From: a bacterium
GTDB lineage: Bacteria > JACRDZ01 > JAQUKH01
Assembly: GCA_028719205.1 (NCBI GenBank)
Contig: JAQUKH010000012.1
Coordinates: forward strand, 1-58,891
Length of the DNA stretch: 58,891 bases
Direction of reading: 5' to 3'
Positions 1 through 58,891 of the stretch are shown piece after piece. The stretch's first letter is position 1, and each line of letters begins with the position of its first letter. Under the pieces are notes generated by a model. It did not search any database. It was not told the DNA's origin and worked only from the letters and a program-made list of their open reading frames with translations. The translations under genes were made by a program, and so were the position numbers.

Positions 1-1
1 G

Positions 2-1006
2 ATATCGCCGGAGCACCCGGTACTGATCGACAAGTTCCTGGAGGACGCCATCGAGGTGGACGTGGACGCCATCTGCGACGGCGCCACGACCGTGATCGGC
101 GGGATAATGGAGCATATCGAGGAGGCTGGGGTTCATTCAGGCGACTCCGCGTGCGTTCTTCCGCCTTTCAGTATAAGCGATGATATCATCGAAGAGATAA
201 GAAAAACAACCCATAAACTGGCTAAACATCTTAAAGTGATCGGGCTTATGAATATCCAGTTCGCGATAAAAGATGATATCCTGTATATCTTAGAGGTTAA
301 TCCGCGCGCCTCAAGAACGATCCCTTTTATCAGCAAATCTATCGGGGTGTCGCTCGCGAAGTTAGCGGCCAGGGTAATGGCCGGGAAAAAATTAAGCGAA
401 CTGGGATTTACCCAGGAAAAAAATATTGATCATATTTGCGTAAAAGAAGCGGTCTTGCCGTTTGTTAAATTTCCTGGAGTTGATATTATCCTTGGGCCTG
501 AAATGAAATCTACCGGAGAGGTTATGGGCATTGACACAAATTTAGGTTTTGCCTACGCCAAGAGCCAGCTTTCAGCGTCGCAGAGCCTGCCTTTGGAGGG
601 TATGGTATTTATCAGCGTGCGGGACAAAGATAAACGTCCGATGATCTTTATCGCGAAAAAGCTTGTGGATCTTGGTTTTAAACTTGTCGCGACAAGAGGT
701 ACAGCCGATTTATTGCAAAAAAGCGGGCTTGAAGTGGAAAAAATATTTAAATATAAAGAAGGTTCGCCTGATATTTATGATTATGTTTGTCAGGGGAAGA
801 TCAACTTAATCATTAATACGCCGCAAGGCAAAAAATCAAAATATGATGATAAGATCATCCGTACAGAGGCCACATTACGCGGGATCCCGTGTATTACAAC
901 CCTCGCGGCGGTTGAGGTTTCTGTTATGGCGATCGAAGCGCTGAAAAAAGGTAAATTAAAGGTTAAATCCTTGCAGGAGTACCATGCACCCCAGTCCAAA
1001 ACTTAA
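2..1006 (+). CDS. carB: carbamoyl-phosphate synthase large subunit, C-terminal part
   Basis: This is the C-terminal ~334 residues of CarB, which makes carbamoyl phosphate for arginine and pyrimidine synthesis. The reading frame is open from base 2, so the gene is cut by the window edge; the full family protein is about 1070 residues. The visible part covers the end of the second ATP-grasp domain (EHIEEAGVHSGDSACVLPP, LEVNPRASRT) and the MGS-like allosteric domain (VATRGTADLL). It lies upstream of pyrK and pyrD, as expected for a pyrimidine operon. The first ~170 bp are about 60% GC and the next stretch about a third GC, although the frame continues unbroken. Identity is certain from the conserved residues. 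Confidence 0.97.
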   Translation: MSPEHPVLIDKFLEDAIEVDVDAICDGATTVIGGIMEHIEEAGVHSGDSACVLPPFSISDDIIEEIRKTTHKLAKHLKVIGLMNIQFAIKDDILYILEVNPRASRTIPFISKSIGVSLAKLAARVMAGKKLSELGFTQEKNIDHICVKEAVLPFVKFPGVDIILGPEMKSTGEVMGIDTNLGFAYAKSQLSASQSLPLEGMVFISVRDKDKRPMIFIAKKLVDLGFKLVATRGTADLLQKSGLEVEKIFKYKEGSPDIYDYVCQGKINLIINTPQGKKSKYDDKIIRTEATLRGIPCITTLAAVEVSVMAIEALKKGKLKVKSLQEYHAPQSKT

Positions 1007-1415
1007 CGCGATGTTGATCTGTGACCAGATAATCACTGAGGCAGGTACAGGGAAAAAAAGCCTGATCGGAATTTTTGAAAATATCGGCGTGAAAAAATTC
1101 CCGTGTATCCATTATCTTTTGAATGTCTATGTGAAATTTACGGACGCGGAAGGTTTGTATAAATTTAAATTAGAACTGGTTGACCTTATTACAAATGAGA
1201 TTGTAGGTTTTGGCGAGACACCTGAAATTAATCTTCCGGGTAAACTCCAAAGTTATGACCTTCCTTTTATGCTTCACGGAATAAATTTTAAACATCCGGG
1301 GAAATACGAATTTCGCATTTACGCGAATAATCATTTATTCGGCCAGAAGTTTTTTACGGTTGAACAAATTAATCCACCTGACAAAACAAATGAAGATCAA
1401 TCAACAAAACATTAG
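984..1415 (+). CDS. DUF6941-like conserved hypothetical protein
   Basis: A 143-residue soluble protein that starts inside the last 23 bases of carB, with an AGGAG ribosome site just before the ATG. The text (LICDQIITEAGTGKKSLIGIFENI near the start, then alternating beta strands and KYEFRIYANN near the end) resembles the small DUF6941 beta-sandwich family, whose function is unknown. It has no signal peptide or membrane segment. It sits between carB and pyrK in a tightly packed run and overlaps pyrK by 26 bases, so it is probably co-transcribed with them; nothing links it mechanistically to pyrimidine synthesis. The family assignment is from memory of the pattern. Confidence 0.75.
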   Translation: MHPSPKLNAMLICDQIITEAGTGKKSLIGIFENIGVKKFPCIHYLLNVYVKFTDAEGLYKFKLELVDLITNEIVGFGETPEINLPGKLQSYDLPFMLHGINFKHPGKYEFRIYANNHLFGQKFFTVEQINPPDKTNEDQSTKH

Positions 1416-2190
1416 GATAATTAGAAATATAGCTCTGGTTCCTGATAAAATATTTTTAATGGAACTGGAATCGGCTCATCTTTCGCGCGAAGCAAAACCC
1501 GGGCAATTTATTGAGGTCAGGTGCGTTCAGACACTGGATCCGTTATTGCCCCGTCCGTTCAGTATCCATGACGCGGAAGATAACAAAATAAAAATATTAT
1601 ATCAGGTTGTCGGAGAGGGGACGAAACTGCTTTCCCTGAAGAGGCCCGGCGATGAGATCAGCGTTCTGGGGCCTTTGGGCACCGGTTTTTCCGTTGATAA
1701 AAAAAAGAAGAAAGCTATTCTTTTCGCGGGAGGAATGGGAGCGGCTCCGCTTTATTTTTTAGCGCGCAAACTAATTGAAAAAAATATTGATGTGGAACTA
1801 TATTTTGGTACAAGAAACAAAGAAAATTTAATAACAATTAATCCGTTCAAGAAGCTCGGTATCAAAATCCATATCGCGAGCGAAGATGGTTCCTGCGGCG
1901 AAAAAGGAATGATCACTTGTTTATTAAACAATAAGGTAGGGGCCCCGATAGCATCATCGGGGCAATCAATATTTACCTGTGGCCCGCGACCCATGATGAA
2001 AGAAATAGCCAGATGGGCTTTAAAAAATAATTTAACAGGTCAGGCATCGCTTGAAAAAGAGATGGCATGCGGCGTTGGTGTGTGTCTGGGTTGTGTGGTG
2101 AAGATAAAAGGGGATTATAAGCGGGTTTGTAAAGACGGGCCGGTTTTTGATATTAATGAAGTGGATTGGGAAGAAAATGAAAATAAATAA
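1390..2190 (+). CDS. pyrK: dihydroorotate dehydrogenase B, electron transfer subunit
   Basis: PyrK (266 residues) carries electrons from the PyrD flavin through FAD and a [2Fe-2S] cluster to NAD+. Visible features are the FAD-binding RPFSIHD motif near residue 53, the NAD-binding FAGGMGAAPL stretch and, at the C-terminus, the cluster ligands in CGVGVCLGCVVK plus a final Cys in RVCKDG. I chose the ATG at 1390, which overlaps the preceding gene; an upstream in-frame ATG at 1360 would add only non-conserved residues. A perfect palindrome at 1942-1963 lies inside the coding frame and adds a loop reading VGAPIASSGQS just before the conserved FTCGPRPMM. It overlaps pyrD by 14 bases. Confidence 0.95.
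   Translation: MKINQQNIRIIRNIALVPDKIFLMELESAHLSREAKPGQFIEVRCVQTLDPLLPRPFSIHDAEDNKIKILYQVVGEGTKLLSLKRPGDEISVLGPLGTGFSVDKKKKKAILFAGGMGAAPLYFLARKLIEKNIDVELYFGTRNKENLITINPFKKLGIKIHIASEDGSCGEKGMITCLLNNKVGAPIASSGQSIFTCGPRPMMKEIARWALKNNLTGQASLEKEMACGVGVCLGCVVKIKGDYKRVCKDGPVFDINEVDWEENENK
1942..1963. repeat. perfect palindrome inside pyrK
   Basis: GCCCCGAT (1942-1949) and ATCGGGGC (1956-1963) form 8-bp perfect arms around a 6-base loop. It encodes a Gly/Ala/Ser-rich loop within PyrK and keeps the frame. GC-rich short palindromes of this general kind occur between genes elsewhere in the window, so this may be an in-frame insertion of a dispersed element. Confidence 0.6.
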
Positions 2191-3100
2191 ACCAAATTTA
2201 TCAGTAACTATTGCCGGGGTTAAATTTAAGAATCCTGTCATTGCCGCATCGGGATGTTTTGGGTACGGGCAGGAGTATGCCGAAATATTTGATATAAATA
2301 AACTGGGCGGGTTTGTCGTGAAGGGGATATCTCTTAAACCTCAACAGGGGAATAAAACGCCGAGGATCGTTGAAACTCCGTCCGGGATGTTGAACGCTAT
2401 CGGGCTTCAAAATGTGGGGCTTGAGGTTTTTATTAAAGAAAAATTGCCGTTCTTGAAGAAACTCGATACAAACGTTATTGTAAATATATACGGTAAAAAA
2501 ATTGAGGAATACGCGGAATTGGCGGAAAAAATAAGCGGTGAAAAAGGCATATCTTTTTTAGAGGTGAATATATCGTGTCCTAATGTGGAAAAGGGCGGGA
2601 TGGCCTTCGGCCATGACCCGGAAGTTGTTTATAAACTTGTTAAAGAGGTAAAAAAAAGATCTAAAATTCCGGTTATAGTGAAATTATCGCCCAATACGGA
2701 TAAAATTACAGAAATCGCTAAGTCAGCTGAAGATGCCGGCGCGGACGCGGTATCTTTGATCAACACGATTCTAGGTATGGCGATCGATATTGAAAAAAGA
2801 AAACCGGTACTCGCGAATATCACAGGCGGCCTTTCCGGGCCCGCAATCAAACCGGTAGCGCTTCGTATGGTGTGGCAGGTGGCTCAAACCGTAAAAATAC
2901 CTGTGATCGGGATGGGCGGGATAACGGATTGTTCCGGCGCGCTGGAATTTATTATCGCGGGAGCCGCCGCCGTACAGGTCGGGACAGCTAATTTTATTAA
3001 TCCGCTGGTAACGCTGGAGGTCATAGAAGGAATCGGGTCATACCTCAAAAAGCACAAGCTCCGGAATATTAGTTCGTTAACCATCCAAAAAACCGCTTGA
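2177..3100 (+). CDS. pyrD: dihydroorotate dehydrogenase B, catalytic subunit
   Basis: PyrDB (307 residues) oxidises dihydroorotate to orotate using FMN and works with PyrK as a heterotetramer in the cytoplasm. It shows the family TIM-barrel text: NPVIAASGCFGYG near the N-terminus, LEVNISCPNV (catalytic Cys region of the class 1B type), VKLSPNTDKI, LINTILGMAID and the FMN phosphate site GMGGI...AGAAAVQVGTA. The ATG at 2177 is inside the end of pyrK, which suggests translational coupling. The length is typical of the class. The stop codon at 3098-3100 overlaps the -35 box of the next promoter. Confidence 0.97.
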   Translation: MKINKPNLSVTIAGVKFKNPVIAASGCFGYGQEYAEIFDINKLGGFVVKGISLKPQQGNKTPRIVETPSGMLNAIGLQNVGLEVFIKEKLPFLKKLDTNVIVNIYGKKIEEYAELAEKISGEKGISFLEVNISCPNVEKGGMAFGHDPEVVYKLVKEVKKRSKIPVIVKLSPNTDKITEIAKSAEDAGADAVSLINTILGMAIDIEKRKPVLANITGGLSGPAIKPVALRMVWQVAQTVKIPVIGMGGITDCSGALEFIIAGAAAVQVGTANFINPLVTLEVIEGIGSYLKKHKLRNISSLTIQKTA

Positions 3101-3125
3101 CATAAATCAAAAAACATGATATATA
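3097..3125 (+). promoter_or_regulatory. sigma-70-type promoter before queD-groES-groEL
   Basis: TTGACA (3097-3102), a 17-base spacer and TATATA (3120-3125) make a near-consensus promoter about 35 bases before queD. It overlaps the pyrD stop. No CIRCE (HrcA) inverted repeat is visible here or before groES. Confidence 0.7.
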
Positions 3126-3159
3126 TCTTCTTTGTCCTGTAAGGTGGGCCTAGATTATT

Positions 3160-3528
3160 ATGTATGAAATTTCTATAAAAACAAATTTTTCCGGAGCTCA
3201 TTATCTTAAGGGCTATGAAGGTAAATGCAGCGACCTGCACGGCCATAATTGGATGGTTGAGATCGCTGTTCTCGCGGAAAAAGTTGATAAGCTTGGAATG
3301 GGAATTGATTTTTATATTTTAAAAAAAGAATCTGAGGAGATAATAAACGATTTAGATCATAAGAATCTTAATGATATTCCATATTTTAAAAAAGATAATC
3401 CAAGCTCGGAAAATATTGCCCGCTTTATCTACCAGAACCTTAAAGCTAACCTTGCGAAAAAAAATGTAGAAATCAGTTGGGTTAAGGTTTCAGAGACATT
3501 AAACAATTCAGTAACTTATTGGGAATAA
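3160..3528 (+). CDS. queD: 6-carboxy-5,6,7,8-tetrahydropterin synthase
   Basis: QueD (122 residues) is of the 6-pyruvoyl-tetrahydropterin synthase fold. It converts dihydroneopterin triphosphate to 6-carboxytetrahydropterin, the second step towards preQ0 and queuosine. The zinc ligands are visible as the early His in FSGAHYL and the pair in [10 protein letters not shown]; the acid-base pair is provided around LDHKNLND and the late WVKVSET. Length is normal. queE and queC are nearby (5898 and 6625), split from queD by groES-groEL. It is followed after 37 bases by groES with no terminator between, so the three genes probably share a transcript. Confidence 0.93.
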
Positions 3529-3565
3529 CAATAAAAAATATTTATTGGAAGGAGGTGCAACAATA

Positions 3566-3853
3566 ATGAAAATTACGCCATTGGGAGACAGAATTTTAGT
3601 TAAGAGGCTTGAGGCTGAAGAGAAGACTAAAGGTGGAATTATATTACCTGAGACAGCTAAAGAAAAACCACAGGAAGGTAAAGTTGAGGCTATTGGAACA
3701 GGTAAGATTAATGAGGATGGTAAGGTTATACCTTTAACTTTAAAAAAGGGTGACCGTATCATATTCACATCTTATGCCGGTACAGAAGTGAAAAGCGCGG
3801 GTGAAGATTATCTTCTCATGAGAGAGGAAGACGTTCTGGCAAAAGTTGAATAG
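3566..3853 (+). CDS. groES: co-chaperonin GroES
   Basis: GroES (95 residues) is the 10-kDa lid of the GroEL folding chamber. The diagnostic start [19 protein letters not shown], the mobile loop with [15 protein letters not shown] and the C-terminal [15 protein letters not shown] are all present. The start at 3566 is set by the strong ribosome site GGAGGTG at 3551-3557; an earlier in-frame ATG would overlap that site. groEL follows after 38 bases. Confidence 0.98.
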
Positions 3854-3891
3854 ATTTTTTCAGGGAAAAATATTGAAAGGAGATGAAGTCA

Positions 3892-5538
3892 ATGTCAAAG
3901 CAAATGGTATATGATGAAGAAGCACGTCGTTATATTTTGAATGGAGTGGCTAAATTATCCAGAGCGGTTAAAGTAACACTCGGCCCAAAGGGCAGAAATG
4001 TGGCTATTGACAAGAAATTTGGCGCGCCGACCATTACAAAAGACGGTGTGACAGTCGCGAAAGAAGTTGATCTTAGTGATCCGTATGAAAATATGGGCGC
4101 CCGGATGGTAAGGGAAGTAGCTTCAAAAACCAGCGATATAGCGGGTGACGGAACTACTACTGCCACAGTTTTAGCTGAATCCATTTACCGCGAAGGCTTA
4201 AAGAATGTTACTGCCGGTGCGAATCCAATGGCTTTGAAACGCGGAATTGAGAAAACGGTTGAAGCGGTAGTAAAGGAATTGAAAAATTTAAGCAAGCCGG
4301 TTAAAGAAAATAAAGAAATAGCCCAGATCGCTACTATATCCGCCAATGGCGACAAGACTATCGGCAGTACGATCGCCGATGCTATGGAAAAAGTCGGAAA
4401 AGACGGAACTATTACGGTAGAAGAGGCAAAAGGTATTGATACTACTCTTGACGTAGTAGAAGGAATGCAGTTTGACCGCGGGTATTTATCCCCTTATTTT
4501 GTTACAGACGCGGAAAGAATGGAAGCAGTTCTTGAAAACGCTTTTATTCTTATCTATGAGAAAAAAATATCCGTAATGAAGGATATGGTGCCTTTATTAG
4601 AGGCCGTCGCGAGAGCTGGAAGGCCTTTGATGATCATTGCTGAAGAGGTTGAGGGTGAGGCGTTAGCTACACTGGTAGTTAATCATTTACGCGGAGTTTT
4701 AAAATGCTGCGCGGTAAAGGCTCCCGGTTATGGCGACAGGCGCAAGGCAATGCTGGATGATATCGCTGTTCTTACCGGCGGGAAATGTATCTCTGAAGAT
4801 ATGGGAATTAAACTGGAAAATATCAAACTTGAAGATCTTGGAAAAGCAAAGAGGATCGTAGTGGAAAAAGAAAATACCACTCTTATCGAAGGTGAAGGTA
4901 CCGGTGCGGATATCAAGGGCAGAATTTCACAGATAAGAAGACAGATCGAAGAAACAACCTCCGACTATGACCGTGAAAAACTGCAGGAAAGGCTTGCGAA
5001 GCTTGCAGGCGGTGTTGCGGTTATTCATGTCGGCGCGGCTACCGAGACCGAGATGAAGGAAAAGAAATCAAGAGTTGAAGACGCGCTTCACGCGACCCGC
5101 GCGGCTGTTGAGGAAGGTATAGTCCCCGGCGGCGGTGTTGCATTAATTCGTTGTCTTCCCGCGTTAGAAAAAATGAAATTGGAAGGTGACGAGAATATCG
5201 GAGTTCAGATAATAAGAAGGACCCTGGAAGAACCGTTACGGCAGTTGGTTCAGAATGCCGGATTGGAAGGTTCCGTTATTGTCCAGAAGATCAAAGATGA
5301 GAAGAAAAATATTGGTTTTGACGTGGAAAACGGCACATATACTGATATGTTAGAGGCAGGAATAATCGATCCTACAAAGGTAACTCGTGTAGCAATTCAA
5401 AACGCGGCAAGTATCGCGGCATTGCTCTTGACTACTGAGGCCTTGATAACTGATATGCCTGAGAAGGAAAAAACAGCAGGAATGCCTGGCGGAATGCCTG
5501 GTGGAATGCCCGGCGGCGGCTACGGTGATATGTATTAA
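3892..5538 (+). CDS. groEL: chaperonin GroEL
   Basis: GroEL (548 residues) is the ATP-driven 60-kDa chaperonin. It shows the equatorial nucleotide site [10 protein letters not shown] and [13 protein letters not shown], the apical-domain text and the flexible C-terminal GGM tail ([19 protein letters not shown]). I chose the ATG at 3892, giving the classic [12 protein letters not shown] start, because GAAAGGAGAT lies at the right distance (3875-3884); the ATG nine bases upstream overlaps that site. A clear terminator follows at 5551. Confidence 0.99.
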
Positions 5539-5550
5539 TAAATAATTAAT

Positions 5551-5594
5551 AAGAAAGGGATGGAAGTATATTCTGTCCCTTTCTTGTTTTTTTT
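5551..5594 (+). terminator. rho-independent terminator after groEL
   Basis: AAGAAAGGGA (5551-5560) pairs perfectly with TCCCTTTCTT (5576-5585) and is followed by G and eight T residues. It ends the queD-groES-groEL transcript. Confidence 0.88.
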
Positions 5595-5647
5595 CCGGAA
5601 CGGATCACTTTGTGAAAAAAACTGATATTTTTTAAAAGGGGCATATT

Positions 5648-5887
5648 ATGAAAACGGTTAATTATAGTGAAGGAAAAAGGTTGTATCCTTTGAATAAAAA
5701 TAGGTATGAATTAGTCGGTTCATTAATTTCACATATAAGAAAAGGTATGAAAGAAGCTCATAAGGTTGATCCTTTGGATACCAGGGCTTTGAATCCGGAT
5801 TATCATGTGATATATGAAGATCCTGTTCAGTTAGCCGTAGATGATTTTATAGCCGGGAAGGTTGAAGGACAGACAAATAAGAATTAA
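5648..5887 (+). CDS. small protein, possibly RNA polymerase omega subunit
   Basis: A 79-residue soluble protein with an AAAAGGGG ribosome site before the ATG. Two segments recall RpoZ: NRYELVGSLISHIRKGMKE, like the omega helix following the N-R/K-[YF]-E-L-V motif, and DPVQLAVDDFIAGKVEG, like the omega C-terminal K-P-V-x-I-A-L-x-E-I-x-x-G-K-I motif. The usual N-terminal residues are replaced by KTVNYSEGKRLYPLN. If it is omega, it helps assemble RNA polymerase. It is 10 bases before queE and probably co-transcribed. The similarity is short, so the call is tentative. Confidence 0.45.
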   Translation: MKTVNYSEGKRLYPLNKNRYELVGSLISHIRKGMKEAHKVDPLDTRALNPDYHVIYEDPVQLAVDDFIAGKVEGQTNKN

Positions 5888-5897
5888 AATAGATTAG

Positions 5898-6530
5898 ATG
5901 AAAATTACTGAAATATATAAAAGTCTGCAAGGCGAATCGTATTTTAGCGGTTTGTCTTGCGTTTTTATTAGAACGGCAGGCTGTAACCTCAGATGTTCTT
6001 ACTGCGATACAAAATACGCTTATGGCCCCGGTAAAACTCTTTCTGTCCCAAAGATCATATCTGAAATAAAAAAATATAAAATAAAATTAGTGGAAATAAC
6101 GGGCGGTGAACCTTTGTTGCAGGAGGATATCGGCCTTTTAACGGATAGATTATTAAAAGACGGGTATTCTGTTCTCATTGAGACTAATGGAAGTTTAGAT
6201 ATAAGCAGTTTAGCGCGTAAAGTTGTAAAGATCATGGATATTAAATGTCCCGGCAGTAAAATGGATGGTAAAAACCGGTGGGAAAATATTGATCATTTAA
6301 CAAAAAATGATGAAATTAAATTTGTAATAAGCGACGAATTTGATTATGGTTGGGCCAAGCAAAAGATAAAAGAATATTCTCTGGATAAAAAGACTAAAAT
6401 TAGTTTTTCATCGGCATGGGAATCGCTCCCGCCTGTGAAACTCGCTGACTGGATCGTGAAAGATGGATTAAATGTAAGGTTCCAAATTCAGCTTCACAAA
6501 GTTTTGTGGCCGGGGAAAAAGAGAGCATAG
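5898..6530 (+). CDS. queE: 7-carboxy-7-deazaguanine synthase (radical SAM)
   Basis: QueE (210 residues) converts 6-carboxytetrahydropterin to 7-carboxy-7-deazaguanine by a radical SAM rearrangement, the third step to preQ0. The N-terminus has the family start (EIYKSLQGESYFSGLSCVF), then the [4Fe-4S] cluster motif CNLRCSYCDT (CX3CX2C), then the SAM-binding ITGGEPLLQ. The C-terminal RFQIQLHKVLW is typical of QueE. It lies between the omega-like gene and queC. Confidence 0.95.
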   Translation: MKITEIYKSLQGESYFSGLSCVFIRTAGCNLRCSYCDTKYAYGPGKTLSVPKIISEIKKYKIKLVEITGGEPLLQEDIGLLTDRLLKDGYSVLIETNGSLDISSLARKVVKIMDIKCPGSKMDGKNRWENIDHLTKNDEIKFVISDEFDYGWAKQKIKEYSLDKKTKISFSSAWESLPPVKLADWIVKDGLNVRFQIQLHKVLWPGKKRA

Positions 6531-6532
6531 AG

Positions 6533-6622
6533 CGAAAAAAGTTGCAAAGTCACCCTCCTATGGCCCTCCATAGGCGGGTAAACGGGCAGGCAAGTTCAAA
6601 AAGTTACAAGTTAAGAAGGTAA
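6533..6622. repeat. degenerate dispersed repeat (GTCACAA family)
   Basis: The 94-base gap between queE and queC contains GCGAAAAAAGTTGCAAAGTCACC and, after a GC-rich middle, runs of CAAGTTCAAAAAGTTACAAGTT. The first part closely matches the repeat at 21562-21660 (GCGAAAAAAGTCACAATG), and it shares the family's outward-facing halves. It looks like a decayed member. The middle also has the small palindrome CCTATGG...CCATAGG. Confidence 0.5.
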
Positions 6623-6624
6623 AG

Positions 6625-7314
6625 ATGATAAGAAAAGCAGAAAAAATAAAAAAAGAATCGGCCATTGTTCTTGTGAGCGGCGGGATGGATAGTGCGGTTA
6701 TCGCGGCTATTGCTATAAAAAAATTTACTCCGATATTTCTGCATTTTAACTACGGGCAGAGAACCGTCAAAAAAGAGTTATGGTCCTTCAATAAATTAAA
6801 AGAGTATTATGGTGTTAAACAAAGCAAAACGGTAGATATCCCATATCTAAAAGAAATTGGTGCTTCAAGCCTTTTAGACACTAAAATGGAAATCCCGCTG
6901 GACAGGGCTCATACTTCAAAAATCCCTTCAACATACGTTCCCTTCAGGAATACTCAATTGTTATCCATCGCCGTATCGTGGGCGGAGAGTTTAGGAGTCC
7001 ATCAGGTCTTTTACGGTGCTAATCAGGTTGATTCGTCAGGTTATCCCGATTGCAGGGAAAATTATCTTAAAGCGTTCAATAAATTAATAAAACTCGGCAC
7101 AAAACCGGAAAGCCGTATAAAAATAACCGCCCCTCTGATAAAAATGAACAAAAATGAAATTGTCCGCATGGGAATAAAACTGGGCGTGCCATTCCAGTAT
7201 ACCTGGTCCTGCTACAAAAACACCGATCGAGCCTGCGGCCATTGTGACAGTTGTAAACTAAGATTAAAAGGTTTCAAATCCGCCGGTATTTCAGATCCTA
7301 TCAAATACGAATAA
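6625..7314 (+). CDS. queC: 7-cyano-7-deazaguanine (preQ0) synthase
   Basis: QueC (229 residues) is a PP-loop ATPase that turns 7-carboxy-7-deazaguanine into preQ0 using ammonia and ATP. It shows the pyrophosphate loop LVSGGMDSAV near residue 17, the mid-domain TYVPFRNT and the C-terminal zinc site with Cys in WSCYKN...ACGHCDSCKLR. With queD and queE it completes the preQ0 pathway apart from GTP cyclohydrolase. The 3' end of this gene matters for the region: part of it is found again at 9183-9262, beside a piece of efp. Confidence 0.96.
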   Translation: MIRKAEKIKKESAIVLVSGGMDSAVIAAIAIKKFTPIFLHFNYGQRTVKKELWSFNKLKEYYGVKQSKTVDIPYLKEIGASSLLDTKMEIPLDRAHTSKIPSTYVPFRNTQLLSIAVSWAESLGVHQVFYGANQVDSSGYPDCRENYLKAFNKLIKLGTKPESRIKITAPLIKMNKNEIVRMGIKLGVPFQYTWSCYKNTDRACGHCDSCKLRLKGFKSAGISDPIKYE

Positions 7315-7346
7315 AAATAAATGTAATCCACAGCAGCTTTTTGTCC

Positions 7347-7375
7347 TTGTCAAAAATTGTCTTGAAATGTATAAT
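7347..7375 (+). promoter_or_regulatory. sigma-70-type promoter candidate upstream of RelB/RelE pair
   Basis: TTGTCA (7347-7352), a 17-base spacer and TATAAT (7370-7375) lie in the 179-base gap after queC. A second TATAAT at 7462-7467, without a good -35, is closer to the toxin-antitoxin pair. Either could drive it. Confidence 0.45.
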
Positions 7376-7493
7376 ATGAACCAAAGATTATAAATATTTT
7401 AATCTTTAGGATACATTGTTTCTGCCAATCATTAGGGAATCTCCAAATAGTGTAATTGTGATATAATATCAGCAAGATAGAAAGGAGGTAATT

Positions 7494-7709
7494 ATGATAA
7501 AAACAAATGAACTTATTGAAGAAGCGATTTTATTACCCGTGGAACTTAGAGCCCAAATTATTGATAAACTTCTACAAAGCTTAAATCCATCACAAAAAGA
7601 AATTGATAAATTATGGGCAAAAGAAGCAGAAAAGAGAGTGGAAGAAATACGAAGTGGGAAAGTAAAAACTATTTCAGGAGAAGAAGTATTTAAAAAAATA
7701 TTAAAATAA
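7494..7709 (+). CDS. addiction-module antitoxin, RelB-like (TIGR02574 type)
   Basis: A 71-residue acidic-to-basic helical protein of the putative addiction-module component type: it starts with ELIEEAILLPVELRAQIIDKLLQSL and ends with GKVKTISGEEVFKKIL. Members neutralise a RelE/ParE toxin and repress their own promoter. The ATG is preceded by a strong GAAAGGAGGT ribosome site. The toxin gene follows after only 2 bases, which supports the pairing. Subfamily naming is from pattern recognition. Confidence 0.82.
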   Translation: MIKTNELIEEAILLPVELRAQIIDKLLQSLNPSQKEIDKLWAKEAEKRVEEIRSGKVKTISGEEVFKKILK

Positions 7710-7711
7710 AT

Positions 7712-8011
7712 ATGAATTATTCTTTTCACCCGGAAGCTGAAAAAGAGCTGCTTGAAGCTATTAATTATTATAATGAATGCCAAGATAAACTTGGTATAGA
7801 ATTTGCCAAAGAAACTTATAAATCAATTCAAAATATCCTTTTATTCCCCAAAGCGTGGGCTCCTCTTTCCTCAAATACCAGAAGATATCTTATAAATCGA
7901 TTTCCGTATGGAGTAATATATCAAATAACTGAAAAAGAAATATACATAATTGCAATAATGCAATTAAGCAGAAAACCAAATTATTGGGAAAATAGAGAAA
8001 AATATAAATAA
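7712..8011 (+). CDS. RelE/ParE-family toxin
   Basis: A 99-residue toxin of the RelE/ParE fold: N-terminal helices (FHPEAEKELLEAINYYNE), a middle strand with RRYLINRFPYGVIYQI, and the C-terminal IYIIAIMQLSRKPNYWENR. This arrangement is typical of the ParE/RelE proteins paired with TIGR02574 antitoxins. Whether it cuts ribosome-bound mRNA or inhibits gyrase cannot be told from sequence. It is intact and directly follows its antitoxin. Confidence 0.82.
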   Translation: MNYSFHPEAEKELLEAINYYNECQDKLGIEFAKETYKSIQNILLFPKAWAPLSSNTRRYLINRFPYGVIYQITEKEIYIIAIMQLSRKPNYWENREKYK

Positions 8012-8228
8012 AAAGATGTCAATCGGGTAACCGGGGGTTTTACAAAATTATATTAACACTCCTGGAAAAATGCCTGATCGAAAAATTTTAGACGGTATAG
8101 GCGAGCTTCTTGATGCCAAACAAAAAACATGGCAAAGGCAAAACTCTGGACAGAAACTATATTTTTGCTCAAATTAATGCTTAGTAATGAAAAGTAATTA
8201 TCCCATTTAAAAATCCTATATATTTTAT

Positions 8229-8258
8229 TGTAGGGGCGATTCGCGAATCGCCCTTTTT
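8229..8258. repeat. GTAGGGGC-type hairpin repeat, copy 1
   Basis: ATTGTAGG leads into a perfect 20-bp palindrome with no loop: GGGCGATTCG then CGAATCGCCC (8234-8253), followed by five T. The same TTGTAGGGGC start occurs at 9274, 19496 and 52947. It could act as a terminator for the RelB/RelE pair. Confidence 0.7.
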
Positions 8259-8417
8259 GTTTGGATTATTTTGTACGGAAAGGTTGGTATATTAAACGGA
8301 AACTGGATAAACAAGACTTAAGCGTCCCGATTTATTGGGATGGGTGAAAGCCAGGTTCTTTCCGCTTCTAGTCCTTGTTTATCCTCGTAGGGGATAACTT
8401 AATGCTAAAAGGCTATT

Positions 8418-8484
8418 CATAACGGGTCATCGGCTAATTTTTCAAATGGAGGAGGTGCAAGCTGCAATTTACCATTTAAATTCC
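8418..8484 (-). pseudogene. decayed Txe/YoeB toxin gene fragment
   Basis: Read on the minus strand this begins ATGGTAAATTGCAGCTTG and then jumps to CCTCCATTTGAAAAATTAG. Both pieces match the intact Txe gene at 18929-19195 (MVNWQL and PPSFEKLVGD), but about 35 codons between them are missing. Flanking bases (TAAACAAG and the AATTCC ahead of the start) also match. It is a dead toxin with an internal deletion; its antitoxin is gone. The rest of 8012-8509 apart from the hairpin shows no gene. Confidence 0.65.
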
Positions 8485-8509
8485 TTTTATTGAAAATATC
8501 ATTATTATG

Positions 8510-8537
8510 TTGCATTTATGTGCAAAATCTGTATAAT
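8510..8537 (+). promoter_or_regulatory. promoter of brnT, predicted leaderless
   Basis: TTGCAT (8510-8515), 16 bases, and TATAAT (8532-8537). The brnT ATG is only 8 bases after the -10 box, so transcription should start at or next to the start codon; no ribosome site fits. Confidence 0.5.
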
Positions 8538-8545
8538 ATCAGCAT

Positions 8546-8818
8546 ATGAATTTTGAATGGGATAAGAATAAAAGTGAAATTAACAAAGATAAACATGGCA
8601 TCGCTTTCAAAACTGCAATGGATATTTGGACAGATGAAAACAGTATAGAGATCCATGCTTCACATCCGATAGAGAATAGACGGATCATTATCGGAAAACT
8701 TCAAAATAAATTATGGACCGCAATATATACAATGCGAAACGATATTGTCCGTATAATTTCAGTAAGACGTGCCAGAAATAAGGAGAAGCAATTATATGAT
8801 AAAGAAAAAACTAGCTAA
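8546..8818 (+). CDS. brnT: BrnT-family toxin
   Basis: A 90-residue ribonuclease toxin of the BrnT family. The start FEWDKNKSEINKDKHGIAF is diagnostic, followed by the strand ENRRIIIGKLQNKLWTAIYT and the end VRIISVRRARNKEKQLYDKE. These contain the conserved W-D-x-x-K-x-x-x-N-x-x-K-H-G and I-S-x-R-R-A motifs. In known pairs BrnT cuts RNA and BrnA binds it and represses the operon. The partner gene overlaps by 23 bases. Confidence 0.92.
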   Translation: MNFEWDKNKSEINKDKHGIAFKTAMDIWTDENSIEIHASHPIENRRIIIGKLQNKLWTAIYTMRNDIVRIISVRRARNKEKQLYDKEKTS

Positions 8819-9056
8819 AAATACTAAAGAATTTGACATCCGATTTGATTCAGGGGAAGATATACATGATCTAATTGATATGTCAAAAGCAAAAGTTATT
8901 CCTCACGGGAAAAAGGTTCGTATTACCCTCGATGTAGCTGAATCACTTGTTAAAGAAATAGATGATATACGCAGAACAATAGGTGTTGACCGCGGTGCGT
9001 TAATAAAAGTTTGGCTTCAAGAAAGAATAAAACAAGAAAAAATTTGTGGAATATAA
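8796..9056 (+). CDS. brnA: BrnA-family antitoxin
   Basis: An 86-residue BrnA-like antitoxin: an acidic N-terminal toxin-binding part (EFDIRFDSGEDIHDLIDMS) and a C-terminal ribbon-helix-helix-type DNA-binding part (GKKVRITLDVAESLVKEIDD then VDRGALIKVWLQERI). I placed the start at the ATG at 8796 because AAGGAG sits at the right distance; an upstream in-frame ATG at 8769 would add residues encoded within brnT. The toxin-first gene order is normal for brnTA. Confidence 0.88.
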   Translation: MIKKKLAKNTKEFDIRFDSGEDIHDLIDMSKAKVIPHGKKVRITLDVAESLVKEIDDIRRTIGVDRGALIKVWLQERIKQEKICGI

Positions 9057-9077
9057 TTAAATAGATAACTGGAATAT

Positions 9078-9172
9078 ATTACTTCGCCCGTTCAATATAT
9101 TTTTCTGTTCTTGTATCAATTTTAACCAGTTCTCCTTCATTTATAAGAAGGGAACGCTTACGGTCATGCCTG
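9078..9172 (-). pseudogene. fragment of the efp 3' end, copy 1 (efp')
   Basis: About 95 bases matching the last ~95 bases of efp (19719-19814) in the same orientation, including CGCCCGTTC, ATATATTTTTC, TTGTATCAATTTTAAC and GGGAACGCTTACGGTCAT. Several mismatches show it is older than the second copy at 18724. It directly joins a queC fragment at 9183. Confidence 0.85.
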
Positions 9173-9182
9173 AAAATAAGCA

Positions 9183-9262
9183 CCCCTCTGATAAAAATGA
9201 ATAAAGATGAGATTAATCCGCCGGTATTTTAGATCCTATCAAATACGAATAAAAATAATCCA
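9183..9262 (+). pseudogene. fragment of the queC 3' end (queC') with internal deletion
   Basis: CCCCTCTGATAAAAATGAA (from 9183) matches queC at 7130-7161. The text then jumps to AATCCGCCGGTATTTTAGAT through AAATACGAATAAAAATAA, matching queC 7278-7320 and the bases just beyond its stop. About 115 bases of queC are missing between the two. It proves that the queC end, including non-coding flank, has been duplicated next to an efp end. Confidence 0.88.
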
Positions 9263-9273
9263 CAAAATATTTA

Positions 9274-9302
9274 ATTGTAGGGGCAGGTCTTGTGCCTGCC
9301 CT
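9274..9302. repeat. GTAGGGGC-type hairpin repeat, copy 2
   Basis: AATTGTAG followed by GGGCAGG (9281-9287) and its complement CCTGCCC (9295-9301). Same TTGTAGGGGC head as the copies at 8229, 19496 and 52947. Bases 9303-9518 show no gene. Confidence 0.65.
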
Positions 9303-9518
9303 GAACCATACGATACATAGTCGGCCCGAATTGTTTAATTTAGGATAATATGAATAATGGGATGTTATCCAAGTTGATAAGAGTAATGTTGTTAAATAGT
9401 TATGTTAAATTACTTTTTTATCTTCTTGATTATGATAGAACATTTTGAGATAATATCTAGAAACTATCTAATAATATGTTGAATATACAAATAAATAGTA
9501 AATAAACCGAGGTCAAAT

Positions 9519-9659
9519 ATGAATCCACCAAGAGTATTTATTTCATACTCACATGACTCTGCTGAACATAAAAAATGGGTTTTGGACTTTTCAACCACCT
9601 TAAGGAATCGTGGAGTTGATGCAGTACTGTCATACAATATTCTTCGATGCACCGATTGA
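9519..9659 (+). pseudogene. truncated TIR/SEFIR-domain gene
   Basis: An ATG at 9519 opens a 46-codon frame whose start PPRVFISYSHDSAEHKKWV and LRNRGVDAVL match the N-terminal strand, helix and second strand of TIR/SEFIR domains. It then runs into an unrelated frame and a stop. The catalytic Glu region is absent, so it cannot be a functional NADase. From 9647 another short frame (ending LVSHKIIA before the attC-like site) looks like the tail of a different, unrecognised protein. TIR genes often belong to defence systems. Confidence 0.55.
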
Positions 9660-9775
9660 CATTAGATCGATATATAAAAGATGCAACAAATCAAGGTTTG
9701 TTCAAATGGCTTGGCGCAAATTACTTAAAATTTACAGATAAGGATTTAGATTATTTAGTATCACATAAAATAATT

Positions 9776-9838
9776 GCATAACCATCTGCTGTAAGGGACA
9801 GCATAAAAACCACGCTGTCCCTGAGCAACCCATTAGAA
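9776..9838 (+). other. attC-like recombination site, degenerate
   Basis: GCATAAC (9776-9782) resembles an R'' box. AGGGACAGC (9794-9802) pairs perfectly with GCTGTCCCT (9814-9822), and TGCT pairs with AGCA outside a bulge, as in attC extrahelical bases. The closing box reads ATTAGAA (9832-9838), not the expected GTTRRRY. The next gene starts 19 bases later and the upstream fragment's stop overlaps R'', as in cassettes. Confidence 0.4.
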
Positions 9839-9857
9839 ATATAAATAAGGAAGAAAG

Positions 9858-10529
9858 ATGTCTTTAAGCTGTTTTGAGAATAATATTGCTAATCAAAGTA
9901 TCAAAACGCATCAAATAGTTGAAAAATCTGATATAGTTCTAATATGGCCACAAGAATGGCAATCAAATATGGGGCCGCAAGTTAATAATTGTGAAGACAT
10001 GGCTCAATGGCTTAACACCGCTTTCAATATTATGCACAGTTGGACGAGTGTTGATCCGAATGTAATATATATGAAAAGAAATAGTGTACGCGATAGGCTT
10101 ATTTTTGTTTACAATGGGAGTAATGATTTTATTTTTGGTAATTTTCGACCATATATTGGTCTTAGAGACGGAATATCTCCTCTTCTAGGTACAGAAGATT
10201 GGTTTGGTTGGTTACTCCATGAACTTAGTCATGATTTTTTTCATGGAAATCTATTTGTAGATCAAAAAATAAATAATATTGATGTGTGGAGAGATGGTAT
10301 GTGTGATTATTCCAGATACTATCTTTTATTAGATTTAAAAATGAAAAAAGCTGCTGATAATTTTTTTAAAATAATTACTAAAAATATAAATCTTAAAAAT
10401 CAATGGCTTGAACCTGCACGTTTATTTCTCAAATACGAAAAAGACAATGGTATATCTGGACCCAAAGAGTTATGGGATAAAATAAAGTTTGTAAATTTTA
10501 ACAATACAATTGGTCGACCAACATGGTAG
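9858..10529 (+). CDS. predicted zinc metallopeptidase-like protein (HExxH)
   Basis: A 223-residue protein I cannot assign to a family. It has a clear HExxH zinc-protease motif in WLLHELSHDFFHG at about residue 121; a second His four residues on, or the acidic residues of WRDGMCDYSRYY, could supply the third ligand. There is no signal peptide or membrane segment, so it should act inside the cell. It has its own AAGGAAG ribosome site. It lies between an attC-like site and a ~100-bp inverted repeat, so it is probably a cassette gene. Substrate unknown; a non-peptidase metal enzyme is possible. Confidence 0.6.
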   Translation: MSLSCFENNIANQSIKTHQIVEKSDIVLIWPQEWQSNMGPQVNNCEDMAQWLNTAFNIMHSWTSVDPNVIYMKRNSVRDRLIFVYNGSNDFIFGNFRPYIGLRDGISPLLGTEDWFGWLLHELSHDFFHGNLFVDQKINNIDVWRDGMCDYSRYYLLLDLKMKKAADNFFKIITKNINLKNQWLEPARLFLKYEKDNGISGPKELWDKIKFVNFNNTIGRPTW

Positions 10530-10542
10530 ATAGAAGATAGTA

Positions 10543-10640
10543 ACGTTGTTGCTTAGTGTGAATAATTATTAAAAAATATTTGAAGGATGATACAACTTAT
10601 TTCAAGATTTGAGGAAAGTTAGTCAGCTAGACAACAACGT
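10543..10640. repeat. 98-bp inverted-repeat element
   Basis: ACGTTGTTG (10543-10551) is the exact complement of CAACAACGT (10632-10640), and the pairing continues inward as TTAG/CTAG after one mismatch. It encloses ~70 AT-rich bases and sits between two genes of the cassette region. A GTTAGTC at 10618 could be a degenerate attC closing box, but inner arms do not pair convincingly. It may be an unusual attC or a miniature element. Confidence 0.5.
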
Positions 10641-10676
10641 CAAAAACAAAAAGAAAAATCACATGGAGATTAAAAG

Positions 10677-12350
10677 ATGAGTCAGGAACCGTCGCGTCAA
10701 GGGAGTAAGCAAGCTAATGATATTCGACCCACGATGGAATTAAGGGATATACAACGTCAGTCACAAGGCCTTGGTGAGATTCCTTTGGATCGGTGGCAAT
10801 GGTTCAATCAAGAACTGTCTGGTACATACCTCGAAACAACTCAAGGGGAACGCTTAACCGATGCTTGCCTGAATGAGTTGTCTGCATTCTATAGTCTACA
10901 TTATGGAATATGGAGTAAAAATACGACAAACCGCCCTTGCGGGAGAGTACACATGAGTCCATCGCTAATAAAGAAGTTTATCAAACAACCTAATGTTCAT
11001 GTTACAAGGGCTCGAATCGGTGAGAAACTTATTGGGTATGCCGTTGCTAACGCAAGCCCCATACCTAGACTTGGGTTGCTTTGTTGGATAACGCAACTTG
11101 TTGTGGACAGCAATCACAGGAACAAATGTGTCGCGAAACGTCTTATTCTTGAGCTGTCAAAACGATATCAATTTTCTTCATGGGGACTTATAACTTCAAA
11201 TCCCTATGCCGTTCGTGCGTTAGAATCTGTGACACAAAGGCGATGCGACTCCACCCATATAAGAAAGTACTCAGAACTGCTAATTGGATTTGGACAAAGT
11301 GCTATCCCACTAATTCAAAATGCATCACTACAAATCGATACTGAATACTGTGTGCTGAACTCAGGATACTGCCTAGATCTATCCGATATACCCTCCATGA
11401 TGAAGAATGCTGAGAGAGATAACGCGCCATGGCCTCTTGGTGTCATTAAAGAAGGGCAAGAATGGTTCGCGTTTACATTTTCAGAGCAACCCTATCAGTC
11501 TATTATAAGCAGCCAGAGCGATCCTGAATGTGATAAAGGAGATTGCATAGCATTTGAGGCGCTTAGCCGCATGCGACTCGACCATCGACATGCATGGCAT
11601 CGGCATACAGCTAAAGAGGTGAACCTCATCCTAGATGCGTTAGGCCTTGCCCCTGGTATGAGTATTCTTGACATTGGTTGCGGGAATGGAAGACATACAC
11701 TCGAGTTGTCAGGTATAGGTTTTGCAGTAGTAGGCATGGATAGGATCTCAGAGTTCATTAGCCACGCACAGTTTTTAGCTGATTGCCGCATGGTTCCCAA
11801 TGCAACATTTCTTGTAAGTGATGCACGATTTTTTAAGTATAAACAAATATTTGATAGCGCGATTTGCCTGTATGACGTGTTATGCACCTTCACTAAAATG
11901 GAAGAAAACGAGAAGATTTTAAAGAGAGTAGTTGACCATCTCAAGCCTGGAGGACGAATACTCTTGTCAGTGATGAATAAGGTGTCCACCGTGGAAAATG
12001 CTCTATATAAAGCTCCCATTGAGCAACATATTAAAATTTGTGATGGTTTCCAAAGGAGTAACACAATGCAAAATACTGGAAATGTATTTCAAAATAAATC
12101 ATATGTAGTGGATCCATCAAACGGAGTTGTCACGAGAAGAGAAGTGTTTGACCTTTACAGCGGAGAAGAATTTGAGATGTATGTTCAAGACCGAAGATAC
12201 TCGCAGAAGGATATTGTTGATATGTGCAAACGCCATGGCATCCATGAGCTGTGGTCCAGGTGTGTTCGAGCAGGGAGGTGGGAGGAGGATCTGCCAGAAG
12301 ATAGCGAACAAGCGAAAGAAGTCCTATTTCTTGGAGAGTATAGAAAGTAG
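10677..12350 (+). CDS. GNAT acetyltransferase-SAM methyltransferase fusion protein
   Basis: A 557-residue two-domain protein. Residues ~95-200 look like a GNAT acetyltransferase (IGYAVANASP, LVVDSNHRNKCVAKRLILEL for the acetyl-CoA loop). Residues ~310-470 are a class I SAM-dependent methyltransferase with motif I ILDIGCGNGRH (~330-340), an acidic end of strand 2 (VVGMDRISE) and LKPGGRILLSVMNK. A segment between them (SPEC-like CDKGDCIAFEAL) is unassigned. Substrates are unknown. Base composition and codon use are more GC-rich than the neighbours, and an attC-like site follows its stop, so it is probably an acquired cassette gene. Confidence 0.8.
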   Translation: MSQEPSRQGSKQANDIRPTMELRDIQRQSQGLGEIPLDRWQWFNQELSGTYLETTQGERLTDACLNELSAFYSLHYGIWSKNTTNRPCGRVHMSPSLIKKFIKQPNVHVTRARIGEKLIGYAVANASPIPRLGLLCWITQLVVDSNHRNKCVAKRLILELSKRYQFSSWGLITSNPYAVRALESVTQRRCDSTHIRKYSELLIGFGQSAIPLIQNASLQIDTEYCVLNSGYCLDLSDIPSMMKNAERDNAPWPLGVIKEGQEWFAFTFSEQPYQSIISSQSDPECDKGDCIAFEALSRMRLDHRHAWHRHTAKEVNLILDALGLAPGMSILDIGCGNGRHTLELSGIGFAVVGMDRISEFISHAQFLADCRMVPNATFLVSDARFFKYKQIFDSAICLYDVLCTFTKMEENEKILKRVVDHLKPGGRILLSVMNKVSTVENALYKAPIEQHIKICDGFQRSNTMQNTGNVFQNKSYVVDPSNGVVTRREVFDLYSGEEFEMYVQDRRYSQKDIVDMCKRHGIHELWSRCVRAGRWEEDLPEDSEQAKEVLFLGEYRK

Positions 12351-12387
12351 AGAGGTGTATGGGGATCAGGAAAGTGTGCAACATAGC

Positions 12388-12458
12388 ACCCAACATTATT
12401 TTGCGCCTGACTGATGTTCCGCTGCGCTCCACACCAGCAGATGAAAATTGCGTTAGAT
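12388..12458 (+). other. attC-like recombination site
   Basis: R'' reads ACCCAAC (12388-12394), a full match to RYYYAAC; R' reads GTTAGAT (12452-12458), a full match to GTTRRRY. Between them ATTTT..CTGaCTG pairs with CAGCAG..AAAAT, leaving one extrahelical base and unpaired spacers, and a ~20-base loop. This is the architecture of integron attC sites. It follows the stop codon at 12350. Confidence 0.6.
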
Positions 12459-12486
12459 TGAATTAAATAAGGGATTATGCTATAAT
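12458..12486 (+). promoter_or_regulatory. promoter at the start of the cassette
   Basis: TTGAAT (12458-12463), exactly 17 bases, then TATAAT (12481-12486). The -35 box begins on the last base of the attC-like R' box. It points at the structured RNA or small ORF that begins at about 12493. Confidence 0.6.
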
Positions 12487-12492
12487 GTAAAT

Positions 12493-12602
12493 ACATGGCA
12501 AAGAAGAGTTTGGAGCTCTTCTCCCGAAAAGTTGTAAGTCACTCAAAGTTTTGGAGACTAAGAGTGTGCGCTCTTTTGACTTAGTCGGTGCCATGTTTTT
12601 TT
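12493..12602 (+). ncRNA. structured small RNA candidate of a cassette
   Basis: Starting 7 bases after the -10 box, ACATGGCA (12493-12500) pairs perfectly with TGCCATGT (12589-12596), which is followed at once by seven T. Inside this closing stem are GAAGAG/CTCTTC, CCxAAAA/TTTTGG and GACTAAG/CTTAGTC hairpins. A ~108-nt transcript with closed ends, inner branches and its own promoter and terminator is expected. I do not recognise the class. The same stretch also contains a 29-codon ORF, so a translated product is an alternative. Confidence 0.5.
12495..12584 (+). CDS. possible leaderless 29-residue basic peptide
   Basis: An ATG 8 bases after the TATAAT box opens a 29-codon frame ending at TAG 12582-12584. 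It begins MAKKSLELFSRK and is rich in Lys/Arg with hydrophobic residues between. No ribosome site is possible, but several other starts in this island also look leaderless. The ATG lies in the closing stem of the predicted RNA. It overlaps the RNA candidate fully; only one of the two may be real. Confidence 0.25.
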   Translation: MAKKSLELFSRKVVSHSKFWRLRVCALLT

Positions 12603-13347
12603 ATTCTTCAATTTCCATTTCTATAAATTCTAAGTATTTCCTTATTTTTTGAATATCTTTTTTACTAATCTTTCCAGGTAGTTTTATTAGGGCCATTCCT
12701 TCGGATAGAGGGAAAGAATGTTGATGTTGGCCCTTTATTATTTCATTTTCTAATTTATCAGTCAATATTTCTTTATTGTCAGTAATTCCAACTAAATTGC
12801 TTTCTTCTGTTTTCTCTAAGCTATTTACTTCTGAATCATCATTTAATGATATTAATATTTTTCCTTCTTCATTAAATGCTTTTGCATAAACACCTGATTC
12901 TTTAAATATTTGAGCAGCTGTTTTAGCGGCGCTCTCTGTTATATTATATTTACGATGCAAAATTGTTTCAATATTTTTTGGAAGAATAGTGCCTTGTTCA
13001 AATTCATTTAATAATTCAAAATAAATATTTGGCCTTTTAAACGCTTCTAGTAATTCAACATTCTTTTCATTATCTGATAAAGGATCTGTTATTTTTAATG
13101 CACTATCTGCTATTGAATAATAATTAACCTTTTTTTTAACTAAGAGTCCAAATTGAATTAGCGCAGAAATTTTTGATAAAAATATTCCACAAATGTCTTT
13201 ATACCCAAGAGCTTTAGCAAATGTCACTTTATCATGTTCCCCTTTTCCAATCGCTTGTTTTATCTTAATAATGCTTTGGATACATTCTTCAAGATTGATT
13301 CTTGGATAAGATCGACTCCGTTCTCTTTTTATTTTTATTTCTTCCAT
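12601..13347 (-). CDS. unrecognised protein with winged-helix-like repeats
   Basis: A 248-residue soluble protein, rich in Lys and Glu, that I cannot name. It has a Tyr-Pro-rich start (RSRSYPRINLEECIQSIIKI) and then two helical stretches that look like winged-helix units (VTFAKALGYKDICGIFLSKI; ITESAAKTAAQIFKESGVY). The C-terminal 70 residues are acidic and low in complexity before a final helix. The start at 13347 is chosen because GGAGG lies 7-12 bases upstream; a second ATG at 13362 overlaps that site. It reads against the cassette orientation and has its own promoter. Confidence 0.7.
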   Translation of the reverse strand: MEEIKIKRERSRSYPRINLEECIQSIIKIKQAIGKGEHDKVTFAKALGYKDICGIFLSKISALIQFGLLVKKKVNYYSIADSALKITDPLSDNEKNVELLEAFKRPNIYFELLNEFEQGTILPKNIETILHRKYNITESAAKTAAQIFKESGVYAKAFNEEGKILISLNDDSEVNSLEKTEESNLVGITDNKEILTDKLENEIIKGQHQHSFPLSEGMALIKLPGKISKKDIQKIRKYLEFIEMEIEE

Positions 13348-13387
13348 TTTAAATACCTCCATTATTAATTTTGATTATCATGGGGAT

Positions 13388-13416
13388 ATAATATCAGATT
13401 AAAATGGTTATGTCAA
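13388..13416 (-). promoter_or_regulatory. near-consensus promoter of the minus-strand cassette gene
   Basis: On the minus strand TTGACA (13416-13411), 17 bases, and TATTAT (13393-13388). It lies 41 bases before the chosen start at 13347. Confidence 0.7.
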
Positions 13417-13539
13417 GAGATTATTTTATATTTAGCCAAGCTTATTTCTAGGTTAATTATATAGTGGGCTGATTTATGGACTTAAATTCAATAAAAATCC
13501 ATCGACAAACAAAAAGAAAAGATATAAAATAAATTAAGA

Positions 13540-13597
13540 TTTTAACAACAGCACTACAGGCGACGGCTTACAGCCGCGGCTGATTTTATCGTTAGGC
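13540..13597 (+). other. attC-like recombination site (best example)
   Basis: R' is GTTAGGC (13591-13597), a full GTTRRRY match; R'' is TTTTAAC (13540-13546), with TAAC pairing to GTTA. Between them CAGGC..CGGCT pairs with AGCCG..GCTG around a TAC loop, with one extra base on one arm. The site is 58 bases long; the next gene starts 31 bases later. Confidence 0.65.
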
Positions 13598-13628
13598 TTA
13601 ACTAATAAAATTCACATGAAAGGCATTT

Positions 13629-14351
13629 ATGAAAGTGTTAATTCTTGGAGCAAGTGGGGCAACTGGTAAATTAGTTGTATCGCAATTAATAAAGAGAGAA
13701 ATAAATATCAGGATTGTTATCAGGAAGAATGCAATTCTTTCTGATAATATACTTAATAATAAGCTTGTGGAAATTGTTTATGGAAATATTGCCGAACTGA
13801 ATCCAATAGAGAACAAAAACCTTATTGAAGGGTGCGACGCGGTTGTGTGCTGTTTGGGGCATAATATTACTTTTAAAGGCTTATTTGGAAAACCCCGGCT
13901 GCTGGTTTATACGTCTATAAAAAATGTATGTGAAGCAATTATTCATTATTCTCCAAAAAAAATGAAAATTATTCTTATGAATACTGTTGCTGTTGCCAAT
14001 GAAAATAAAGATGTGAATGAAAACAGGTCACTTTCGGAAAAGATTGTCCTTTCAATACTGGGCGTATTATTACCGCCACAGAAGGATAATGTAAGCGCCG
14101 CGAATTATTTACTGAGAGTAATCGGAAAAGATAATGAAAAAATCGGATGGACAGCGGTGCGGCCGGATTCATTAATTGATGATGATGAAGTAAAGCCATA
14201 TGAAGTATTTGAGACAATAAAAAGAAGTCCTCTATTTAACCCCGGAAAAACCAGCCGTATAAATGTCGGCCATTTTATGGCGGAATTAATAACCAATGAC
14301 GAATTGTGGCAAAAGTGGAAGAATAAGATGCCGGTTATATATAATAAATAA
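13629..14351 (+). CDS. NAD(P)-binding atypical short-chain dehydrogenase
   Basis: A 240-residue Rossmann-fold protein of the NmrA-like/atypical SDR type. The dinucleotide-binding loop LILGASGATGKLV is at the very N-terminus, followed by VIRKNA (the strand 2 end that favours NADP) and VVCCLGH. The later WTAVRPDSLIDD and INVGHFMAELI match the family's substrate-side helices. No catalytic YxxxK is obvious, as in regulatory members. The ATG is 31 bases after an attC-like site, so it is the first gene of a cassette; its substrate is unknown. Confidence 0.82.
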   Translation: MKVLILGASGATGKLVVSQLIKREINIRIVIRKNAILSDNILNNKLVEIVYGNIAELNPIENKNLIEGCDAVVCCLGHNITFKGLFGKPRLLVYTSIKNVCEAIIHYSPKKMKIILMNTVAVANENKDVNENRSLSEKIVLSILGVLLPPQKDNVSAANYLLRVIGKDNEKIGWTAVRPDSLIDDDEVKPYEVFETIKRSPLFNPGKTSRINVGHFMAELITNDELWQKWKNKMPVIYNK

Positions 14352-14357
14352 AAAATA

Positions 14358-14415
14358 CAGGATTATTCATAATGTGTCCACATGCGGATTATTTTTACTT
14401 TTTTCTTTTCAGGAA
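14358..14415 (-). pseudogene. 3' remnant of a Txe/YoeB gene
   Basis: On the minus strand the text ends ATGTGGACACATTATGAATAA, encoding MWTHYE and stop, the exact C-terminus of the intact Txe at 18929. About 58 bases, including non-coding flank, match 18917-18980 at roughly 90%. Nothing else of the gene remains. Confidence 0.75.
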
Positions 14416-14448
14416 GGACAAACTTAAAACACCTATTTATTATTGAAA

Positions 14449-14477
14449 TTGACTAAAATAAATGTTTATGCTATGTT
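14449..14477 (+). promoter_or_regulatory. promoter of the Fic pair, predicted leaderless
   Basis: TTGACT (14449-14454), 17 bases, TATGTT (14472-14477). The ATG at 14484 is 6 bases downstream, leaving no room for a ribosome site. Confidence 0.45.
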
Positions 14478-14483
14478 ATACAT

Positions 14484-14675
14484 ATGTCAAATAGTAAAAT
14501 CACCGCAATTTTAAAAAAATATCAAAAAGCTTCCCGCAATAGCAAATCACGCCGGGATTATTTTAGTTTATTTGAGAAAAAGATGTTATATCGTACAACC
14601 AAAACGGAAAATCCGCAAACAACCATGGGTATGGTCAATAAAGTTTTAGATAAATTGTCGACAAAAGCCTTATGA
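14484..14675 (+). CDS. small basic protein upstream of Fic, possible antitoxin
   Basis: A 63-residue basic protein (MSNSKITAILKKYQKASRNS then SRRDYFSLFEKK) that overlaps the Fic gene by 4 bases (ATGA), so the two are translationally coupled. A short TTKTEN matches the (S/T)xxxE(G/N) pattern by which Fic inhibitors block ATP, but the match is brief and its helical context is doubtful. The position is that of a class I Fic antitoxin. I do not recognise a family. Confidence 0.55.
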   Translation: MSNSKITAILKKYQKASRNSKSRRDYFSLFEKKMLYRTTKTENPQTTMGMVNKVLDKLSTKAL

Positions 14676-15295
14676 AAAAGGAAATAGGCGAAACAAGCTA
14701 TAAGGAAACAGCTTTCGGCATTATTCCACGGTCAAAATTGATTCCTCTGGAAATTGAAGGAACTAAAAGAGCATGGGATTTTGTTATCGATCAATTTAGT
14801 AAAAATAAAATCAATATAACACCCGCCTTTATTCAACAAGTACATAAAATCGGCTTTGATTGGATATTTCCGGCATTGGGTGGCAGGTTTAGAAAAATTG
14901 ATGTTACTGTTTCAAAACATATTCCTCCGAAATTCTATCTTATCCCTCAGTTGATGACTGATTTCACGAAGGACCTTAAAATTAGATTAAAATATTTACC
15001 CAAAATAGATAATCCAAATTTTATTAGTGAACTAACCGCACTTCTAGCATGGACTCATCATAGATTCTTATGGATTCATCCGTTTCAAGATTATAACGGG
15101 CGAATTGGCAGACTATTGAACAACATCGTCCTATTGAACCAAAATCTGCCTCCAATTGAATTAAAAGTAGAAACGCTATCCGGCAGAAAAAAATATGTTG
15201 GAGCTTTACAAAAAGCTGACGGTGGCGATTATGGCAATTTAGAAAAATTAATTCGATCAGCAATTGAAGAATCAATAAAAGAAATTCAAAAGTAA
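14672..15295 (+). CDS. Fic-domain protein (AMP transferase family)
   Basis: A 207-residue Fic protein. The active-site motif reads HPFQDYNGRIGR at about residue 137, preceded by the helix ALLAWTHHRFLWI; the family consensus is HPFxx(G)NGRxxR, here with Tyr for the usual Gly. Fic proteins transfer AMP or other phosphate groups to target hydroxyls. No inhibitory helix is evident at either end, so control would come from the small protein before it. It closes a cassette; an attC-like site starts 9 bases after its stop. Confidence 0.88.
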   Translation: MKKEIGETSYKETAFGIIPRSKLIPLEIEGTKRAWDFVIDQFSKNKINITPAFIQQVHKIGFDWIFPALGGRFRKIDVTVSKHIPPKFYLIPQLMTDFTKDLKIRLKYLPKIDNPNFISELTALLAWTHHRFLWIHPFQDYNGRIGRLLNNIVLLNQNLPPIELKVETLSGRKKYVGALQKADGGDYGNLEKLIRSAIEESIKEIQK

Positions 15296-15303
15296 TTAGA
15301 AAC

Positions 15304-15362
15304 TGTCAACAATTCAATGCACTGGACGGGCAGTAGCCCGCCTCTGATTTCTGGTGTTAGGC
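15304..15362 (+). other. attC-like recombination site
   Basis: R' is GTTAGGC (15356-15362). The R'' end reads CAAC (15307-15310), keeping only the AAC core. GGaCGGGC pairs with GCCCGCC around AGTA, leaving one extrahelical A, and the AAC core pairs with GTT. It is 59 bases long, right after the Fic stop. Confidence 0.58.
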
Positions 15363-15409
15363 AATATTAATGAACATAAAATATCTATTGGAGGTAAAAG
15401 AGTAGAAAT

Positions 15410-15976
15410 ATGAATATGCTTGAATCTCTTTTTGTTACATTATTGCCAACAGGATTTTTAATTGTTTTGTTTGGCGGAGAGGAATTGTTGCGGCGTAAAA
15501 ATATTGATATGGGAGGTGAGCCGCCAATTGGTAAAGTGCTTTTTTCCAGCAGTAAGTACTCAATTATTCTTCTTTGGGCCGCTATGGTGGTGCACAGTTG
15601 GGGAATAAACCTTTCTTTTATTAAGGTCCCCGGGTTATTTAAATGGATAGCTTTATTTCTATGGATTTCAGGATTCGGGTTGTTGTTTACCGGGCGATTT
15701 GGGCTTGGAAACGCTTTTCGGATCGGGTCTCCCAAAGAAAGTACGAGTTTGAAGGTTGATGGATTATTCAGATTCAGCCGTAATCCGATGTACCTTGGGG
15801 TGTACACAACATTACTCGCATCAGTTTTATACACATTAAATCCCTTCTTGTTCGTCATTGGGATATTCGTGGTTATTGTTCACCACAAAATTGTGCTGGC
15901 GGAGGAACAGTATTTGCAAAAAATTTTTGGTGAACTTTATACGGAATATTGTTATCATGTAAGGCGGTATCTCTAG
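15410..15976 (+). CDS. isoprenylcysteine carboxyl methyltransferase-like membrane protein
   Basis: A 188-residue integral membrane methyltransferase of the ICMT/PEMT type. It has about five hydrophobic segments and the C-terminal SAM-binding signature: FSRNPMYLGVY, then the EE pair in LAEEQYLQKIFG and the end YTEYCYHVRRYL. Such bacterial proteins methylate lipids or other small hydrophobic substrates; the substrate here is unknown. The ribosome site is GGAGG about 20 bases upstream, which is far, and an AGAG nearer. It is the first gene of a cassette. Confidence 0.85.
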   Translation: MNMLESLFVTLLPTGFLIVLFGGEELLRRKNIDMGGEPPIGKVLFSSSKYSIILLWAAMVVHSWGINLSFIKVPGLFKWIALFLWISGFGLLFTGRFGLGNAFRIGSPKESTSLKVDGLFRFSRNPMYLGVYTTLLASVLYTLNPFLFVIGIFVVIVHHKIVLAEEQYLQKIFGELYTEYCYHVRRYL

Positions 15977-16022
15977 AAACTGCTTATTCGTCTTCCTTGT
16001 CTTTTCCGAAAAGAGGTTTATT

Positions 16023-16277
16023 ATGAGTTTACACGAAACTTTCAATCAATCGGGGTTCTCGAAATTCCTTAACAGTCCGTCGGGCCGCTTCTTTCGTTTG
16101 GTCGCAGGAGCAGGATTTCTCCTGGCCGGCTTTGTATATCGGAACCATACGCTCGGGGTGGTATCCATGGTGTGGAGTGTTTTTCCATTGAGCGCCGGAG
16201 CACTTGACATTTGCTACATCAGCGCTGTTTTGGGTGGCCCGCTGTCTGGCGCAAAGATCCGTAGTAAGTACAAGTAG
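16023..16277 (+). CDS. DUF2892-like small membrane protein
   Basis: An 84-residue protein with two hydrophobic segments (RLVAGAGFLLAGFVY and VVSMVWSVFPLSAGALDICY) and a glycine-rich end. This resembles the DUF2892/YgaP-type inner membrane proteins, which start near a [ST]-x-x-G-R-x-x-R segment, seen here as SPSGRFFRL. Function unknown. It follows the methyltransferase by 46 bases, with an AAGAGG ribosome site, and ends at an attC-like site. Confidence 0.7.
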   Translation: MSLHETFNQSGFSKFLNSPSGRFFRLVAGAGFLLAGFVYRNHTLGVVSMVWSVFPLSAGALDICYISAVLGGPLSGAKIRSKYK

Positions 16278-16329
16278 TTACAGTGAAACTGGCGCTGCTT
16301 AGCGGTGCGGCTTATTTCAGGCGTTATAA
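16275..16329 (+). other. attC-like recombination site, degenerate
   Basis: The site overlaps the stop of the preceding gene. TGAAA pairs with TTTCA and CGCT with AGCG around GCTT. The closing box is GCGTTATAA, of which GTTA fits GTTRRRY; the opening box TAGTTAC is weak. The next ORF starts 19 bases downstream. Confidence 0.42.
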
Positions 16330-16348
16330 ATAATATTTAGGAGATATT

Positions 16349-16539
16349 ATGTTATACGTTATTTATGAAGAAAAAAATGAAAGTGTTCCACTACATCCGG
16401 ATTTATTTTTATTGGTGGATTTTTAAAGATCTGGAATGATGCTGTTTCTTTAACACACAAAGTGAATGTTCCTGAACAAATTTTAGGAATAAAGAATGAT
16501 TTAAAAGAAAACTCAATTGATTTGTATGGATATGAATAA
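16349..16539 (+). pseudogene. frameshifted small gene before the SecY homologue
   Basis: An ATG with a GGAG ribosome site opens a frame (MLYVIYEEKNESVPLHPDLF) that stops after 25 codons. A one-base shift in a T-rich stretch near 16410 restores an open frame ending at TAA 16537-16539 (KIWNDAVSLTHKV to IDLYGYE). The intact product would be ~62 residues. The final bases ATGAATAA overlap the SecY start. A sequencing error in the homopolymer could explain the break. No family recognised. Confidence 0.5.
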
Positions 16540-18016
16540 ATTAATAAAATATTTTGAAAGCATTCCAGCATGTTTAAAACATGAAGAAAAATATCCTGTT
16601 AAAGATCTTTTAATATGGATGTTTAAAAATGGAGAAATAAAAAAACGGCTATTAATAACATTTGGAATTCTGGTTGTTTCATGGATATTATCTTCTATCC
16701 CTTTACCCGGCATTGATTTAGTAGTTTTCCAAAGTTTTTATAAAGGAACAATAAATGGTAATTCAATAATTGCAATGTTTATGGGAACTTATAGAAGAAT
16801 GTCAATCTGTTCGGTGGGTTTAATGCCACTTATTAATTCGTGCCTGATAATACAAATATTATCATCTGTAATACCACCGCTAAGAAAATTATCTTTTGGG
16901 GGAGAAACAGGCAGAGAACGCATCTCCAAATATACATATATTTTAACCATAATACTTACTGTTATCCAAACATATTACATTACTTTATGGCTTGAGTCAT
17001 TAAAATCATCAGCTGGGAATATAGTCCAAAATCCGGGTTTGGGGTTTAAAATAGTTTGTATTATTACTGTGTTAGCTTCAGTAATGTTTATGCTTTTCAC
17101 CGCAAATCTTATTAATCAATTTGGGATTGGAAACGGTTTTGTGCTTATACTTCTTTTCCCTTTAATTATTGAGAATGTTTCACATGGTTTATTATGGCCC
17201 TTAAAAAAAACAAATTATACTGATAATATAACAATGTTAAGAATAATATTTTTCATTGCTTCTATTATAATAACTTATGGAATGTTTTATTTTACAAGAA
17301 TGGCAAAAAGCATAAAGATCAAAAGAGAAAACTTTGCTGCCATTTCGATCCTGTTCCGGCCTACCTTTATAGGAGGGATGCCTGTATTATTAGCTTCAAC
17401 TATTCTTACCAGATCTGATATGTTAACATCTTTTTTAAAAAATAACCCTATACAGATAGAATATAATTCAATTAGTTGGATTATATTCAAGTGTATTTTG
17501 GTTTTTGTTTTAACATATGTATATATTCTGGTTGTTTTTAGCAGCGATAGTTTACAAAAACAAATGGGAAAATATGGATATGATCTTGTTGACAATGAAA
17601 ATAAACCAGCAGATGATTATTTTCTGGAAATTCTTTCAAAAGTTATGTTTGCAACAGCAATGTTTCTTATCATATTAAATTTAATTCCCGATATATCCAG
17701 AAAAATATTTACGCAATTCTATTTAGGGATATCAGTATTTTCGATATTTGTCATTATTTTTTCAGATACTCTGGACCAACTTATATTTTATAAGGATAAA
17801 GAAAATTCCGGGACAAAAGATTGGAGTATTTGTTATACCGCTTTTGATGAAATAGACGCGGAAATAAAAAAGGGATATTTAAGGGATAAGGGTTTTCCTG
17901 CGCTTGTTAAGCCATACCGTTATTCCTGGGGTATGCCGATAAGGACTATTATTGATCAGTATCAGATATATGTCCCCTCTGAAATGAAAGATAATGCGAG
18001 AAATTTAATAATATGA
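16532..18016 (+). CDS. divergent SecY-like translocase paralogue
   Basis: A 494-residue polytopic protein with about ten membrane segments. SecY-like marks are the N-terminal IPLPGID following the first membrane helix, and PPLRKLSFGGETGRERISKY followed by TYILTIILTVIQTYYI, which mirrors the SecY P-x-L-x-x-L-x-x-E-G-x-x-G-R-x-K-I-x-x-Y-T-R pattern. Key ribosome-binding loops are altered. I chose the ATG at 16532, which overlaps the stop before it as ATGAATAA. It is very AT-rich and lies in the accessory island, coupled to a lipoprotein. It is probably an accessory channel; no SecA2 is nearby. Confidence 0.75.
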   Translation: MNKLIKYFESIPACLKHEEKYPVKDLLIWMFKNGEIKKRLLITFGILVVSWILSSIPLPGIDLVVFQSFYKGTINGNSIIAMFMGTYRRMSICSVGLMPLINSCLIIQILSSVIPPLRKLSFGGETGRERISKYTYILTIILTVIQTYYITLWLESLKSSAGNIVQNPGLGFKIVCIITVLASVMFMLFTANLINQFGIGNGFVLILLFPLIIENVSHGLLWPLKKTNYTDNITMLRIIFFIASIIITYGMFYFTRMAKSIKIKRENFAAISILFRPTFIGGMPVLLASTILTRSDMLTSFLKNNPIQIEYNSISWIIFKCILVFVLTYVYILVVFSSDSLQKQMGKYGYDLVDNENKPADDYFLEILSKVMFATAMFLIILNLIPDISRKIFTQFYLGISVFSIFVIIFSDTLDQLIFYKDKENSGTKDWSICYTAFDEIDAEIKKGYLRDKGFPALVKPYRYSWGMPIRTIIDQYQIYVPSEMKDNARNLII

Positions 18017-18723
18017 AAAACAAAATTATTTTAATATATCTTTTGCCGATACTTTTCCTGGGCTGCTCTTCTGATTCAGTCGTTTCTCGCAAACGACAAT
18101 ATAATGAAGAACCCTTGTTCGGTAATATCGAAAAAACTGATTATCAAAAACAAGCCGATACTCGATTTATTCAAGAAGTTATAACGGAATCCGGCAATAA
18201 AGAAGCTGCTACCGGCAATACACTGAAAAGTGCCTGGAATTATTACTATAAAGGTGACTACTCATTGGCTATGAAAAGGTTTAACCAAGCTTGGCTGCTC
18301 GATAATAATAATGCTGAGGTTTTCTGGGGTTTTGGTTTAATAATGGGGATAAGGGCATGGAGTGAAAACCCGGGAAAAAACTTAAGTGAATCCATAAAGT
18401 TTTTAGAAAAGGCAAATGAGTTGTTTAAAGATAATCCTAATCTGCTGATAGATCTCGCTCATTCCGAAATAATGCTGGGGAATTTTTTAAAAGATAATAA
18501 GAGGGAAGAATTCCAAAACCATTTTGATAAAGCGAGAAGTTTATTCCAAAAATCGGAAGGATTAAATAAAAATATCCCTTTACTTTATTTAAATTGGTCA
18601 CTTTTGGAATTCTTTGAAAAAAAATATGCAGAGGCTAAAGTTAAATTAGATATTGCAAAGAAAATGGGATTTAAACCGGATCTTAACTATGAAAAAGATC
18701 TGGAAAAACATTTAAAAAAATAG
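18013..18723 (+). CDS. TPR-repeat lipoprotein
   Basis: A 236-residue lipoprotein. The signal peptide ends in a lipobox LFLGC at about residue 17-19. The rest is helical with TPR-like units (SAWNYYYKGDYSLAMKRFNQ; SIKFLEKANELFKDNPNLL; HFDKARSLFQKSEGL; LEFFEKKYAEAKVKLDIAKK). TPR proteins usually hold protein partners together. Its ATG overlaps the SecY stop (ATGA), so the two are co-translated and may work together in export or envelope assembly; that is inference. Confidence 0.82.
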   Translation: MKNKIILIYLLPILFLGCSSDSVVSRKRQYNEEPLFGNIEKTDYQKQADTRFIQEVITESGNKEAATGNTLKSAWNYYYKGDYSLAMKRFNQAWLLDNNNAEVFWGFGLIMGIRAWSENPGKNLSESIKFLEKANELFKDNPNLLIDLAHSEIMLGNFLKDNKREEFQNHFDKARSLFQKSEGLNKNIPLLYLNWSLLEFFEKKYAEAKVKLDIAKKMGFKPDLNYEKDLEKHLKK

Positions 18724-18875
18724 CTATTTTGCCCGTTCTATATATTTTTCTGTCCTTGTATCAATTTTAACGAGTTCCACTTCATTGATAAAGAACGGGA
18801 CGCTTACGGTTATTCCTGTTTCGAGTTTCGCGGGTTTTCCGCTTCCGGATACGGTGTCTCCCTTGAATGTCAGGG
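18724..18875 (-). pseudogene. fragment of the efp 3' end, copy 2 (efp')
   Basis: About 150 bases matching the efp 3' end (19728-19870) in the same orientation. From about 18781 to 18867 I see no mismatch (for example GGGACGCTTACGGTTATT, GGATACGGTGTCTCCC). It breaks off after TTGAATG. It is much fresher than copy 1 at 9078. With the full efp it brackets the Txe/YefM pair as direct repeats. Confidence 0.9.
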
Positions 18876-18928
18876 ACATTGGTTTCTAGTGATACTAACT
18901 ATAAACAAAAAAATAAAAATAGCCAGGA

Positions 18929-19195
18929 TTATTCATAATGCGTCCACATACGGATTATTTTTACTGTTTTCTTTTCAGGGAGGACCTGATAAACAAGGCG
19001 GTGTTGAATATTGATCCGCCGTGAATAAGCTCCGGACAGGTCTCCGACTAATTTTTCAAATGAAGGTGGTTGTTTAAAGGGGTTTTCTTTTAATAAAGCA
19101 AGAAGGATTTCCGCTTTAGGTTTTAGTCCGGAAGCGGAAAGTTTTTTAGCATCTTTTTGGGCCTGCTTTGTAAAGACAAGCTGCCAATTCACCAT
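18929..19195 (-). CDS. Txe/YoeB-family toxin
   Basis: An 88-residue mRNA interferase-type toxin: start WQLVFTKQAQKDAKKLSASGL, middle PFKQPPSFEKLVGDLSGAYS, and the catalytic C-terminal SRRINIQHRLVYQV and RMWTHYE. These residues (Arg, His, final Tyr) match the Txe/YoeB active site, which cuts mRNA in the ribosome. The gene overlaps the antitoxin gene by 7 bases. Two dead relatives lie at 8418 and 14358. Confidence 0.93.
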   Translation of the reverse strand: MVNWQLVFTKQAQKDAKKLSASGLKPKAEILLALLKENPFKQPPSFEKLVGDLSGAYSRRINIQHRLVYQVLPEKKTVKIIRMWTHYE

Positions 19196-19431
19196 TTTAA
19201 TTCCTTATTGCATTTTTCTATGGGTGTTTTAAGGCCTTTTTGGATAGATTCTCTCATTTTAGGGATCGACAAAAGATATAAAGTTTCTTCTATAGCCCGC
19301 CAATCCCCTTCAGAAATTAAAACAGCTTTATTCCTTTTTCCTGTTATTTGAATAGGTTCATGTGATTCAGCGGTTTTGTCCACCAATTTATAAAGTTGAG
19401 ACCTTGCCTCGCTGGTTGTAAGTGTGGTCAT
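19189..19431 (-). CDS. YefM/Phd-family antitoxin
   Basis: An 80-residue antitoxin with the N-terminal Phd/YefM DNA-binding fold (TTLTTSEARSQLYKLVDKTAE, then PIQITGKRNKAVLISEGDWRAI) and a disordered C-terminal toxin-binding tail. It binds the Txe toxin and, with it, represses the operon. A GGAGG ribosome site precedes the ATG. A palindrome between the promoter boxes is a good operator candidate. Confidence 0.92.
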   Translation of the reverse strand: MTTLTTSEARSQLYKLVDKTAESHEPIQITGKRNKAVLISEGDWRAIEETLYLLSIPKMRESIQKGLKTPIEKCNKELKW

Positions 19432-19452
19432 ATTTTGCTACCTCCATGGATA

Positions 19453-19480
19453 GCGTACTATATAACGTACGCAATGTCAA
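19453..19480 (-). promoter_or_regulatory. Txe/YefM promoter with operator palindrome
   Basis: On the minus strand TTGACA (19480-19475) is followed by GCGTAC and GTACGC arms (19472-19467 and 19458-19453) spaced by 8 bases. The arms occupy the promoter spacer, as expected for autorepression by YefM. The -10 box is weak. Confidence 0.6.
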
Positions 19481-19495
19481 GTTGTTTTTTGCGTT

Positions 19496-19620
19496 AATTG
19501 TAGGGGCGACCCGCGGTCGCCCGAATGTAACTGATAATGAACGCAAAACAAGGGATATCGGACAGAATGTGAATACCATCGGAGGATTCACCGGAGGGCG
19601 ACCGCCGGTCGCCCCTACGG
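19496..19620. repeat. composite GTAGGGGC repeat with inverted hairpin ends
   Basis: The left end AATTGTAGGGGCGACC forms the hairpin GGGCGACC/GGTCGCCC; the right end carries GGGCGACC/GGTCGCCC then CCTACGG, in inverse order. About 125 bases in all, so the unit looks like a MITE with terminal hairpins. An ORF can be drawn through it but reads only repeat sequence (GATRGRPN, GGRPPVAPTGG). Confidence 0.7.
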
Positions 19621-19654
19621 GAGGGTCATTAATTGTGGGAATTATCAGGCTATT

Positions 19655-19688
19655 TAAAATAAAAAAGGGCGATTAATAAATCGCCCTT
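19655..19688 (-). terminator. rho-independent terminator of efp
   Basis: AAGGGCGATT (19665-19674) and AATCGCCCTT (19679-19688) form a perfect 10-bp stem. Read on the minus strand it is followed by TTTTTTATTTT, so it ends the efp transcript. Confidence 0.85.
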
Positions 19689-19720
19689 CAATTTGAAAAT
19701 TATCTTCGAAAATATTTATA

Positions 19721-20281
19721 TTATTTCGCCCGTTCTATATATTTTTCCGTCCTTGTGTCAATTTTAACGAGCTCGCCTTCATTGATAAAGAACGGGACGC
19801 TTACGGTTATTCCTGTTTCGAGTTTCGCGGGTTTTCCGCTTCCGGATACGGTGTCTCCCTTGAATGACGGGTCAGTTTCGATCACTTTTAATATGACCGA
19901 GGCCGCCATATCTACTCCTATAGGCTTTTCTTCAAAGAAAACTATTTTTACCGTTTGATTTTCCGTAAGGAATTTCCACGTGTCGCCGGTCTGCTCTTTT
20001 CTTAATTCAATCTGTTCAAAAGTATCATTGCTCATAAAAGTAAAAGTGTCGCCTGATTTGTATAAAAACTGTACTTCTCTTTCTTCATAATCTGGTTCCG
20101 GGAATTTTTCACCGGCCTTGAAGGTCCTTTCTATCACGCTTCCATCACTAAGATTTTTTAATTTAGTCCACACTACCGCCTTGCGCATCGCGGTTTTATT
20201 GTGCTGGAAATCAACAATTTCAAATATCTTATTTTCAATCCCTAACTTTTTACCTTTTGAAAAATCAGCTGTATCGATCAT
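19721..20281 (-). CDS. efp: translation elongation factor P
   Basis: EF-P (186 residues) rescues ribosomes stalled on proline runs. The three beta-barrel domains are visible: TADFSKGKKLGIENKIFEIVDF, VIERTFKAGEKFPEP, then the OB domains ending [16 protein letters not shown] and VPFFINEGELVKIDT. The tip loop, usually V-K-P-G-K-G, reads NKTAMRKA, so Met appears to stand where modified Lys34 sits, with Arg next to it. Two partial copies of the 3' end lie in the island. It is alone, with its own terminator and a divergent promoter region shared with gspF. Confidence 0.95.
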   Translation of the reverse strand: MIDTADFSKGKKLGIENKIFEIVDFQHNKTAMRKAVVWTKLKNLSDGSVIERTFKAGEKFPEPDYEEREVQFLYKSGDTFTFMSNDTFEQIELRKEQTGDTWKFLTENQTVKIVFFEEKPIGVDMAASVILKVIETDPSFKGDTVSGSGKPAKLETGITVSVPFFINEGELVKIDTRTEKYIERAK

Positions 20282-20340
20282 TTCACGTCTCCTTAAATAT
20301 TAACATTTCAATTTTTGTAGAGTATATATTATAAATCTTT

Positions 20341-20369
20341 TTCTAAAAATGTCAATAATTTGTTATAAT
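20341..20369 (+). promoter_or_regulatory. promoter of gspF, predicted leaderless
   Basis: TATAAT (20364-20369) is 7 bases before the gspF ATG, and TTCTAA at 20341 with 17-base spacing is a weak -35. No ribosome site is present before the start. Confidence 0.4.
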
Positions 20370-20376
20370 AAAAATC

Positions 20377-21561
20377 ATGCCAAATTATCACTATAAAGTC
20401 GGGACAAAAGAAGGAAAAGTCATTACAGGTGTCAAGGAAGCCGAGAACGAGCTTAAACTGCGCCAGGAAATGGAAAATAAAGGATTTTATGTTTTCGCGA
20501 TAACAAAAAAAATCGGCGGCTGGAGTAAAAAAGTAAAATTGTATGAAGTCCTGCTTTTTATACAGGAGTTGTCGGTTCTTTTAAAAGCCGGATTAACAAT
20601 GGTCCATAGCCTCGGTATTTTAAAAGAGAGGGCTGAAAATGCTTCTTTCCAGTATATTATTTCTGATATTAAAAGAGAGGTGGAAGGGGGAATGGCGCTC
20701 TCAGACGCGCTGAATGCCTATCCGCATATATTTTCAAGCATGTTTGTTTCAGCGATAAAAGTCGGTGAAACAAGCGGTAATCTGGTTAGTATCCTGGAGA
20801 GGCAATCCGCTTATTTAAAAAAGATAATGTCCGTGCGGCGGACGGTGATCGCGGCTTTGATCTATCCTATAATACTTTTGACTATTTCCATATCGGTTGT
20901 GATCGTTCTTCTGGCATTTGTTGTCCCGACCTTTTCCAAATTATATGAAGACATGCACAAGGCTTTGCCGCCGGCTACCGTATTTTTATTATCTGTCAGC
21001 CATTTTGTGAAAAGTAATTTCCTGCTTCTTACCATAATTATTTTTTCGGCATTCTATGCCTTAGTTCTCTGGTACCGGACAGAAAAGGGAAGAATAACCG
21101 CTGACAGTTTGAAATTAAAAATACCTCTTATAGGCAATATCCTCGCTAAATATTCACTTTCACAATTAACAAAAATGCTTGCCACGGTACTCAGGGGAGG
21201 TATTCCTTTAATTACTTCATTAAAAGTCGCGGGAGAAACACTGGAAAATAAATATCTGAGTGCCTGTATAAAGGAGATCATCCCCAAAGTGGAAGGCGGG
21301 ATGAGCCTTGCCGAATCTATGAAGGATATAACCATAGTGCCGAATATGACTATTGAAATGATCGCTGTCGGCGAGGCTACGGGATCGCTTGAAGAGATGC
21401 TTGAGAATATTTCCAATTTTTACGATGAAGAAATTGATATGTATGTGGCTTCTTTTACCGCGTTAATAGAACCGCTGATGATCCTTTTTATGGGATTATT
21501 GGTCGGGGGGATCGTTATCACGATGTATCTTCCTATTTTCCAGATGGCAAGCGGATTCTGA
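20377..21561 (+). CDS. type II secretion / type IV pilus inner-membrane protein (GspF/PilC)
   Basis: A 394-residue inner-membrane platform protein of type II secretion or type IV pilus assembly. It has the N-terminal YHYKVGTKEGKVITGVKEA domain, two T2SSF domains each with F-x-x-x-L-x-x-L-x-x-x-G segments (FIQELSVLLKAGLTMVHSL; LTKMLATVLRGGIPLITSL) and GGMALSDAL/GGMSLAESM, and three membrane helices, the last ending IVITMYLPIFQMASGF. No gspE or pilin gene is adjacent, so the other parts are elsewhere. Confidence 0.93.
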   Translation: MPNYHYKVGTKEGKVITGVKEAENELKLRQEMENKGFYVFAITKKIGGWSKKVKLYEVLLFIQELSVLLKAGLTMVHSLGILKERAENASFQYIISDIKREVEGGMALSDALNAYPHIFSSMFVSAIKVGETSGNLVSILERQSAYLKKIMSVRRTVIAALIYPIILLTISISVVIVLLAFVVPTFSKLYEDMHKALPPATVFLLSVSHFVKSNFLLLTIIIFSAFYALVLWYRTEKGRITADSLKLKIPLIGNILAKYSLSQLTKMLATVLRGGIPLITSLKVAGETLENKYLSACIKEIIPKVEGGMSLAESMKDITIVPNMTIEMIAVGEATGSLEEMLENISNFYDEEIDMYVASFTALIEPLMILFMGLLVGGIVITMYLPIFQMASGF

Positions 21562-21660
21562 AAAAAGGTCACCAGCGAAAAAAGTCACAATGTCACCAGT
21601 CTCAACGTCACCATTATTAATTTTTTACTTGTGACTTGTGACTTTTAAACTTGTGACATT
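21562..21660. repeat. GTCACAA-family inverted repeat, copy A
   Basis: Left half holds AAAGTCACAATGTCACCAG and AACGTCACC; right half holds ACTTGTGACTTGTGACTTTT and AACTTGTGAC, its inverse. The halves could fold into a long imperfect hairpin. A close relative is at 23966-24044 and a decayed one at 6533. Confidence 0.7.
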
Positions 21661-21688
21661 TTTAAAATTTTATAACGGGTTAATTAAA

Positions 21689-22435
21689 ATGAAAGTCAGG
21701 GAAATAATCGATGCTTTTGTGGACTTCATATGGCCGCCTAAATGCCTGATTTGTGATAATAGTTTGGAGGATGGAAAAAAATTTATTTGCGATGAATGTG
21801 CTAAAGGTGTTAATTTGTTTTCTCCGCCTTTTTGTTTCCATTGCGGTAAACCTCTATTTTATTCCGGCGATCTTTCGGAAAGGCTATGCGCCCCATGCAA
21901 AGAAAAAAAAGGCCATTTTGACCGTGCGTTTATTATTGGGAGTTATGAAAATAGCCTGAGAGAGGCGGTACATCAGTTTAAATATAATAAAAAGGCCGCG
22001 TTACGAAAATATTTTTCAGTTTTAATTAATGATTATGTCGAAAAAAATAATGTTTTGGATAAAGTTGATGTTATTGTTCCGGTTCCTTTATTTTTAACAA
22101 AAAAAAGAGAACGCGGTTTTAATCAGTCAGAACTTCTGGCTAAGGAAATTTCAAAAAAATGGAGTTTGCCCGTTTCAACAAAAAATCTTTATCGCGCCAG
22201 GCATACCGAGCCCCAGTATAACCTGGATTATACCGGGCGTGAAAAGAATATTAAAGGGGCCTTTAAACTGAAAGATAAAGATATTATTGAAGGGAAAAGG
22301 GTCCTTCTCATAGATGATGTTGTTACGACTGGCGCGACGATCAATGAGTGCAGCCGTATTTTAAAAAATGAAGGGAAGGCGAAAGACGTTTTTGTCCTTT
22401 CCCTGGCAGGTAAACTGCTGGATTACAGACTTTAA
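21689..22435 (+). CDS. comF: ComF family phosphoribosyltransferase-like protein
   Basis: ComF (248 residues) is a DNA-uptake-associated protein with an N-terminal zinc finger and a phosphoribosyltransferase fold. Cys pairs are visible as PPKCLICDN, FICDECAKG, FCFHCGK and LCAPCKEK. The later YKYNKK-like QFKYNKKAALRK, PVPLFLTKKRERGFNQSE and the PRPP loop VLLIDDVVTTGAT are all present. The ATG at 21689 is chosen because the frame upstream reads through the repeat. In competent bacteria ComF helps bring in single-stranded DNA. Confidence 0.92.
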   Translation: MKVREIIDAFVDFIWPPKCLICDNSLEDGKKFICDECAKGVNLFSPPFCFHCGKPLFYSGDLSERLCAPCKEKKGHFDRAFIIGSYENSLREAVHQFKYNKKAALRKYFSVLINDYVEKNNVLDKVDVIVPVPLFLTKKRERGFNQSELLAKEISKKWSLPVSTKNLYRARHTEPQYNLDYTGREKNIKGAFKLKDKDIIEGKRVLLIDDVVTTGATINECSRILKNEGKAKDVFVLSLAGKLLDYRL

Positions 22436-22534
22436 AATTTTTTTGTTGATTTGTCTTAAATTTAGGAGTACAATTCCTGTGTTTTTATTAATTGATCTGG
22501 TAAAATTTTAAAAAGAAAGGGGGCGATTAAAATA

Positions 22535-22816
22535 ATGAAAAAGAACATGATAAAGCTGATTGTAGTGGCTCTTTTGATATCTCCGATGTTATCTTCCTGT
22601 AATACTAAAAAATTAGAGGAAGAAATTGCAAGCCTTAAACAGGAAGTTGCAACTTTAACTTCTGAAAAGTCCGCGGCGGAAGCTCAGGTAAAAGAATTAA
22701 CCATTAAGTGTGAAGAAGCAACAAAGGCTAATGATGACTTGAAGGCTGAGTTAGAAAAAGCTAAGGCTCCTAAAGCCAAGGCTCCGGCAGCTCCAGCAAA
22801 AAAACACAAGAAGTAA
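22535..22816 (+). CDS. small coiled-coil lipoprotein (Lpp-like)
   Basis: A 93-residue lipoprotein. After a signal peptide with the lipobox LSSC (Cys near residue 22) comes a heptad-rich coiled coil (LEEEIASLKQEVATLTSEKS), then a Lys/Pro/Ala tail ending AKKHKK. This is the layout of Braun-type lipoproteins that link the outer membrane to peptidoglycan through a basic end, but homology cannot be claimed. It has a strong AAAGGGGG ribosome site and its own terminator, so it is likely abundant. Confidence 0.8.
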   Translation: MKKNMIKLIVVALLISPMLSSCNTKKLEEEIASLKQEVATLTSEKSAAEAQVKELTIKCEEATKANDDLKAELEKAKAPKAKAPAAPAKKHKK

Positions 22817-22844
22817 AAAAGAACTACTATATATTAATGTGAAT

Positions 22845-22875
22845 GGGCCGATTATTAAATCGGCCCTATTTTTTT
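22845..22875 (+). terminator. rho-independent terminator after the small lipoprotein
   Basis: GGGCCGATT (22845-22853) pairs perfectly with AATCGGCCC (22858-22866) around ATTA, followed by TATTTTTTT. Confidence 0.9.
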
Positions 22876-22937
22876 GGATTCAATTTTTATTGATTATAAA
22901 ACTATGCTGTGGTAAGATTTGGGATAAAAGGAGCCAA

Positions 22938-23966
22938 ATGATAAAAGTTGGAATAATAGGAGCGGGCAGTTTAACCGCTGAAGAGCTATTAAAAATATTG
23001 TTAAACCATAAAAATGTTGAAGTTAATATATTACATTCTGAGACATATCAGGGGAAAAAAGTAGATTCTGTCTGGCCTGCTTTTAAAAATTTAACGGATC
23101 TCTCTTTCAGTGCACCGTCATTGCAGAAAATTAAAGAAGTATGTGATTGTATTTTTATAACACGGCCGCATGGAAAAGCAAGTGAAGTTGTAAAAGAATT
23201 AAATTCTTCTAAAATAAAGATCATAGACCTGAGCGCGGATTTTCGGTTGCCTGATCTTTCATATTATAAAAAATGGTATCCGGGAATGAATCATCAGATC
23301 CCGGAATTATTATCGAAAGCGGTTTATGGTTTACCGGAGCTTTTCCGGGATAAAATAAAGAAAAGCAGTTTAACAGCTAATCCGGGCTGTTACGCGACAG
23401 CTGTAATTTTGTCTTTAGCTCCTTTGTTAAAAAATAATATTATTAAAAAACAGATAATAGTTAACGCCTTTTCCGGTGTGTCCGGCGCGGGGCGGATGCA
23501 TAAAGAGAATTTTAATCTATTCGGAGATATTTACGGCAATTTAAAGATCTATAAACCGGGTACTCATCAGCATACGCCCGAAATGGAGCTTACACTCGGG
23601 AAACTCGCCGGGGATGAGGTTAAAATAACTTTTATTCCGTGTTTAATACCTGTTAACAGGGGAATTCTCGCGATAAGTTCGCATCCTTTGGAGAATAAAT
23701 TAACCAAAAAAGATATTATTGATATCTATCAAAAGTTTTATAAAAATGAAAAATTTATCAGAATTTGTGAAAACGGGTATCCTGAGATAGCTTCCGTTGC
23801 CGGGACGAATTTTTGTGATATAGGTTTTGAGATCGATGCAAGAAACAATATTTTAATGGCGGCTTCAACTATAGATAATATTGTTAAAGGCGCTTCCGGC
23901 CAGGCTGTCCAGAATATGAACCTGATGTTTGGATTTGATGAGACAGAAGGACTGATAAGTCATTAG
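22938..23966 (+). CDS. argC: N-acetyl-gamma-glutamyl-phosphate reductase
   Basis: ArgC (342 residues) reduces N-acetylglutamyl phosphate with NADPH in arginine synthesis. It shows the Rossmann start VGIIGAGSLTAEELLKIL, the catalytic Cys in TANPGCYATAVILSL, and the later HQHTPEMELTLGKLAG and SFSGVSGAGR-like NAFSGVSGAGRM. I set the start at 22938, where AAAGGAG lies just upstream; the longer frame upstream runs back into the terminator. No other arg genes are adjacent. Confidence 0.95.
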   Translation: MIKVGIIGAGSLTAEELLKILLNHKNVEVNILHSETYQGKKVDSVWPAFKNLTDLSFSAPSLQKIKEVCDCIFITRPHGKASEVVKELNSSKIKIIDLSADFRLPDLSYYKKWYPGMNHQIPELLSKAVYGLPELFRDKIKKSSLTANPGCYATAVILSLAPLLKNNIIKKQIIVNAFSGVSGAGRMHKENFNLFGDIYGNLKIYKPGTHQHTPEMELTLGKLAGDEVKITFIPCLIPVNRGILAISSHPLENKLTKKDIIDIYQKFYKNEKFIRICENGYPEIASVAGTNFCDIGFEIDARNNILMAASTIDNIVKGASGQAVQNMNLMFGFDETEGLISH

Positions 23967-24044
23967 TCTAAAGTCACAAGTCACAACGTCACCAGTATTA
24001 ATTTTTACTTGTGACTTTGAAACTTGTCACTTGTGACTTTTATA
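23966..24044. repeat. GTCACAA-family inverted repeat, copy B
   Basis: Left half AAAGTCACAAGTCACAACG and GTCACCAG; right half ACTTGTGACTTTGAAACTTG and CACTTGTGACTTTT. Nearly the same as 21562-21660. It fills the gap between argC and tsaE and reaches the tsaE ribosome site. Confidence 0.72.
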
Positions 24045-24059
24045 TTGGAGTGCAGCAAT

Positions 24060-24533
24060 TTGTTTACTATCAATAGTGAGAGCAGTAAAAAGACTGAAAA
24101 GATTGCTGAAAAAATTTCTCTTCTATTGTCCCCGGGTGATGTTATTTGCCTTATCGGAGAATTGGGCGCGGGAAAAACCTGTTTTTCAAAGGGTTTGATC
24201 AGGGCCCTGGGTGTAAAAAACAAGTATGTCGTAAGCCCTACCTTTACTATTATCAATGAATATCAAGGAAAGTATCCTATATATCATTTTGACCTGTATC
24301 GTTTAAAAAATGAAAATGAATTAGAGGCCCTGGGTTTCGAAGAATATTTTTACGGTAAAGGAATAACCCTTATCGAATGGGCGGATAAGATGAAAAAACT
24401 ATTGCCGAAGGACAGGCTTGAGATATATTTTTCTTACGTAAATGAAAATACACGGCGTATTATTTTAAAACCGAAAGGAAAACTTTGGGTTAGCCGTGAT
24501 ATGGAGTCTTTCAGTGAAAATATTGGCAGTTGA
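24060..24533 (+). CDS. tsaE: tRNA threonylcarbamoyladenosine biosynthesis ATPase TsaE
   Basis: TsaE (157 residues) is the ATPase of the complex that makes t6A37 in ANN-decoding tRNAs. It has the Walker A motif GELGAGKTCF and the family text SPTFTIINEYQG, YHFDLYRLKN and ITLIEWADK. I place the start at the TTG at 24060 because GGAG (24047-24050) is well spaced before it; an in-frame frame further upstream reads only repeat sequence. It overlaps tsaB by 20 bases. Confidence 0.92.
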   Translation: MFTINSESSKKTEKIAEKISLLLSPGDVICLIGELGAGKTCFSKGLIRALGVKNKYVVSPTFTIINEYQGKYPIYHFDLYRLKNENELEALGFEEYFYGKGITLIEWADKMKKLLPKDRLEIYFSYVNENTRRIILKPKGKLWVSRDMESFSENIGS

Positions 24534-25215
24534 AACATCAGGCTTGAGGGAAAGTGTCGCTGTTTATAATAATGGCAAAATAACCGAACTCAATCAGGAG
24601 GTAAAATCCCATTCCTCGCATCTTTTGAGGGCTATAGACAAAGTATTAAAAAAATCGGATACCAGGCTGGAAGACCTGGATTGCCTCGCGGCCTCGACAG
24701 GCCCTGGGTCCTTTATGGGGATCAGGATAGGTTTAGGCACAATGCAGGGATTAAGTCTCGCGCTGGATATTCCTTTGATCGGGATACCGGCACTGGATGC
24801 TGTCGCGGAAAATGTCAGGAATTCAGGTTTGGATCTTAATAATATCAAGTACATATGCCCTTTGATCCTGAGCAAGGGAGAAGAGGTTTATTCCGCTGTT
24901 TATATTGTTAAAAACAGGCAGTTTAAACGTAAAAGCAAGTTTCAATACATTTCAATTAATGAATTCCTTAAAATATTCCGAAAAGATAAGATATCAGGGT
25001 GTGTAATTTTCTTTAGCGAGGCAAGGAGATTTGAAAGCCAGATCATCAATGTTTTAGGTGAAAAGGCGGTTTTTTTACAGGATAAAATTTCTTTCCCCGG
25101 AGCCGGGAATATAGCAAAATTAGCCGGGAAAAATATCAGAAATAATAAAACAAAAAAATCAGTTTATCCATCACCATTATATGTCAGGCCCTATTTAACC
25201 AAGAAAACGGGCTAA
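24514..25215 (+). CDS. tsaB: tRNA threonylcarbamoyladenosine biosynthesis protein TsaB
   Basis: TsaB (233 residues) is the scaffold partner of TsaD in t6A synthesis. It starts KILAVETSGLRESVAVY, with the ASKHA-fold first strand, and has the diagnostic TGPGSFMGIRIGLGTMQGL and the later GIPALDAVA. The start is a GTG at 24514 with GGAG nine bases before. The C-terminal half is long and carries an acidic/basic tail ending in YPSPLYVRPYL, usual for TsaB. The Mrp operon follows after 14 bases. Confidence 0.93.
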   Translation: MKILAVETSGLRESVAVYNNGKITELNQEVKSHSSHLLRAIDKVLKKSDTRLEDLDCLAASTGPGSFMGIRIGLGTMQGLSLALDIPLIGIPALDAVAENVRNSGLDLNNIKYICPLILSKGEEVYSAVYIVKNRQFKRKSKFQYISINEFLKIFRKDKISGCVIFFSEARRFESQIINVLGEKAVFLQDKISFPGAGNIAKLAGKNIRNNKTKKSVYPSPLYVRPYLTKKTG

Positions 25216-25229
25216 GGAGAAAAGAGAAT

Positions 25230-25790
25230 ATGGCTAAAAAATTGAGAGAAGCGGATGTTTTGCTTCGCTCAGCCTTATTCTTTTTTACTTTTTGGACCAC
25301 GCTGACATTCCCATCGTATTTATACTTAGAACATTTTTTGATCAATCTGGCGCAGTATTTTATAGCAGGCGCGGTATTGTCGGTCTTTGTTGCCTGGGTA
25401 ACCAGGGGGATGTTCCTGGTAATTGAAGAATTATCGTTTTTTTATTTAAAATATATGTTTCGTATTTTTTTGTATTGGATGAATCTGTTTTTAAATATTA
25501 TTCTTGCAGGAATAGATGTCGCCCGCCGCGTAATGCGTAAAGATCTTCTTATTTCACCGGGAATTATTGAATTTTATACCCCCTTAAAAGATGACTGGTT
25601 GATAGCGTTTAACAGCAATTCCATTACCCTGACACCCGGGACTATTACTGTAGATGTTAAAAAAACAAAAGACGGAACAAGATTTTTAATACATTGCATT
25701 TGCAGGGAGGCTGTACAGGATATTCAGGCAAGCATGGGTTTTGTTAAAGAGATCGAGAGGATCTATCGGGACAGGAGCCAGGATGATTGA
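25230..25790 (+). CDS. mnhE: Mrp-type cation/proton antiporter subunit E
   Basis: MnhE/MrpE (186 residues) has two or three membrane segments at the N-terminus and a soluble C-terminal half with the family text LLISPGIIEFYTPLKDDW, then SNSITLTPGTITVDV and HCICREA. MrpE helps to assemble or stabilise the antiporter complex. It opens the run MnhE-F-G and is preceded by AAGGAGAAAAG. It overlaps mnhF by 8 bases. Confidence 0.92.
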   Translation: MAKKLREADVLLRSALFFFTFWTTLTFPSYLYLEHFLINLAQYFIAGAVLSVFVAWVTRGMFLVIEELSFFYLKYMFRIFLYWMNLFLNIILAGIDVARRVMRKDLLISPGIIEFYTPLKDDWLIAFNSNSITLTPGTITVDVKKTKDGTRFLIHCICREAVQDIQASMGFVKEIERIYRDRSQDD

Positions 25791-26049
25791 ATTCAGTTTA
25801 GTCCTTAAATTCGCGATGATGATCTTATCAATAACAATATTTTTTTGTTTGTACCGCGCGCTGATCGGGCCGACGATCCCGGACAGGATAATCGGGATAA
25901 ATCTGATAGGTACAAAAAACACCGTTATGATAGTTTTTGCGGGGGTGTTGTTCAATGAAAACGGTTTTTTTGATATAGCGCTTTTATACGCGATGCTGGC
26001 ATTTATTACAAATATCGCGTTGGTTAAATATATGGAGACGGAAAAATGA
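25783..26049 (+). CDS. mnhF: Mrp-type antiporter subunit F
   Basis: MnhF/MrpF (88 residues) has three membrane helices and the family motif RALIGPTIPDRIIGINLIGT. In Mrp complexes it forms part of the cation path beside MrpG. I chose the ATG at 25783 because AGGAG precedes it and MnhF homologues start near there; the longer frame runs through mnhE. It overlaps mnhG by 4 bases. Confidence 0.92.
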   Translation: MIEFSLVLKFAMMILSITIFFCLYRALIGPTIPDRIIGINLIGTKNTVMIVFAGVLFNENGFFDIALLYAMLAFITNIALVKYMETEK

Positions 26050-26402
26050 TACTGGGATTTTTTGAAACATTTTGCCGGATATTGGCATCTATTTTTATTT
26101 TTTCAGGCCTTTTCTTTTTTATTACCGCGACAGTCGGTGTAATAAGGATGCCTGACCTTTATAACCGCGGGCATGTCGCCGGAAAGGGCGACAGCCCGGG
26201 TTTTTTTCTTACATTATTGGGTATCTGGCTTTACGAGCTTACGATAAATCCGATCCAGAGTTTAAAGATCCTGCTTATACTGTTTTTTATGTTTTATTCT
26301 CATCCTATAATAATTCACGCGATATTGCGTGTTTCCTTTATTAAAAAAATACCTTTTATGAAAGGAACCACTGAGCAATATTTAGAAAAGGATAAAGAGT
26401 GA
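26046..26402 (+). CDS. mnhG: Mrp-type antiporter subunit G
   Basis: MnhG/MrpG (118 residues) has three membrane segments and the family text TATVGVIRMPDLYNRGHVAGKGDS, with the conserved acidic and Arg residues of the motif. It pairs with MrpF and E in the complex. It overlaps its neighbours by 4 bases on each side, so translation is coupled. Confidence 0.92.
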   Translation: MILGFFETFCRILASIFIFSGLFFFITATVGVIRMPDLYNRGHVAGKGDSPGFFLTLLGIWLYELTINPIQSLKILLILFFMFYSHPIIIHAILRVSFIKKIPFMKGTTEQYLEKDKE

Positions 26403-26659
26403 TGGATCTGGTTCTGGTATCCCATATAATTATTTTAGTATTTTTAGTTGTAACCGCTTTGGCCGCGATCTTTCTTGAGGACCTGTTCGCGTCTGTAATA
26501 GTTTACAGCGCTTATAGTTTCTGCATGTGTTTGACTTACCTGATACTTCGTTCAGCGGAAATAGCTATGACAGAGGCGGCGATAGGCGCGGGGCTTACAA
26601 CAATACTTTTTGTTGCCGCGCTCGCGAGAACCTCCCGTAAGGAGGAAGACAAGGAATGA
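26399..26659 (+). CDS. MbhD/DUF4040-type subunit (MrpA C-terminal domain homologue)
   Basis: An 86-residue protein with three membrane segments. The text AAIFLEDLFASVIVYSAYSF and the EIAMTEAAIGAGLTTILFVAAL segment are those of the DUF4040/MbhD domain, which in the classical MrpA is fused to the large subunit and in Mbh hydrogenases is separate. The buried Glu of MTEAAIG is the conserved ion-path residue. Overlaps its neighbours by 4 bases. Confidence 0.85.
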   Translation: MMDLVLVSHIIILVFLVVTALAAIFLEDLFASVIVYSAYSFCMCLTYLILRSAEIAMTEAAIGAGLTTILFVAALARTSRKEEDKE

Positions 26660-27453
26660 AAAAATTATTTATTCCCGCGTGTTTTATTCTCTTGTGTTTT
26701 GCTATGATACTGGTGGTTTTGCGCCTTTCACCGGTAGGTGACCCTAGGCTTCCAAGTTATTCAGGTTATCTTGACCCTAAAACCCCGGCTGAAGAAATTG
26801 TTCAAAAAGGCCAGTCCGTCGCGCTTTATTACAACAAAAACGCGGTTTCAGATGTTAATTCAATGAACGTGGTTTCCGCGATGATCCTGGATTACCGGGC
26901 CTATGATACCCTGTATGAGGCAGTAATACTTTTTACCGCGATGATATGTGTATTATCTGTTCTATTATTTGGTTCAGGGAATGGATCCGGATCAGGCAAA
27001 GATTGGGTGCCAAGCATTAATGTAATGGATATTACTAAAAGAATGGTGCCTTTTATTTTAATGTTCGGGCTATATATTATTTTCCGCGGGCATCTTTCAG
27101 CGGGCGGAGGTTTTCAGGGAGGGGTAATTATCGGAGCCGGGTTTATCATTTATACAATAGTTTTTGGATCGGAAAAAGCCGGGCGTTACATCCCTGAAGG
27201 TATTTTAACAATAATGAATAGTTTAGGCATGAGTATTTTTGTATGTTTTGGGCTTTTAGGAATAATTACCGGCTACAATTTTTTAACAAATAAAATCGCG
27301 GGTATTCCACCGATGGGACAAGCCGGAGTTCTGTTAAGCTCGGGAACACTTCTTTGGATCAATATTGGAATCGGAATGAACGTCTCGGGCGCGATAATAC
27401 GTATATTTTATGCTTTTCAGAAAAACGCGGATGGAGAAAGAAGCAATGTTTAA
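26656..27453 (+). CDS. MbhE-MnhB fusion subunit
   Basis: A 265-residue membrane protein. The N-terminal ~110 residues match MbhE (the last MrpA domain: NSVNVVSAMILDYRAYDTLYEA-type text, here SMNVVSAMILDYRAYDTL). The C-terminal ~140 match MrpB (MVPFILMFGLYIIFRGHLSAGGGFQGGV). The same order, separate or fused, occurs in Mbh/Mrp-type clusters. MrpB is part of the antiporter core. The end overlaps mnhC by 8 bases. Confidence 0.88.
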   Translation: MKKLFIPACFILLCFAMILVVLRLSPVGDPRLPSYSGYLDPKTPAEEIVQKGQSVALYYNKNAVSDVNSMNVVSAMILDYRAYDTLYEAVILFTAMICVLSVLLFGSGNGSGSGKDWVPSINVMDITKRMVPFILMFGLYIIFRGHLSAGGGFQGGVIIGAGFIIYTIVFGSEKAGRYIPEGILTIMNSLGMSIFVCFGLLGIITGYNFLTNKIAGIPPMGQAGVLLSSGTLLWINIGIGMNVSGAIIRIFYAFQKNADGERSNV

Positions 27454-27829
27454 CAAAATTACAGGCAATATAGATTTTATTTTTGCCATTATACTTTTTT
27501 GCATCGGTCTTTATGGTTTAACAGTCAAAAAAAATCTGATCAAAAAACTTATCGGGCTGAATATTATGGAAACATCCGTATATCTTTTTTTTATCGCTTT
27601 AGGCGATGTCAGATTAGGTGCAAATATTCAATACTGGGGAAGAACTCCAATAGTTTTGGATACTGTTAAAGCGCGGGCGGGCATTGAGTTTATGGTCAAC
27701 CCGGTTCCTACCGGATTAATACTTACAGCCATCGTAGTAAGCGTGAGTATAACAGCCCTGGGTTTAGCTCTCTCAGTAAAACTATATGAACATTACGGAA
27801 CACTTGACACATCAAAGATGAAAAAATAA
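27446..27829 (+). CDS. mnhC: Mrp-type antiporter subunit C
   Basis: MnhC/MrpC (127 residues) is the NuoK-like subunit with three membrane helices and a Glu in MIGLNIMETSVYLFF-type text (IGLNIMETSVYLFFIALG). It ends with NPVPTGLILTAIVVSVSITALGLAL, the family signature. I chose the ATG at 27446, preceded by GGAGAAAG; an earlier in-frame ATG would overlap the previous gene further. Confidence 0.9.
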   Translation: MFNKITGNIDFIFAIILFCIGLYGLTVKKNLIKKLIGLNIMETSVYLFFIALGDVRLGANIQYWGRTPIVLDTVKARAGIEFMVNPVPTGLILTAIVVSVSITALGLALSVKLYEHYGTLDTSKMKK

Positions 27830-27830
27830 T

Positions 27831-27876
27831 ACCTCCCCTAATCCCCTCCTTGGCAAGGAGGGGACTAAGGGGTGGT
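27831..27876. repeat. CCCCTCCTT palindrome repeat
   Basis: CCCCTCCTT (27843-27851), GGC and AAGGAGGGG (27855-27863) form a 9-bp perfect stem, flanked by CCTCCCCTAAT and TAAGGGGTGG. A half copy (GAGGAGGGGATAAAGGGGTG) lies at 30976-30996. Both sit between Mrp operon genes. Confidence 0.7.
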
Positions 27877-27890
27877 GGAGCGAAGCGACA

Positions 27891-29447
27891 ATGGGCTCTC
27901 ATTTACAGGTTTTAATACCGGTTACATTGATATTAGGCGCTTTCCTGATACCGATCCTTGAACGCTGGTTCAGGAAACTCCTGGAACCATTGGTTATAGG
28001 TATAACCTTTTTTTGCCTGATTTATTCCTGCCTGCTTCTTTATGGGATTTATTTATCCCCGTTAAAAGTTTTTCAGTATTTTGTGGGTTTCTCCTGGAAC
28101 GCGAAAACACTTCTTATCACCGGCGAGCCGATCGGTATTGTCCTTCAGACAGACCTCATAGGCGGGTTTATTTTAGTGCTCATAAATTTTATTTCATTTT
28201 TAGCCGCGATTTATTCTTTGAGATATGTGCCCCAAAATATACCGGATGGAAAAAAGGGTGTTTATTATACATTATTTCTTCTTATGACTGCAGGGATGTC
28301 AGGAATTTGTCTGACGGGGGATATTTTCAACCTTTATGTTTTGTTTGAAGTCGCGAATCTAAGCTCATACGCTCTGGTTTCTATTGACGGAGAAGCAGAG
28401 GCGGTTGAAGCGGCAATTAAATATTTACTGATCAGCGCGCTCGCAAGCATTTTCATTTTTTTCGGCATAGGCCTTTTATACGGCGCTACAGGGACATTAA
28501 ATATGTCTTATGCTTCAAACCAGATCCGAAAGGTTTTGCTTTCAGGGCATGATACATTTCTATTCTCATATAGATATCTTATATTTGCCTCGCTTGCTTT
28601 ATTTACAGCGGGTTTTGGAATAAAAAGCGCGCTGGTGCCAGTTCATGGCTGGCTGCCGGACGCCCATTCAAAGGCTCCATCGCCTATAAGCGCGATGCTT
28701 TCAGGCTTGTTAATAAAAGTTACAGGCATATTTTTGTTTATCCGTTTTTATTTTTCCGTGTTCAGGATCCAGGATGGTTTATACGGCGATATGTTCCCCG
28801 CTTTTATTTTATCTATTGGCGCGATTTCAGCTATCAGCGGGTCTGTATTTGCCATCGCGCAAAAAAATTTAAAAAGGATGCTCGCCTTTTCAACGGTTTC
28901 CCAGATGGGTTATATCTTGATAGGAATAGGATTTTTCAGCCGTGACGGTTTAACAGGAGCGGTACTTCATCTTTTTAACCATTCTGTAATGAAATCGGCC
29001 TTATTTTTGTCGGCAGGAGCGATCTTTTATAAGACAAAATTTACGCGGATAGATGAATTAAAAGGGCTTGGTTTTAAAATGCCTGTTACCTGCGCCTGTT
29101 TTACAATAGCTGCTTTGGGAATGGTCGGGATCCCTCCCATGAGCGGATTTTTCAGTAAGTGGATACTTGGGATCGCGGCCATAAGAGCCGGGTTCCTGCC
29201 GGTTTCAATTATATTTCTTTTAGGGAGTTTACTGAACGCGATTTACTATTTTCGAGTTATAGGAAAGATGTATTTTTTTAACAGGGATTCTTTATCCGTT
29301 CCGGCGCCGGAGGCAGGCATGCGGGAACTGCCGGAAAGTATTTATATTCCGATCGCGATCCTTGCTTTCGCGGTTTTATTTTTTGGCCTTGGGTCGGATA
29401 TCCTTTTAAAGATAATAAGGCCGGGAGTGGAATATTTGTGGAAGTAA
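27891..29447 (+). CDS. antiporter-like (MrpD/NuoN-type) subunit 1
   Basis: A 518-residue polytopic protein, about 14 membrane helices, of the proton-conducting NuoL/M/N family. The buried Glu in LFEVANLSSYA and the Lys in GFGIKSALVPVHGWLPDAHS, followed by SPISAMLSG, are conserved ion-path residues. KNLKRMLAFSTVSQMGYI and FNHSVMKSALF carry the later Lys/His set. It is the first of four such subunits in a row. The ATG at 27891 has no strong ribosome site; GGTGGAG from the repeat may serve. Confidence 0.9.
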   Translation: MGSHLQVLIPVTLILGAFLIPILERWFRKLLEPLVIGITFFCLIYSCLLLYGIYLSPLKVFQYFVGFSWNAKTLLITGEPIGIVLQTDLIGGFILVLINFISFLAAIYSLRYVPQNIPDGKKGVYYTLFLLMTAGMSGICLTGDIFNLYVLFEVANLSSYALVSIDGEAEAVEAAIKYLLISALASIFIFFGIGLLYGATGTLNMSYASNQIRKVLLSGHDTFLFSYRYLIFASLALFTAGFGIKSALVPVHGWLPDAHSKAPSPISAMLSGLLIKVTGIFLFIRFYFSVFRIQDGLYGDMFPAFILSIGAISAISGSVFAIAQKNLKRMLAFSTVSQMGYILIGIGFFSRDGLTGAVLHLFNHSVMKSALFLSAGAIFYKTKFTRIDELKGLGFKMPVTCACFTIAALGMVGIPPMSGFFSKWILGIAAIRAGFLPVSIIFLLGSLLNAIYYFRVIGKMYFFNRDSLSVPAPEAGMRELPESIYIPIAILAFAVLFFGLGSDILLKIIRPGVEYLWK

Positions 29448-29453
29448 TATAAA

Positions 29454-29480
29454 GCATGGTGCATAGAGCATGGGGCATGG
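29454..29480. repeat. GCATGG micro-repeat tract
   Basis: GCATGG occurs three times and GCATAG once in 27 bases (29454-29480) in the 61-base gap after antiporter subunit 1. It is a short tandem tract with no coding potential. Confidence 0.55.
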
Positions 29481-29508
29481 AAAACAGAATTTAAAGAGGG
29501 TGTTATAG

Positions 29509-30978
29509 ATGATCATTTTTTTGCCGGTGATTGTACCGGTCATAATTTCGTTCCTGATTTTCCTTTGCGGGGAAAAGAGGGATAAATTGCGTTATATATT
29601 TTTATTTACTGCCAGTATATTTGATTTTCTGGCGGTTATTTTTATCATGCCTCTGGTTTTAAAACACGACCTGCCTCCGTTAATTCTTCTTCATACTACA
29701 TTTTTCGATCTTAAATTTAAGGTTGATATCCTTTCACTGCTTCTTGCCGTGGTAGTAACTTTTTTATGGATAGTGACAAATTCATATTCGATAGGTTATA
29801 TGGAGAAAAACCATAGTTTAAGGCGTTATTATACGGCCCTGGCATTTTGTGAAGGCGCTGTGATGGGAATTATATTCGCGGCTGATCTTTTTACACTTTT
29901 TGTATTTTATGAGTTATTGACTATAAGCGTATTTCCATTGATCATCCATGAAGAGACTGAAGAAGCGGCAAAGGCAGGAATAATGTATCTGGTATACACG
30001 CTTTCCGGAGGGGCAATGATACTTTTTGGTTGTTTTATAACCTATGCCTTGAATAATGGAAATATTGAATTTATGCCCGGCGGTATGCCGGGTTTGGCAG
30101 GACAAAATAAAATTGTGCTTTATCTTCTCTTTATTCTTTTTACCTGCGGATTCGGCGTGAAAGGCGCGCTTGTGCCTTTGCACGCGTGGCTTCCCAGGGC
30201 AATGGTCGCGCCTACCCCGATCAGCGCGCTTCTCCATGCCGTGGCAGTGGTAAATGTCGGGACCTATGGGCTTATCAGGATGATCTATAATATTTTCGGC
30301 AGGGATCTGTTCCTGAGGCTTCATTTAAATACCATACTCGCGCTTGTTTGCGTGATCACAGTTCTGGGAGCGGCTTTTATGGCCTTCAAACAGCGTCAAT
30401 TAAAAAAGCTTTTAGCCTATTCAACGGTCAACCAGCTTGGTTATGTCGTCCTTGGCGCATCCTCCCTTAATTATTGGGCGCTTACAGGGGGATTGGTCCA
30501 TATCATGTATCATTCAATTATGAAGATCAGTTTGTTCTATGCCGCAGGGATGATCATCAGGTTTAAAGGTAAGATCAGGATCCCGCAATTATCAGGGATA
30601 TCAAAAGAAATGCCTGTTACTATGGCCTGTTTTGTAATAGGGGTTATCGGCATTGTAGGGCTTCCGCCTATGGCAGGATGGCTAAGCAAATGGAATCTGG
30701 TTAAAGGGCATCTTTTAATTAATGAGCCGGTTTTAGCGTCTGTTTTTCTGATCAATACGGTTATAGAAGTCGGATATTTTTTGCCGCCGATACTTTACGC
30801 GTATTTTGGAGTTTTGGATGAGTCTCCCGGATCTTCGGAAAAAACATCAGAGGCTCCATTAAATATGTTAATACCTTTAGTTATAGTTACTGTTTTATCT
30901 TTTACATTTGGTTTGTTCGGTTCATTGCCGTATGTTTTGTCAAACAAAGCGGCGGCAGAACTGTTGATGATAAAATGA
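29509..30978 (+). CDS. antiporter-like (MrpD/NuoM-type) subunit 2
   Basis: A 489-residue membrane protein of the NuoM/MrpD type, about 14 helices. Ion-path residues are visible: Glu in FVFYELLTIS, Lys in FGVKGALVPLHAWLPRAM followed by TPISALLHAVAVVNVG, and Lys in QRQLKKLLAYSTVNQLGYV with HIMYHSIMKISL. The ribosome site AGAGGG is well placed. It ends at a half palindrome repeat before subunit 3. Confidence 0.9.
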   Translation: MIIFLPVIVPVIISFLIFLCGEKRDKLRYIFLFTASIFDFLAVIFIMPLVLKHDLPPLILLHTTFFDLKFKVDILSLLLAVVVTFLWIVTNSYSIGYMEKNHSLRRYYTALAFCEGAVMGIIFAADLFTLFVFYELLTISVFPLIIHEETEEAAKAGIMYLVYTLSGGAMILFGCFITYALNNGNIEFMPGGMPGLAGQNKIVLYLLFILFTCGFGVKGALVPLHAWLPRAMVAPTPISALLHAVAVVNVGTYGLIRMIYNIFGRDLFLRLHLNTILALVCVITVLGAAFMAFKQRQLKKLLAYSTVNQLGYVVLGASSLNYWALTGGLVHIMYHSIMKISLFYAAGMIIRFKGKIRIPQLSGISKEMPVTMACFVIGVIGIVGLPPMAGWLSKWNLVKGHLLINEPVLASVFLINTVIEVGYFLPPILYAYFGVLDESPGSSEKTSEAPLNMLIPLVIVTVLSFTFGLFGSLPYVLSNKAAAELLMIK

Positions 30979-31007
30979 GGAGGGGATAAAGGGGTGGTAA
31001 TTATATT

Positions 31008-32507
31008 ATGTTAATAAATTATATTCCTCTAGTTATAATAATTTCTCCGGCGATCTGGTTTTTACTAAACCCTTTTCTATCCCGGCGGATAATGCATAAT
31101 CTTGTGCCCGTTATTTGCGCGGCTAATTTTTTGCTGATAATGTCTATTTATCCGTATATTTTCAGCGGGAATATCATAGAGTTAACAATATTCAACGGAC
31201 TGGATATTGAACTGAAATTCAGTGTAGACAGCTTTAATTTTTTCATGGGAGGTATTTCCGTTTTTATCTGGATATTATCGAGTGTTTACGCTGTTGAATA
31301 TCAAAAGCAAGATGAAGCGCTCGGGCGGTATGATACTTTTTCTCTTCTTTCCCTGAGCGGGATGCTGGGAATAGTTTTTAGCGGTAATTTATTTACTTTA
31401 TATATCTTCTTTGAACTTCTAACGATCGCGTCAGCCGTTTTGATATTCCATTCGCAGACACAAGCATCATTAAAGGCAGGGCTTTTATATATATTTTGCG
31501 GCGTTATCGGAGGCATGATACTTTTACTGGTTATTATCGCTACTTATAATTATACCGGCACGGGAGACCTTTCATTGATCGGCGCCGGATTGAAAAATCA
31601 TCCCGCGCTTCCCTATATTTTTTGGGGATATATTATAGGCTTCGGTATTAAGGCAGGGCTTTTTCCATTTCACATCTGGCTTCCAAGCGCGCATCCCGTC
31701 GCGCCGTCGCCCGCGTCAGCCCTGCATTCGGGTATAATGATAAAGGCGGGGGCTTATGGAATTATCAAGGTTATTTATAATATTTTTGGAAAAGAGATTT
31801 TAGGTAATTTTCATTCCGCGATGATGAGCTGTTTTTTGATATTGGTTTTGATAACTATTTTATTCGGCTCGATTATAGCTGTAACCCAGATCGATATTAA
31901 AAGAATGCTCGCGTATTCCTCCATTTCACAGATAGGGTGTATTACTATGGGAGCGGTTTTACTTTCTCCCTCCGGTTTGAAAGGCGCGTTTCTGTATATT
32001 TTTAATCATGCCCTTATAAAAAGCAATCTTTTTCTTTGCGCCGGGTGTTTTATAAAAAAGACAGGCTTAAAGGAAATACCGGGCCTGCGCGGTATTGGAA
32101 GAAAAATGCCTGTAACCACGTTCTGTTTTACAATTTCAGCGCTTTCAATAATCGGGATCCCGCCTTTAAACGGATTTGCGAGCAAATGGCTTCTGGCCCT
32201 TGGGGCGTTAGAAGCTGAGAAAATCGGTTTTTATTATCCGGGAACCGGAGTAATTTGCCTTGTTATTTTATTGATCAGCAGTTTTCTCGGCCTTGTTTAT
32301 TATTCCCCGCTTGTGATCGGCGGGTGGTTTGGAGATAAAGACGCGAAAAAATTAAATTTAAGCGCGGCAATATCGGAAGAAATAAAAGATGGAAATCTCT
32401 GGATGATAATCCCGATAGTAATTTTAACATTTTGTATTATATTTTTTGGAATATATCCAAAATTCCCTATGAGCATGGTGGAAAAAATGACAGCGGAATA
32501 TTTTTAA
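31008..32507 (+). CDS. antiporter-like (MrpD/NuoN-type) subunit 3
   Basis: A 499-residue membrane protein of the same family, with Glu in YIFFELLTIASA, Lys in FGIKAGLFPFHIWLPSAHP followed by SPASALHSGIMIKAG, and IDIKRMLAYSSISQIG. The IKAG form of the helix-8 segment is shared with subunit 4 and differs from subunits 1 and 2, so 3 and 4 look like closer relatives. It is followed after 11 bases by subunit 4. Confidence 0.9.
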   Translation: MLINYIPLVIIISPAIWFLLNPFLSRRIMHNLVPVICAANFLLIMSIYPYIFSGNIIELTIFNGLDIELKFSVDSFNFFMGGISVFIWILSSVYAVEYQKQDEALGRYDTFSLLSLSGMLGIVFSGNLFTLYIFFELLTIASAVLIFHSQTQASLKAGLLYIFCGVIGGMILLLVIIATYNYTGTGDLSLIGAGLKNHPALPYIFWGYIIGFGIKAGLFPFHIWLPSAHPVAPSPASALHSGIMIKAGAYGIIKVIYNIFGKEILGNFHSAMMSCFLILVLITILFGSIIAVTQIDIKRMLAYSSISQIGCITMGAVLLSPSGLKGAFLYIFNHALIKSNLFLCAGCFIKKTGLKEIPGLRGIGRKMPVTTFCFTISALSIIGIPPLNGFASKWLLALGALEAEKIGFYYPGTGVICLVILLISSFLGLVYYSPLVIGGWFGDKDAKKLNLSAAISEEIKDGNLWMIIPIVILTFCIIFFGIYPKFPMSMVEKMTAEYF

Positions 32508-32518
32508 GGAGTGAATAG

Positions 32519-34807
32519 TTGAATAATTTTATTACACCGGATATCAGTAATGCCGCTTATTATCCAATATGGTGTATTTTACTGCCTGTTTTCGGCGCGT
32601 TTTTAGTTATGATCGCGGGAAAAAGAGAACGGATTCGGCAGGGAATTACAGTATTGACTGTGGCGGTTAATTTTATATTGCTGTTAATGATGATAAACCC
32701 GGTGATTAACGGAATAGGATCAGGCGGTGAACTTTATAAAGGATTATTTTTCAAGATAGAATATTTTTACACCTACAGCTTTAGTTTTAAAGTGGATCCT
32801 GTAAGTTTATTGATCGCGCTCGCGACAAATTTCGTCTGGCTGATGTCAGTGATATACGCTATAGGATATATGCGGGGCGAGCATAAAAGAACCAGATATG
32901 ATTTTTTTGTTTTAATAAGCCTGATGATGAATTTAGGCGTGCTTTTAGCAGGGGACCTGTTAACATTATTCATATTTTTCGAAGGAATGCTTTTAGCATT
33001 ATATCCACTGGTAATACACGAAGAAAACGAATCATCGAGGATGGCGGCAAAGGTGTATTTATATATGGGAGTCGCGACCGGGCTTTGTTTACTGGCGGGA
33101 ATATTTTTATTGAACTATTTTACAGGGAGCCTTGATATCGGGACTATGGGCGATAAGCTTGGGATGCTAGGCGTATGGAAATATATCATCGCGGGGTTAT
33201 TGATCTTAGGCTTTGGAGGTAAGGCCGGTATATTTTTTGAGCATATTTGGCTGCCTCTGGCGCATCCTGTGGCGCCAAGCCCGGCAAGCGCGATATTATC
33301 CGGGGCGGTGATAAAGGCAGGGGCATACGGAATAATACGGGTTGTGAATATGTTTTATTTACCCGTAATGGAAAACGCGGATAACTGGCTTACGATGAGT
33401 AATATCGGATATGTAATGATATGGATCGGAGTCCTTACAATGTTTTTAGGAGTATTGAGCGCCCTGATCTCGTCAAACGCTAAAAAGATGCTCGCGTTCC
33501 ACAGCATAAGCCAGATGGGTTACATTGTTATGGGTATAGGATGCGCGGCTTATCTTGGCAAGGATGGCGCGATGGGATTGTCCGGCGCGTTGTATCATAT
33601 AATAAATCACGCGCTATTCAAGGCGAGTTTGTTTTTGTGCGCGGGCGCGGTTTATTTCAGGACGAAAGAATTGGATATGTATAAGCTGGGCGGACTGTGG
33701 AAAAATATGCCGGTAACCTGCGTTTGTCTGTTTATAGCGGTTTGCGGAATATCAGGGATGCCGGGATTTAACGGTTTCGCGAGCAAGACGCTTTTGCATC
33801 ATTCGATAGTGGAGGCTTATGAACATTCCTCGCTTTATTTCGGGAAACCGGATAAAATGCTGCGTGTGGCGGAAATAATATTTATGTTAACGGCCGGCGG
33901 CACCTTCGCGTCGAATTTTAAATTATTTATTTTAATATTTTTGGGTAAAAACAAAAATGAGGAATATAAGGCTCTGAAAGAGGTCCCTTTCACGATGAAA
34001 ATATCCTTGATCAGTTTTTCAGCAATGATCATTTTTATCGGATTATTTCCAAATCTGCTTTTGAAATATTTGATCAGCCCGGGGGTAAGTTATTTAGGAT
34101 ATGAGCCGCTCGGAAACGGGCTTTTTACAGGCAGTGAGATTTTGCGTAATTTACCGGGTGTCGGGACTGTAATATTGCTGGGTGGGATATATTTTGTCCT
34201 TGGATTTAAATTAGGATGGTTCCATGTCCGGGTGCCGCGATATCTAACGGTTGAATATTACTATAGAAAAATATTTAATGGTTTTATTAATTTATGTTCA
34301 GGCCCGGTTTTTATTTTAGGGGAACGGATAAAAACCGCGGTTCAGTACATATTTTTAGATTTCTGGCAGGGTGAAGATCTTTTGGAAAATAAAACATCAT
34401 GGCGGTTTTTTGATAAAATAGATACAGCTGTGGATAATGAAATAAATAAGATCAGCCTTATTGGAAAAAATTGGCGTTTTTATGAGGAGCTTGAGGATAA
34501 TTATTCAAAAAAACTGGATAAATTAGTAGATACGAAAAAATATTGGGAAATATTCAAAAAAGTTGACAGCTCATACGAAATGTCGCTTGATAAGGCAGTA
34601 TACAGCGTTTTGGGACTGGAGGAATTGAGGGTATGCAAGATCGAACCCGAAAAAATACCCGGAGAAAAGGCCGCCCCATGGTTCATGAAACTGACACAGG
34701 AAATAACCCTGTTGGACAGCGGTGATATTAGTAACAACATAGCTTTGATAATATTTACGCTTAGTATATTGATCGCTTTGCTTATCGGAATCGCGTTTTT
34801 TATTTAA
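32519..34807 (+). CDS. antiporter-like subunit 4 with long C-terminal extension (MrpA/NuoL-like)
   Basis: A 762-residue membrane protein and the largest of the four. The first ~510 residues are a NuoL/MrpA-type core with Glu in FIFFEGMLLALYPL, Lys in FGGKAGIFFEHIWLPLAHP, SPASAILSGAVIKAG, and NAKKMLAFHSISQMGY. A further helix precedes a mostly soluble Lys/Glu-rich stretch (~590-730) and a last membrane helix (IIFTLSILIALLIGIAF). NuoL has a long lateral helix at its end, so this could be a clamp across the complex. The TTG start at 32519 follows AAGGAGTG. Confidence 0.88.
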   Translation: MNNFITPDISNAAYYPIWCILLPVFGAFLVMIAGKRERIRQGITVLTVAVNFILLLMMINPVINGIGSGGELYKGLFFKIEYFYTYSFSFKVDPVSLLIALATNFVWLMSVIYAIGYMRGEHKRTRYDFFVLISLMMNLGVLLAGDLLTLFIFFEGMLLALYPLVIHEENESSRMAAKVYLYMGVATGLCLLAGIFLLNYFTGSLDIGTMGDKLGMLGVWKYIIAGLLILGFGGKAGIFFEHIWLPLAHPVAPSPASAILSGAVIKAGAYGIIRVVNMFYLPVMENADNWLTMSNIGYVMIWIGVLTMFLGVLSALISSNAKKMLAFHSISQMGYIVMGIGCAAYLGKDGAMGLSGALYHIINHALFKASLFLCAGAVYFRTKELDMYKLGGLWKNMPVTCVCLFIAVCGISGMPGFNGFASKTLLHHSIVEAYEHSSLYFGKPDKMLRVAEIIFMLTAGGTFASNFKLFILIFLGKNKNEEYKALKEVPFTMKISLISFSAMIIFIGLFPNLLLKYLISPGVSYLGYEPLGNGLFTGSEILRNLPGVGTVILLGGIYFVLGFKLGWFHVRVPRYLTVEYYYRKIFNGFINLCSGPVFILGERIKTAVQYIFLDFWQGEDLLENKTSWRFFDKIDTAVDNEINKISLIGKNWRFYEELEDNYSKKLDKLVDTKKYWEIFKKVDSSYEMSLDKAVYSVLGLEELRVCKIEPEKIPGEKAAPWFMKLTQEITLLDSGDISNNIALIIFTLSILIALLIGIAFFI

Positions 34808-34820
34808 TAGACTAGAAGTG

Positions 34821-34849
34821 TTTACTTTTAACCAAAAATATTGTAAAAT
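34821..34849 (+). promoter_or_regulatory. promoter of the beta-helix lipoprotein, predicted leaderless
   Basis: TTTACT (34821-34826), exactly 17 bases, TAAAAT (34844-34849). The ATG at 34858 is 8 bases beyond, with no ribosome site. It may start the transcript for the cytochrome cluster. Confidence 0.5.
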
Positions 34850-34857
34850 AAACAACT

Positions 34858-35772
34858 ATGAAAAAGTTAATTACTTTATCCCTTTTTCTTGTTTTTGCCA
34901 GTGCCTGCGGGAAACCATATAAAAAAGAAGATATTGCCAAAAAAGAAGTTATTGCAGAGAAGGAAGAAGGCATTAAAAAAGAAGATGATATCAGAACGGA
35001 AGAGTGGAAAAGGACAGGGATTACCAATATAGCCGGAAATATGACCTGGCGGAATGATGTGCAGGTCAGAGGAATAATACAGGTAGAAAAGGGAGCTAAA
35101 CTTACGATACTTCCGGGAACCAAGATTGAATTTATACGTATTGATAAGAACAATGACGGAGCCGGGGAAGCAGGTATGGTAATTTATGGTAATGTAGTCG
35201 CGGAAGGAATTGAAGCTAATCCAATTATTTTTACATCGGCCGCGTCCGTTAAAAATAAAAACGACTGGCAGGGGATTTATCTTGAGGGCAGTAATGATAG
35301 TTTATTCAGGAATTGTATTATTGAATACGCGGATAAAGCGCTTCATATGCATTCCTCTCCGGCAGTGATTTCAAGGTGCGAATTAAGATTTAATCAGGGT
35401 GCCCTGCATTTCCGCGACTCTAATATAATGCTTGACCATAATTATATCCATCATAATATTATCGGATTGCGGATCTGGGATTCTGATCCTGTGATCACAT
35501 CGAACACTGTCAGGGAAAATCAAACAGGTATTTTTTGCGCGGAAGGGGTAAAAAATATATTTATCCAGAATAATAATATTTATGAGAATAGTGAATATAA
35601 TGTCGGATTGGGAGAATCGCAGAAAGATAATGTAAATGCCCAGAACAATTATTGGGGTTCTAAAAATTATAAAGATATTGAACAAAAGATATATGATAAG
35701 TCTGATTCGGAATATATCGGTAAGGTGATCTATTCTCCGTTCCTTTTTGAAATGGTTGATATAAATAAATAG
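34858..35772 (+). CDS. parallel beta-helix lipoprotein
   Basis: A 304-residue lipoprotein with lipobox ASAC (Cys at residue 18) and a charged linker to residue ~50. From ~55 it is a right-handed parallel beta-helix (NosD/pectate-lyase-like): GNMTWRNDVQVRGIIQVEKG, LTILPGTKIEF, then short rungs such as FRNCIIEYADKALHM and ISRCELRFNQGALHF, ending NNYWGSKNYKDIE. The same pattern, including a closing NYWG, ends the giant cytochrome at 38726, so the two are likely paralogous. It probably sits on a membrane surface. Ligand unknown. Confidence 0.85.
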   Translation: MKKLITLSLFLVFASACGKPYKKEDIAKKEVIAEKEEGIKKEDDIRTEEWKRTGITNIAGNMTWRNDVQVRGIIQVEKGAKLTILPGTKIEFIRIDKNNDGAGEAGMVIYGNVVAEGIEANPIIFTSAASVKNKNDWQGIYLEGSNDSLFRNCIIEYADKALHMHSSPAVISRCELRFNQGALHFRDSNIMLDHNYIHHNIIGLRIWDSDPVITSNTVRENQTGIFCAEGVKNIFIQNNNIYENSEYNVGLGESQKDNVNAQNNYWGSKNYKDIEQKIYDKSDSEYIGKVIYSPFLFEMVDINK

Positions 35773-35782
35773 ACAAAAAAAT

Positions 35783-36943
35783 ATGGTAAAAAAGAAATTG
35801 ATCTATCTCGATAACGCGGCGACATCTTTTCCCAAACCTGAACAGGTTTATCAAAAGATGGATCATTGTATGAGAAATATTGGGGCTAATCCCGGCCGCT
35901 CAGGGCACCGTATGGCGATAAAAGCGGACGAGATGGTCTACAATACCCGTGAAACAATTAAAAAATTATTTAATATATCTAACTCGGAAAATATTATATT
36001 TACATCTAACGCTACAATAGCGTTGAATTTAGGGATTAAAGGTGTCTTGCAAAAAGGGGATGAGGTTATATCAAGTTCAATAGAACATAATTCAGTTTTC
36101 AGGCCGCTTATGCAGTTGATAAAAAAGGGTGTCAGGGTTAAATTTATACCTTGTTCAGAGGATGGTTTTCTTGATCCTGATGATGTCGAAAAGGCCGTAA
36201 CTGATAAGACTAAATTAATTATCGTTAATCACGCCTCAAATGTTACAGGAAATATAACCCCCATTAAAGAAATTGGAAAGATAGCGAAAAGATCAGGAGC
36301 CATTTTTTTTATTGATGCCGCCCAGACCGCCGGGAACATATCTATTGATGTTAAAAGAGATTATATTGATATGCTTGCCTGTTCAGGCCATAAAAGCCTT
36401 TTAGGCCCTCAGGGAACAGGGATCTTATATGTCCGCCCGGGAATTGAGTTAAATACAATAATCGAAGGCGGTACCGGCAGCAGTTCTGAAAGTGAGAATC
36501 AACCTGAACTTTTACCGGATAAGTTAGAGAGCGGGACACTTAATACCGTAGGAATAGTCGGATTGGGCGCGGGTGTGGATTTTATCTTAAAAACCGGATT
36601 GGACAAAATTAGAAACAGAAAAGTGTTTTTAACAATAAAATTATTAAAAGGTTTAGAAAATTTAAATGGAATAAAAATTTATGGCCCGGGAGACGCGGGT
36701 AAAATTGTACCAATAGTTTCATTTAATATAAATTCAATTGATCCGTCTGAAGTAGGTTATCTTTTAGATGAGCGTTTTGGAATAATGACAAGGGTGGGAT
36801 TGCATTGTTCACCACTGGCTCATAAAACGATCGGCTCATTTCCCAAAGGGACAGTCAGGGTTAGTTTGGGTTATTTTAATACTGAAGGTGATATCGATTA
36901 TTTGATAAATAGCTTGAAAAATATTTTAAAAACGAAGGCATAA
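35783..36943 (+). CDS. cysteine desulfurase family protein (class V aminotransferase)
   Basis: A 386-residue PLP enzyme of the SufS/CsdA-like group that moves sulfur (or selenium) from cysteine. Visible are the start IYLDNAATSFPKPEQVY, the His and Asp of EHNSVFRPL and FIDAAQTAGN, the PLP lysine in CSGHKSLLGPQGTG (~residue 204), and the catalytic cysteine loop GLHCSPLAHKTIGSFP. It pairs with a DUF3343 sulfur/selenium carrier-like gene that overlaps it by one base. Its link to the cytochrome genes next door is unclear. Confidence 0.92.
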   Translation: MVKKKLIYLDNAATSFPKPEQVYQKMDHCMRNIGANPGRSGHRMAIKADEMVYNTRETIKKLFNISNSENIIFTSNATIALNLGIKGVLQKGDEVISSSIEHNSVFRPLMQLIKKGVRVKFIPCSEDGFLDPDDVEKAVTDKTKLIIVNHASNVTGNITPIKEIGKIAKRSGAIFFIDAAQTAGNISIDVKRDYIDMLACSGHKSLLGPQGTGILYVRPGIELNTIIEGGTGSSSESENQPELLPDKLESGTLNTVGIVGLGAGVDFILKTGLDKIRNRKVFLTIKLLKGLENLNGIKIYGPGDAGKIVPIVSFNINSIDPSEVGYLLDERFGIMTRVGLHCSPLAHKTIGSFPKGTVRVSLGYFNTEGDIDYLINSLKNILKTKA

Positions 36944-37200
36944 TGGATAAAGAGCTGAAAGAGGAATGTATCCTGGTTTTTCAGACTACGCACAGGACAT
37001 TGCAGGCGGAAAATATTTTAAAAAAAGAGAAGATCAAAATCAAGATTGTATTAAAACCGCGTTCAATTACAACTGATTGCGGACTGGCAATTAGATTTAA
37101 CGCTGAAGACAAAGACGTTATTTTTAAAATTATCAAAAATAATAATTTATCATTAATGGGTGTATATAGCAGGAGCGGAGAAAAATGGATAAAACTCTAA
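36943..37200 (+). CDS. DUF3343 putative sulfur/selenium carrier-like protein
   Basis: An 85-residue small protein of the DUF3343 type: start CILVFQTTHRTLQAENILKK, KIKIVLKPRSITTDCGLAIRF with the conserved Cys, and a C-terminal strand-helix. These proteins occur beside cysteine desulfurase-like genes and are proposed carriers of sulfur or selenium; direct proof is lacking. It overlaps both neighbours (1 base before, 16 bases after). Confidence 0.85.
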   Translation: MDKELKEECILVFQTTHRTLQAENILKKEKIKIKIVLKPRSITTDCGLAIRFNAEDKDVIFKIIKNNNLSLMGVYSRSGEKWIKL

Positions 37201-38714
37201 TAAAAATATTGCATAAAGGATTTATTTTTTGTGTCTTGTTTGCCGTATATTTTAATTTACATGAAAATATTTTCGCGAAAGATGACCAGAATTGCTCTGA
37301 ATGCCATGCTCAGAAAAATATGCGTAAATATGATGATGACGGCAAGCTGACAGAGCTTTTTACGGATAAAGATATGTATGACCATTCCATACACGCGAGA
37401 TTAACCTGCCAGACCTGTCATACCAGTGTCAAGAGTACTCCGCACAAGACGGAAGAAATTGAAAAAGTAGATTGTTCAGCGGAATGCCATATAGATGATA
37501 CAACTATTCCAAAAGCATATCGTCATAAGGCGCAGTATGATACCGTGTTCCGAAGTGTCCATGGCGCGAGTTTTGAGGAGAAAAATGTATGCGGCTGTCA
37601 TGACCCTCATCGTATGACGAAAGCCGGGGAATTAAGTTCAAATGAGGCTATAAGAGAATGTCTTAAATGTCATAATGACGTGTACATGATGAAAAAACAT
37701 AAGGTTTCAATAAAACCGCAGGAAACTTATGCTAATTCGCTTCATGGAGAGATGATGAAATTTGGCGATACTCTCGCGCCTAGTTGTATTTCCTGCCATA
37801 ATTACCATGATATTCGAAGAAAAGATGATCCAAAATCCACTCTTCATTTCGGTAATTTATTAAAAGTTTGTAAACTGGAAAGCTGTCATCCAAGCGCCAG
37901 GCCCGCGTTCGCGGAGGGGAGTATCCATTTTATTTACCGCGGGTCCAGAAAAAAAATCATATATTGGATAGAAGAAATATTACTTTATATTATGCTTCTT
38001 ACTGTCGTGGGGATGCTGATCCATTATATTATGGATTTTTTAGGCAAAGGGAAAGAACGCAGGAAGAGTTTAAATATCATAATCAATATTATTATTCTTT
38101 TATTTATTGCCGGAAGCGCCGGCGGGTATTATTATTTTAATATTAATAAAAAATTACCGTTTAAATTTGATACATTTAATCTAAGCGCTGAATTCCGCAG
38201 TGTCTGTTATACATGTCATGGAGAGATCGTTCATAAAAAAAATAAAATTAACAGGGCATTTATGAACAGGCATACGCAAAAGATCGTTTGTGAAACATGC
38301 CACTTAAAAAAGAAAGAAATAGTGGAAAAAGAAAAAGTTTTAGCCGCCGCGGGAGATGATAGTACATTGGTTGTACAGGAAAAAGGCGAGATCATGTATC
38401 GCTGGTATGATGGAAGCGGCCGGTTTCTCGCGGGTTTGCGGGGTAATGACGGAGATGACAAAGCTAAGATTTCCCCATATTTTCAAAATGATAAAGAAAT
38501 AACATTTATTTTATCGGATAAAGAAGGTAAAACTCCTTTGGATTTTGCTGTTTCAAAACGGGGCAGGGAATGTTCTGAGTGCCATAAAAAAGAAGGCCTG
38601 CTTGATTTTAAGGTATTAGGTTATTCTGATATAAGAATAAAGAAAATGGAAGAGTTGAATGTTTATAAGCGGATGCAGAAAGGCGAAACATTTTTCCAAC
38701 AGCAATTATTCTAA
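37185..38714 (+). CDS. membrane-anchored multiheme cytochrome c (~10 heme motifs)
   Basis: A 509-residue exported cytochrome. It has seven CXXCH motifs (CSECH, CQTCH, CLKCH, CISCH, CYTCH, CETCH, CSECH) and three unusual ones: CSAECH (CX3CH), CGCH (CXCH) and CKLESCH (CX4CH). Seven lie before and three after a pair of membrane segments at about residues 258-288 and 295-318. The N-terminal hydrophobic segment is a signal or anchor. This layout suits a quinol-side electron carrier that feeds the giant cytochrome downstream. The gene starts within the DUF3343 gene and ends 11 bases before the next cytochrome. Confidence 0.9.
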   Translation: MDKTLIKILHKGFIFCVLFAVYFNLHENIFAKDDQNCSECHAQKNMRKYDDDGKLTELFTDKDMYDHSIHARLTCQTCHTSVKSTPHKTEEIEKVDCSAECHIDDTTIPKAYRHKAQYDTVFRSVHGASFEEKNVCGCHDPHRMTKAGELSSNEAIRECLKCHNDVYMMKKHKVSIKPQETYANSLHGEMMKFGDTLAPSCISCHNYHDIRRKDDPKSTLHFGNLLKVCKLESCHPSARPAFAEGSIHFIYRGSRKKIIYWIEEILLYIMLLTVVGMLIHYIMDFLGKGKERRKSLNIIINIIILLFIAGSAGGYYYFNINKKLPFKFDTFNLSAEFRSVCYTCHGEIVHKKNKINRAFMNRHTQKIVCETCHLKKKEIVEKEKVLAAAGDDSTLVVQEKGEIMYRWYDGSGRFLAGLRGNDGDDKAKISPYFQNDKEITFILSDKEGKTPLDFAVSKRGRECSECHKKEGLLDFKVLGYSDIRIKKMEELNVYKRMQKGETFFQQQLF

Positions 38715-38725
38715 ACATTAAAGAA

Positions 38726-41700
38726 ATGCAAAAATTAAATCGGATTCGTATAATACTTTTTTCTTTTTCAATACTATTAATTTTTGTATATATTCCTTTT
38801 ACTTTTGCCCAGGAACAGCAAAAACCGCAAGAATCGCAAGAACCTCAAAAAGCTCAAGAGCCTCAAAAAGTTCAAGAACCTCAAAAAGCTCAAGAGCCTC
38901 AAAAACCGCAGGAACAAGGCCAGGCAGCAGTTAAAGAAGAACCTGTAGCACTTGAAAAACAGGATATCTCAAATGAAGAATGCGTTAAATGCCATTTTGA
39001 AGAGGATCCAAATCTGAAGGCCGGTTTGGGCTCGGATATTATTACATATAAGGGTGAAAAATATGTAGCGGATGAGATGATGTGTTATAGTTGTCATGAT
39101 GGTTCGACTCTGGATGACCGGTCTGTCCGGTGGCAGGGGATGCAGCATCCTATGGGGATGAAACCTTCTGAAAAGGTAATTATACCCCCGAAATTCCCGC
39201 TTACAAAAGACGGTAAACTATATTGCGGCTCATGTCATACCCCTCATGCTGTTCAAGGTTCAAGCAACCTTCGGAAAGAGACAGTTAATTCTTCTTATTG
39301 TGAGTTATGCCATGTAAAATTAAGCCAGGGAAAGAAAACAGGTGATCATCCTGTTAAAGTTGTTTTTAGCAAAAAGCTTCCTAAGGAACTTGCCGGGACA
39401 AACGCCAAGATATCTTTATCTGATAAACCGGGTGAAGAAGGTAAACCGATCCTGATATGCCAGACTTGCCATGTTGTTCACGGCGCGCCTAAGGGAACCG
39501 AGAAATTACTTGTAATAACAAAAAAAGAGGGAGGAGTTTCAGGCCCGCAGCTTTGTGAAATTTGCCATGACAATAATCCAAGCAGAGGTGAATATAAGTA
39601 TGGTACAACAAGCCATTCTATAGATGTTATCCCGAGCGAGGGGAGTAAAATTCCTGATGAATGGGAACCCGGGAAGAAAAGTGTAAAAGGCGATAATGGA
39701 AGATTAACCTGCAGAACCTGCCACACACCGCATTTCGCGGCAAAAGAATCTGCCATGCTTGTTATTGATAACAAAAAAGGAGCGTTTTGTCAGAAATGCC
39801 ATACAAAGTACAGGGGAGAGGGAATAAAGGAGAAAAATACCGGCGCGCATCCTGATATGATAAAGCCAAAAGAGGATATGAAAATTACCAAAGTTGTCGC
39901 GTCCCGCCTGGAAGAAGGTATGGTGACCTGCAATACATGCCATACAAATCACAATTCAGCTGAAAATAAATTTCCGGGAAATCCAAAAGCATTATTAGTA
40001 AGTAATAATGATAATTCCAATTTTTGTAAAAGTTGCCACGAGAATGATTTCAGCATAAGCAAACAAGATGCTGAAGAAAAAGGCAACCATCCTGTCGGGA
40101 TTAAAACCGAAAAAGTTAAGTATTTACCAATTTTAAAGATCTCTGAGTTAGGCGGCAGGTTAAGCAATGAAAATCAGGTTGTTTGTAATAGTTGCCATAG
40201 AACGCATGGCGGAGTAAAGGGGACAGGAAATCTTCTTGCCACTACTGATGACGGTAAATTATGCGGATATTGCCATCAGGATTATGGGATAGAGGGTTTG
40301 GATTTTCGTGTAAAAATGATAGATACCACCAAACTTGATTTATTAAGGAAGGGTTATAATTCCTCGGAAATTATGATTGAAAAAGAGGATGTTCATATTG
40401 ATTATAGTAAAGTAGTTCCCGCGTCTTCGCATCCCATTAATCGCACATCGGAATTTGTAAAAATAAATAAAGATATTCTGGATGCCGGCGGCAAATTGGA
40501 TAAAGATAATAAAATTATTTGCCATACGTGCCATAAATCACATGGCGCGTATAAAAATACCGCTAATTTGGTTATGGAAAATAGTAATTCCGGTTTTTGC
40601 CGGAAATGCCACAAGGATAAAGAGCCTGTATTAAATAGTGAGCATAGTTTAGTTAAGATCGCGCCGTCTGATAAAAATATTTATGGAAAGACGCAGGCTG
40701 AAAGCGGTATTTGCGGAATCTGCCATGTGGCTCACGGCGGAACAGTAACCACAATGTTTAGCCGTGAAATTGATACAACCTTAAACGATCCGGTGTCTGA
40801 GATGTGTCTCAGCTGCCATACAAAAGGGAAGAATGGAGAGAAAAAACCGGTCGGCGAGTACCGGCATAGCACTAATATCGCTATAGAAGAGACGAACCGT
40901 AAAGAAACATCACTGCCCTTGTATGATAAATTAGGCAAGATCATACGGGTTGCCCCTAAGACTATAAACAAAGAAGGATTTGTTACATGCGGATCATGTC
41001 ACAATGTCCACCAATGGGATCCTCTGGATTCAAGCAAGGGAAGTGTTGAAAATCAGGAAGGTGGAAGTAACAATAGTTTTTTACGTATGGTTTATAATAA
41101 AAAAGAATATAAATTCTGCGGAGAATGCCATATTGGATATGAGGCTGTTGAAGGAACAGAACACGATCTAAGGGTAACAGCCCCTAAGGAGAAAAATAGC
41201 AGGGGTGAAACAGCTGAAGAAAGCGGGGTTTGCGAGAGCTGTCATTATATACACAACGGCAATCAGGCAAACATTTGGGCTAAGGAAGTAAAAGGAGATG
41301 CTGATAATGTAACACTTTTATGCCGTGAGAGCTGTCATTGGCAGGGAAAATCCGGAGAAAAAAAATTAACAGGAAAAAATTCTCATAGTGTTTTTGTCAG
41401 TATGAAATTTACGGACGGGGAAACGTTATTACCTCTTTATGACAGCAGCGGAAGAGCTGTTAAAGGTAAAAGAAAAGAGGAAAGAAAAAATGAGCTTTTA
41501 GTAACCTGCGGAAGCTGTCATAATGTTCATCAATGGGACCCTGAAGATTCAACTGCCGGCAGGGATAAGAAAAACATTGAAGGGACCCGTTTAAATAGTT
41601 TTTTAAGAATAAAAGATAAAGAGGAATCAGAATTATGCATGGATTGTCACGCTAATAAACCTACTTCCCGTACGGAACATGATATGCGCGTTGTGGCTAA

Positions 41701-44700
41701 AGATGAGAAAAATATCCTGAAGCAAAATACATCAGAGAGCGGTATTTGCGGCGCGTGCCATATAGTGCACAACGCGAAAGATACGATCCTCTGGTCCAAA
41801 GAGTTGGATACAACTACAGGAAAAGGCGGGGCGATCACAAGAGAATGTGAAAGCTGTCATATGGAAAAGAAGTGCGGTGAAAAGAAATTGATCGGTAAGA
41901 TAACACATCCTATAGATTGCGGGCTCCCGGGATATGAGGTGGTTCCGACTTTGCCTTTATACAGCGATTCGGGTAAAAGAATGTGGCCGAAAGAAAATGA
42001 AAAAAATATATATGGGAATGTGACTTGCGCTTCCTGCCACGACTCGCATCAATGGGATCCGAATGATACCTCAAAAGGCCGTGATAATAAAAATGAAGAA
42101 GGAAATGTGTCAAATAGTTTTCTTCGCATGAGAGATGATTCTACCTCCGTTCTTTGCGGGAATTGCCATGTTGAAAATGTATTAATTCTTAATACTGAAC
42201 ATGACCTGAATGTTTCCGCGCCGAAATCGGTTAATGTTATCAGGCAGACTGTTAAAGAATCAGGGACTTGCGGGGCCTGTCATTTGATCCATAACGGGCT
42301 GGAGTTAAAACTTTGGGCAAGAGTGCCGGTAATTGTCGAGGGTGATCTTATAGCGACTCTTTGTTTCAGCTGTCATTCTGCCGGAAATTGCGCGGAGAAA
42401 AAACAAACAGGCAAATTTTCCCATCCGACAGGCATATCAATTTTTGAAGCAGGATTAACTACAAGCCTTCCGCTTTTTACTCAGGATATAGAAAAGCGGG
42501 TAGATGGTAAAATGTATTGCAATACATGCCATAGTGTCCATCAATGGACTCCGTCTTTTCGCGGGTCCGGCCCAGGTGTTAATACAGAGGGAGACGGGAC
42601 AAATAGTTTTTTAAGGCTGCGTAATGATAAAGAATCTACCCTTTGCCTTGACTGTCATCAGTTGGAAGCGTTAATGGTCAACACGGATCACGATCTGTCG
42701 GTAACAATTCCCAACGAACAAAATATTAATAAAGAAGTAGTAGCTCAATCCGGTTCCTGTTCGGCTTGTCATCTTCCTCATAACGGCGGTGAAGGCCAGA
42801 GATGGGCTAAGCCGTTAGGGCCCGGGGATGACCTCGTGACTAAACAGTGCCAGAGTTGCCATTATGAAGGCAAGATCGCGGGAACAAAGGTGGGCACGCA
42901 TAGCCATCCTATTAACGTAACGATCTCAAAAAAAGATATGTCAACTTCATTACCTTTATATACCATAGATGGTAAAGTAGATAATGTAGAAGGCGGGATA
43001 AGCTGCCTTACCTGTCATTTTGTCCATCAGTGGAGCCCGAATCAGTTTGAAAAACAAGACCGGGCGTCAGGTATTTTTGATGTAGAAAATATTAAAAGTA
43101 AGATCATGGGAAAGATAGTTCATGTTTCGGAAAAATTTTCATATATTGATCCGACAGGTTATCCGGCAAGCAGGGAACTTAATGAAGGAGAGATCCTTTC
43201 AATTGTAAAAAAGAAAAAGATAGCCGCGAAACTAAAAGTTGAGAAGGTAAATCCTTTCTCAGCAAACTTCAAGATTTTCGCCCAAACCCTTTCCATAGAT
43301 GAAGATGTTGTTCTGGAAGTCGGAGATGAGGTTTTGGACGACCGGCAAATGCAAAAAGGCCTGGAAGGAGACGGAAGAAATAGTTTTTTAAGAAAAGATA
43401 ACGGTATATCAACCGCGTTATGTATGGATTGTCATTATAAATATATTGGGACAATAGGAACGGATCATGACCTGTCAGTGACTTTTCCGACCGCGAAAAA
43501 CGCTGCAGGGTATACTGTTTTTGAATCCGGTATTTGTTCTTCCTGTCACCTGGCTCACGGAGGTACCGGACGTTCAATTGCGGCACAAGCATTAACTGTC
43601 GGACAGCCGGACAAAGAAGATTTACCTGTTTTTAAACCCCTTTGCTACGCGTGTCATCGTGACTCCGGCGGAATGGCTGACCAAAAGAAAATTTCCGTGC
43701 ATCATAAAATTTTTAAATATCCGGAATACAGTAAAATGGTTGTTATTCCTACATTTCCCTTCCCTTTCTATACTAAAGATGACCTGCTTTGGAAAGGAAA
43801 GGATGATATGTATATGAGTTGCGCTACCTGTCATGACCCTCACCAGTGGGATCCTGAAAAGAAAAACAGCCGTCATCCGATTGATCCAAAGACCGGGAAA
43901 TATGTAGTAAAAGTTGAAGGTGATGATACCAACAGTTTTTTAAGAATGCGTAATGATAAGTGGCAATTATGCAATAGCTGCCATACCTCTGAGGTTCATT
44001 TACAGGCAGAAGAAATGTTAAAAAGCGTGGGCCTTTGGCAAAATCTTGGGACAACTGCTGTTATGGGTACAGGAGAACCAGAGACGACAACAGTTGCTTT
44101 ATCCTCAACTTTGGTTAACAAGACAGTTGAGAATATAGCTTTATCAGCAATAGATGCTACCAATGTCAATTTAAAAAACGACACAACAAGTGTTGTTAAT
44201 GTTAGTTTAAAAAGTGATACCGGTATAGTTATGGATACTGCTTTAGCAGTAAAAGATACCGCCAATGTCAGTTTTAAAAAAGACACGACAAGTATTGTTA
44301 ATGTTAGTTTGAAAAGTGATACCGGTATAGTTATGAATACAGCTTTAGCAGCGATAGATACCGCTAAAATCAGTTTAAAAAGTGATACCGGTGTAGCCGC
44401 GGATACCGCTTTAGCAGCAATAGATACCACTAATGTCAGTTTAAAAAGTGATACCGGTATAGCTGCGGATACAGCTAATATTACAGAGTTGCAGGATACA
44501 ACCTTAGGCCCTTCTCCTGAGGAATTAGCACTTCAGGAGAAACCAAAGGTTATAGCGTACAGATATGAGCGTCCAATCCGTATTTCAAAAGATTTTCGTA
44601 TCAGTATTACCTTTAGTGAAATGCTGAATATTAATATTACTCCCAAGATCACATTAATCAGTGATGGAAAGAGGTCTCCGGTAGTTCCTGACACAGGCGG

Positions 44701-46306
44701 AACTTTTGGCACAAGTGAATTTGAGAACGATACTTATATAACTCCCCCGATTGCGATGGAAGAAGACATGGGAGGCAATATTACTATTGTTGTTGAGAAG
44801 GCAGAGGGTGTTGTTGAGAATGTAATGGATGTTACCGCGGAGCATACTTTCTTTTTTGATACCAGGCCCGAGACGCTGGAATTTTACAGGACCGCGAAGC
44901 TTACTGTGAAAGAGGGAAGTTACACCCTTTCTCCGGAAATAACTCTTTTAATGGAAGCAAAAGGCGCAATGAAAGTTCTGATCAGCGAAGATCCCGGTTT
45001 TAAAGACGCGACATGGATGAATTTTAAACCGGAAAATAAATTTATGCTTTCTAAAGGGGATGGAGAAAAGCTGATCTATGTTAAATATAGAAAGGGTGAT
45101 GAGCTTGAAACGGCTCCTATAAATGTAAAGGTTGTTTTGACAGGCGCAAAGAACGAAAGTGAACTTCGCGGAACAATTACTGACAATATAAGATTGACTG
45201 CCGCAGGCAGCCCGTATATTGTCCGCGGGCAGGTAAATCTACCTGCCGGTTTTTCTATGACGATTGAACAGGGAGTAAAGGTTTTGTTTGATGACTTAAG
45301 TTACAGCCAGAAGCAGAACGAAAAGGGAAAGTTAATTATTGAGGGGAATCTTACCGTTCGCGGAACAACAAGTATTCCTGTAATATTTACATCACGTAAA
45401 GAAAATCCCGCGCCAGGGGATTGGGAAGGTATTTCTATTATTCGTTCTAAAGCCCTAAGTGCACTTGAAGGATTCATCCTGAATTATTCTAAAAACGGAA
45501 TTTATCTGGAAGCGGCAATATTCCTGATAAAAAATGGAAGTATTGAAAAATGTTCCGAGTCCGGAGTTGTTTGCGCTGACCGTTCTGACGGCAGAATTAC
45601 AGAATGTTCTATAATGGAAAATAACTTTGGGGTATCGGTTCGACAATCTAATCCTGTAATTAATAAAAATACAATTTTAAAGAATAAAATAGGGATAACA
45701 TCTAAAGCGGTTTCTAAACCTAAGATAGCTACCAATACCATTAAATTTAATGAGATCGGGATAAATTGTGAAGAAATATCCAGCCCATGGATCCTGGATA
45801 ATTTAATCTCTGAAAATAGTAGAGGTATCCGGTGCGCGATTTACTCACCGCCAATTATAGCTAATAATGAAATAACAAAAAACAGCGAGTCAGGGATCTA
45901 TATAGATGAAGCATGCCCGATGGTCTTTAAAAATATAATAAAAGAAAATAAGGTCGGTATTCAAATTGAGAACGATTATCGTAAATTCCTGATAAGTTAT
46001 AATAACATAACAAATAATATCGATTACGCCGTTAAAATGGATAAATATATTATGCAGGTTAACGCGATTGATAATTACTGGGGAGCTGAAAAACGAGAGA
46101 TAATTTCGAAATTAATTTATGACGGGAATTCAATTAAAGAAGAAGTAAAAGTTGAAAAAGAGGTCGTAAAAGAAACTTTTACTATGTTTTCGGCGGAAGA
46201 AAAAGAAGAACTGCCGGAAGAAGAGAAAAAAGTTAAACTGGGTTTGGTAAAATATCTTCCGTATCAGATTGAGCCGATAAAGGATGCCGGCATATCAACA
46301 GAATAG
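38726..46306 (+). CDS. giant 38-motif multiheme cytochrome fused to a beta-helix
   Basis: A 2526-residue exported protein. Residues 1-28 are a signal peptide; 30-66 a tandem QEPQKAQEPQK linker; ~86-1752 hold 37 CXXCH motifs and one CX3CH (CRESCH). Part of this is six repeats of a four-heme module marked by HQW, EHDL/DHDL, ESGxC and GEKK-type text. An inserted ~100-residue beta domain lies at ~1445-1545. Residues ~1787-1922 are tandem SLKSDTGI-like repeats, ~1945-2048 an Ig-like (Big_5) domain, and ~2150-2490 a parallel beta-helix ending in NYWG. It probably carries electrons over long distance at the cell surface; partner unknown. Confidence 0.92.
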   Translation: MQKLNRIRIILFSFSILLIFVYIPFTFAQEQQKPQESQEPQKAQEPQKVQEPQKAQEPQKPQEQGQAAVKEEPVALEKQDISNEECVKCHFEEDPNLKAGLGSDIITYKGEKYVADEMMCYSCHDGSTLDDRSVRWQGMQHPMGMKPSEKVIIPPKFPLTKDGKLYCGSCHTPHAVQGSSNLRKETVNSSYCELCHVKLSQGKKTGDHPVKVVFSKKLPKELAGTNAKISLSDKPGEEGKPILICQTCHVVHGAPKGTEKLLVITKKEGGVSGPQLCEICHDNNPSRGEYKYGTTSHSIDVIPSEGSKIPDEWEPGKKSVKGDNGRLTCRTCHTPHFAAKESAMLVIDNKKGAFCQKCHTKYRGEGIKEKNTGAHPDMIKPKEDMKITKVVASRLEEGMVTCNTCHTNHNSAENKFPGNPKALLVSNNDNSNFCKSCHENDFSISKQDAEEKGNHPVGIKTEKVKYLPILKISELGGRLSNENQVVCNSCHRTHGGVKGTGNLLATTDDGKLCGYCHQDYGIEGLDFRVKMIDTTKLDLLRKGYNSSEIMIEKEDVHIDYSKVVPASSHPINRTSEFVKINKDILDAGGKLDKDNKIICHTCHKSHGAYKNTANLVMENSNSGFCRKCHKDKEPVLNSEHSLVKIAPSDKNIYGKTQAESGICGICHVAHGGTVTTMFSREIDTTLNDPVSEMCLSCHTKGKNGEKKPVGEYRHSTNIAIEETNRKETSLPLYDKLGKIIRVAPKTINKEGFVTCGSCHNVHQWDPLDSSKGSVENQEGGSNNSFLRMVYNKKEYKFCGECHIGYEAVEGTEHDLRVTAPKEKNSRGETAEESGVCESCHYIHNGNQANIWAKEVKGDADNVTLLCRESCHWQGKSGEKKLTGKNSHSVFVSMKFTDGETLLPLYDSSGRAVKGKRKEERKNELLVTCGSCHNVHQWDPEDSTAGRDKKNIEGTRLNSFLRIKDKEESELCMDCHANKPTSRTEHDMRVVAKDEKNILKQNTSESGICGACHIVHNAKDTILWSKELDTTTGKGGAITRECESCHMEKKCGEKKLIGKITHPIDCGLPGYEVVPTLPLYSDSGKRMWPKENEKNIYGNVTCASCHDSHQWDPNDTSKGRDNKNEEGNVSNSFLRMRDDSTSVLCGNCHVENVLILNTEHDLNVSAPKSVNVIRQTVKESGTCGACHLIHNGLELKLWARVPVIVEGDLIATLCFSCHSAGNCAEKKQTGKFSHPTGISIFEAGLTTSLPLFTQDIEKRVDGKMYCNTCHSVHQWTPSFRGSGPGVNTEGDGTNSFLRLRNDKESTLCLDCHQLEALMVNTDHDLSVTIPNEQNINKEVVAQSGSCSACHLPHNGGEGQRWAKPLGPGDDLVTKQCQSCHYEGKIAGTKVGTHSHPINVTISKKDMSTSLPLYTIDGKVDNVEGGISCLTCHFVHQWSPNQFEKQDRASGIFDVENIKSKIMGKIVHVSEKFSYIDPTGYPASRELNEGEILSIVKKKKIAAKLKVEKVNPFSANFKIFAQTLSIDEDVVLEVGDEVLDDRQMQKGLEGDGRNSFLRKDNGISTALCMDCHYKYIGTIGTDHDLSVTFPTAKNAAGYTVFESGICSSCHLAHGGTGRSIAAQALTVGQPDKEDLPVFKPLCYACHRDSGGMADQKKISVHHKIFKYPEYSKMVVIPTFPFPFYTKDDLLWKGKDDMYMSCATCHDPHQWDPEKKNSRHPIDPKTGKYVVKVEGDDTNSFLRMRNDKWQLCNSCHTSEVHLQAEEMLKSVGLWQNLGTTAVMGTGEPETTTVALSSTLVNKTVENIALSAIDATNVNLKNDTTSVVNVSLKSDTGIVMDTALAVKDTANVSFKKDTTSIVNVSLKSDTGIVMNTALAAIDTAKISLKSDTGVAADTALAAIDTTNVSLKSDTGIAADTANITELQDTTLGPSPEELALQEKPKVIAYRYERPIRISKDFRISITFSEMLNINITPKITLISDGKRSPVVPDTGGTFGTSEFENDTYITPPIAMEEDMGGNITIVVEKAEGVVENVMDVTAEHTFFFDTRPETLEFYRTAKLTVKEGSYTLSPEITLLMEAKGAMKVLISEDPGFKDATWMNFKPENKFMLSKGDGEKLIYVKYRKGDELETAPINVKVVLTGAKNESELRGTITDNIRLTAAGSPYIVRGQVNLPAGFSMTIEQGVKVLFDDLSYSQKQNEKGKLIIEGNLTVRGTTSIPVIFTSRKENPAPGDWEGISIIRSKALSALEGFILNYSKNGIYLEAAIFLIKNGSIEKCSESGVVCADRSDGRITECSIMENNFGVSVRQSNPVINKNTILKNKIGITSKAVSKPKIATNTIKFNEIGINCEEISSPWILDNLISENSRGIRCAIYSPPIIANNEITKNSESGIYIDEACPMVFKNIIKENKVGIQIENDYRKFLISYNNITNNIDYAVKMDKYIMQVNAIDNYWGAEKREIISKLIYDGNSIKEEVKVEKEVVKETFTMFSAEEKEELPEEEKKVKLGLVKYLPYQIEPIKDAGISTE
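40690..43990 (+). repeat. coding repeat: six four-heme modules in the giant cytochrome
   Basis: HQW occurs at about 41010, 41530, 42050, 42540, 43030 and 43845, spaced by ~500 bases (170 residues) except the last gap, which holds an inserted beta domain. Each HQW heme is followed by NSFLR, a second heme, [TE]-[HD]-DL, the ESGxC heme, HNG and a fourth heme. Internal duplication of one cassette made most of the heme region. Confidence 0.85.
44160..44490 (+). repeat. tandem coding repeats (SLKSDTGI units)
   Basis: AGTTTAAAAAGTGATACCGG recurs about five times with GCTTTAGCAGCAATAGATAC between copies. Translated, SLKSDTGI and TALAAIDT alternate. Near-identical DNA units point to recent expansion of a flexible linker between heme region and Ig-like domain. 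Confidence 0.85.
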
Positions 46307-46312
46307 AATAAA

Positions 46313-47104
46313 ATGGATATAGAATATAACATGGATTTAAATCATCCGGTTGATTTGATGGTATACCGTTTTGACGCCAGGGCAAAAATTATTTTCTTAT
46401 TTTCTATTTTTATTGTTATTTTTTCAATAAAGACGTGGGCTGGTATTCTTATATTTTGTTTATTTTACGGGTCTATTATCTTATTAAGTAAAATACCATT
46501 AGAAAAATTATTTAGCGGTGTTAAGACATGGTTAATAATAATTATTTTATTGTGTATGTTCCCTTTGTTTGTTATAAAAGGCCGGCAGTTTATTCATATA
46601 GGATGGATAAATATCACTTATGAAGGGATAAGAGAAAGCGAAATACTTTTCGCTAAACTTTTTTTAACCTCATTGGGCGCTAAGATCCTGACCGCGACAA
46701 CATCAATAAGTCAGATTATATTAGCTTTTAAGTATTTCTCGTATCCTTTAAAAATATTCGGGTTTTCTGACGATGAAATGGGACTTATAATAAGTGTTGG
46801 TATCGGATTCATCCGGTTTTTCACGAAAGAGGCAAAAGAAATCATTCAAATCGGGAATCTACGCGGAATTGACTGGAATCCGGGTAATATTTTCAGACAG
46901 CCTTCAAAGTTTTTGTTTTTAATACAGGCGATAATAACCCGTATGTACATCATTGGTTTTAATATAGAAGAATCTTTAGAACTCTATGGATATAACCAAT
47001 GCGGCATAAAAACATCTTTTTATGAACTAAAATGGAAGCTGGCAGACAGTATCCCGATTTTTTGTATTATTTTATTAGGTTTAGCAGTTTATTATGTTAA
47101 TTAG
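46313..47104 (+). CDS. ECF transporter T component (CbiQ/EcfT family)
   Basis: A 263-residue membrane protein with five or six helices. The family text [33 protein letters not shown], and the coupling-helix Arg motifs (around RGIDWNPGN in the last loop) are visible. EcfT couples ATPases to a substrate-binding protein for vitamin or metal uptake. No EcfA or S component gene is adjacent, so partners must lie elsewhere. It converges with rpmB, and the two coding ends overlap by 8 bases. Confidence 0.85.
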
Positions 47105-47282
47105 CAATTTTGGTGGCTTTTAAACAGCTGGTACATACAAGAGATCGTTTTGTACTTCCTTTTAAAGTTATTTTTGCCTTTTGGAGATTTGGCAAAAAAT
47201 CGCGTTTGGTTCTATTATTGGCATGACTTATAGTATTGCCTTTCATTGTTCCTTTACCACAAATTGCACATGCTCGAGCCAT
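47097..47282 (-). CDS. rpmB: 50S ribosomal protein L28, zinc-binding form
   Basis: L28 (61 residues): start [24 protein letters not shown] and [11 protein letters not shown]-type end ([14 protein letters not shown]). Two CXXC pairs (CAIC and CTSC) make it the zinc-binding form. It is the only gene on this strand between 20281 and 52971. Its 3' end overlaps ecfT. Confidence 0.95.
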
Positions 47283-47350
47283 GTTATAACTCCTTTTTTA
47301 GATTAAAGTCTTTTATGAACAGAAAAAATATATTATACCATTAAAACAAA

Positions 47351-49420
47351 ATGTGTCAAGAAAAAATAGACGCGATAGATATTCAGTATTTGAAAGGTGT
47401 TGGGCCTCACAGGGCAGAGGTTCTGAAAAAACTCGGAATTTTCAGCATTTTTGACTTGTTGTATTATTTCCCGCGGGATTATGATGATAGAAGTAATATC
47501 AAACCAATCAGCTTTGTGATCCCTGGTGAGAGGGAAACTGTTAAAGGGGTGATTATTTCCTCAAGTGAATTCAGGCCAAGAACGAGGGGGTATGTCCGTT
47601 CTATTTTTAAAGTTTTAATCAGGGACAATACAGGAATTTTAGAAGGAATTTGGTTTAACCAGCCTTATTTAAGAGAAAAATTTGATACCGGTAAAAAGGT
47701 GTTTTTTAGAGGCAAAATAGAGATTAATAGAGGCATAAGGCAGATAAATTCTCCTGATTTTGAGTTAATTGATTCAGAAAATGATGAAATATTTTTGGGA
47801 ATTGTGCCTATCTACCGTTTGACCCAAAATATTACACAAAAGCAATTCAGGCTTCTTATTCAAAACGCGGCAGATAAATATTTGAATTCAATTTCCGATT
47901 TTTTGCCGGTAATTATCAGAAAGAGGAATAATTTGATCGCGTTAGAAGACGCTTTACACAATATCCATTTCCCAAAAGATCCGGCCTGTAAAGAACGAGC
48001 GAGAACAAGGCTTGTGTTTGACGAGCTTTTTCTTTTTGAATTTAAAATGGTATATAAAAAGAAACATTTATTATCTAAACCCGGCATAAAATTTGTTAAA
48101 AACGATAATTTAACAGAAAGCTTTTTAAAAAGCCTGCCATTCTCCTTAACACGGGCGCAAAAGCATGTTTTATCTGAGATTGATCTGGATTTATCAAGCG
48201 GAAAAATTATGAGCAGGTTATTACAGGGGGATGTAGGGTCAGGTAAGACGATTCTCGCAATTTATTCTCTTGTTTTAGCTTCTGCCAATAATTATCAGAG
48301 CGCGATCATGGCGCCGACTGAGATTCTGGCAGAACAGCATTTTCGAAATATAAGCAACTATTTATTAAACCTGAATATAAAAATATGCCTCCTGATCTCA
48401 GGCGTAAAAAATAGAAAAGAAATTGAAAAAGGAATTTCTGACGGCTCAATTCATATCGTTGTCGGTACGCAGGCCCTTATTCAGGAAAAAATAAAGTTTA
48501 ATCGTTTAGGAATGGTTGTAATCGATGAGCAGCATCGTTTTGGCGTGGCCCAGCGCGGCGAGTTAAGGCAGAAAGGGATTAATCCTCATATTTTAGTTAT
48601 GACTGCGACTCCGATACCCCGGACTTTAGCGCTTACATTATACGGAGATTTAGACCTGTCTGTAATTGATGAACTTCCTCCGGGAAGGCAAAAGATAATA
48701 ACCCGCTGGATAAGTGAGAGTAAAAGGGCTCAGGCATATTATTTTGTCCGTCAGGAGATCTCCAAGGGCAACCAGGTTTATTTTGTTTATCCTTTAATAG
48801 AAGAATCCGAGAATCTGGACCTGAAAGCTGCTTCTAAGATGTATGAAAATTTTAAACGCGATGTATTTCCTGATTTACGGCTGGGGCTGCTTCATGGTAA
48901 AATGAAACCTTTAGAAAAAAACAGCGTCATGCAGGCCTTTAGAAAAGGTGATATTCAAATGCTTATAAGTACTACTGTAATTGAGGTTGGAATCGATGTG
49001 CCAAGAGCAACCGTTATGTTTATAGAACATCCTGAGCGTTTTGGTTTGGCACAATTACATCAATTACGGGGTAGGGTCGGAAGAAGCAAAAGCCAGAGTT
49101 ATTGCATTCTCTTAACTTCAGGGAAAGTATCTCTTGATGCGAAAAAAAGGATGGAAATTTTTGTTAAAACTCAAAATGGCTTTGAACTGGCGGAAGAGGA
49201 CTTAAAAATAAGAGGGCCGGGTGAATTTTTCGGGACAAGGCAGCATGGTATGCCGGAATTTAGAATAGTTGATTTGATCCGGGATGCCAGGGTTGTTCCG
49301 GTAGCAAGAAAAGAGGCTTTTACTTTTTTACAGGATGAAACTTTAAAAAAAGATAATAGTATTTTATTAATAGAAGAAGAAATTAAAAAAAGATATAGTG
49401 AAAAAACGGAGGCAAGTTGA
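47351..49420 (+). CDS. recG: ATP-dependent DNA helicase RecG
   Basis: RecG (689 residues) reverses stalled replication forks and processes Holliday junctions. The N-terminal wedge domain (YLKGVGPHRAEVLKKLGI; FDLLYYFPRDYDDR) is followed by Walker A GDVGSGKTI, the DEQHRFGV (DEAD-like) box, TATPIPRTLALT and the late QLHQLRGRVGRSKSQ. Length is normal. The next gene starts within its stop (TTGA). Confidence 0.97.
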   Translation: MCQEKIDAIDIQYLKGVGPHRAEVLKKLGIFSIFDLLYYFPRDYDDRSNIKPISFVIPGERETVKGVIISSSEFRPRTRGYVRSIFKVLIRDNTGILEGIWFNQPYLREKFDTGKKVFFRGKIEINRGIRQINSPDFELIDSENDEIFLGIVPIYRLTQNITQKQFRLLIQNAADKYLNSISDFLPVIIRKRNNLIALEDALHNIHFPKDPACKERARTRLVFDELFLFEFKMVYKKKHLLSKPGIKFVKNDNLTESFLKSLPFSLTRAQKHVLSEIDLDLSSGKIMSRLLQGDVGSGKTILAIYSLVLASANNYQSAIMAPTEILAEQHFRNISNYLLNLNIKICLLISGVKNRKEIEKGISDGSIHIVVGTQALIQEKIKFNRLGMVVIDEQHRFGVAQRGELRQKGINPHILVMTATPIPRTLALTLYGDLDLSVIDELPPGRQKIITRWISESKRAQAYYFVRQEISKGNQVYFVYPLIEESENLDLKAASKMYENFKRDVFPDLRLGLLHGKMKPLEKNSVMQAFRKGDIQMLISTTVIEVGIDVPRATVMFIEHPERFGLAQLHQLRGRVGRSKSQSYCILLTSGKVSLDAKKRMEIFVKTQNGFELAEEDLKIRGPGEFFGTRQHGMPEFRIVDLIRDARVVPVARKEAFTFLQDETLKKDNSILLIEEEIKKRYSEKTEAS

Positions 49421-52400
49421 AATTGTTAAATTGGTTATTTAAATATTTAATTATTTATATACTGTTATTTTTATCGTTTCATCAAAGTTATGCTATAACC
49501 GATGTGGATAAAACAATTGAACTTCTTCTTTACGGTAACGACCGTGAGAGAGAGTATGCGGCAGAATTTTTGGGTAAGCTAAAGATAAAGAAAGCAATCC
49601 CTTTTCTTAACGGCGCGATAGCTAAGGATAAAAGCTTTTTGGTCCGTCTCGCTTCTGTTTCATCTTTGAATAAATTAGGAGAGCCTTATGACGCGAAAAT
49701 TATTGAAGAGGCCCTGCAAAGTGATGACAGATTTGTAAGACTGAAAGCTGTCCAGGTATTACAGGGTTTATCTGAATGGAAAAACAGGGAGCTTGTTTTA
49801 AGCTTATTTAATGATAAAGATGTTGAAATCAGGAAAAATATAATTATTGCTGCCGGGAAATTGAAGATAAAAGGAGCGTTGGATCTGCTTATTTCCATGC
49901 TAAAAGATCCTGATCCGGAGATCAGGGAATCAGTGGTCATATCATTAGGCAGCCTGAATGATACAAAAGCACTAAAACCTCTTCTTGAAATTTTGGGGGA
50001 TTCTTCTATAAAGATAGTCAGGGCGGCTGTTATTTCCCTGGGTGAGCTCGGGGATGAAGAGATCTCTATGCCTATGATAAGGATGTTAGGACATAGAGAT
50101 AAATCAATTCGTTACCATGCAATAAATATTTTAGGAGAGCTGGGTACAAAGGCAGGTTTTAAAGCAATTCTCGGTATGGTGAAAGATAAAGATCCGCAAG
50201 TGAGATTAGCGGCAATAAATGCCCTGGGAAGACTAAAAATAAAGGAATATATTCCGGTTTTTCAAGAGGCGTTAGGCACAGATACAGATTCTTATGTAAA
50301 ATTAGCAGCCGCAAAAAGTTTGATCTTATTGGAAGATTATACCGGTTATAGTTTAATTAAAAATGAAGTTTTCAGCAAAAATACTGACCTGAAGAGGGAT
50401 GCGATAGAAACATTAGGAATAATTAAAGATAAAAACTCGATATCAATAATTGAAGATTTATTTATTTACCCAAACCCTGAGATCAAGGAAAAGGTTATTT
50501 GGTCGCTTGGCGAGATCAAGGGGACAAGCACTTTTGGATTTTTATTAAATAAATTAAATGATGAAAAAGAATTTAAGGTGGAGATTATTGACGCGTTGAG
50601 AAAGTTCCAGGATAAAAAGTTGATTCCATATTTAAGCAGTTATTTGGATGATGAAAATTTTATAATCAGGAAAAATGCGGCAAGTGTTCTTAGTAATTTT
50701 CCCGATAAGAATCCTGAAATTGAAAGAAAACTGATTAATCTTCTATCGGACGAATATTTTGAAGTAAGGAGGGCCGCTCTTACTACTTTGGTTAAATGGA
50801 AGTCAAAAATAGATCTGGAATTGTTGAATATTGCTAAAAATAATTCCGATCCGCTTCAGATGACGGCTATCTCGGGATTGGCAGAGCTTGGTAATAAAGA
50901 AGTAATACCGGTTATTCTCGATTTATCTAAACAAAAAATAGCAGAAAGGTACAGGCTATTATTGGCCTATCAATTAGCCTCATTTGGTGATTATAGCGGA
51001 AAAAATGTGATAATAGAAATTGCGAAGTCAGATGATTATGTTTTAAGAAAACAGGCGGCGGAATATTTATTTAAATTTATGGACGCGGATGTTTTTGATG
51101 TCCTTTCAAGCCTTATCAAAGATAATAAGAAAGAAGTCAGGTCAGCGGCGGTAAAAACTCTGGGATTGATGTTTGACGGGCGCGCCGTTGATATTTTACT
51201 GAATAATCTCGTTTCTGAGAATCTGTATTTTGAAATGGAAATAGATAATTCTTTAATTAATCTGCGGGATATCTCTACTGACCCTCTCATTAATATTTCT
51301 AAAAATATAAAACCAACAGAGAAGGAAAATCTTAACATTGAAAGGGCTGGTTCAATTTTGGTTAAGATCGGAATGCCTTGCGTTGATAAAGTTATTAAAG
51401 CATCTTCAGGGCAGGATACCGGACAAAAAATTTATATGATGAATATCCTGTCCAGGATCGGGAAAGACAGCTTAAAACCATTAATTAATTATTGGGATGG
51501 GAATTTTGATCCTTCAAATAACATATTGGTTGATACAATAATAAAAATAAGCAAAGAGGATCCAAAGATACTGATTGATCTGTTAGATGATGAAGTCCTG
51601 CAAAGTAAATCCGCAAAGCTTATTGTCCGGTTTGCACCGGAAAAGGTTTTGGATTTGCTTTTTAGCAAATTATACGTGTCAAGCGGAATGGTGAGGATAA
51701 AGGTTATTGAATGTTTAAGAGGAATGAGCGGTGCTGCATCTGATAGATTAATAACAGATCTATTTAAATCAGATGAGTCAAGGCAACTGGTTATTATTGA
51801 AGTTTTAGGAGAAATGAGAACTGAAAAAGCAATTGTCCCTTTAGAAAAAATAACGGCTGAAACTAAAAATGAGAAGATAAAAGAAGTTGCCGGCCAGGTT
51901 GTCACTAATCTCAAAAATACGCTTTCTGCTATGGCAAACAGTGATAAATCGCAGATAGATAACCTAAAGAAAAAACGCGGTAAAGTTTCTATGATCGAGA
52001 AAAATTTTATTTTTATAAATTTAGGATGGAAAGACGGTGTCAATAACGGAATGATCTTTAAGATCTTTGATGATAAAAATACCGTGATCAATAAATTGGA
52101 AATTACAGAGGTTGTGGGTAATAATACATCCATAGGCAAAATGCTTAGTGATACTAAAGTTGAAGTTGGTTATAATCTGGAAGAAGAGGTCAAAGAAGCA
52201 GATATAAAAGCGACTGATAACGATGAAATAAAGATTCAGTTAGAACGTTTAAAAAATAATAACATTGAAATTAAAGCAGACGCGATCAATATTTTAGGGG
52301 ATAAAGGAGATGGAAGTATTCTCGCTGATATTATTCAAGTTTTGGAGGATGAAAATATAAACAAGTATTCCGCAAATGAGCTGAAAACCCGTGTAGATAT

Positions 52401-52950
52401 CAGAAAAAACGCGGCATGGGCTATTGGAGAAATAGAGTATAAACTGATCTCTAAAATTTACAAGGAGAGAGAAGGGAAAAAAGATTTAAAAGATAAAGAA
52501 CAGGAAATGTTAGATAAAATAACTAATATTCTTATTAAATTATTTTCTGACGCGGATAGCGGTGTTTGTTTAGCCGCGGTAAGGAATATAATCAGATTGA
52601 TACAATTGAGGGATGCTTTTGGGTTGAAAAATGATTTTATCCTTGATCCTCTTTGTAATCTTTTAGGCAGCGAGGATAATTATGTTAAGCGTGCGGCTGT
52701 TGAAGCATTAGCTGAATTAAAAGATCCAAAAGCTATACCATTTCTGGTTAAAAGTTGGAATGATAATGATGCGACAGTGAAGGGAAATATTGCTTACGCT
52801 CTTGAAAAAATAGGTAAACCCGCAGTGCCGAGTTTGAAAGAAGCTCTGAAAGATCCAAGCGATGAGAAAAAACGGTTAGCTGCCAGTGTCCTTTATAAGC
52901 TGGGTTACAAAATAAAAAGGACCGGAAATAATTACGAGGTGATAGAGTAG
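49417..52950 (+). CDS. large exported HEAT-repeat protein
   Basis: An 1177-residue protein with a signal peptide or anchor (residues 1-26) and HEAT repeats over most of its length (for example RDREYAAEFLGKLKIKKAIPFL-type units and LRLAAINALGRLKIKEYIPVF). A small beta domain interrupts at ~850-930 (GKVSMIEKNFIFINLGWKDG; NNGMIFKIF), similar to the insert in the giant cytochrome. The start is the TTG at 49417, preceded by GGAGG and overlapping recG by 4 bases. It is probably a periplasmic scaffold. The stop codon is the TAG of a GTAGGGGC repeat. Confidence 0.82.
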   Translation: MKLLNWLFKYLIIYILLFLSFHQSYAITDVDKTIELLLYGNDREREYAAEFLGKLKIKKAIPFLNGAIAKDKSFLVRLASVSSLNKLGEPYDAKIIEEALQSDDRFVRLKAVQVLQGLSEWKNRELVLSLFNDKDVEIRKNIIIAAGKLKIKGALDLLISMLKDPDPEIRESVVISLGSLNDTKALKPLLEILGDSSIKIVRAAVISLGELGDEEISMPMIRMLGHRDKSIRYHAINILGELGTKAGFKAILGMVKDKDPQVRLAAINALGRLKIKEYIPVFQEALGTDTDSYVKLAAAKSLILLEDYTGYSLIKNEVFSKNTDLKRDAIETLGIIKDKNSISIIEDLFIYPNPEIKEKVIWSLGEIKGTSTFGFLLNKLNDEKEFKVEIIDALRKFQDKKLIPYLSSYLDDENFIIRKNAASVLSNFPDKNPEIERKLINLLSDEYFEVRRAALTTLVKWKSKIDLELLNIAKNNSDPLQMTAISGLAELGNKEVIPVILDLSKQKIAERYRLLLAYQLASFGDYSGKNVIIEIAKSDDYVLRKQAAEYLFKFMDADVFDVLSSLIKDNKKEVRSAAVKTLGLMFDGRAVDILLNNLVSENLYFEMEIDNSLINLRDISTDPLINISKNIKPTEKENLNIERAGSILVKIGMPCVDKVIKASSGQDTGQKIYMMNILSRIGKDSLKPLINYWDGNFDPSNNILVDTIIKISKEDPKILIDLLDDEVLQSKSAKLIVRFAPEKVLDLLFSKLYVSSGMVRIKVIECLRGMSGAASDRLITDLFKSDESRQLVIIEVLGEMRTEKAIVPLEKITAETKNEKIKEVAGQVVTNLKNTLSAMANSDKSQIDNLKKKRGKVSMIEKNFIFINLGWKDGVNNGMIFKIFDDKNTVINKLEITEVVGNNTSIGKMLSDTKVEVGYNLEEEVKEADIKATDNDEIKIQLERLKNNNIEIKADAINILGDKGDGSILADIIQVLEDENINKYSANELKTRVDIRKNAAWAIGEIEYKLISKIYKEREGKKDLKDKEQEMLDKITNILIKLFSDADSGVCLAAVRNIIRLIQLRDAFGLKNDFILDPLCNLLGSEDNYVKRAAVEALAELKDPKAIPFLVKSWNDNDATVKGNIAYALEKIGKPAVPSLKEALKDPSDEKKRLAASVLYKLGYKIKRTGNNYEVIE

Positions 52951-52980
52951 GGGCACGGCGTGCCATGTCCCTACAATTTT
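52947..52980. repeat. GTAGGGGC hairpin that supplies both stop codons
   Basis: GTAGGG (52947-52952) pairs with CCCTAC (52969-52974), with GGCAC/GTGCC inside, then AATTTTT. The stop TAG of the HEAT gene (52948-52950) and, on the other strand, the stop of etfA (52973-52971) both lie in its GTAG ends. It can act as a two-way terminator. Confidence 0.75.
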
Positions 52981-54179
52981 TGGTTTTTTATTTCTTTAAT
53001 AAGAAGCGGCACTATCTCAAACATATCTCCCACGATCCCATAAGTGGCTATATTAAAAATAGGAGCGTTCGGGTCTTTATTGATGGCAATGATAATGTCG
53101 GAAGACTGCATTCCCGCAAGATGCTGTATCGCGCCTGATATACCACACGCGATATAAACCTTTGGAGATACTGTTTTTCCCGTTTGTCCTACCTGATGGT
53201 ACGAAGAGATCCAGCCTGCGTCTACCGCGGCTCTTGAGGCGCCCACAGTCCCTCCCAGGATCTTAGCAAGATCAAAAAGCATTGAGAAATTTTCCGCATT
53301 TTTTATGCCTCTTCCGCCGGATACTATAATTTCACTTTCTTCAAGATTAACGTTTTCTTTTAATTCTTTTGTTGTTTTAATAATTTTGCAAATAGAACTT
53401 TCTTCAAGAGACGGAGTTAAGTTTATTATTTTGCTTTTTCTTGCCGGGTCTGGCGTACCTTTTTTAAATACATGAGGCCTCACAGTGGCCATTTGAGGCC
53501 TTTTTTGAGGACAGGTGATGGTAGCCATAATATTACCGCCGTAAGCGGGACGGGTTTGCAACAGCAGCCTTTTATCAGGGTCAAGATCTAACTCAGTGCA
53601 GTCAGCGGTTAGCCCGGTTTTAAGCCGGGAGGCTATACGCGGGGCTAAATCCCGTCCGATAGTAGTGGCCCCGATAAGCACAATTTCAGGTTTGATCTTT
53701 AGAATAAGATCGCAAATTATTTTTGTATACGTAAGCGTATGGTATTCTTTTAAAATTATATCGGAAGCTTTATAAATTACATCCGCGCCGTATTCTGTTA
53801 ATTCTTTTATCTGGTTATCAAGTTCTCCGCCGATAATTACGGCGGAAAGGTCTTCTTTTAATTTATTGCTTAAGTTCCTTCCAAGGTTTAAAAGTTCCAA
53901 AGCAACATTATGAAGTTTATCTTCCCGTTGTTCAGCAAATATCAGGATCCCCCGGTAAAGCAGGGGGGAATAATCATTCGCCTTTACACTTTTGGAATTA
54001 GAAATTTCCTTTTCTAATTTTATGGCATCATAATCGCAAACGCTTAAGCAGGCATTGCATAATTGACATTTGTCGTTAACATTGACTTTGGTATCGGCTA
54101 ATTCTAACGCTCCGTACAAACAGGCATCAATACAACGGCCGCATCCTATACAATTTTCTCTTACAATTTTTATTCCCAT
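52971..54179 (-). CDS. etfA: electron transfer flavoprotein alpha subunit with N-terminal ferredoxin domain
   Basis: A 402-residue protein. Residues ~10-58 form a two-cluster ferredoxin (CIGCGRCIDAC and CQLCNACLSVCDYDA). The rest is EtfA: the middle ITCPQKRPQMATVRPHVF and the FAD-binding C-terminus with VSGGRGIKN, GASRAAVDAGW, GQTGKTVSPKVYIACGISG and INKDPNAPIF. EtfA normally pairs with EtfB, which is not adjacent. The fused ferredoxin form is known from anaerobes and may link to bifurcating dehydrogenases. It lies opposite to the HEAT gene. Confidence 0.93.
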   Translation of the reverse strand: MGIKIVRENCIGCGRCIDACLYGALELADTKVNVNDKCQLCNACLSVCDYDAIKLEKEISNSKSVKANDYSPLLYRGILIFAEQREDKLHNVALELLNLGRNLSNKLKEDLSAVIIGGELDNQIKELTEYGADVIYKASDIILKEYHTLTYTKIICDLILKIKPEIVLIGATTIGRDLAPRIASRLKTGLTADCTELDLDPDKRLLLQTRPAYGGNIMATITCPQKRPQMATVRPHVFKKGTPDPARKSKIINLTPSLEESSICKIIKTTKELKENVNLEESEIIVSGGRGIKNAENFSMLFDLAKILGGTVGASRAAVDAGWISSYHQVGQTGKTVSPKVYIACGISGAIQHLAGMQSSDIIIAINKDPNAPIFNIATYGIVGDMFEIVPLLIKEIKNQKL

Positions 54180-54193
54180 AGATGTAATTAAAT

Positions 54194-54541
54194 TTATTTA
54201 GAGTTATATTTCAGGACTGTTTCCGCGATAGTATATAATTTATCAATATCATCAGTCGATCTATCTTTTAAAAAATAAACCAGTTTTAAAATTTTCTGTT
54301 TTTTATTATCCTGTTTTATTTCATTTGTTTTCATATCGAGGAGCGATTTCAGGGAACCTTCAAGGCTTTGTTCTATTTCTTCCAGTATGTTAACGGAAGG
54401 GCTTCTTAATCCGCGTTCCAAAAGCGAAATATAGGGAGTCGATACATTTAACCGTTTAGCCAGATCTCCCTGGCTTAAATTTTGTTTTTCCCTGAGTTCT
54501 CGTATTTTGTCTCCAAATTTATTTTTTGTAATTTTCCCCAT
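54194..54541 (-). CDS. XRE-family transcriptional regulator
   Basis: A 115-residue regulator with an N-terminal helix-turn-helix (GDKIRELREKQNLSQGDLAK then RLNVSTPYISLLERGLRSP) and a C-terminal helical tail. I chose the ATG at 54541 because GGAGG precedes it; an earlier ATG lies upstream of that site. It reads away from the EF-G-like gene and is upstream of etfA in the same direction (14 bases), so it may control etfA. Operator not seen. Confidence 0.9.
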   Translation of the reverse strand: MGKITKNKFGDKIRELREKQNLSQGDLAKRLNVSTPYISLLERGLRSPSVNILEEIEQSLEGSLKSLLDMKTNEIKQDNKKQKILKLVYFLKDRSTDDIDKLYTIAETVLKYNSK

Positions 54542-54723
54542 TTTACCTCCTCTCCCCCTCAGCATAAAATAAAAGTTTAAAAAACTTAATCCGATATTGT
54601 GTAATATTTATTAACAAAAGTCAATAAAAATATTTTCCAAAAACAGGTTAATAAAAAAATATCTTTAAATAAATACAGAAATAATGTAAAATATTTTGTT
54701 AGTTTAAAAAAAAGGAGGCCATT

Positions 54724-56805
54724 ATGAAGGATTATACTTCAAATGATATTCGGAATATTGGCATAACAGGGCATGGAGGAACCGGGAAGACGTCCTTAAC
54801 AGAGGCTTTGCTTTTTACGGCAAAAGTTACAACCCGCCTGGGGCGGGTTGATAATGGCACCACTGTAACGGATTACGACGAAGATGAAATAAAAAGAAAG
54901 ATTTCAATAAATTCCGCGCTGGCTTTTTGTGATTGGAAAGGTTTGAAAATAAATATTGTTGATTTACCCGGCGACGCCAATTTTTTTGTTGATACCCAGT
55001 TTTCGCTTTTGGCTGTGGATAATGCTGTTATAGTTGTTGATGGAGTTTCCGGGGTTAAGGTTCAAACGCAGAAGGTTTGGGATTTAGCCAAAGAATATCA
55101 GATTCCAGCAATATTTTTTATAAATAAGATAGAAAAAGAACGAGCGGATTTTTTCGCGGTGCAGGAGGAAATAAAAAAGAAATTCAGTACAGCAATTTCT
55201 ATTCAGATCCCGATAGGGTCTGAAACAAGGTTTTCCGGTATTGTTGACCTTGTTCTGAATAAAGCCTATGAGTATGCCGATGATGAAACAGGTTCAAGCG
55301 TGGAGATTCCTATACCGGATAATTTAAAGGAAAAAGTTAAAAAATACAGGGAAATGTTGATTGAAAAGGTGGTAGAAACGGATGATTCCCTTTTGGAAAA
55401 ATATTTAGGAAAAGGTGAAGTTTCTGATCTGGAGATGCAGTCAGCCTTAAAAAAGGCCGTAAGCGAACGGAAAATTTCTCCGATTTTATGCGGTTCGGCT
55501 TTAAAGAATATAGGCATGTTTCATTTGTTTGAAGTTATAACCGGATTATTGCCGAGCCCTTTATTCAGGCAGAAGATTACCGGAAAAAATGCTAAAGGTG
55601 AGGATGAATTTCGCGAGCAGAATGGATCTGCCCCTTTTTCCGCGTTTGTTTTTAAAACATTAGTTGATCCGCATTCAGGCCATATAAGCCTTTTCAGGGT
55701 ATTCTCAGGGACGGCTAATTCTGATCTGATCGTGAATAATCCGGCTGAGGGCCAGAATGAAAGGCTTGGGCATATTTGTTTTTATGTCGGTAAAAACGCG
55801 AAAGCGGTTTCAAAAGTTATAGCCGGCGATATCGCGGGTGTAACAAAATTAAAGAAAACTTTTACAGGACAAACGCTTTGTGATGAAAAACACCCGATAT
55901 TATTGCATTCCGCGAAAGTTGCTGAACCGTCAATATTTTTTGCGATCGAGCCGAAAACCAGAAGTGATGAAGAGAAGATGAGTTCGGCGATCGCGAAACT
56001 GGTTGAAGAGGATCCGAGCCTGAAATTTTCATGGGACGCGGAAACTAAAGAAAGTATTTTAGGAGGGGCGGGCCAGTTAGAAATAGAAATTGATATAGAA
56101 AAGCTGAAAAGAAGGTTCGGGGTAGAAGTATTACTTAAACCGCCTCATATACCGTATAAAGAGACCATTAAAGCCAGGAGCCAGGCGCAGGGAAAATATA
56201 AACGCCAGTCCGGCGGACGCGGGCAGTATGGGGACGCGTGGCTGGAATTAGAGCCTGTGGCGCGCGGGAAGGGTTATGAATTTTTAAATAAAATAGTCGG
56301 AGGCTCTATTCCGCGGCAATATGTTCCCGCGGTAGAAAAGGGAGTAATAGAAGCGATGGCTGACGGGATCCTCGCGGGCTATCCTGTAGTTGATGTAAGA
56401 GTTTCCGTCTATGACGGTTCTTATCATGATGTGGATTCTTCGGAGATGGCGTTTAAAATAGCAGGCTCTATGGCGTTTAAAAATGCCATGGAACAGGCAA
56501 GGCCGGTTCTTCTGGAACCTATCATGAATATGGAGGTTGTGGTGCCGGAGGAGTGTGTCGGGGATATCATGGGTGATCTTAATTCCCGGAGGGGGAGAGT
56601 TCACGGGGTAGAGCCGGATAAAGACAATTCAGTAATTAAGGCAGAAGTTCCAATGGCTGAGATGTTAAAATACGCGCCGGACCTGAAATCAATAACAGGC
56701 GGGCGGGGAAATTATCATATGGAATTTTCACATTATGAAGAAGTTCCGGCTCATCTTAAAGACAAAATTATAAATGAAACGAAAAAAGAAAACTTGAAAA
56801 GTTAA
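54724..56805 (+). CDS. EF-G-like GTPase paralogue
   Basis: A 693-residue five-domain EF-G-type GTPase. G1 is GHGGTGKTS. G2 reads RKISIN, G3 reads DLPGDANF where the translocase has DTPGHVDF, so the catalytic His is Asp here; G4 reads NKIE instead of NKMD. Later domains are intact (GRGQYGDAWLELEP, GILAGYPVVDV, LLEPIMNMEV). This pattern fits the EF-G-2/EF-G-like subgroup rather than the main translocase. A strong GGAGG site precedes the ATG. The true EF-G is not in the window. Confidence 0.9.
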   Translation: MKDYTSNDIRNIGITGHGGTGKTSLTEALLFTAKVTTRLGRVDNGTTVTDYDEDEIKRKISINSALAFCDWKGLKINIVDLPGDANFFVDTQFSLLAVDNAVIVVDGVSGVKVQTQKVWDLAKEYQIPAIFFINKIEKERADFFAVQEEIKKKFSTAISIQIPIGSETRFSGIVDLVLNKAYEYADDETGSSVEIPIPDNLKEKVKKYREMLIEKVVETDDSLLEKYLGKGEVSDLEMQSALKKAVSERKISPILCGSALKNIGMFHLFEVITGLLPSPLFRQKITGKNAKGEDEFREQNGSAPFSAFVFKTLVDPHSGHISLFRVFSGTANSDLIVNNPAEGQNERLGHICFYVGKNAKAVSKVIAGDIAGVTKLKKTFTGQTLCDEKHPILLHSAKVAEPSIFFAIEPKTRSDEEKMSSAIAKLVEEDPSLKFSWDAETKESILGGAGQLEIEIDIEKLKRRFGVEVLLKPPHIPYKETIKARSQAQGKYKRQSGGRGQYGDAWLELEPVARGKGYEFLNKIVGGSIPRQYVPAVEKGVIEAMADGILAGYPVVDVRVSVYDGSYHDVDSSEMAFKIAGSMAFKNAMEQARPVLLEPIMNMEVVVPEECVGDIMGDLNSRRGRVHGVEPDKDNSVIKAEVPMAEMLKYAPDLKSITGGRGNYHMEFSHYEEVPAHLKDKIINETKKENLKS

Positions 56806-56835
56806 GAGCCTCAGGCTCTAAAGGAGGAATGTTCA

Positions 56836-57588
56836 ATGTCAGGTCATTCAAAGTGGAGCAGTATTAAACACAAAAAAGGGAAATTGGATTCCCAGAGAAG
56901 TAAAGTGTTTACGAAGATAATTCGTGAATTAACGGTCGCGGCACGGTCCGGAGGCAGCGGTGACCCGGATAGTAATGCCAGGTTGAGGTCTGCTATGCTG
57001 GCAGCGAAAGAAGCAAATATGCCGGGTGATACGATGAAAAAGGCCATTCAGAGAGGAACAGGTGAGTTGCCGGGTGTTACATATGAAGAAATGAATTACG
57101 AAGGATATGGCCCCTGTGGTGTCGCTATTATGCTGGAGATAGTTACTGACAGTAAAAACCGGACAGCTGCTGAGATAAGAAATATGTTCTCAAAGTATAA
57201 TGGGAATTTGGGAGAAGTCGGCTGTGTTGGCTGGATGTTCCACAAAAAAGGTTTAATTGTAGTTGATAAGAAAAAGGCTACAGAAGACCAGCTGATGGAA
57301 ATTGTTCTGGATGTGGGCGGTGAGGATATTACTGATATCGGGACCGGTTTTGAGATTACCACAAAACCTGAAAGTTTACATGCTGTTAAAGAAGCTTTAT
57401 CTAAAAAAGGGATAACGCCTGATTCCGCGATAATGTCAATGATCCCGAGCAATACCATAAAAGTTGAAGATAAAGACGCGGAAAAGGTCCTGAGATTGAT
57501 CGAGGCTTTGGAAGAGCACGACGATGTTCAGAACGTATATGCTAATTTTGACATTGATGAATCTGTTATAGAAAAAATATCAGGATAA
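56836..57588 (+). CDS. YebC/PmpR family regulator
   Basis: A 250-residue YebC-family protein. The start SGHSKWSSIKHKKGKLDSQR and the later ARSGGSGDPDSNARLRSAM and NMPGDTMKKAIQRGTGE are diagnostic. YebC proteins act as DNA-binding regulators, and some help ribosomes read through proline runs. Here it precedes ruvC by 4 bases, a very common arrangement. AAGGAGG is the ribosome site. Confidence 0.96.
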   Translation: MSGHSKWSSIKHKKGKLDSQRSKVFTKIIRELTVAARSGGSGDPDSNARLRSAMLAAKEANMPGDTMKKAIQRGTGELPGVTYEEMNYEGYGPCGVAIMLEIVTDSKNRTAAEIRNMFSKYNGNLGEVGCVGWMFHKKGLIVVDKKKATEDQLMEIVLDVGGEDITDIGTGFEITTKPESLHAVKEALSKKGITPDSAIMSMIPSNTIKVEDKDAEKVLRLIEALEEHDDVQNVYANFDIDESVIEKISG

Positions 57589-57592
57589 AAAA

Positions 57593-58072
57593 ATGAGAGC
57601 TTTAGGAATTGATCCCGGACTGGTCCATTTGGGTTATGGAATAGTAGATAAAAACGGAGACAAGCTTGAAAAGGTTGTTTACGGTTGTATTAATCAAAGG
57701 GCCGGGGAAAATTTATCCAAGCGGGTAAAAAAAATATATGACGGGATCTTCGAATTGATCCAGACTTATCATCCGGATATTATTGCCATAGAACAGATCT
57801 TTTTAAACAAAAATATCAAGTCGGCCCTTTTGCTCGGCCATGCGAGGGGCGCGGCTATGGCGGCAGGTATGAACGCTGTGGGCAAAATTTTTGAATATAC
57901 TCCGCTTGAGGTAAAACAGGCTCTGGTCGGGTATGGCAGGGCCGAGAAACAGCAGGTGAGTTTTATGGTAAAAAAATTACTGAATTTATATGAACCCATA
58001 GCCTCCGAAGATGCCTCCGACGCCTTGGCAGTCGCGATCTGCTGCCTGCATTCACAAACTCCTGTGCGATAG
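57593..58072 (+). CDS. ruvC: crossover junction endodeoxyribonuclease RuvC
   Basis: RuvC (159 residues) cuts Holliday junctions. The first acidic residue is in LGIDPGLVHLGYGIV, the Glu in IAIEQIFLNKNIKSALLLG, and the last Asp pair in ASEDASDALAVAICC. Length is normal. ruvA follows after ~110 bases; ruvB would be expected downstream but is beyond the window or elsewhere. Confidence 0.96.
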   Translation: MRALGIDPGLVHLGYGIVDKNGDKLEKVVYGCINQRAGENLSKRVKKIYDGIFELIQTYHPDIIAIEQIFLNKNIKSALLLGHARGAAMAAGMNAVGKIFEYTPLEVKQALVGYGRAEKQQVSFMVKKLLNLYEPIASEDASDALAVAICCLHSQTPVR

Positions 58073-58183
58073 CTCTATAATCAAATCAAGATTCGAATTT
58101 GAGTTGAGAAAAATATAAAATTATATGGTAGAATAGCAAATATAAGGAAATATGTTTGGCAGAACTATTTGCAAGGGAGAAAA

Positions 58184-58774
58184 ATGATCGCGTTCTTATC
58201 CGGAATATTAGATGAAAAGTTTTTGGACAGGGTATTTATTGATGTACAGGGAGTCGGTTACCTTGTTTATATTCCTGCTACTGTTTATAACCGCCTGCCG
58301 GAAAAAGGGGCTGAAATAAAAATTTATACATATTTCCATGTGCGTGAAGACGCTCATGTCCTTTATGGTTTTTTAGCAAATGAAGAGGTTGAATTTTTTA
58401 AACTTTTATTAAAGGCCTCCGGTATAGGCCCGAAATCAGCGTTAAAGATCCTTTCTTCGGTTTCTGTGTATGAATGCCAGAAAGCCATACTGCAGAATGA
58501 TGTTCAATCACTTACGAATATTTCCGGTATTGGCAAAAAAACCGCTGAAAAATTGATAATTGAGTTGAAGGATAAGATAAAAAATATTTCTTTCCCTGAA
58601 CAGGGTAAAGAGATCTTCTCGGAAGATACTGCCGTTAATGAAGCGATATTGGCTCTTCAGGCGTTAGGTTATAAGCTAAATCAGGCAAAACAGGCTGTTC
58701 TTAAGGCAAGGAGCCTGGTGACCGGCAAACATAAAGCGGAAGATCTGATCAAAACCGCGTTTAATTATATATGA
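58184..58774 (+). CDS. ruvA: Holliday junction branch migration protein RuvA
   Basis: RuvA (196 residues) binds Holliday junctions as a tetramer and loads RuvB. The OB domain (FIDVQGVGYLVYIPATVYNR; TYFHVREDAHVLYGF), two helix-hairpin-helix motifs (LLKASGIGPKSALKIL; ISGIGKKTAEKLIIELK) and the RuvB-binding C-terminal domain (EAILALQALGYKLNQAKQAV) are in order. The ATG at 58184 follows AAGGGAG; an earlier TTG would overlap it. Confidence 0.96.
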   Translation: MIAFLSGILDEKFLDRVFIDVQGVGYLVYIPATVYNRLPEKGAEIKIYTYFHVREDAHVLYGFLANEEVEFFKLLLKASGIGPKSALKILSSVSVYECQKAILQNDVQSLTNISGIGKKTAEKLIIELKDKIKNISFPEQGKEIFSEDTAVNEAILALQALGYKLNQAKQAVLKARSLVTGKHKAEDLIKTAFNYI

Positions 58775-58782
58775 GGGATAAA

Positions 58783-58891
58783 ATGAAACGAAAAGCAGTT
58801 TCAGTGATTGTAATATTTATTCTTGCGGCTTTAAGCGGCTGTTCCGGCGGGGCAAGCGGAGTGGATAATAATAACGGCTCGACAAATCCCA
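58783..58891 (+). CDS. lipoprotein, N-terminal fragment cut by the window edge
   Basis: The frame starts MKRKAVSVIVIFILAALSGC, a lipoprotein signal with lipobox LSGC, followed by a Gly/Ser/Asn-rich mature start. AGGGA lies before the ATG. It is cut at 36 codons, so the body and function cannot be told. It follows ruvA by 8 bases and may be in the same operon. Confidence 0.75.
   Translation, partial: MKRKAVSVIVIFILAALSGCSGGASGVDNNNGSTNP

Follow-up and report, generated by a model that had tools for sequence, protein, structure and literature searches.

Can a single bacterial protein be both a long electron wire and the device that holds this wire in place? The question is raised by one giant cytochrome gene in a 58,891-nucleotide stretch of bacterial DNA (hereafter the window). 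An earlier, sequence-only reading described its product as 38 heme motifs followed by a repetitive linker, a Big_5-like region and a parallel beta-helix, and proposed that it acts as a wire and an adhesin at once. The window comes from a metagenome-assembled genome (2.59 Mb, 68 contigs, 92.7% complete) of Candidatus Desantisbacteria, a poorly known groundwater phylum. Our analysis confirms that the union of 38 hemes with a carbohydrate-binding-like beta-helix tail is real.

Architecture of the giant cytochrome

The gene (38726-46306; this and all other features of the window given with coordinates and described as domains lie on the plus strand) encodes 2526 amino acids. The computed mass of the mature protein is ~276 kDa without and ~299 kDa with 38 hemes, in agreement with the ~300 kDa expected earlier. 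The protein starts with a type I-like signal peptide recognised by sequence inspection (residues 1-28, 38726-38809), in which no lipobox was seen; its residues 9-27 form the sole hydrophobic segment of the whole protein according to hydropathy. A variable spacer of QEPQKAQ repeats follows (residues 29-79, 38810-38962), encoded by an 18/36-bp tandem repeat. No PDB entry matched the whole protein in a phmmer search.

The heme domain (residues 86-1753, 38981-43984), delimited by motif count, module period and aligned homologues, contains 37 CXXCH motifs and one CX3CH motif at residue 866; shuffled versions of the protein contain 0.1 CXXCH on average and three at most. The gene coordinates, the number of motifs and their positions, from residue 86 to the last motif at 1749-1753, are exactly those given before. 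The CX3CH motif is kept in two of the three orthologs and is therefore taken as a real site. From residue 755 on, most hemes are arranged in regular four-heme modules with a period of ~162-173 residues and the pattern CXXCHxxHQW / LCxxCH...HDL / CxACHxxHNG / LCxSCH...SHP, with SFLR inside the module. The extra, distal histidine of each module (in CHxxH, HDL, HNG and SHP) shows little or no variation across 21 aligned stretches drawn from many phyla. Since the heme part contains 43 histidines besides the 38 in the motifs, all hemes could be bis-His ligated. These further histidines, together with the 38 motifs and the invariant positions in the modules, argue for a conduit, and the 38-heme part is very likely an electron wire. 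An AF2 model of a 701-residue heme stretch, built with 21 homologs, reached a pLDDT of 41.5 and was discarded. Thirty-eight hemes are no record, as Desulfuromonas acetexigens has a cytochrome with 86 (PMC12133095). Between hemes 33 and 34, a heme-free insert of 120 amino acids (residues 1440-1560, 43043-43405) is present in all four aligned orthologs with a dN/dS of 0.12; Pfam assigned no family above cut-off to the isolated segment.

The remaining 766 residues form the non-heme tail. It begins with a Thr/Ala/Asp-rich linker (residues 1761-1935, 44006-44530) whose SLKSDTGI repeats correspond to 102-bp and 66-bp units repeated in tandem at the DNA level; the linker is hypervariable across species and much shorter in a congener. 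Two Ig/FN3-like beta domains (residues 1936-2142, 44531-45151) are supported by AF2, Foldseek and repeats, and precede a right-handed parallel beta-helix (residues 2143-2470, 45152-46135) that ends near NYWG and is supported by Pfam, AF2 and VIA-align. An acidic C-terminal segment modelled with low AF2 confidence closes the protein (residues 2471-2526, 46136-46303). With neither a heme motif nor more than one histidine, the linker and tail should not conduct. Signal peptide, SLKSDTGI repeats, beta-helix and NYWG end were thus all found again; the hypervariable linker, the heme-free insert and a fused membrane cytochrome gene directly upstream had been missed.

The fold of the tail is a predicted one. 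AF2, run with 23 aligned sequences, gave a mean pLDDT of 89.7, rising to ~98 in the beta-helix. It models the Ig region as beta-rich domains, for which Foldseek returned Ig/FN3 folds and Ig modules of the bacterial adhesins SiiE, GhpA and intimin. The region proposed as Big_5-like hence keeps its Ig-like character and loses its family name: Pfam does not call Big_5 even on isolated segments, and each isolated half lacks any Pfam family above cut-off. The same Ig-like unit recurs as arrays in other proteins of Ca. Desantisbacteria. The domain search proposed earlier assigned the heme part to cytochrome families and residues 2253-2439 to Beta_helix/NosD (PF13229/PF05048). A lipoprotein with an NYWG-type parallel beta-helix is also encoded at 34858-35772 of the window, and there are several such lipoproteins in the genome (contigs C3, C8 and C23).

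Structural comparison of the beta-helix by VIA-align placed AlgG first (Z 33, rmsd 2.0 over 291 residues) and NosD close to it (Z ~31), followed by tailspikes and polysaccharide lyases. As alginate epimerases and lyases are the best matches, the helix might be a polysaccharide-acting enzyme coupled to the redox chain. AlgG, a mannuronan epimerase, is a beta-helix with a catalytic histidine and a DPHD motif, and AlgG-type catalysis uses histidine; the helix of the window protein contains neither histidine nor DPHD, which makes a His-dependent enzyme unlikely. AlgG and NosD share the fold of the tail, but sequence identity to them is ~14% and they have no heme domain. NosD and pectate-lyase-like models score below or far below their cut-offs on the helix, with TIGR04247 (NosD maturation protein) reaching 23.1 bits against a curated cut-off of 300 bits. 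An enzymatic tail is accordingly quite improbable, and docking is the simplest reading of its role.

A fusion of this kind could also arise as an assembly chimera or frame artefact: the source is a metagenome-assembled genome of many contigs, the ortholog in genome G003 is split into two ORFs and that in G002 runs off its contig inside the beta-helix. Against this, the congener has a full-length ORF, 80/75% identical, with the same domain order and in the same neighbourhood (cysteine desulfurase, 9-heme cytochrome, giant, CbiQ-like protein, RecG), and the tail is fused to hemes in the G002 and G003 copies as well. Compared with the congener, dN/dS is 0.06 in the heme part, 0.17 in the Ig region and 0.08 in the beta-helix, ratios that are rough because dS is near saturation; purifying selection acts on the tail with roughly the strength seen in the heme part. 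Conservation of this degree indicates that the tail matters. The congener ortholog, shared synteny and purifying selection along the whole protein exclude a chimera of two neighbouring genes, and an artefact has practically no probability left.

Tail-less relatives of the heme part

Genomes of 84,980 species were scanned and yielded 56 loci that encode proteins related to the heme part, which belongs to a widespread family of cytochromes with 14-38 hemes. They occur in Nitrospirota, Desulfobacterota, Gammaproteobacteria and Verrucomicrobiota, and also on contig C21 of the same genome. Tail-less giants and the window giant have homologous heme modules with the same pattern of extra histidines, and both alignment and tree show the four-heme module pattern of the C21-type family in the window protein. 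Their ends differ. Complete giants outside Ca. Desantisbacteria terminate within ~80 amino acids of the last heme, and the C21 type has a CHGxDALFRFKYYH-type ending soon after it; the window giant lacks this ending and carries its long tail instead.

Gene surroundings differ too. Upstream of the relatives there are usually four separate genes, which encode an 8-heme membrane cytochrome, a cytochrome b, a cytochrome with three hemes and an NHL protein. Such a five-gene set on contig C21 (L022 441-8379) includes a 34-heme giant, a cytochrome b561-like subunit and an NHL propeller, and the set is also found in most of the loci L044-L097, in many phyla. It looks like a little-described pathway from quinone to giant cytochromes.

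In a tree built from N-terminal regions of the giants, in which some branches are long and their exact place unsure, the four tailed proteins form one clade (100/97). This clade is sister to the tail-less C21 type of the phylum, and both together are held at 100/100. Because of this sister relationship, and because relatives outside the phylum end near the last heme, the simplest history would be that the gene was duplicated in the stem lineage of the phylum and that one copy later gained the tail. The window locus would then be a derived version, with upstream subunits fused and an Ig/beta-helix tail added to the giant. The heme-Ig-helix order is present in all four Ca. Desantisbacteria genomes examined, each with a matching tail; among 336 sampled genomes, in a search to which unrelated heme families are invisible, no frame with both heme and beta-helix matches was found outside the phylum.

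Several other cytochromes were noticed. A frame in G003 (contig C156, L038 5056-12036) with 15 hemes, beta-helix and Ig runs on into CTP synthase, probably by a lost stop or an assembly error. Contig C42 of the window genome (L026 1-12998) carries a cluster of several cytochromes with 10-15 hemes, some beside propeller-like genes. A 20-heme protein of Desulfobulbaceae (L073 19464-27026) has a 1608-residue tail of Ig/propeller type; its heme part does not match the window protein, and it was set aside as an independent long non-heme extension.

The upstream cytochrome and the cell envelope

The gene directly upstream of the giant (37185-38714, plus strand) encodes a 509-residue inner-membrane cytochrome with nine hemes and, by hydropathy, internal transmembrane segments at residues 265-283 and 296-314. 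Its N-terminal half matches 8-heme subunits of other phyla (E 1e-37) and its C-terminal half 3-heme subunits (E 8e-27), so that it unites two subunits of the five-gene set, the 8-heme and the 3-heme one, in a single fused protein. The two genes adjoin in G001 and G002 too. Next to the pair there is no gene for cytochrome b or an NHL protein, the fused gene being the only adjacent part of the set; as no cytochrome b adjoins it, the pair is at most a putative quinol oxidase. The set on C21 is presumably similar to CbcBA of Geobacter sulfurreducens, in that both combine a multiheme c-type cytochrome with cytochrome b at the inner membrane. CbcBA is an inner-membrane cytochrome (PMC12307469), and unlike CbcBA the window pair has no neighbouring cytochrome b. 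Flanking genes encode cysteine desulfurase, a CbiQ-like protein, RecG and HEAT repeats; among them, neither a porin of the outer membrane, which an Mtr/PCC conduit would have beside its cytochrome, nor a gene dedicated to secretion was recognised next to the giant. The genome encodes proteins for c-type cytochrome assembly, and also Omp85/BamA, from which we conclude that an outer membrane is present. At 25741-34807 of the window there is a run of membrane subunits resembling an Mrp antiporter or a complex-I-like set.

We favour, with a probability of about one half, a bis-His conduit fed from the inner membrane and docked by its non-catalytic tail on a polymer of the envelope or outside the cell. 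The 9-heme cytochrome would be in redox contact with the quinone pool, either by itself or together with a cytochrome b whose gene lies at another locus, and would hand electrons to the 38-heme chain or receive them from it. Electrons would not pass through the tail: with its flexible linker, its Ig spacers and the beta-helix, it would fasten the distal end of the chain to some polymer or protein that belongs to the envelope or lies just beyond it. The analysis itself shows the order of the genes, the heme motifs, the conserved extra histidines, the predicted fold of the tail, the conservation and the kinship with the five-gene set; electron flow, quinone contact, non-catalytic docking and location are what we infer. 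Feeding from the membrane is suggested by the halves of the adjacent partner, which match the 8-heme and 3-heme subunits accompanying giants in most other loci; against a partnership of the two stands G003, where the 9-heme gene is not adjacent to the giant. Alternatively, the chain might mainly store electrons and not bridge distance: 38 hemes would hold 38 electrons, and a storage role has been put forward for large cytochromes (PMC10734462). Such a capacitor would leave the adjacent membrane cytochrome and the conserved tail unexplained, and we consider it unlikely.

As to the location of the docked conduit, we lean towards the envelope or periplasmic side rather than the surface; the preferred arrangement would span the periplasm and dock at the wall or outer membrane. 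A paralog in the sister genome G001 (contig C83, L031 1970-10486; 2838 residues) consists of 22 hemes, Ig, beta-helix, an Ig array and a C-terminal SPOR domain, and may bind peptidoglycan. This paralog and the lack of a porin beside the giant favour the periplasm, and AlgG and NosD, the top structural likenesses of the tail, are both periplasmic. Ig-like arrays, common on cell surfaces, speak against it. They belong to a second reading, by which the giant would be exported across the outer membrane and its beta-helix would attach to a mineral, polymer or partner cell. Besides the adhesin-like Ig modules found by Foldseek, the resemblance of the helix to phage tailspikes and polysaccharide-active enzymes agrees with this, as does partner recognition, suggested for the pectin-lyase-like domain of a giant cytochrome of ANME archaea (PMC9012536). 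Yet neither a porin or secretion gene beside the giant nor a C-terminal sorting signal or lipid anchor was recognised, and the SPOR-bearing paralog points inward; we hold a surface location to be less probable. Of the wire and adhesin proposed earlier, the wire is well supported by its 38 hemes, the invariant extra histidines and the membrane cytochrome next door. For the anchoring tail, docking is plausible and the tail is conserved, but an extracellular position finds no support in an adjacent porin, a lipobox or a surface-anchor signal.

Comparison with known giant cytochromes

In ANME archaea, the giant cytochromes called MHC type C (MHC-C) carry a pectin-lyase-type domain, for which recognition of a partner or surface has been suggested, and there is also an 86-heme protein with a pectin-lyase-type plus an S-layer domain (Chadwick et al. 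2022, PMC9012536). By domain content the window giant resembles MHC-C, both being giant multiheme cytochromes joined to a beta-helix-fold domain of pectin-lyase type and without a C-terminal transmembrane helix. By its description, MHC-C is archaeal, has its beta-helix at the N-terminus and no Ig linker is mentioned (PMC9012536), whereas in the window giant the helix follows the hemes. A giant cytochrome with a beta-helix is thus already known in the opposite order; no report of a heme-Ig-beta-helix order was found in the open-access PMC literature, in line with the earlier belief that this architecture is undescribed. By analogy, the window protein may work like MHC-C. Another comparison is offered by PCC3 periplasmic cytochromes, which are long and linear, have 21-27 hemes and are thought to be able to span the periplasm; a porin and an extracellular partner are encoded alongside them, and no beta-helix tail is reported (PMC10734462). 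A bolder version, which we put forward as doubtful, is an anchored wire spanning the envelope, whose helix would recognise a specific polysaccharide (of the wall, capsule or a partner surface) in convergence with the ANME giants, and which would be fed by a fused, single-gene quinol-oxidising cytochrome.

The architecture suggests that the fusion of giant cytochromes to beta-helix recognition domains is not confined to ANME archaea but also took place in bacteria, in reversed order. Binding or anchoring by such domains would then be more than a peculiarity of a single group. The architecture also provides a testable model for the way in which long heme wires are kept in position within the envelope. 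For Ca. Desantisbacteria, an uncultured groundwater phylum, it suggests that electrons are exchanged with solids or partners.
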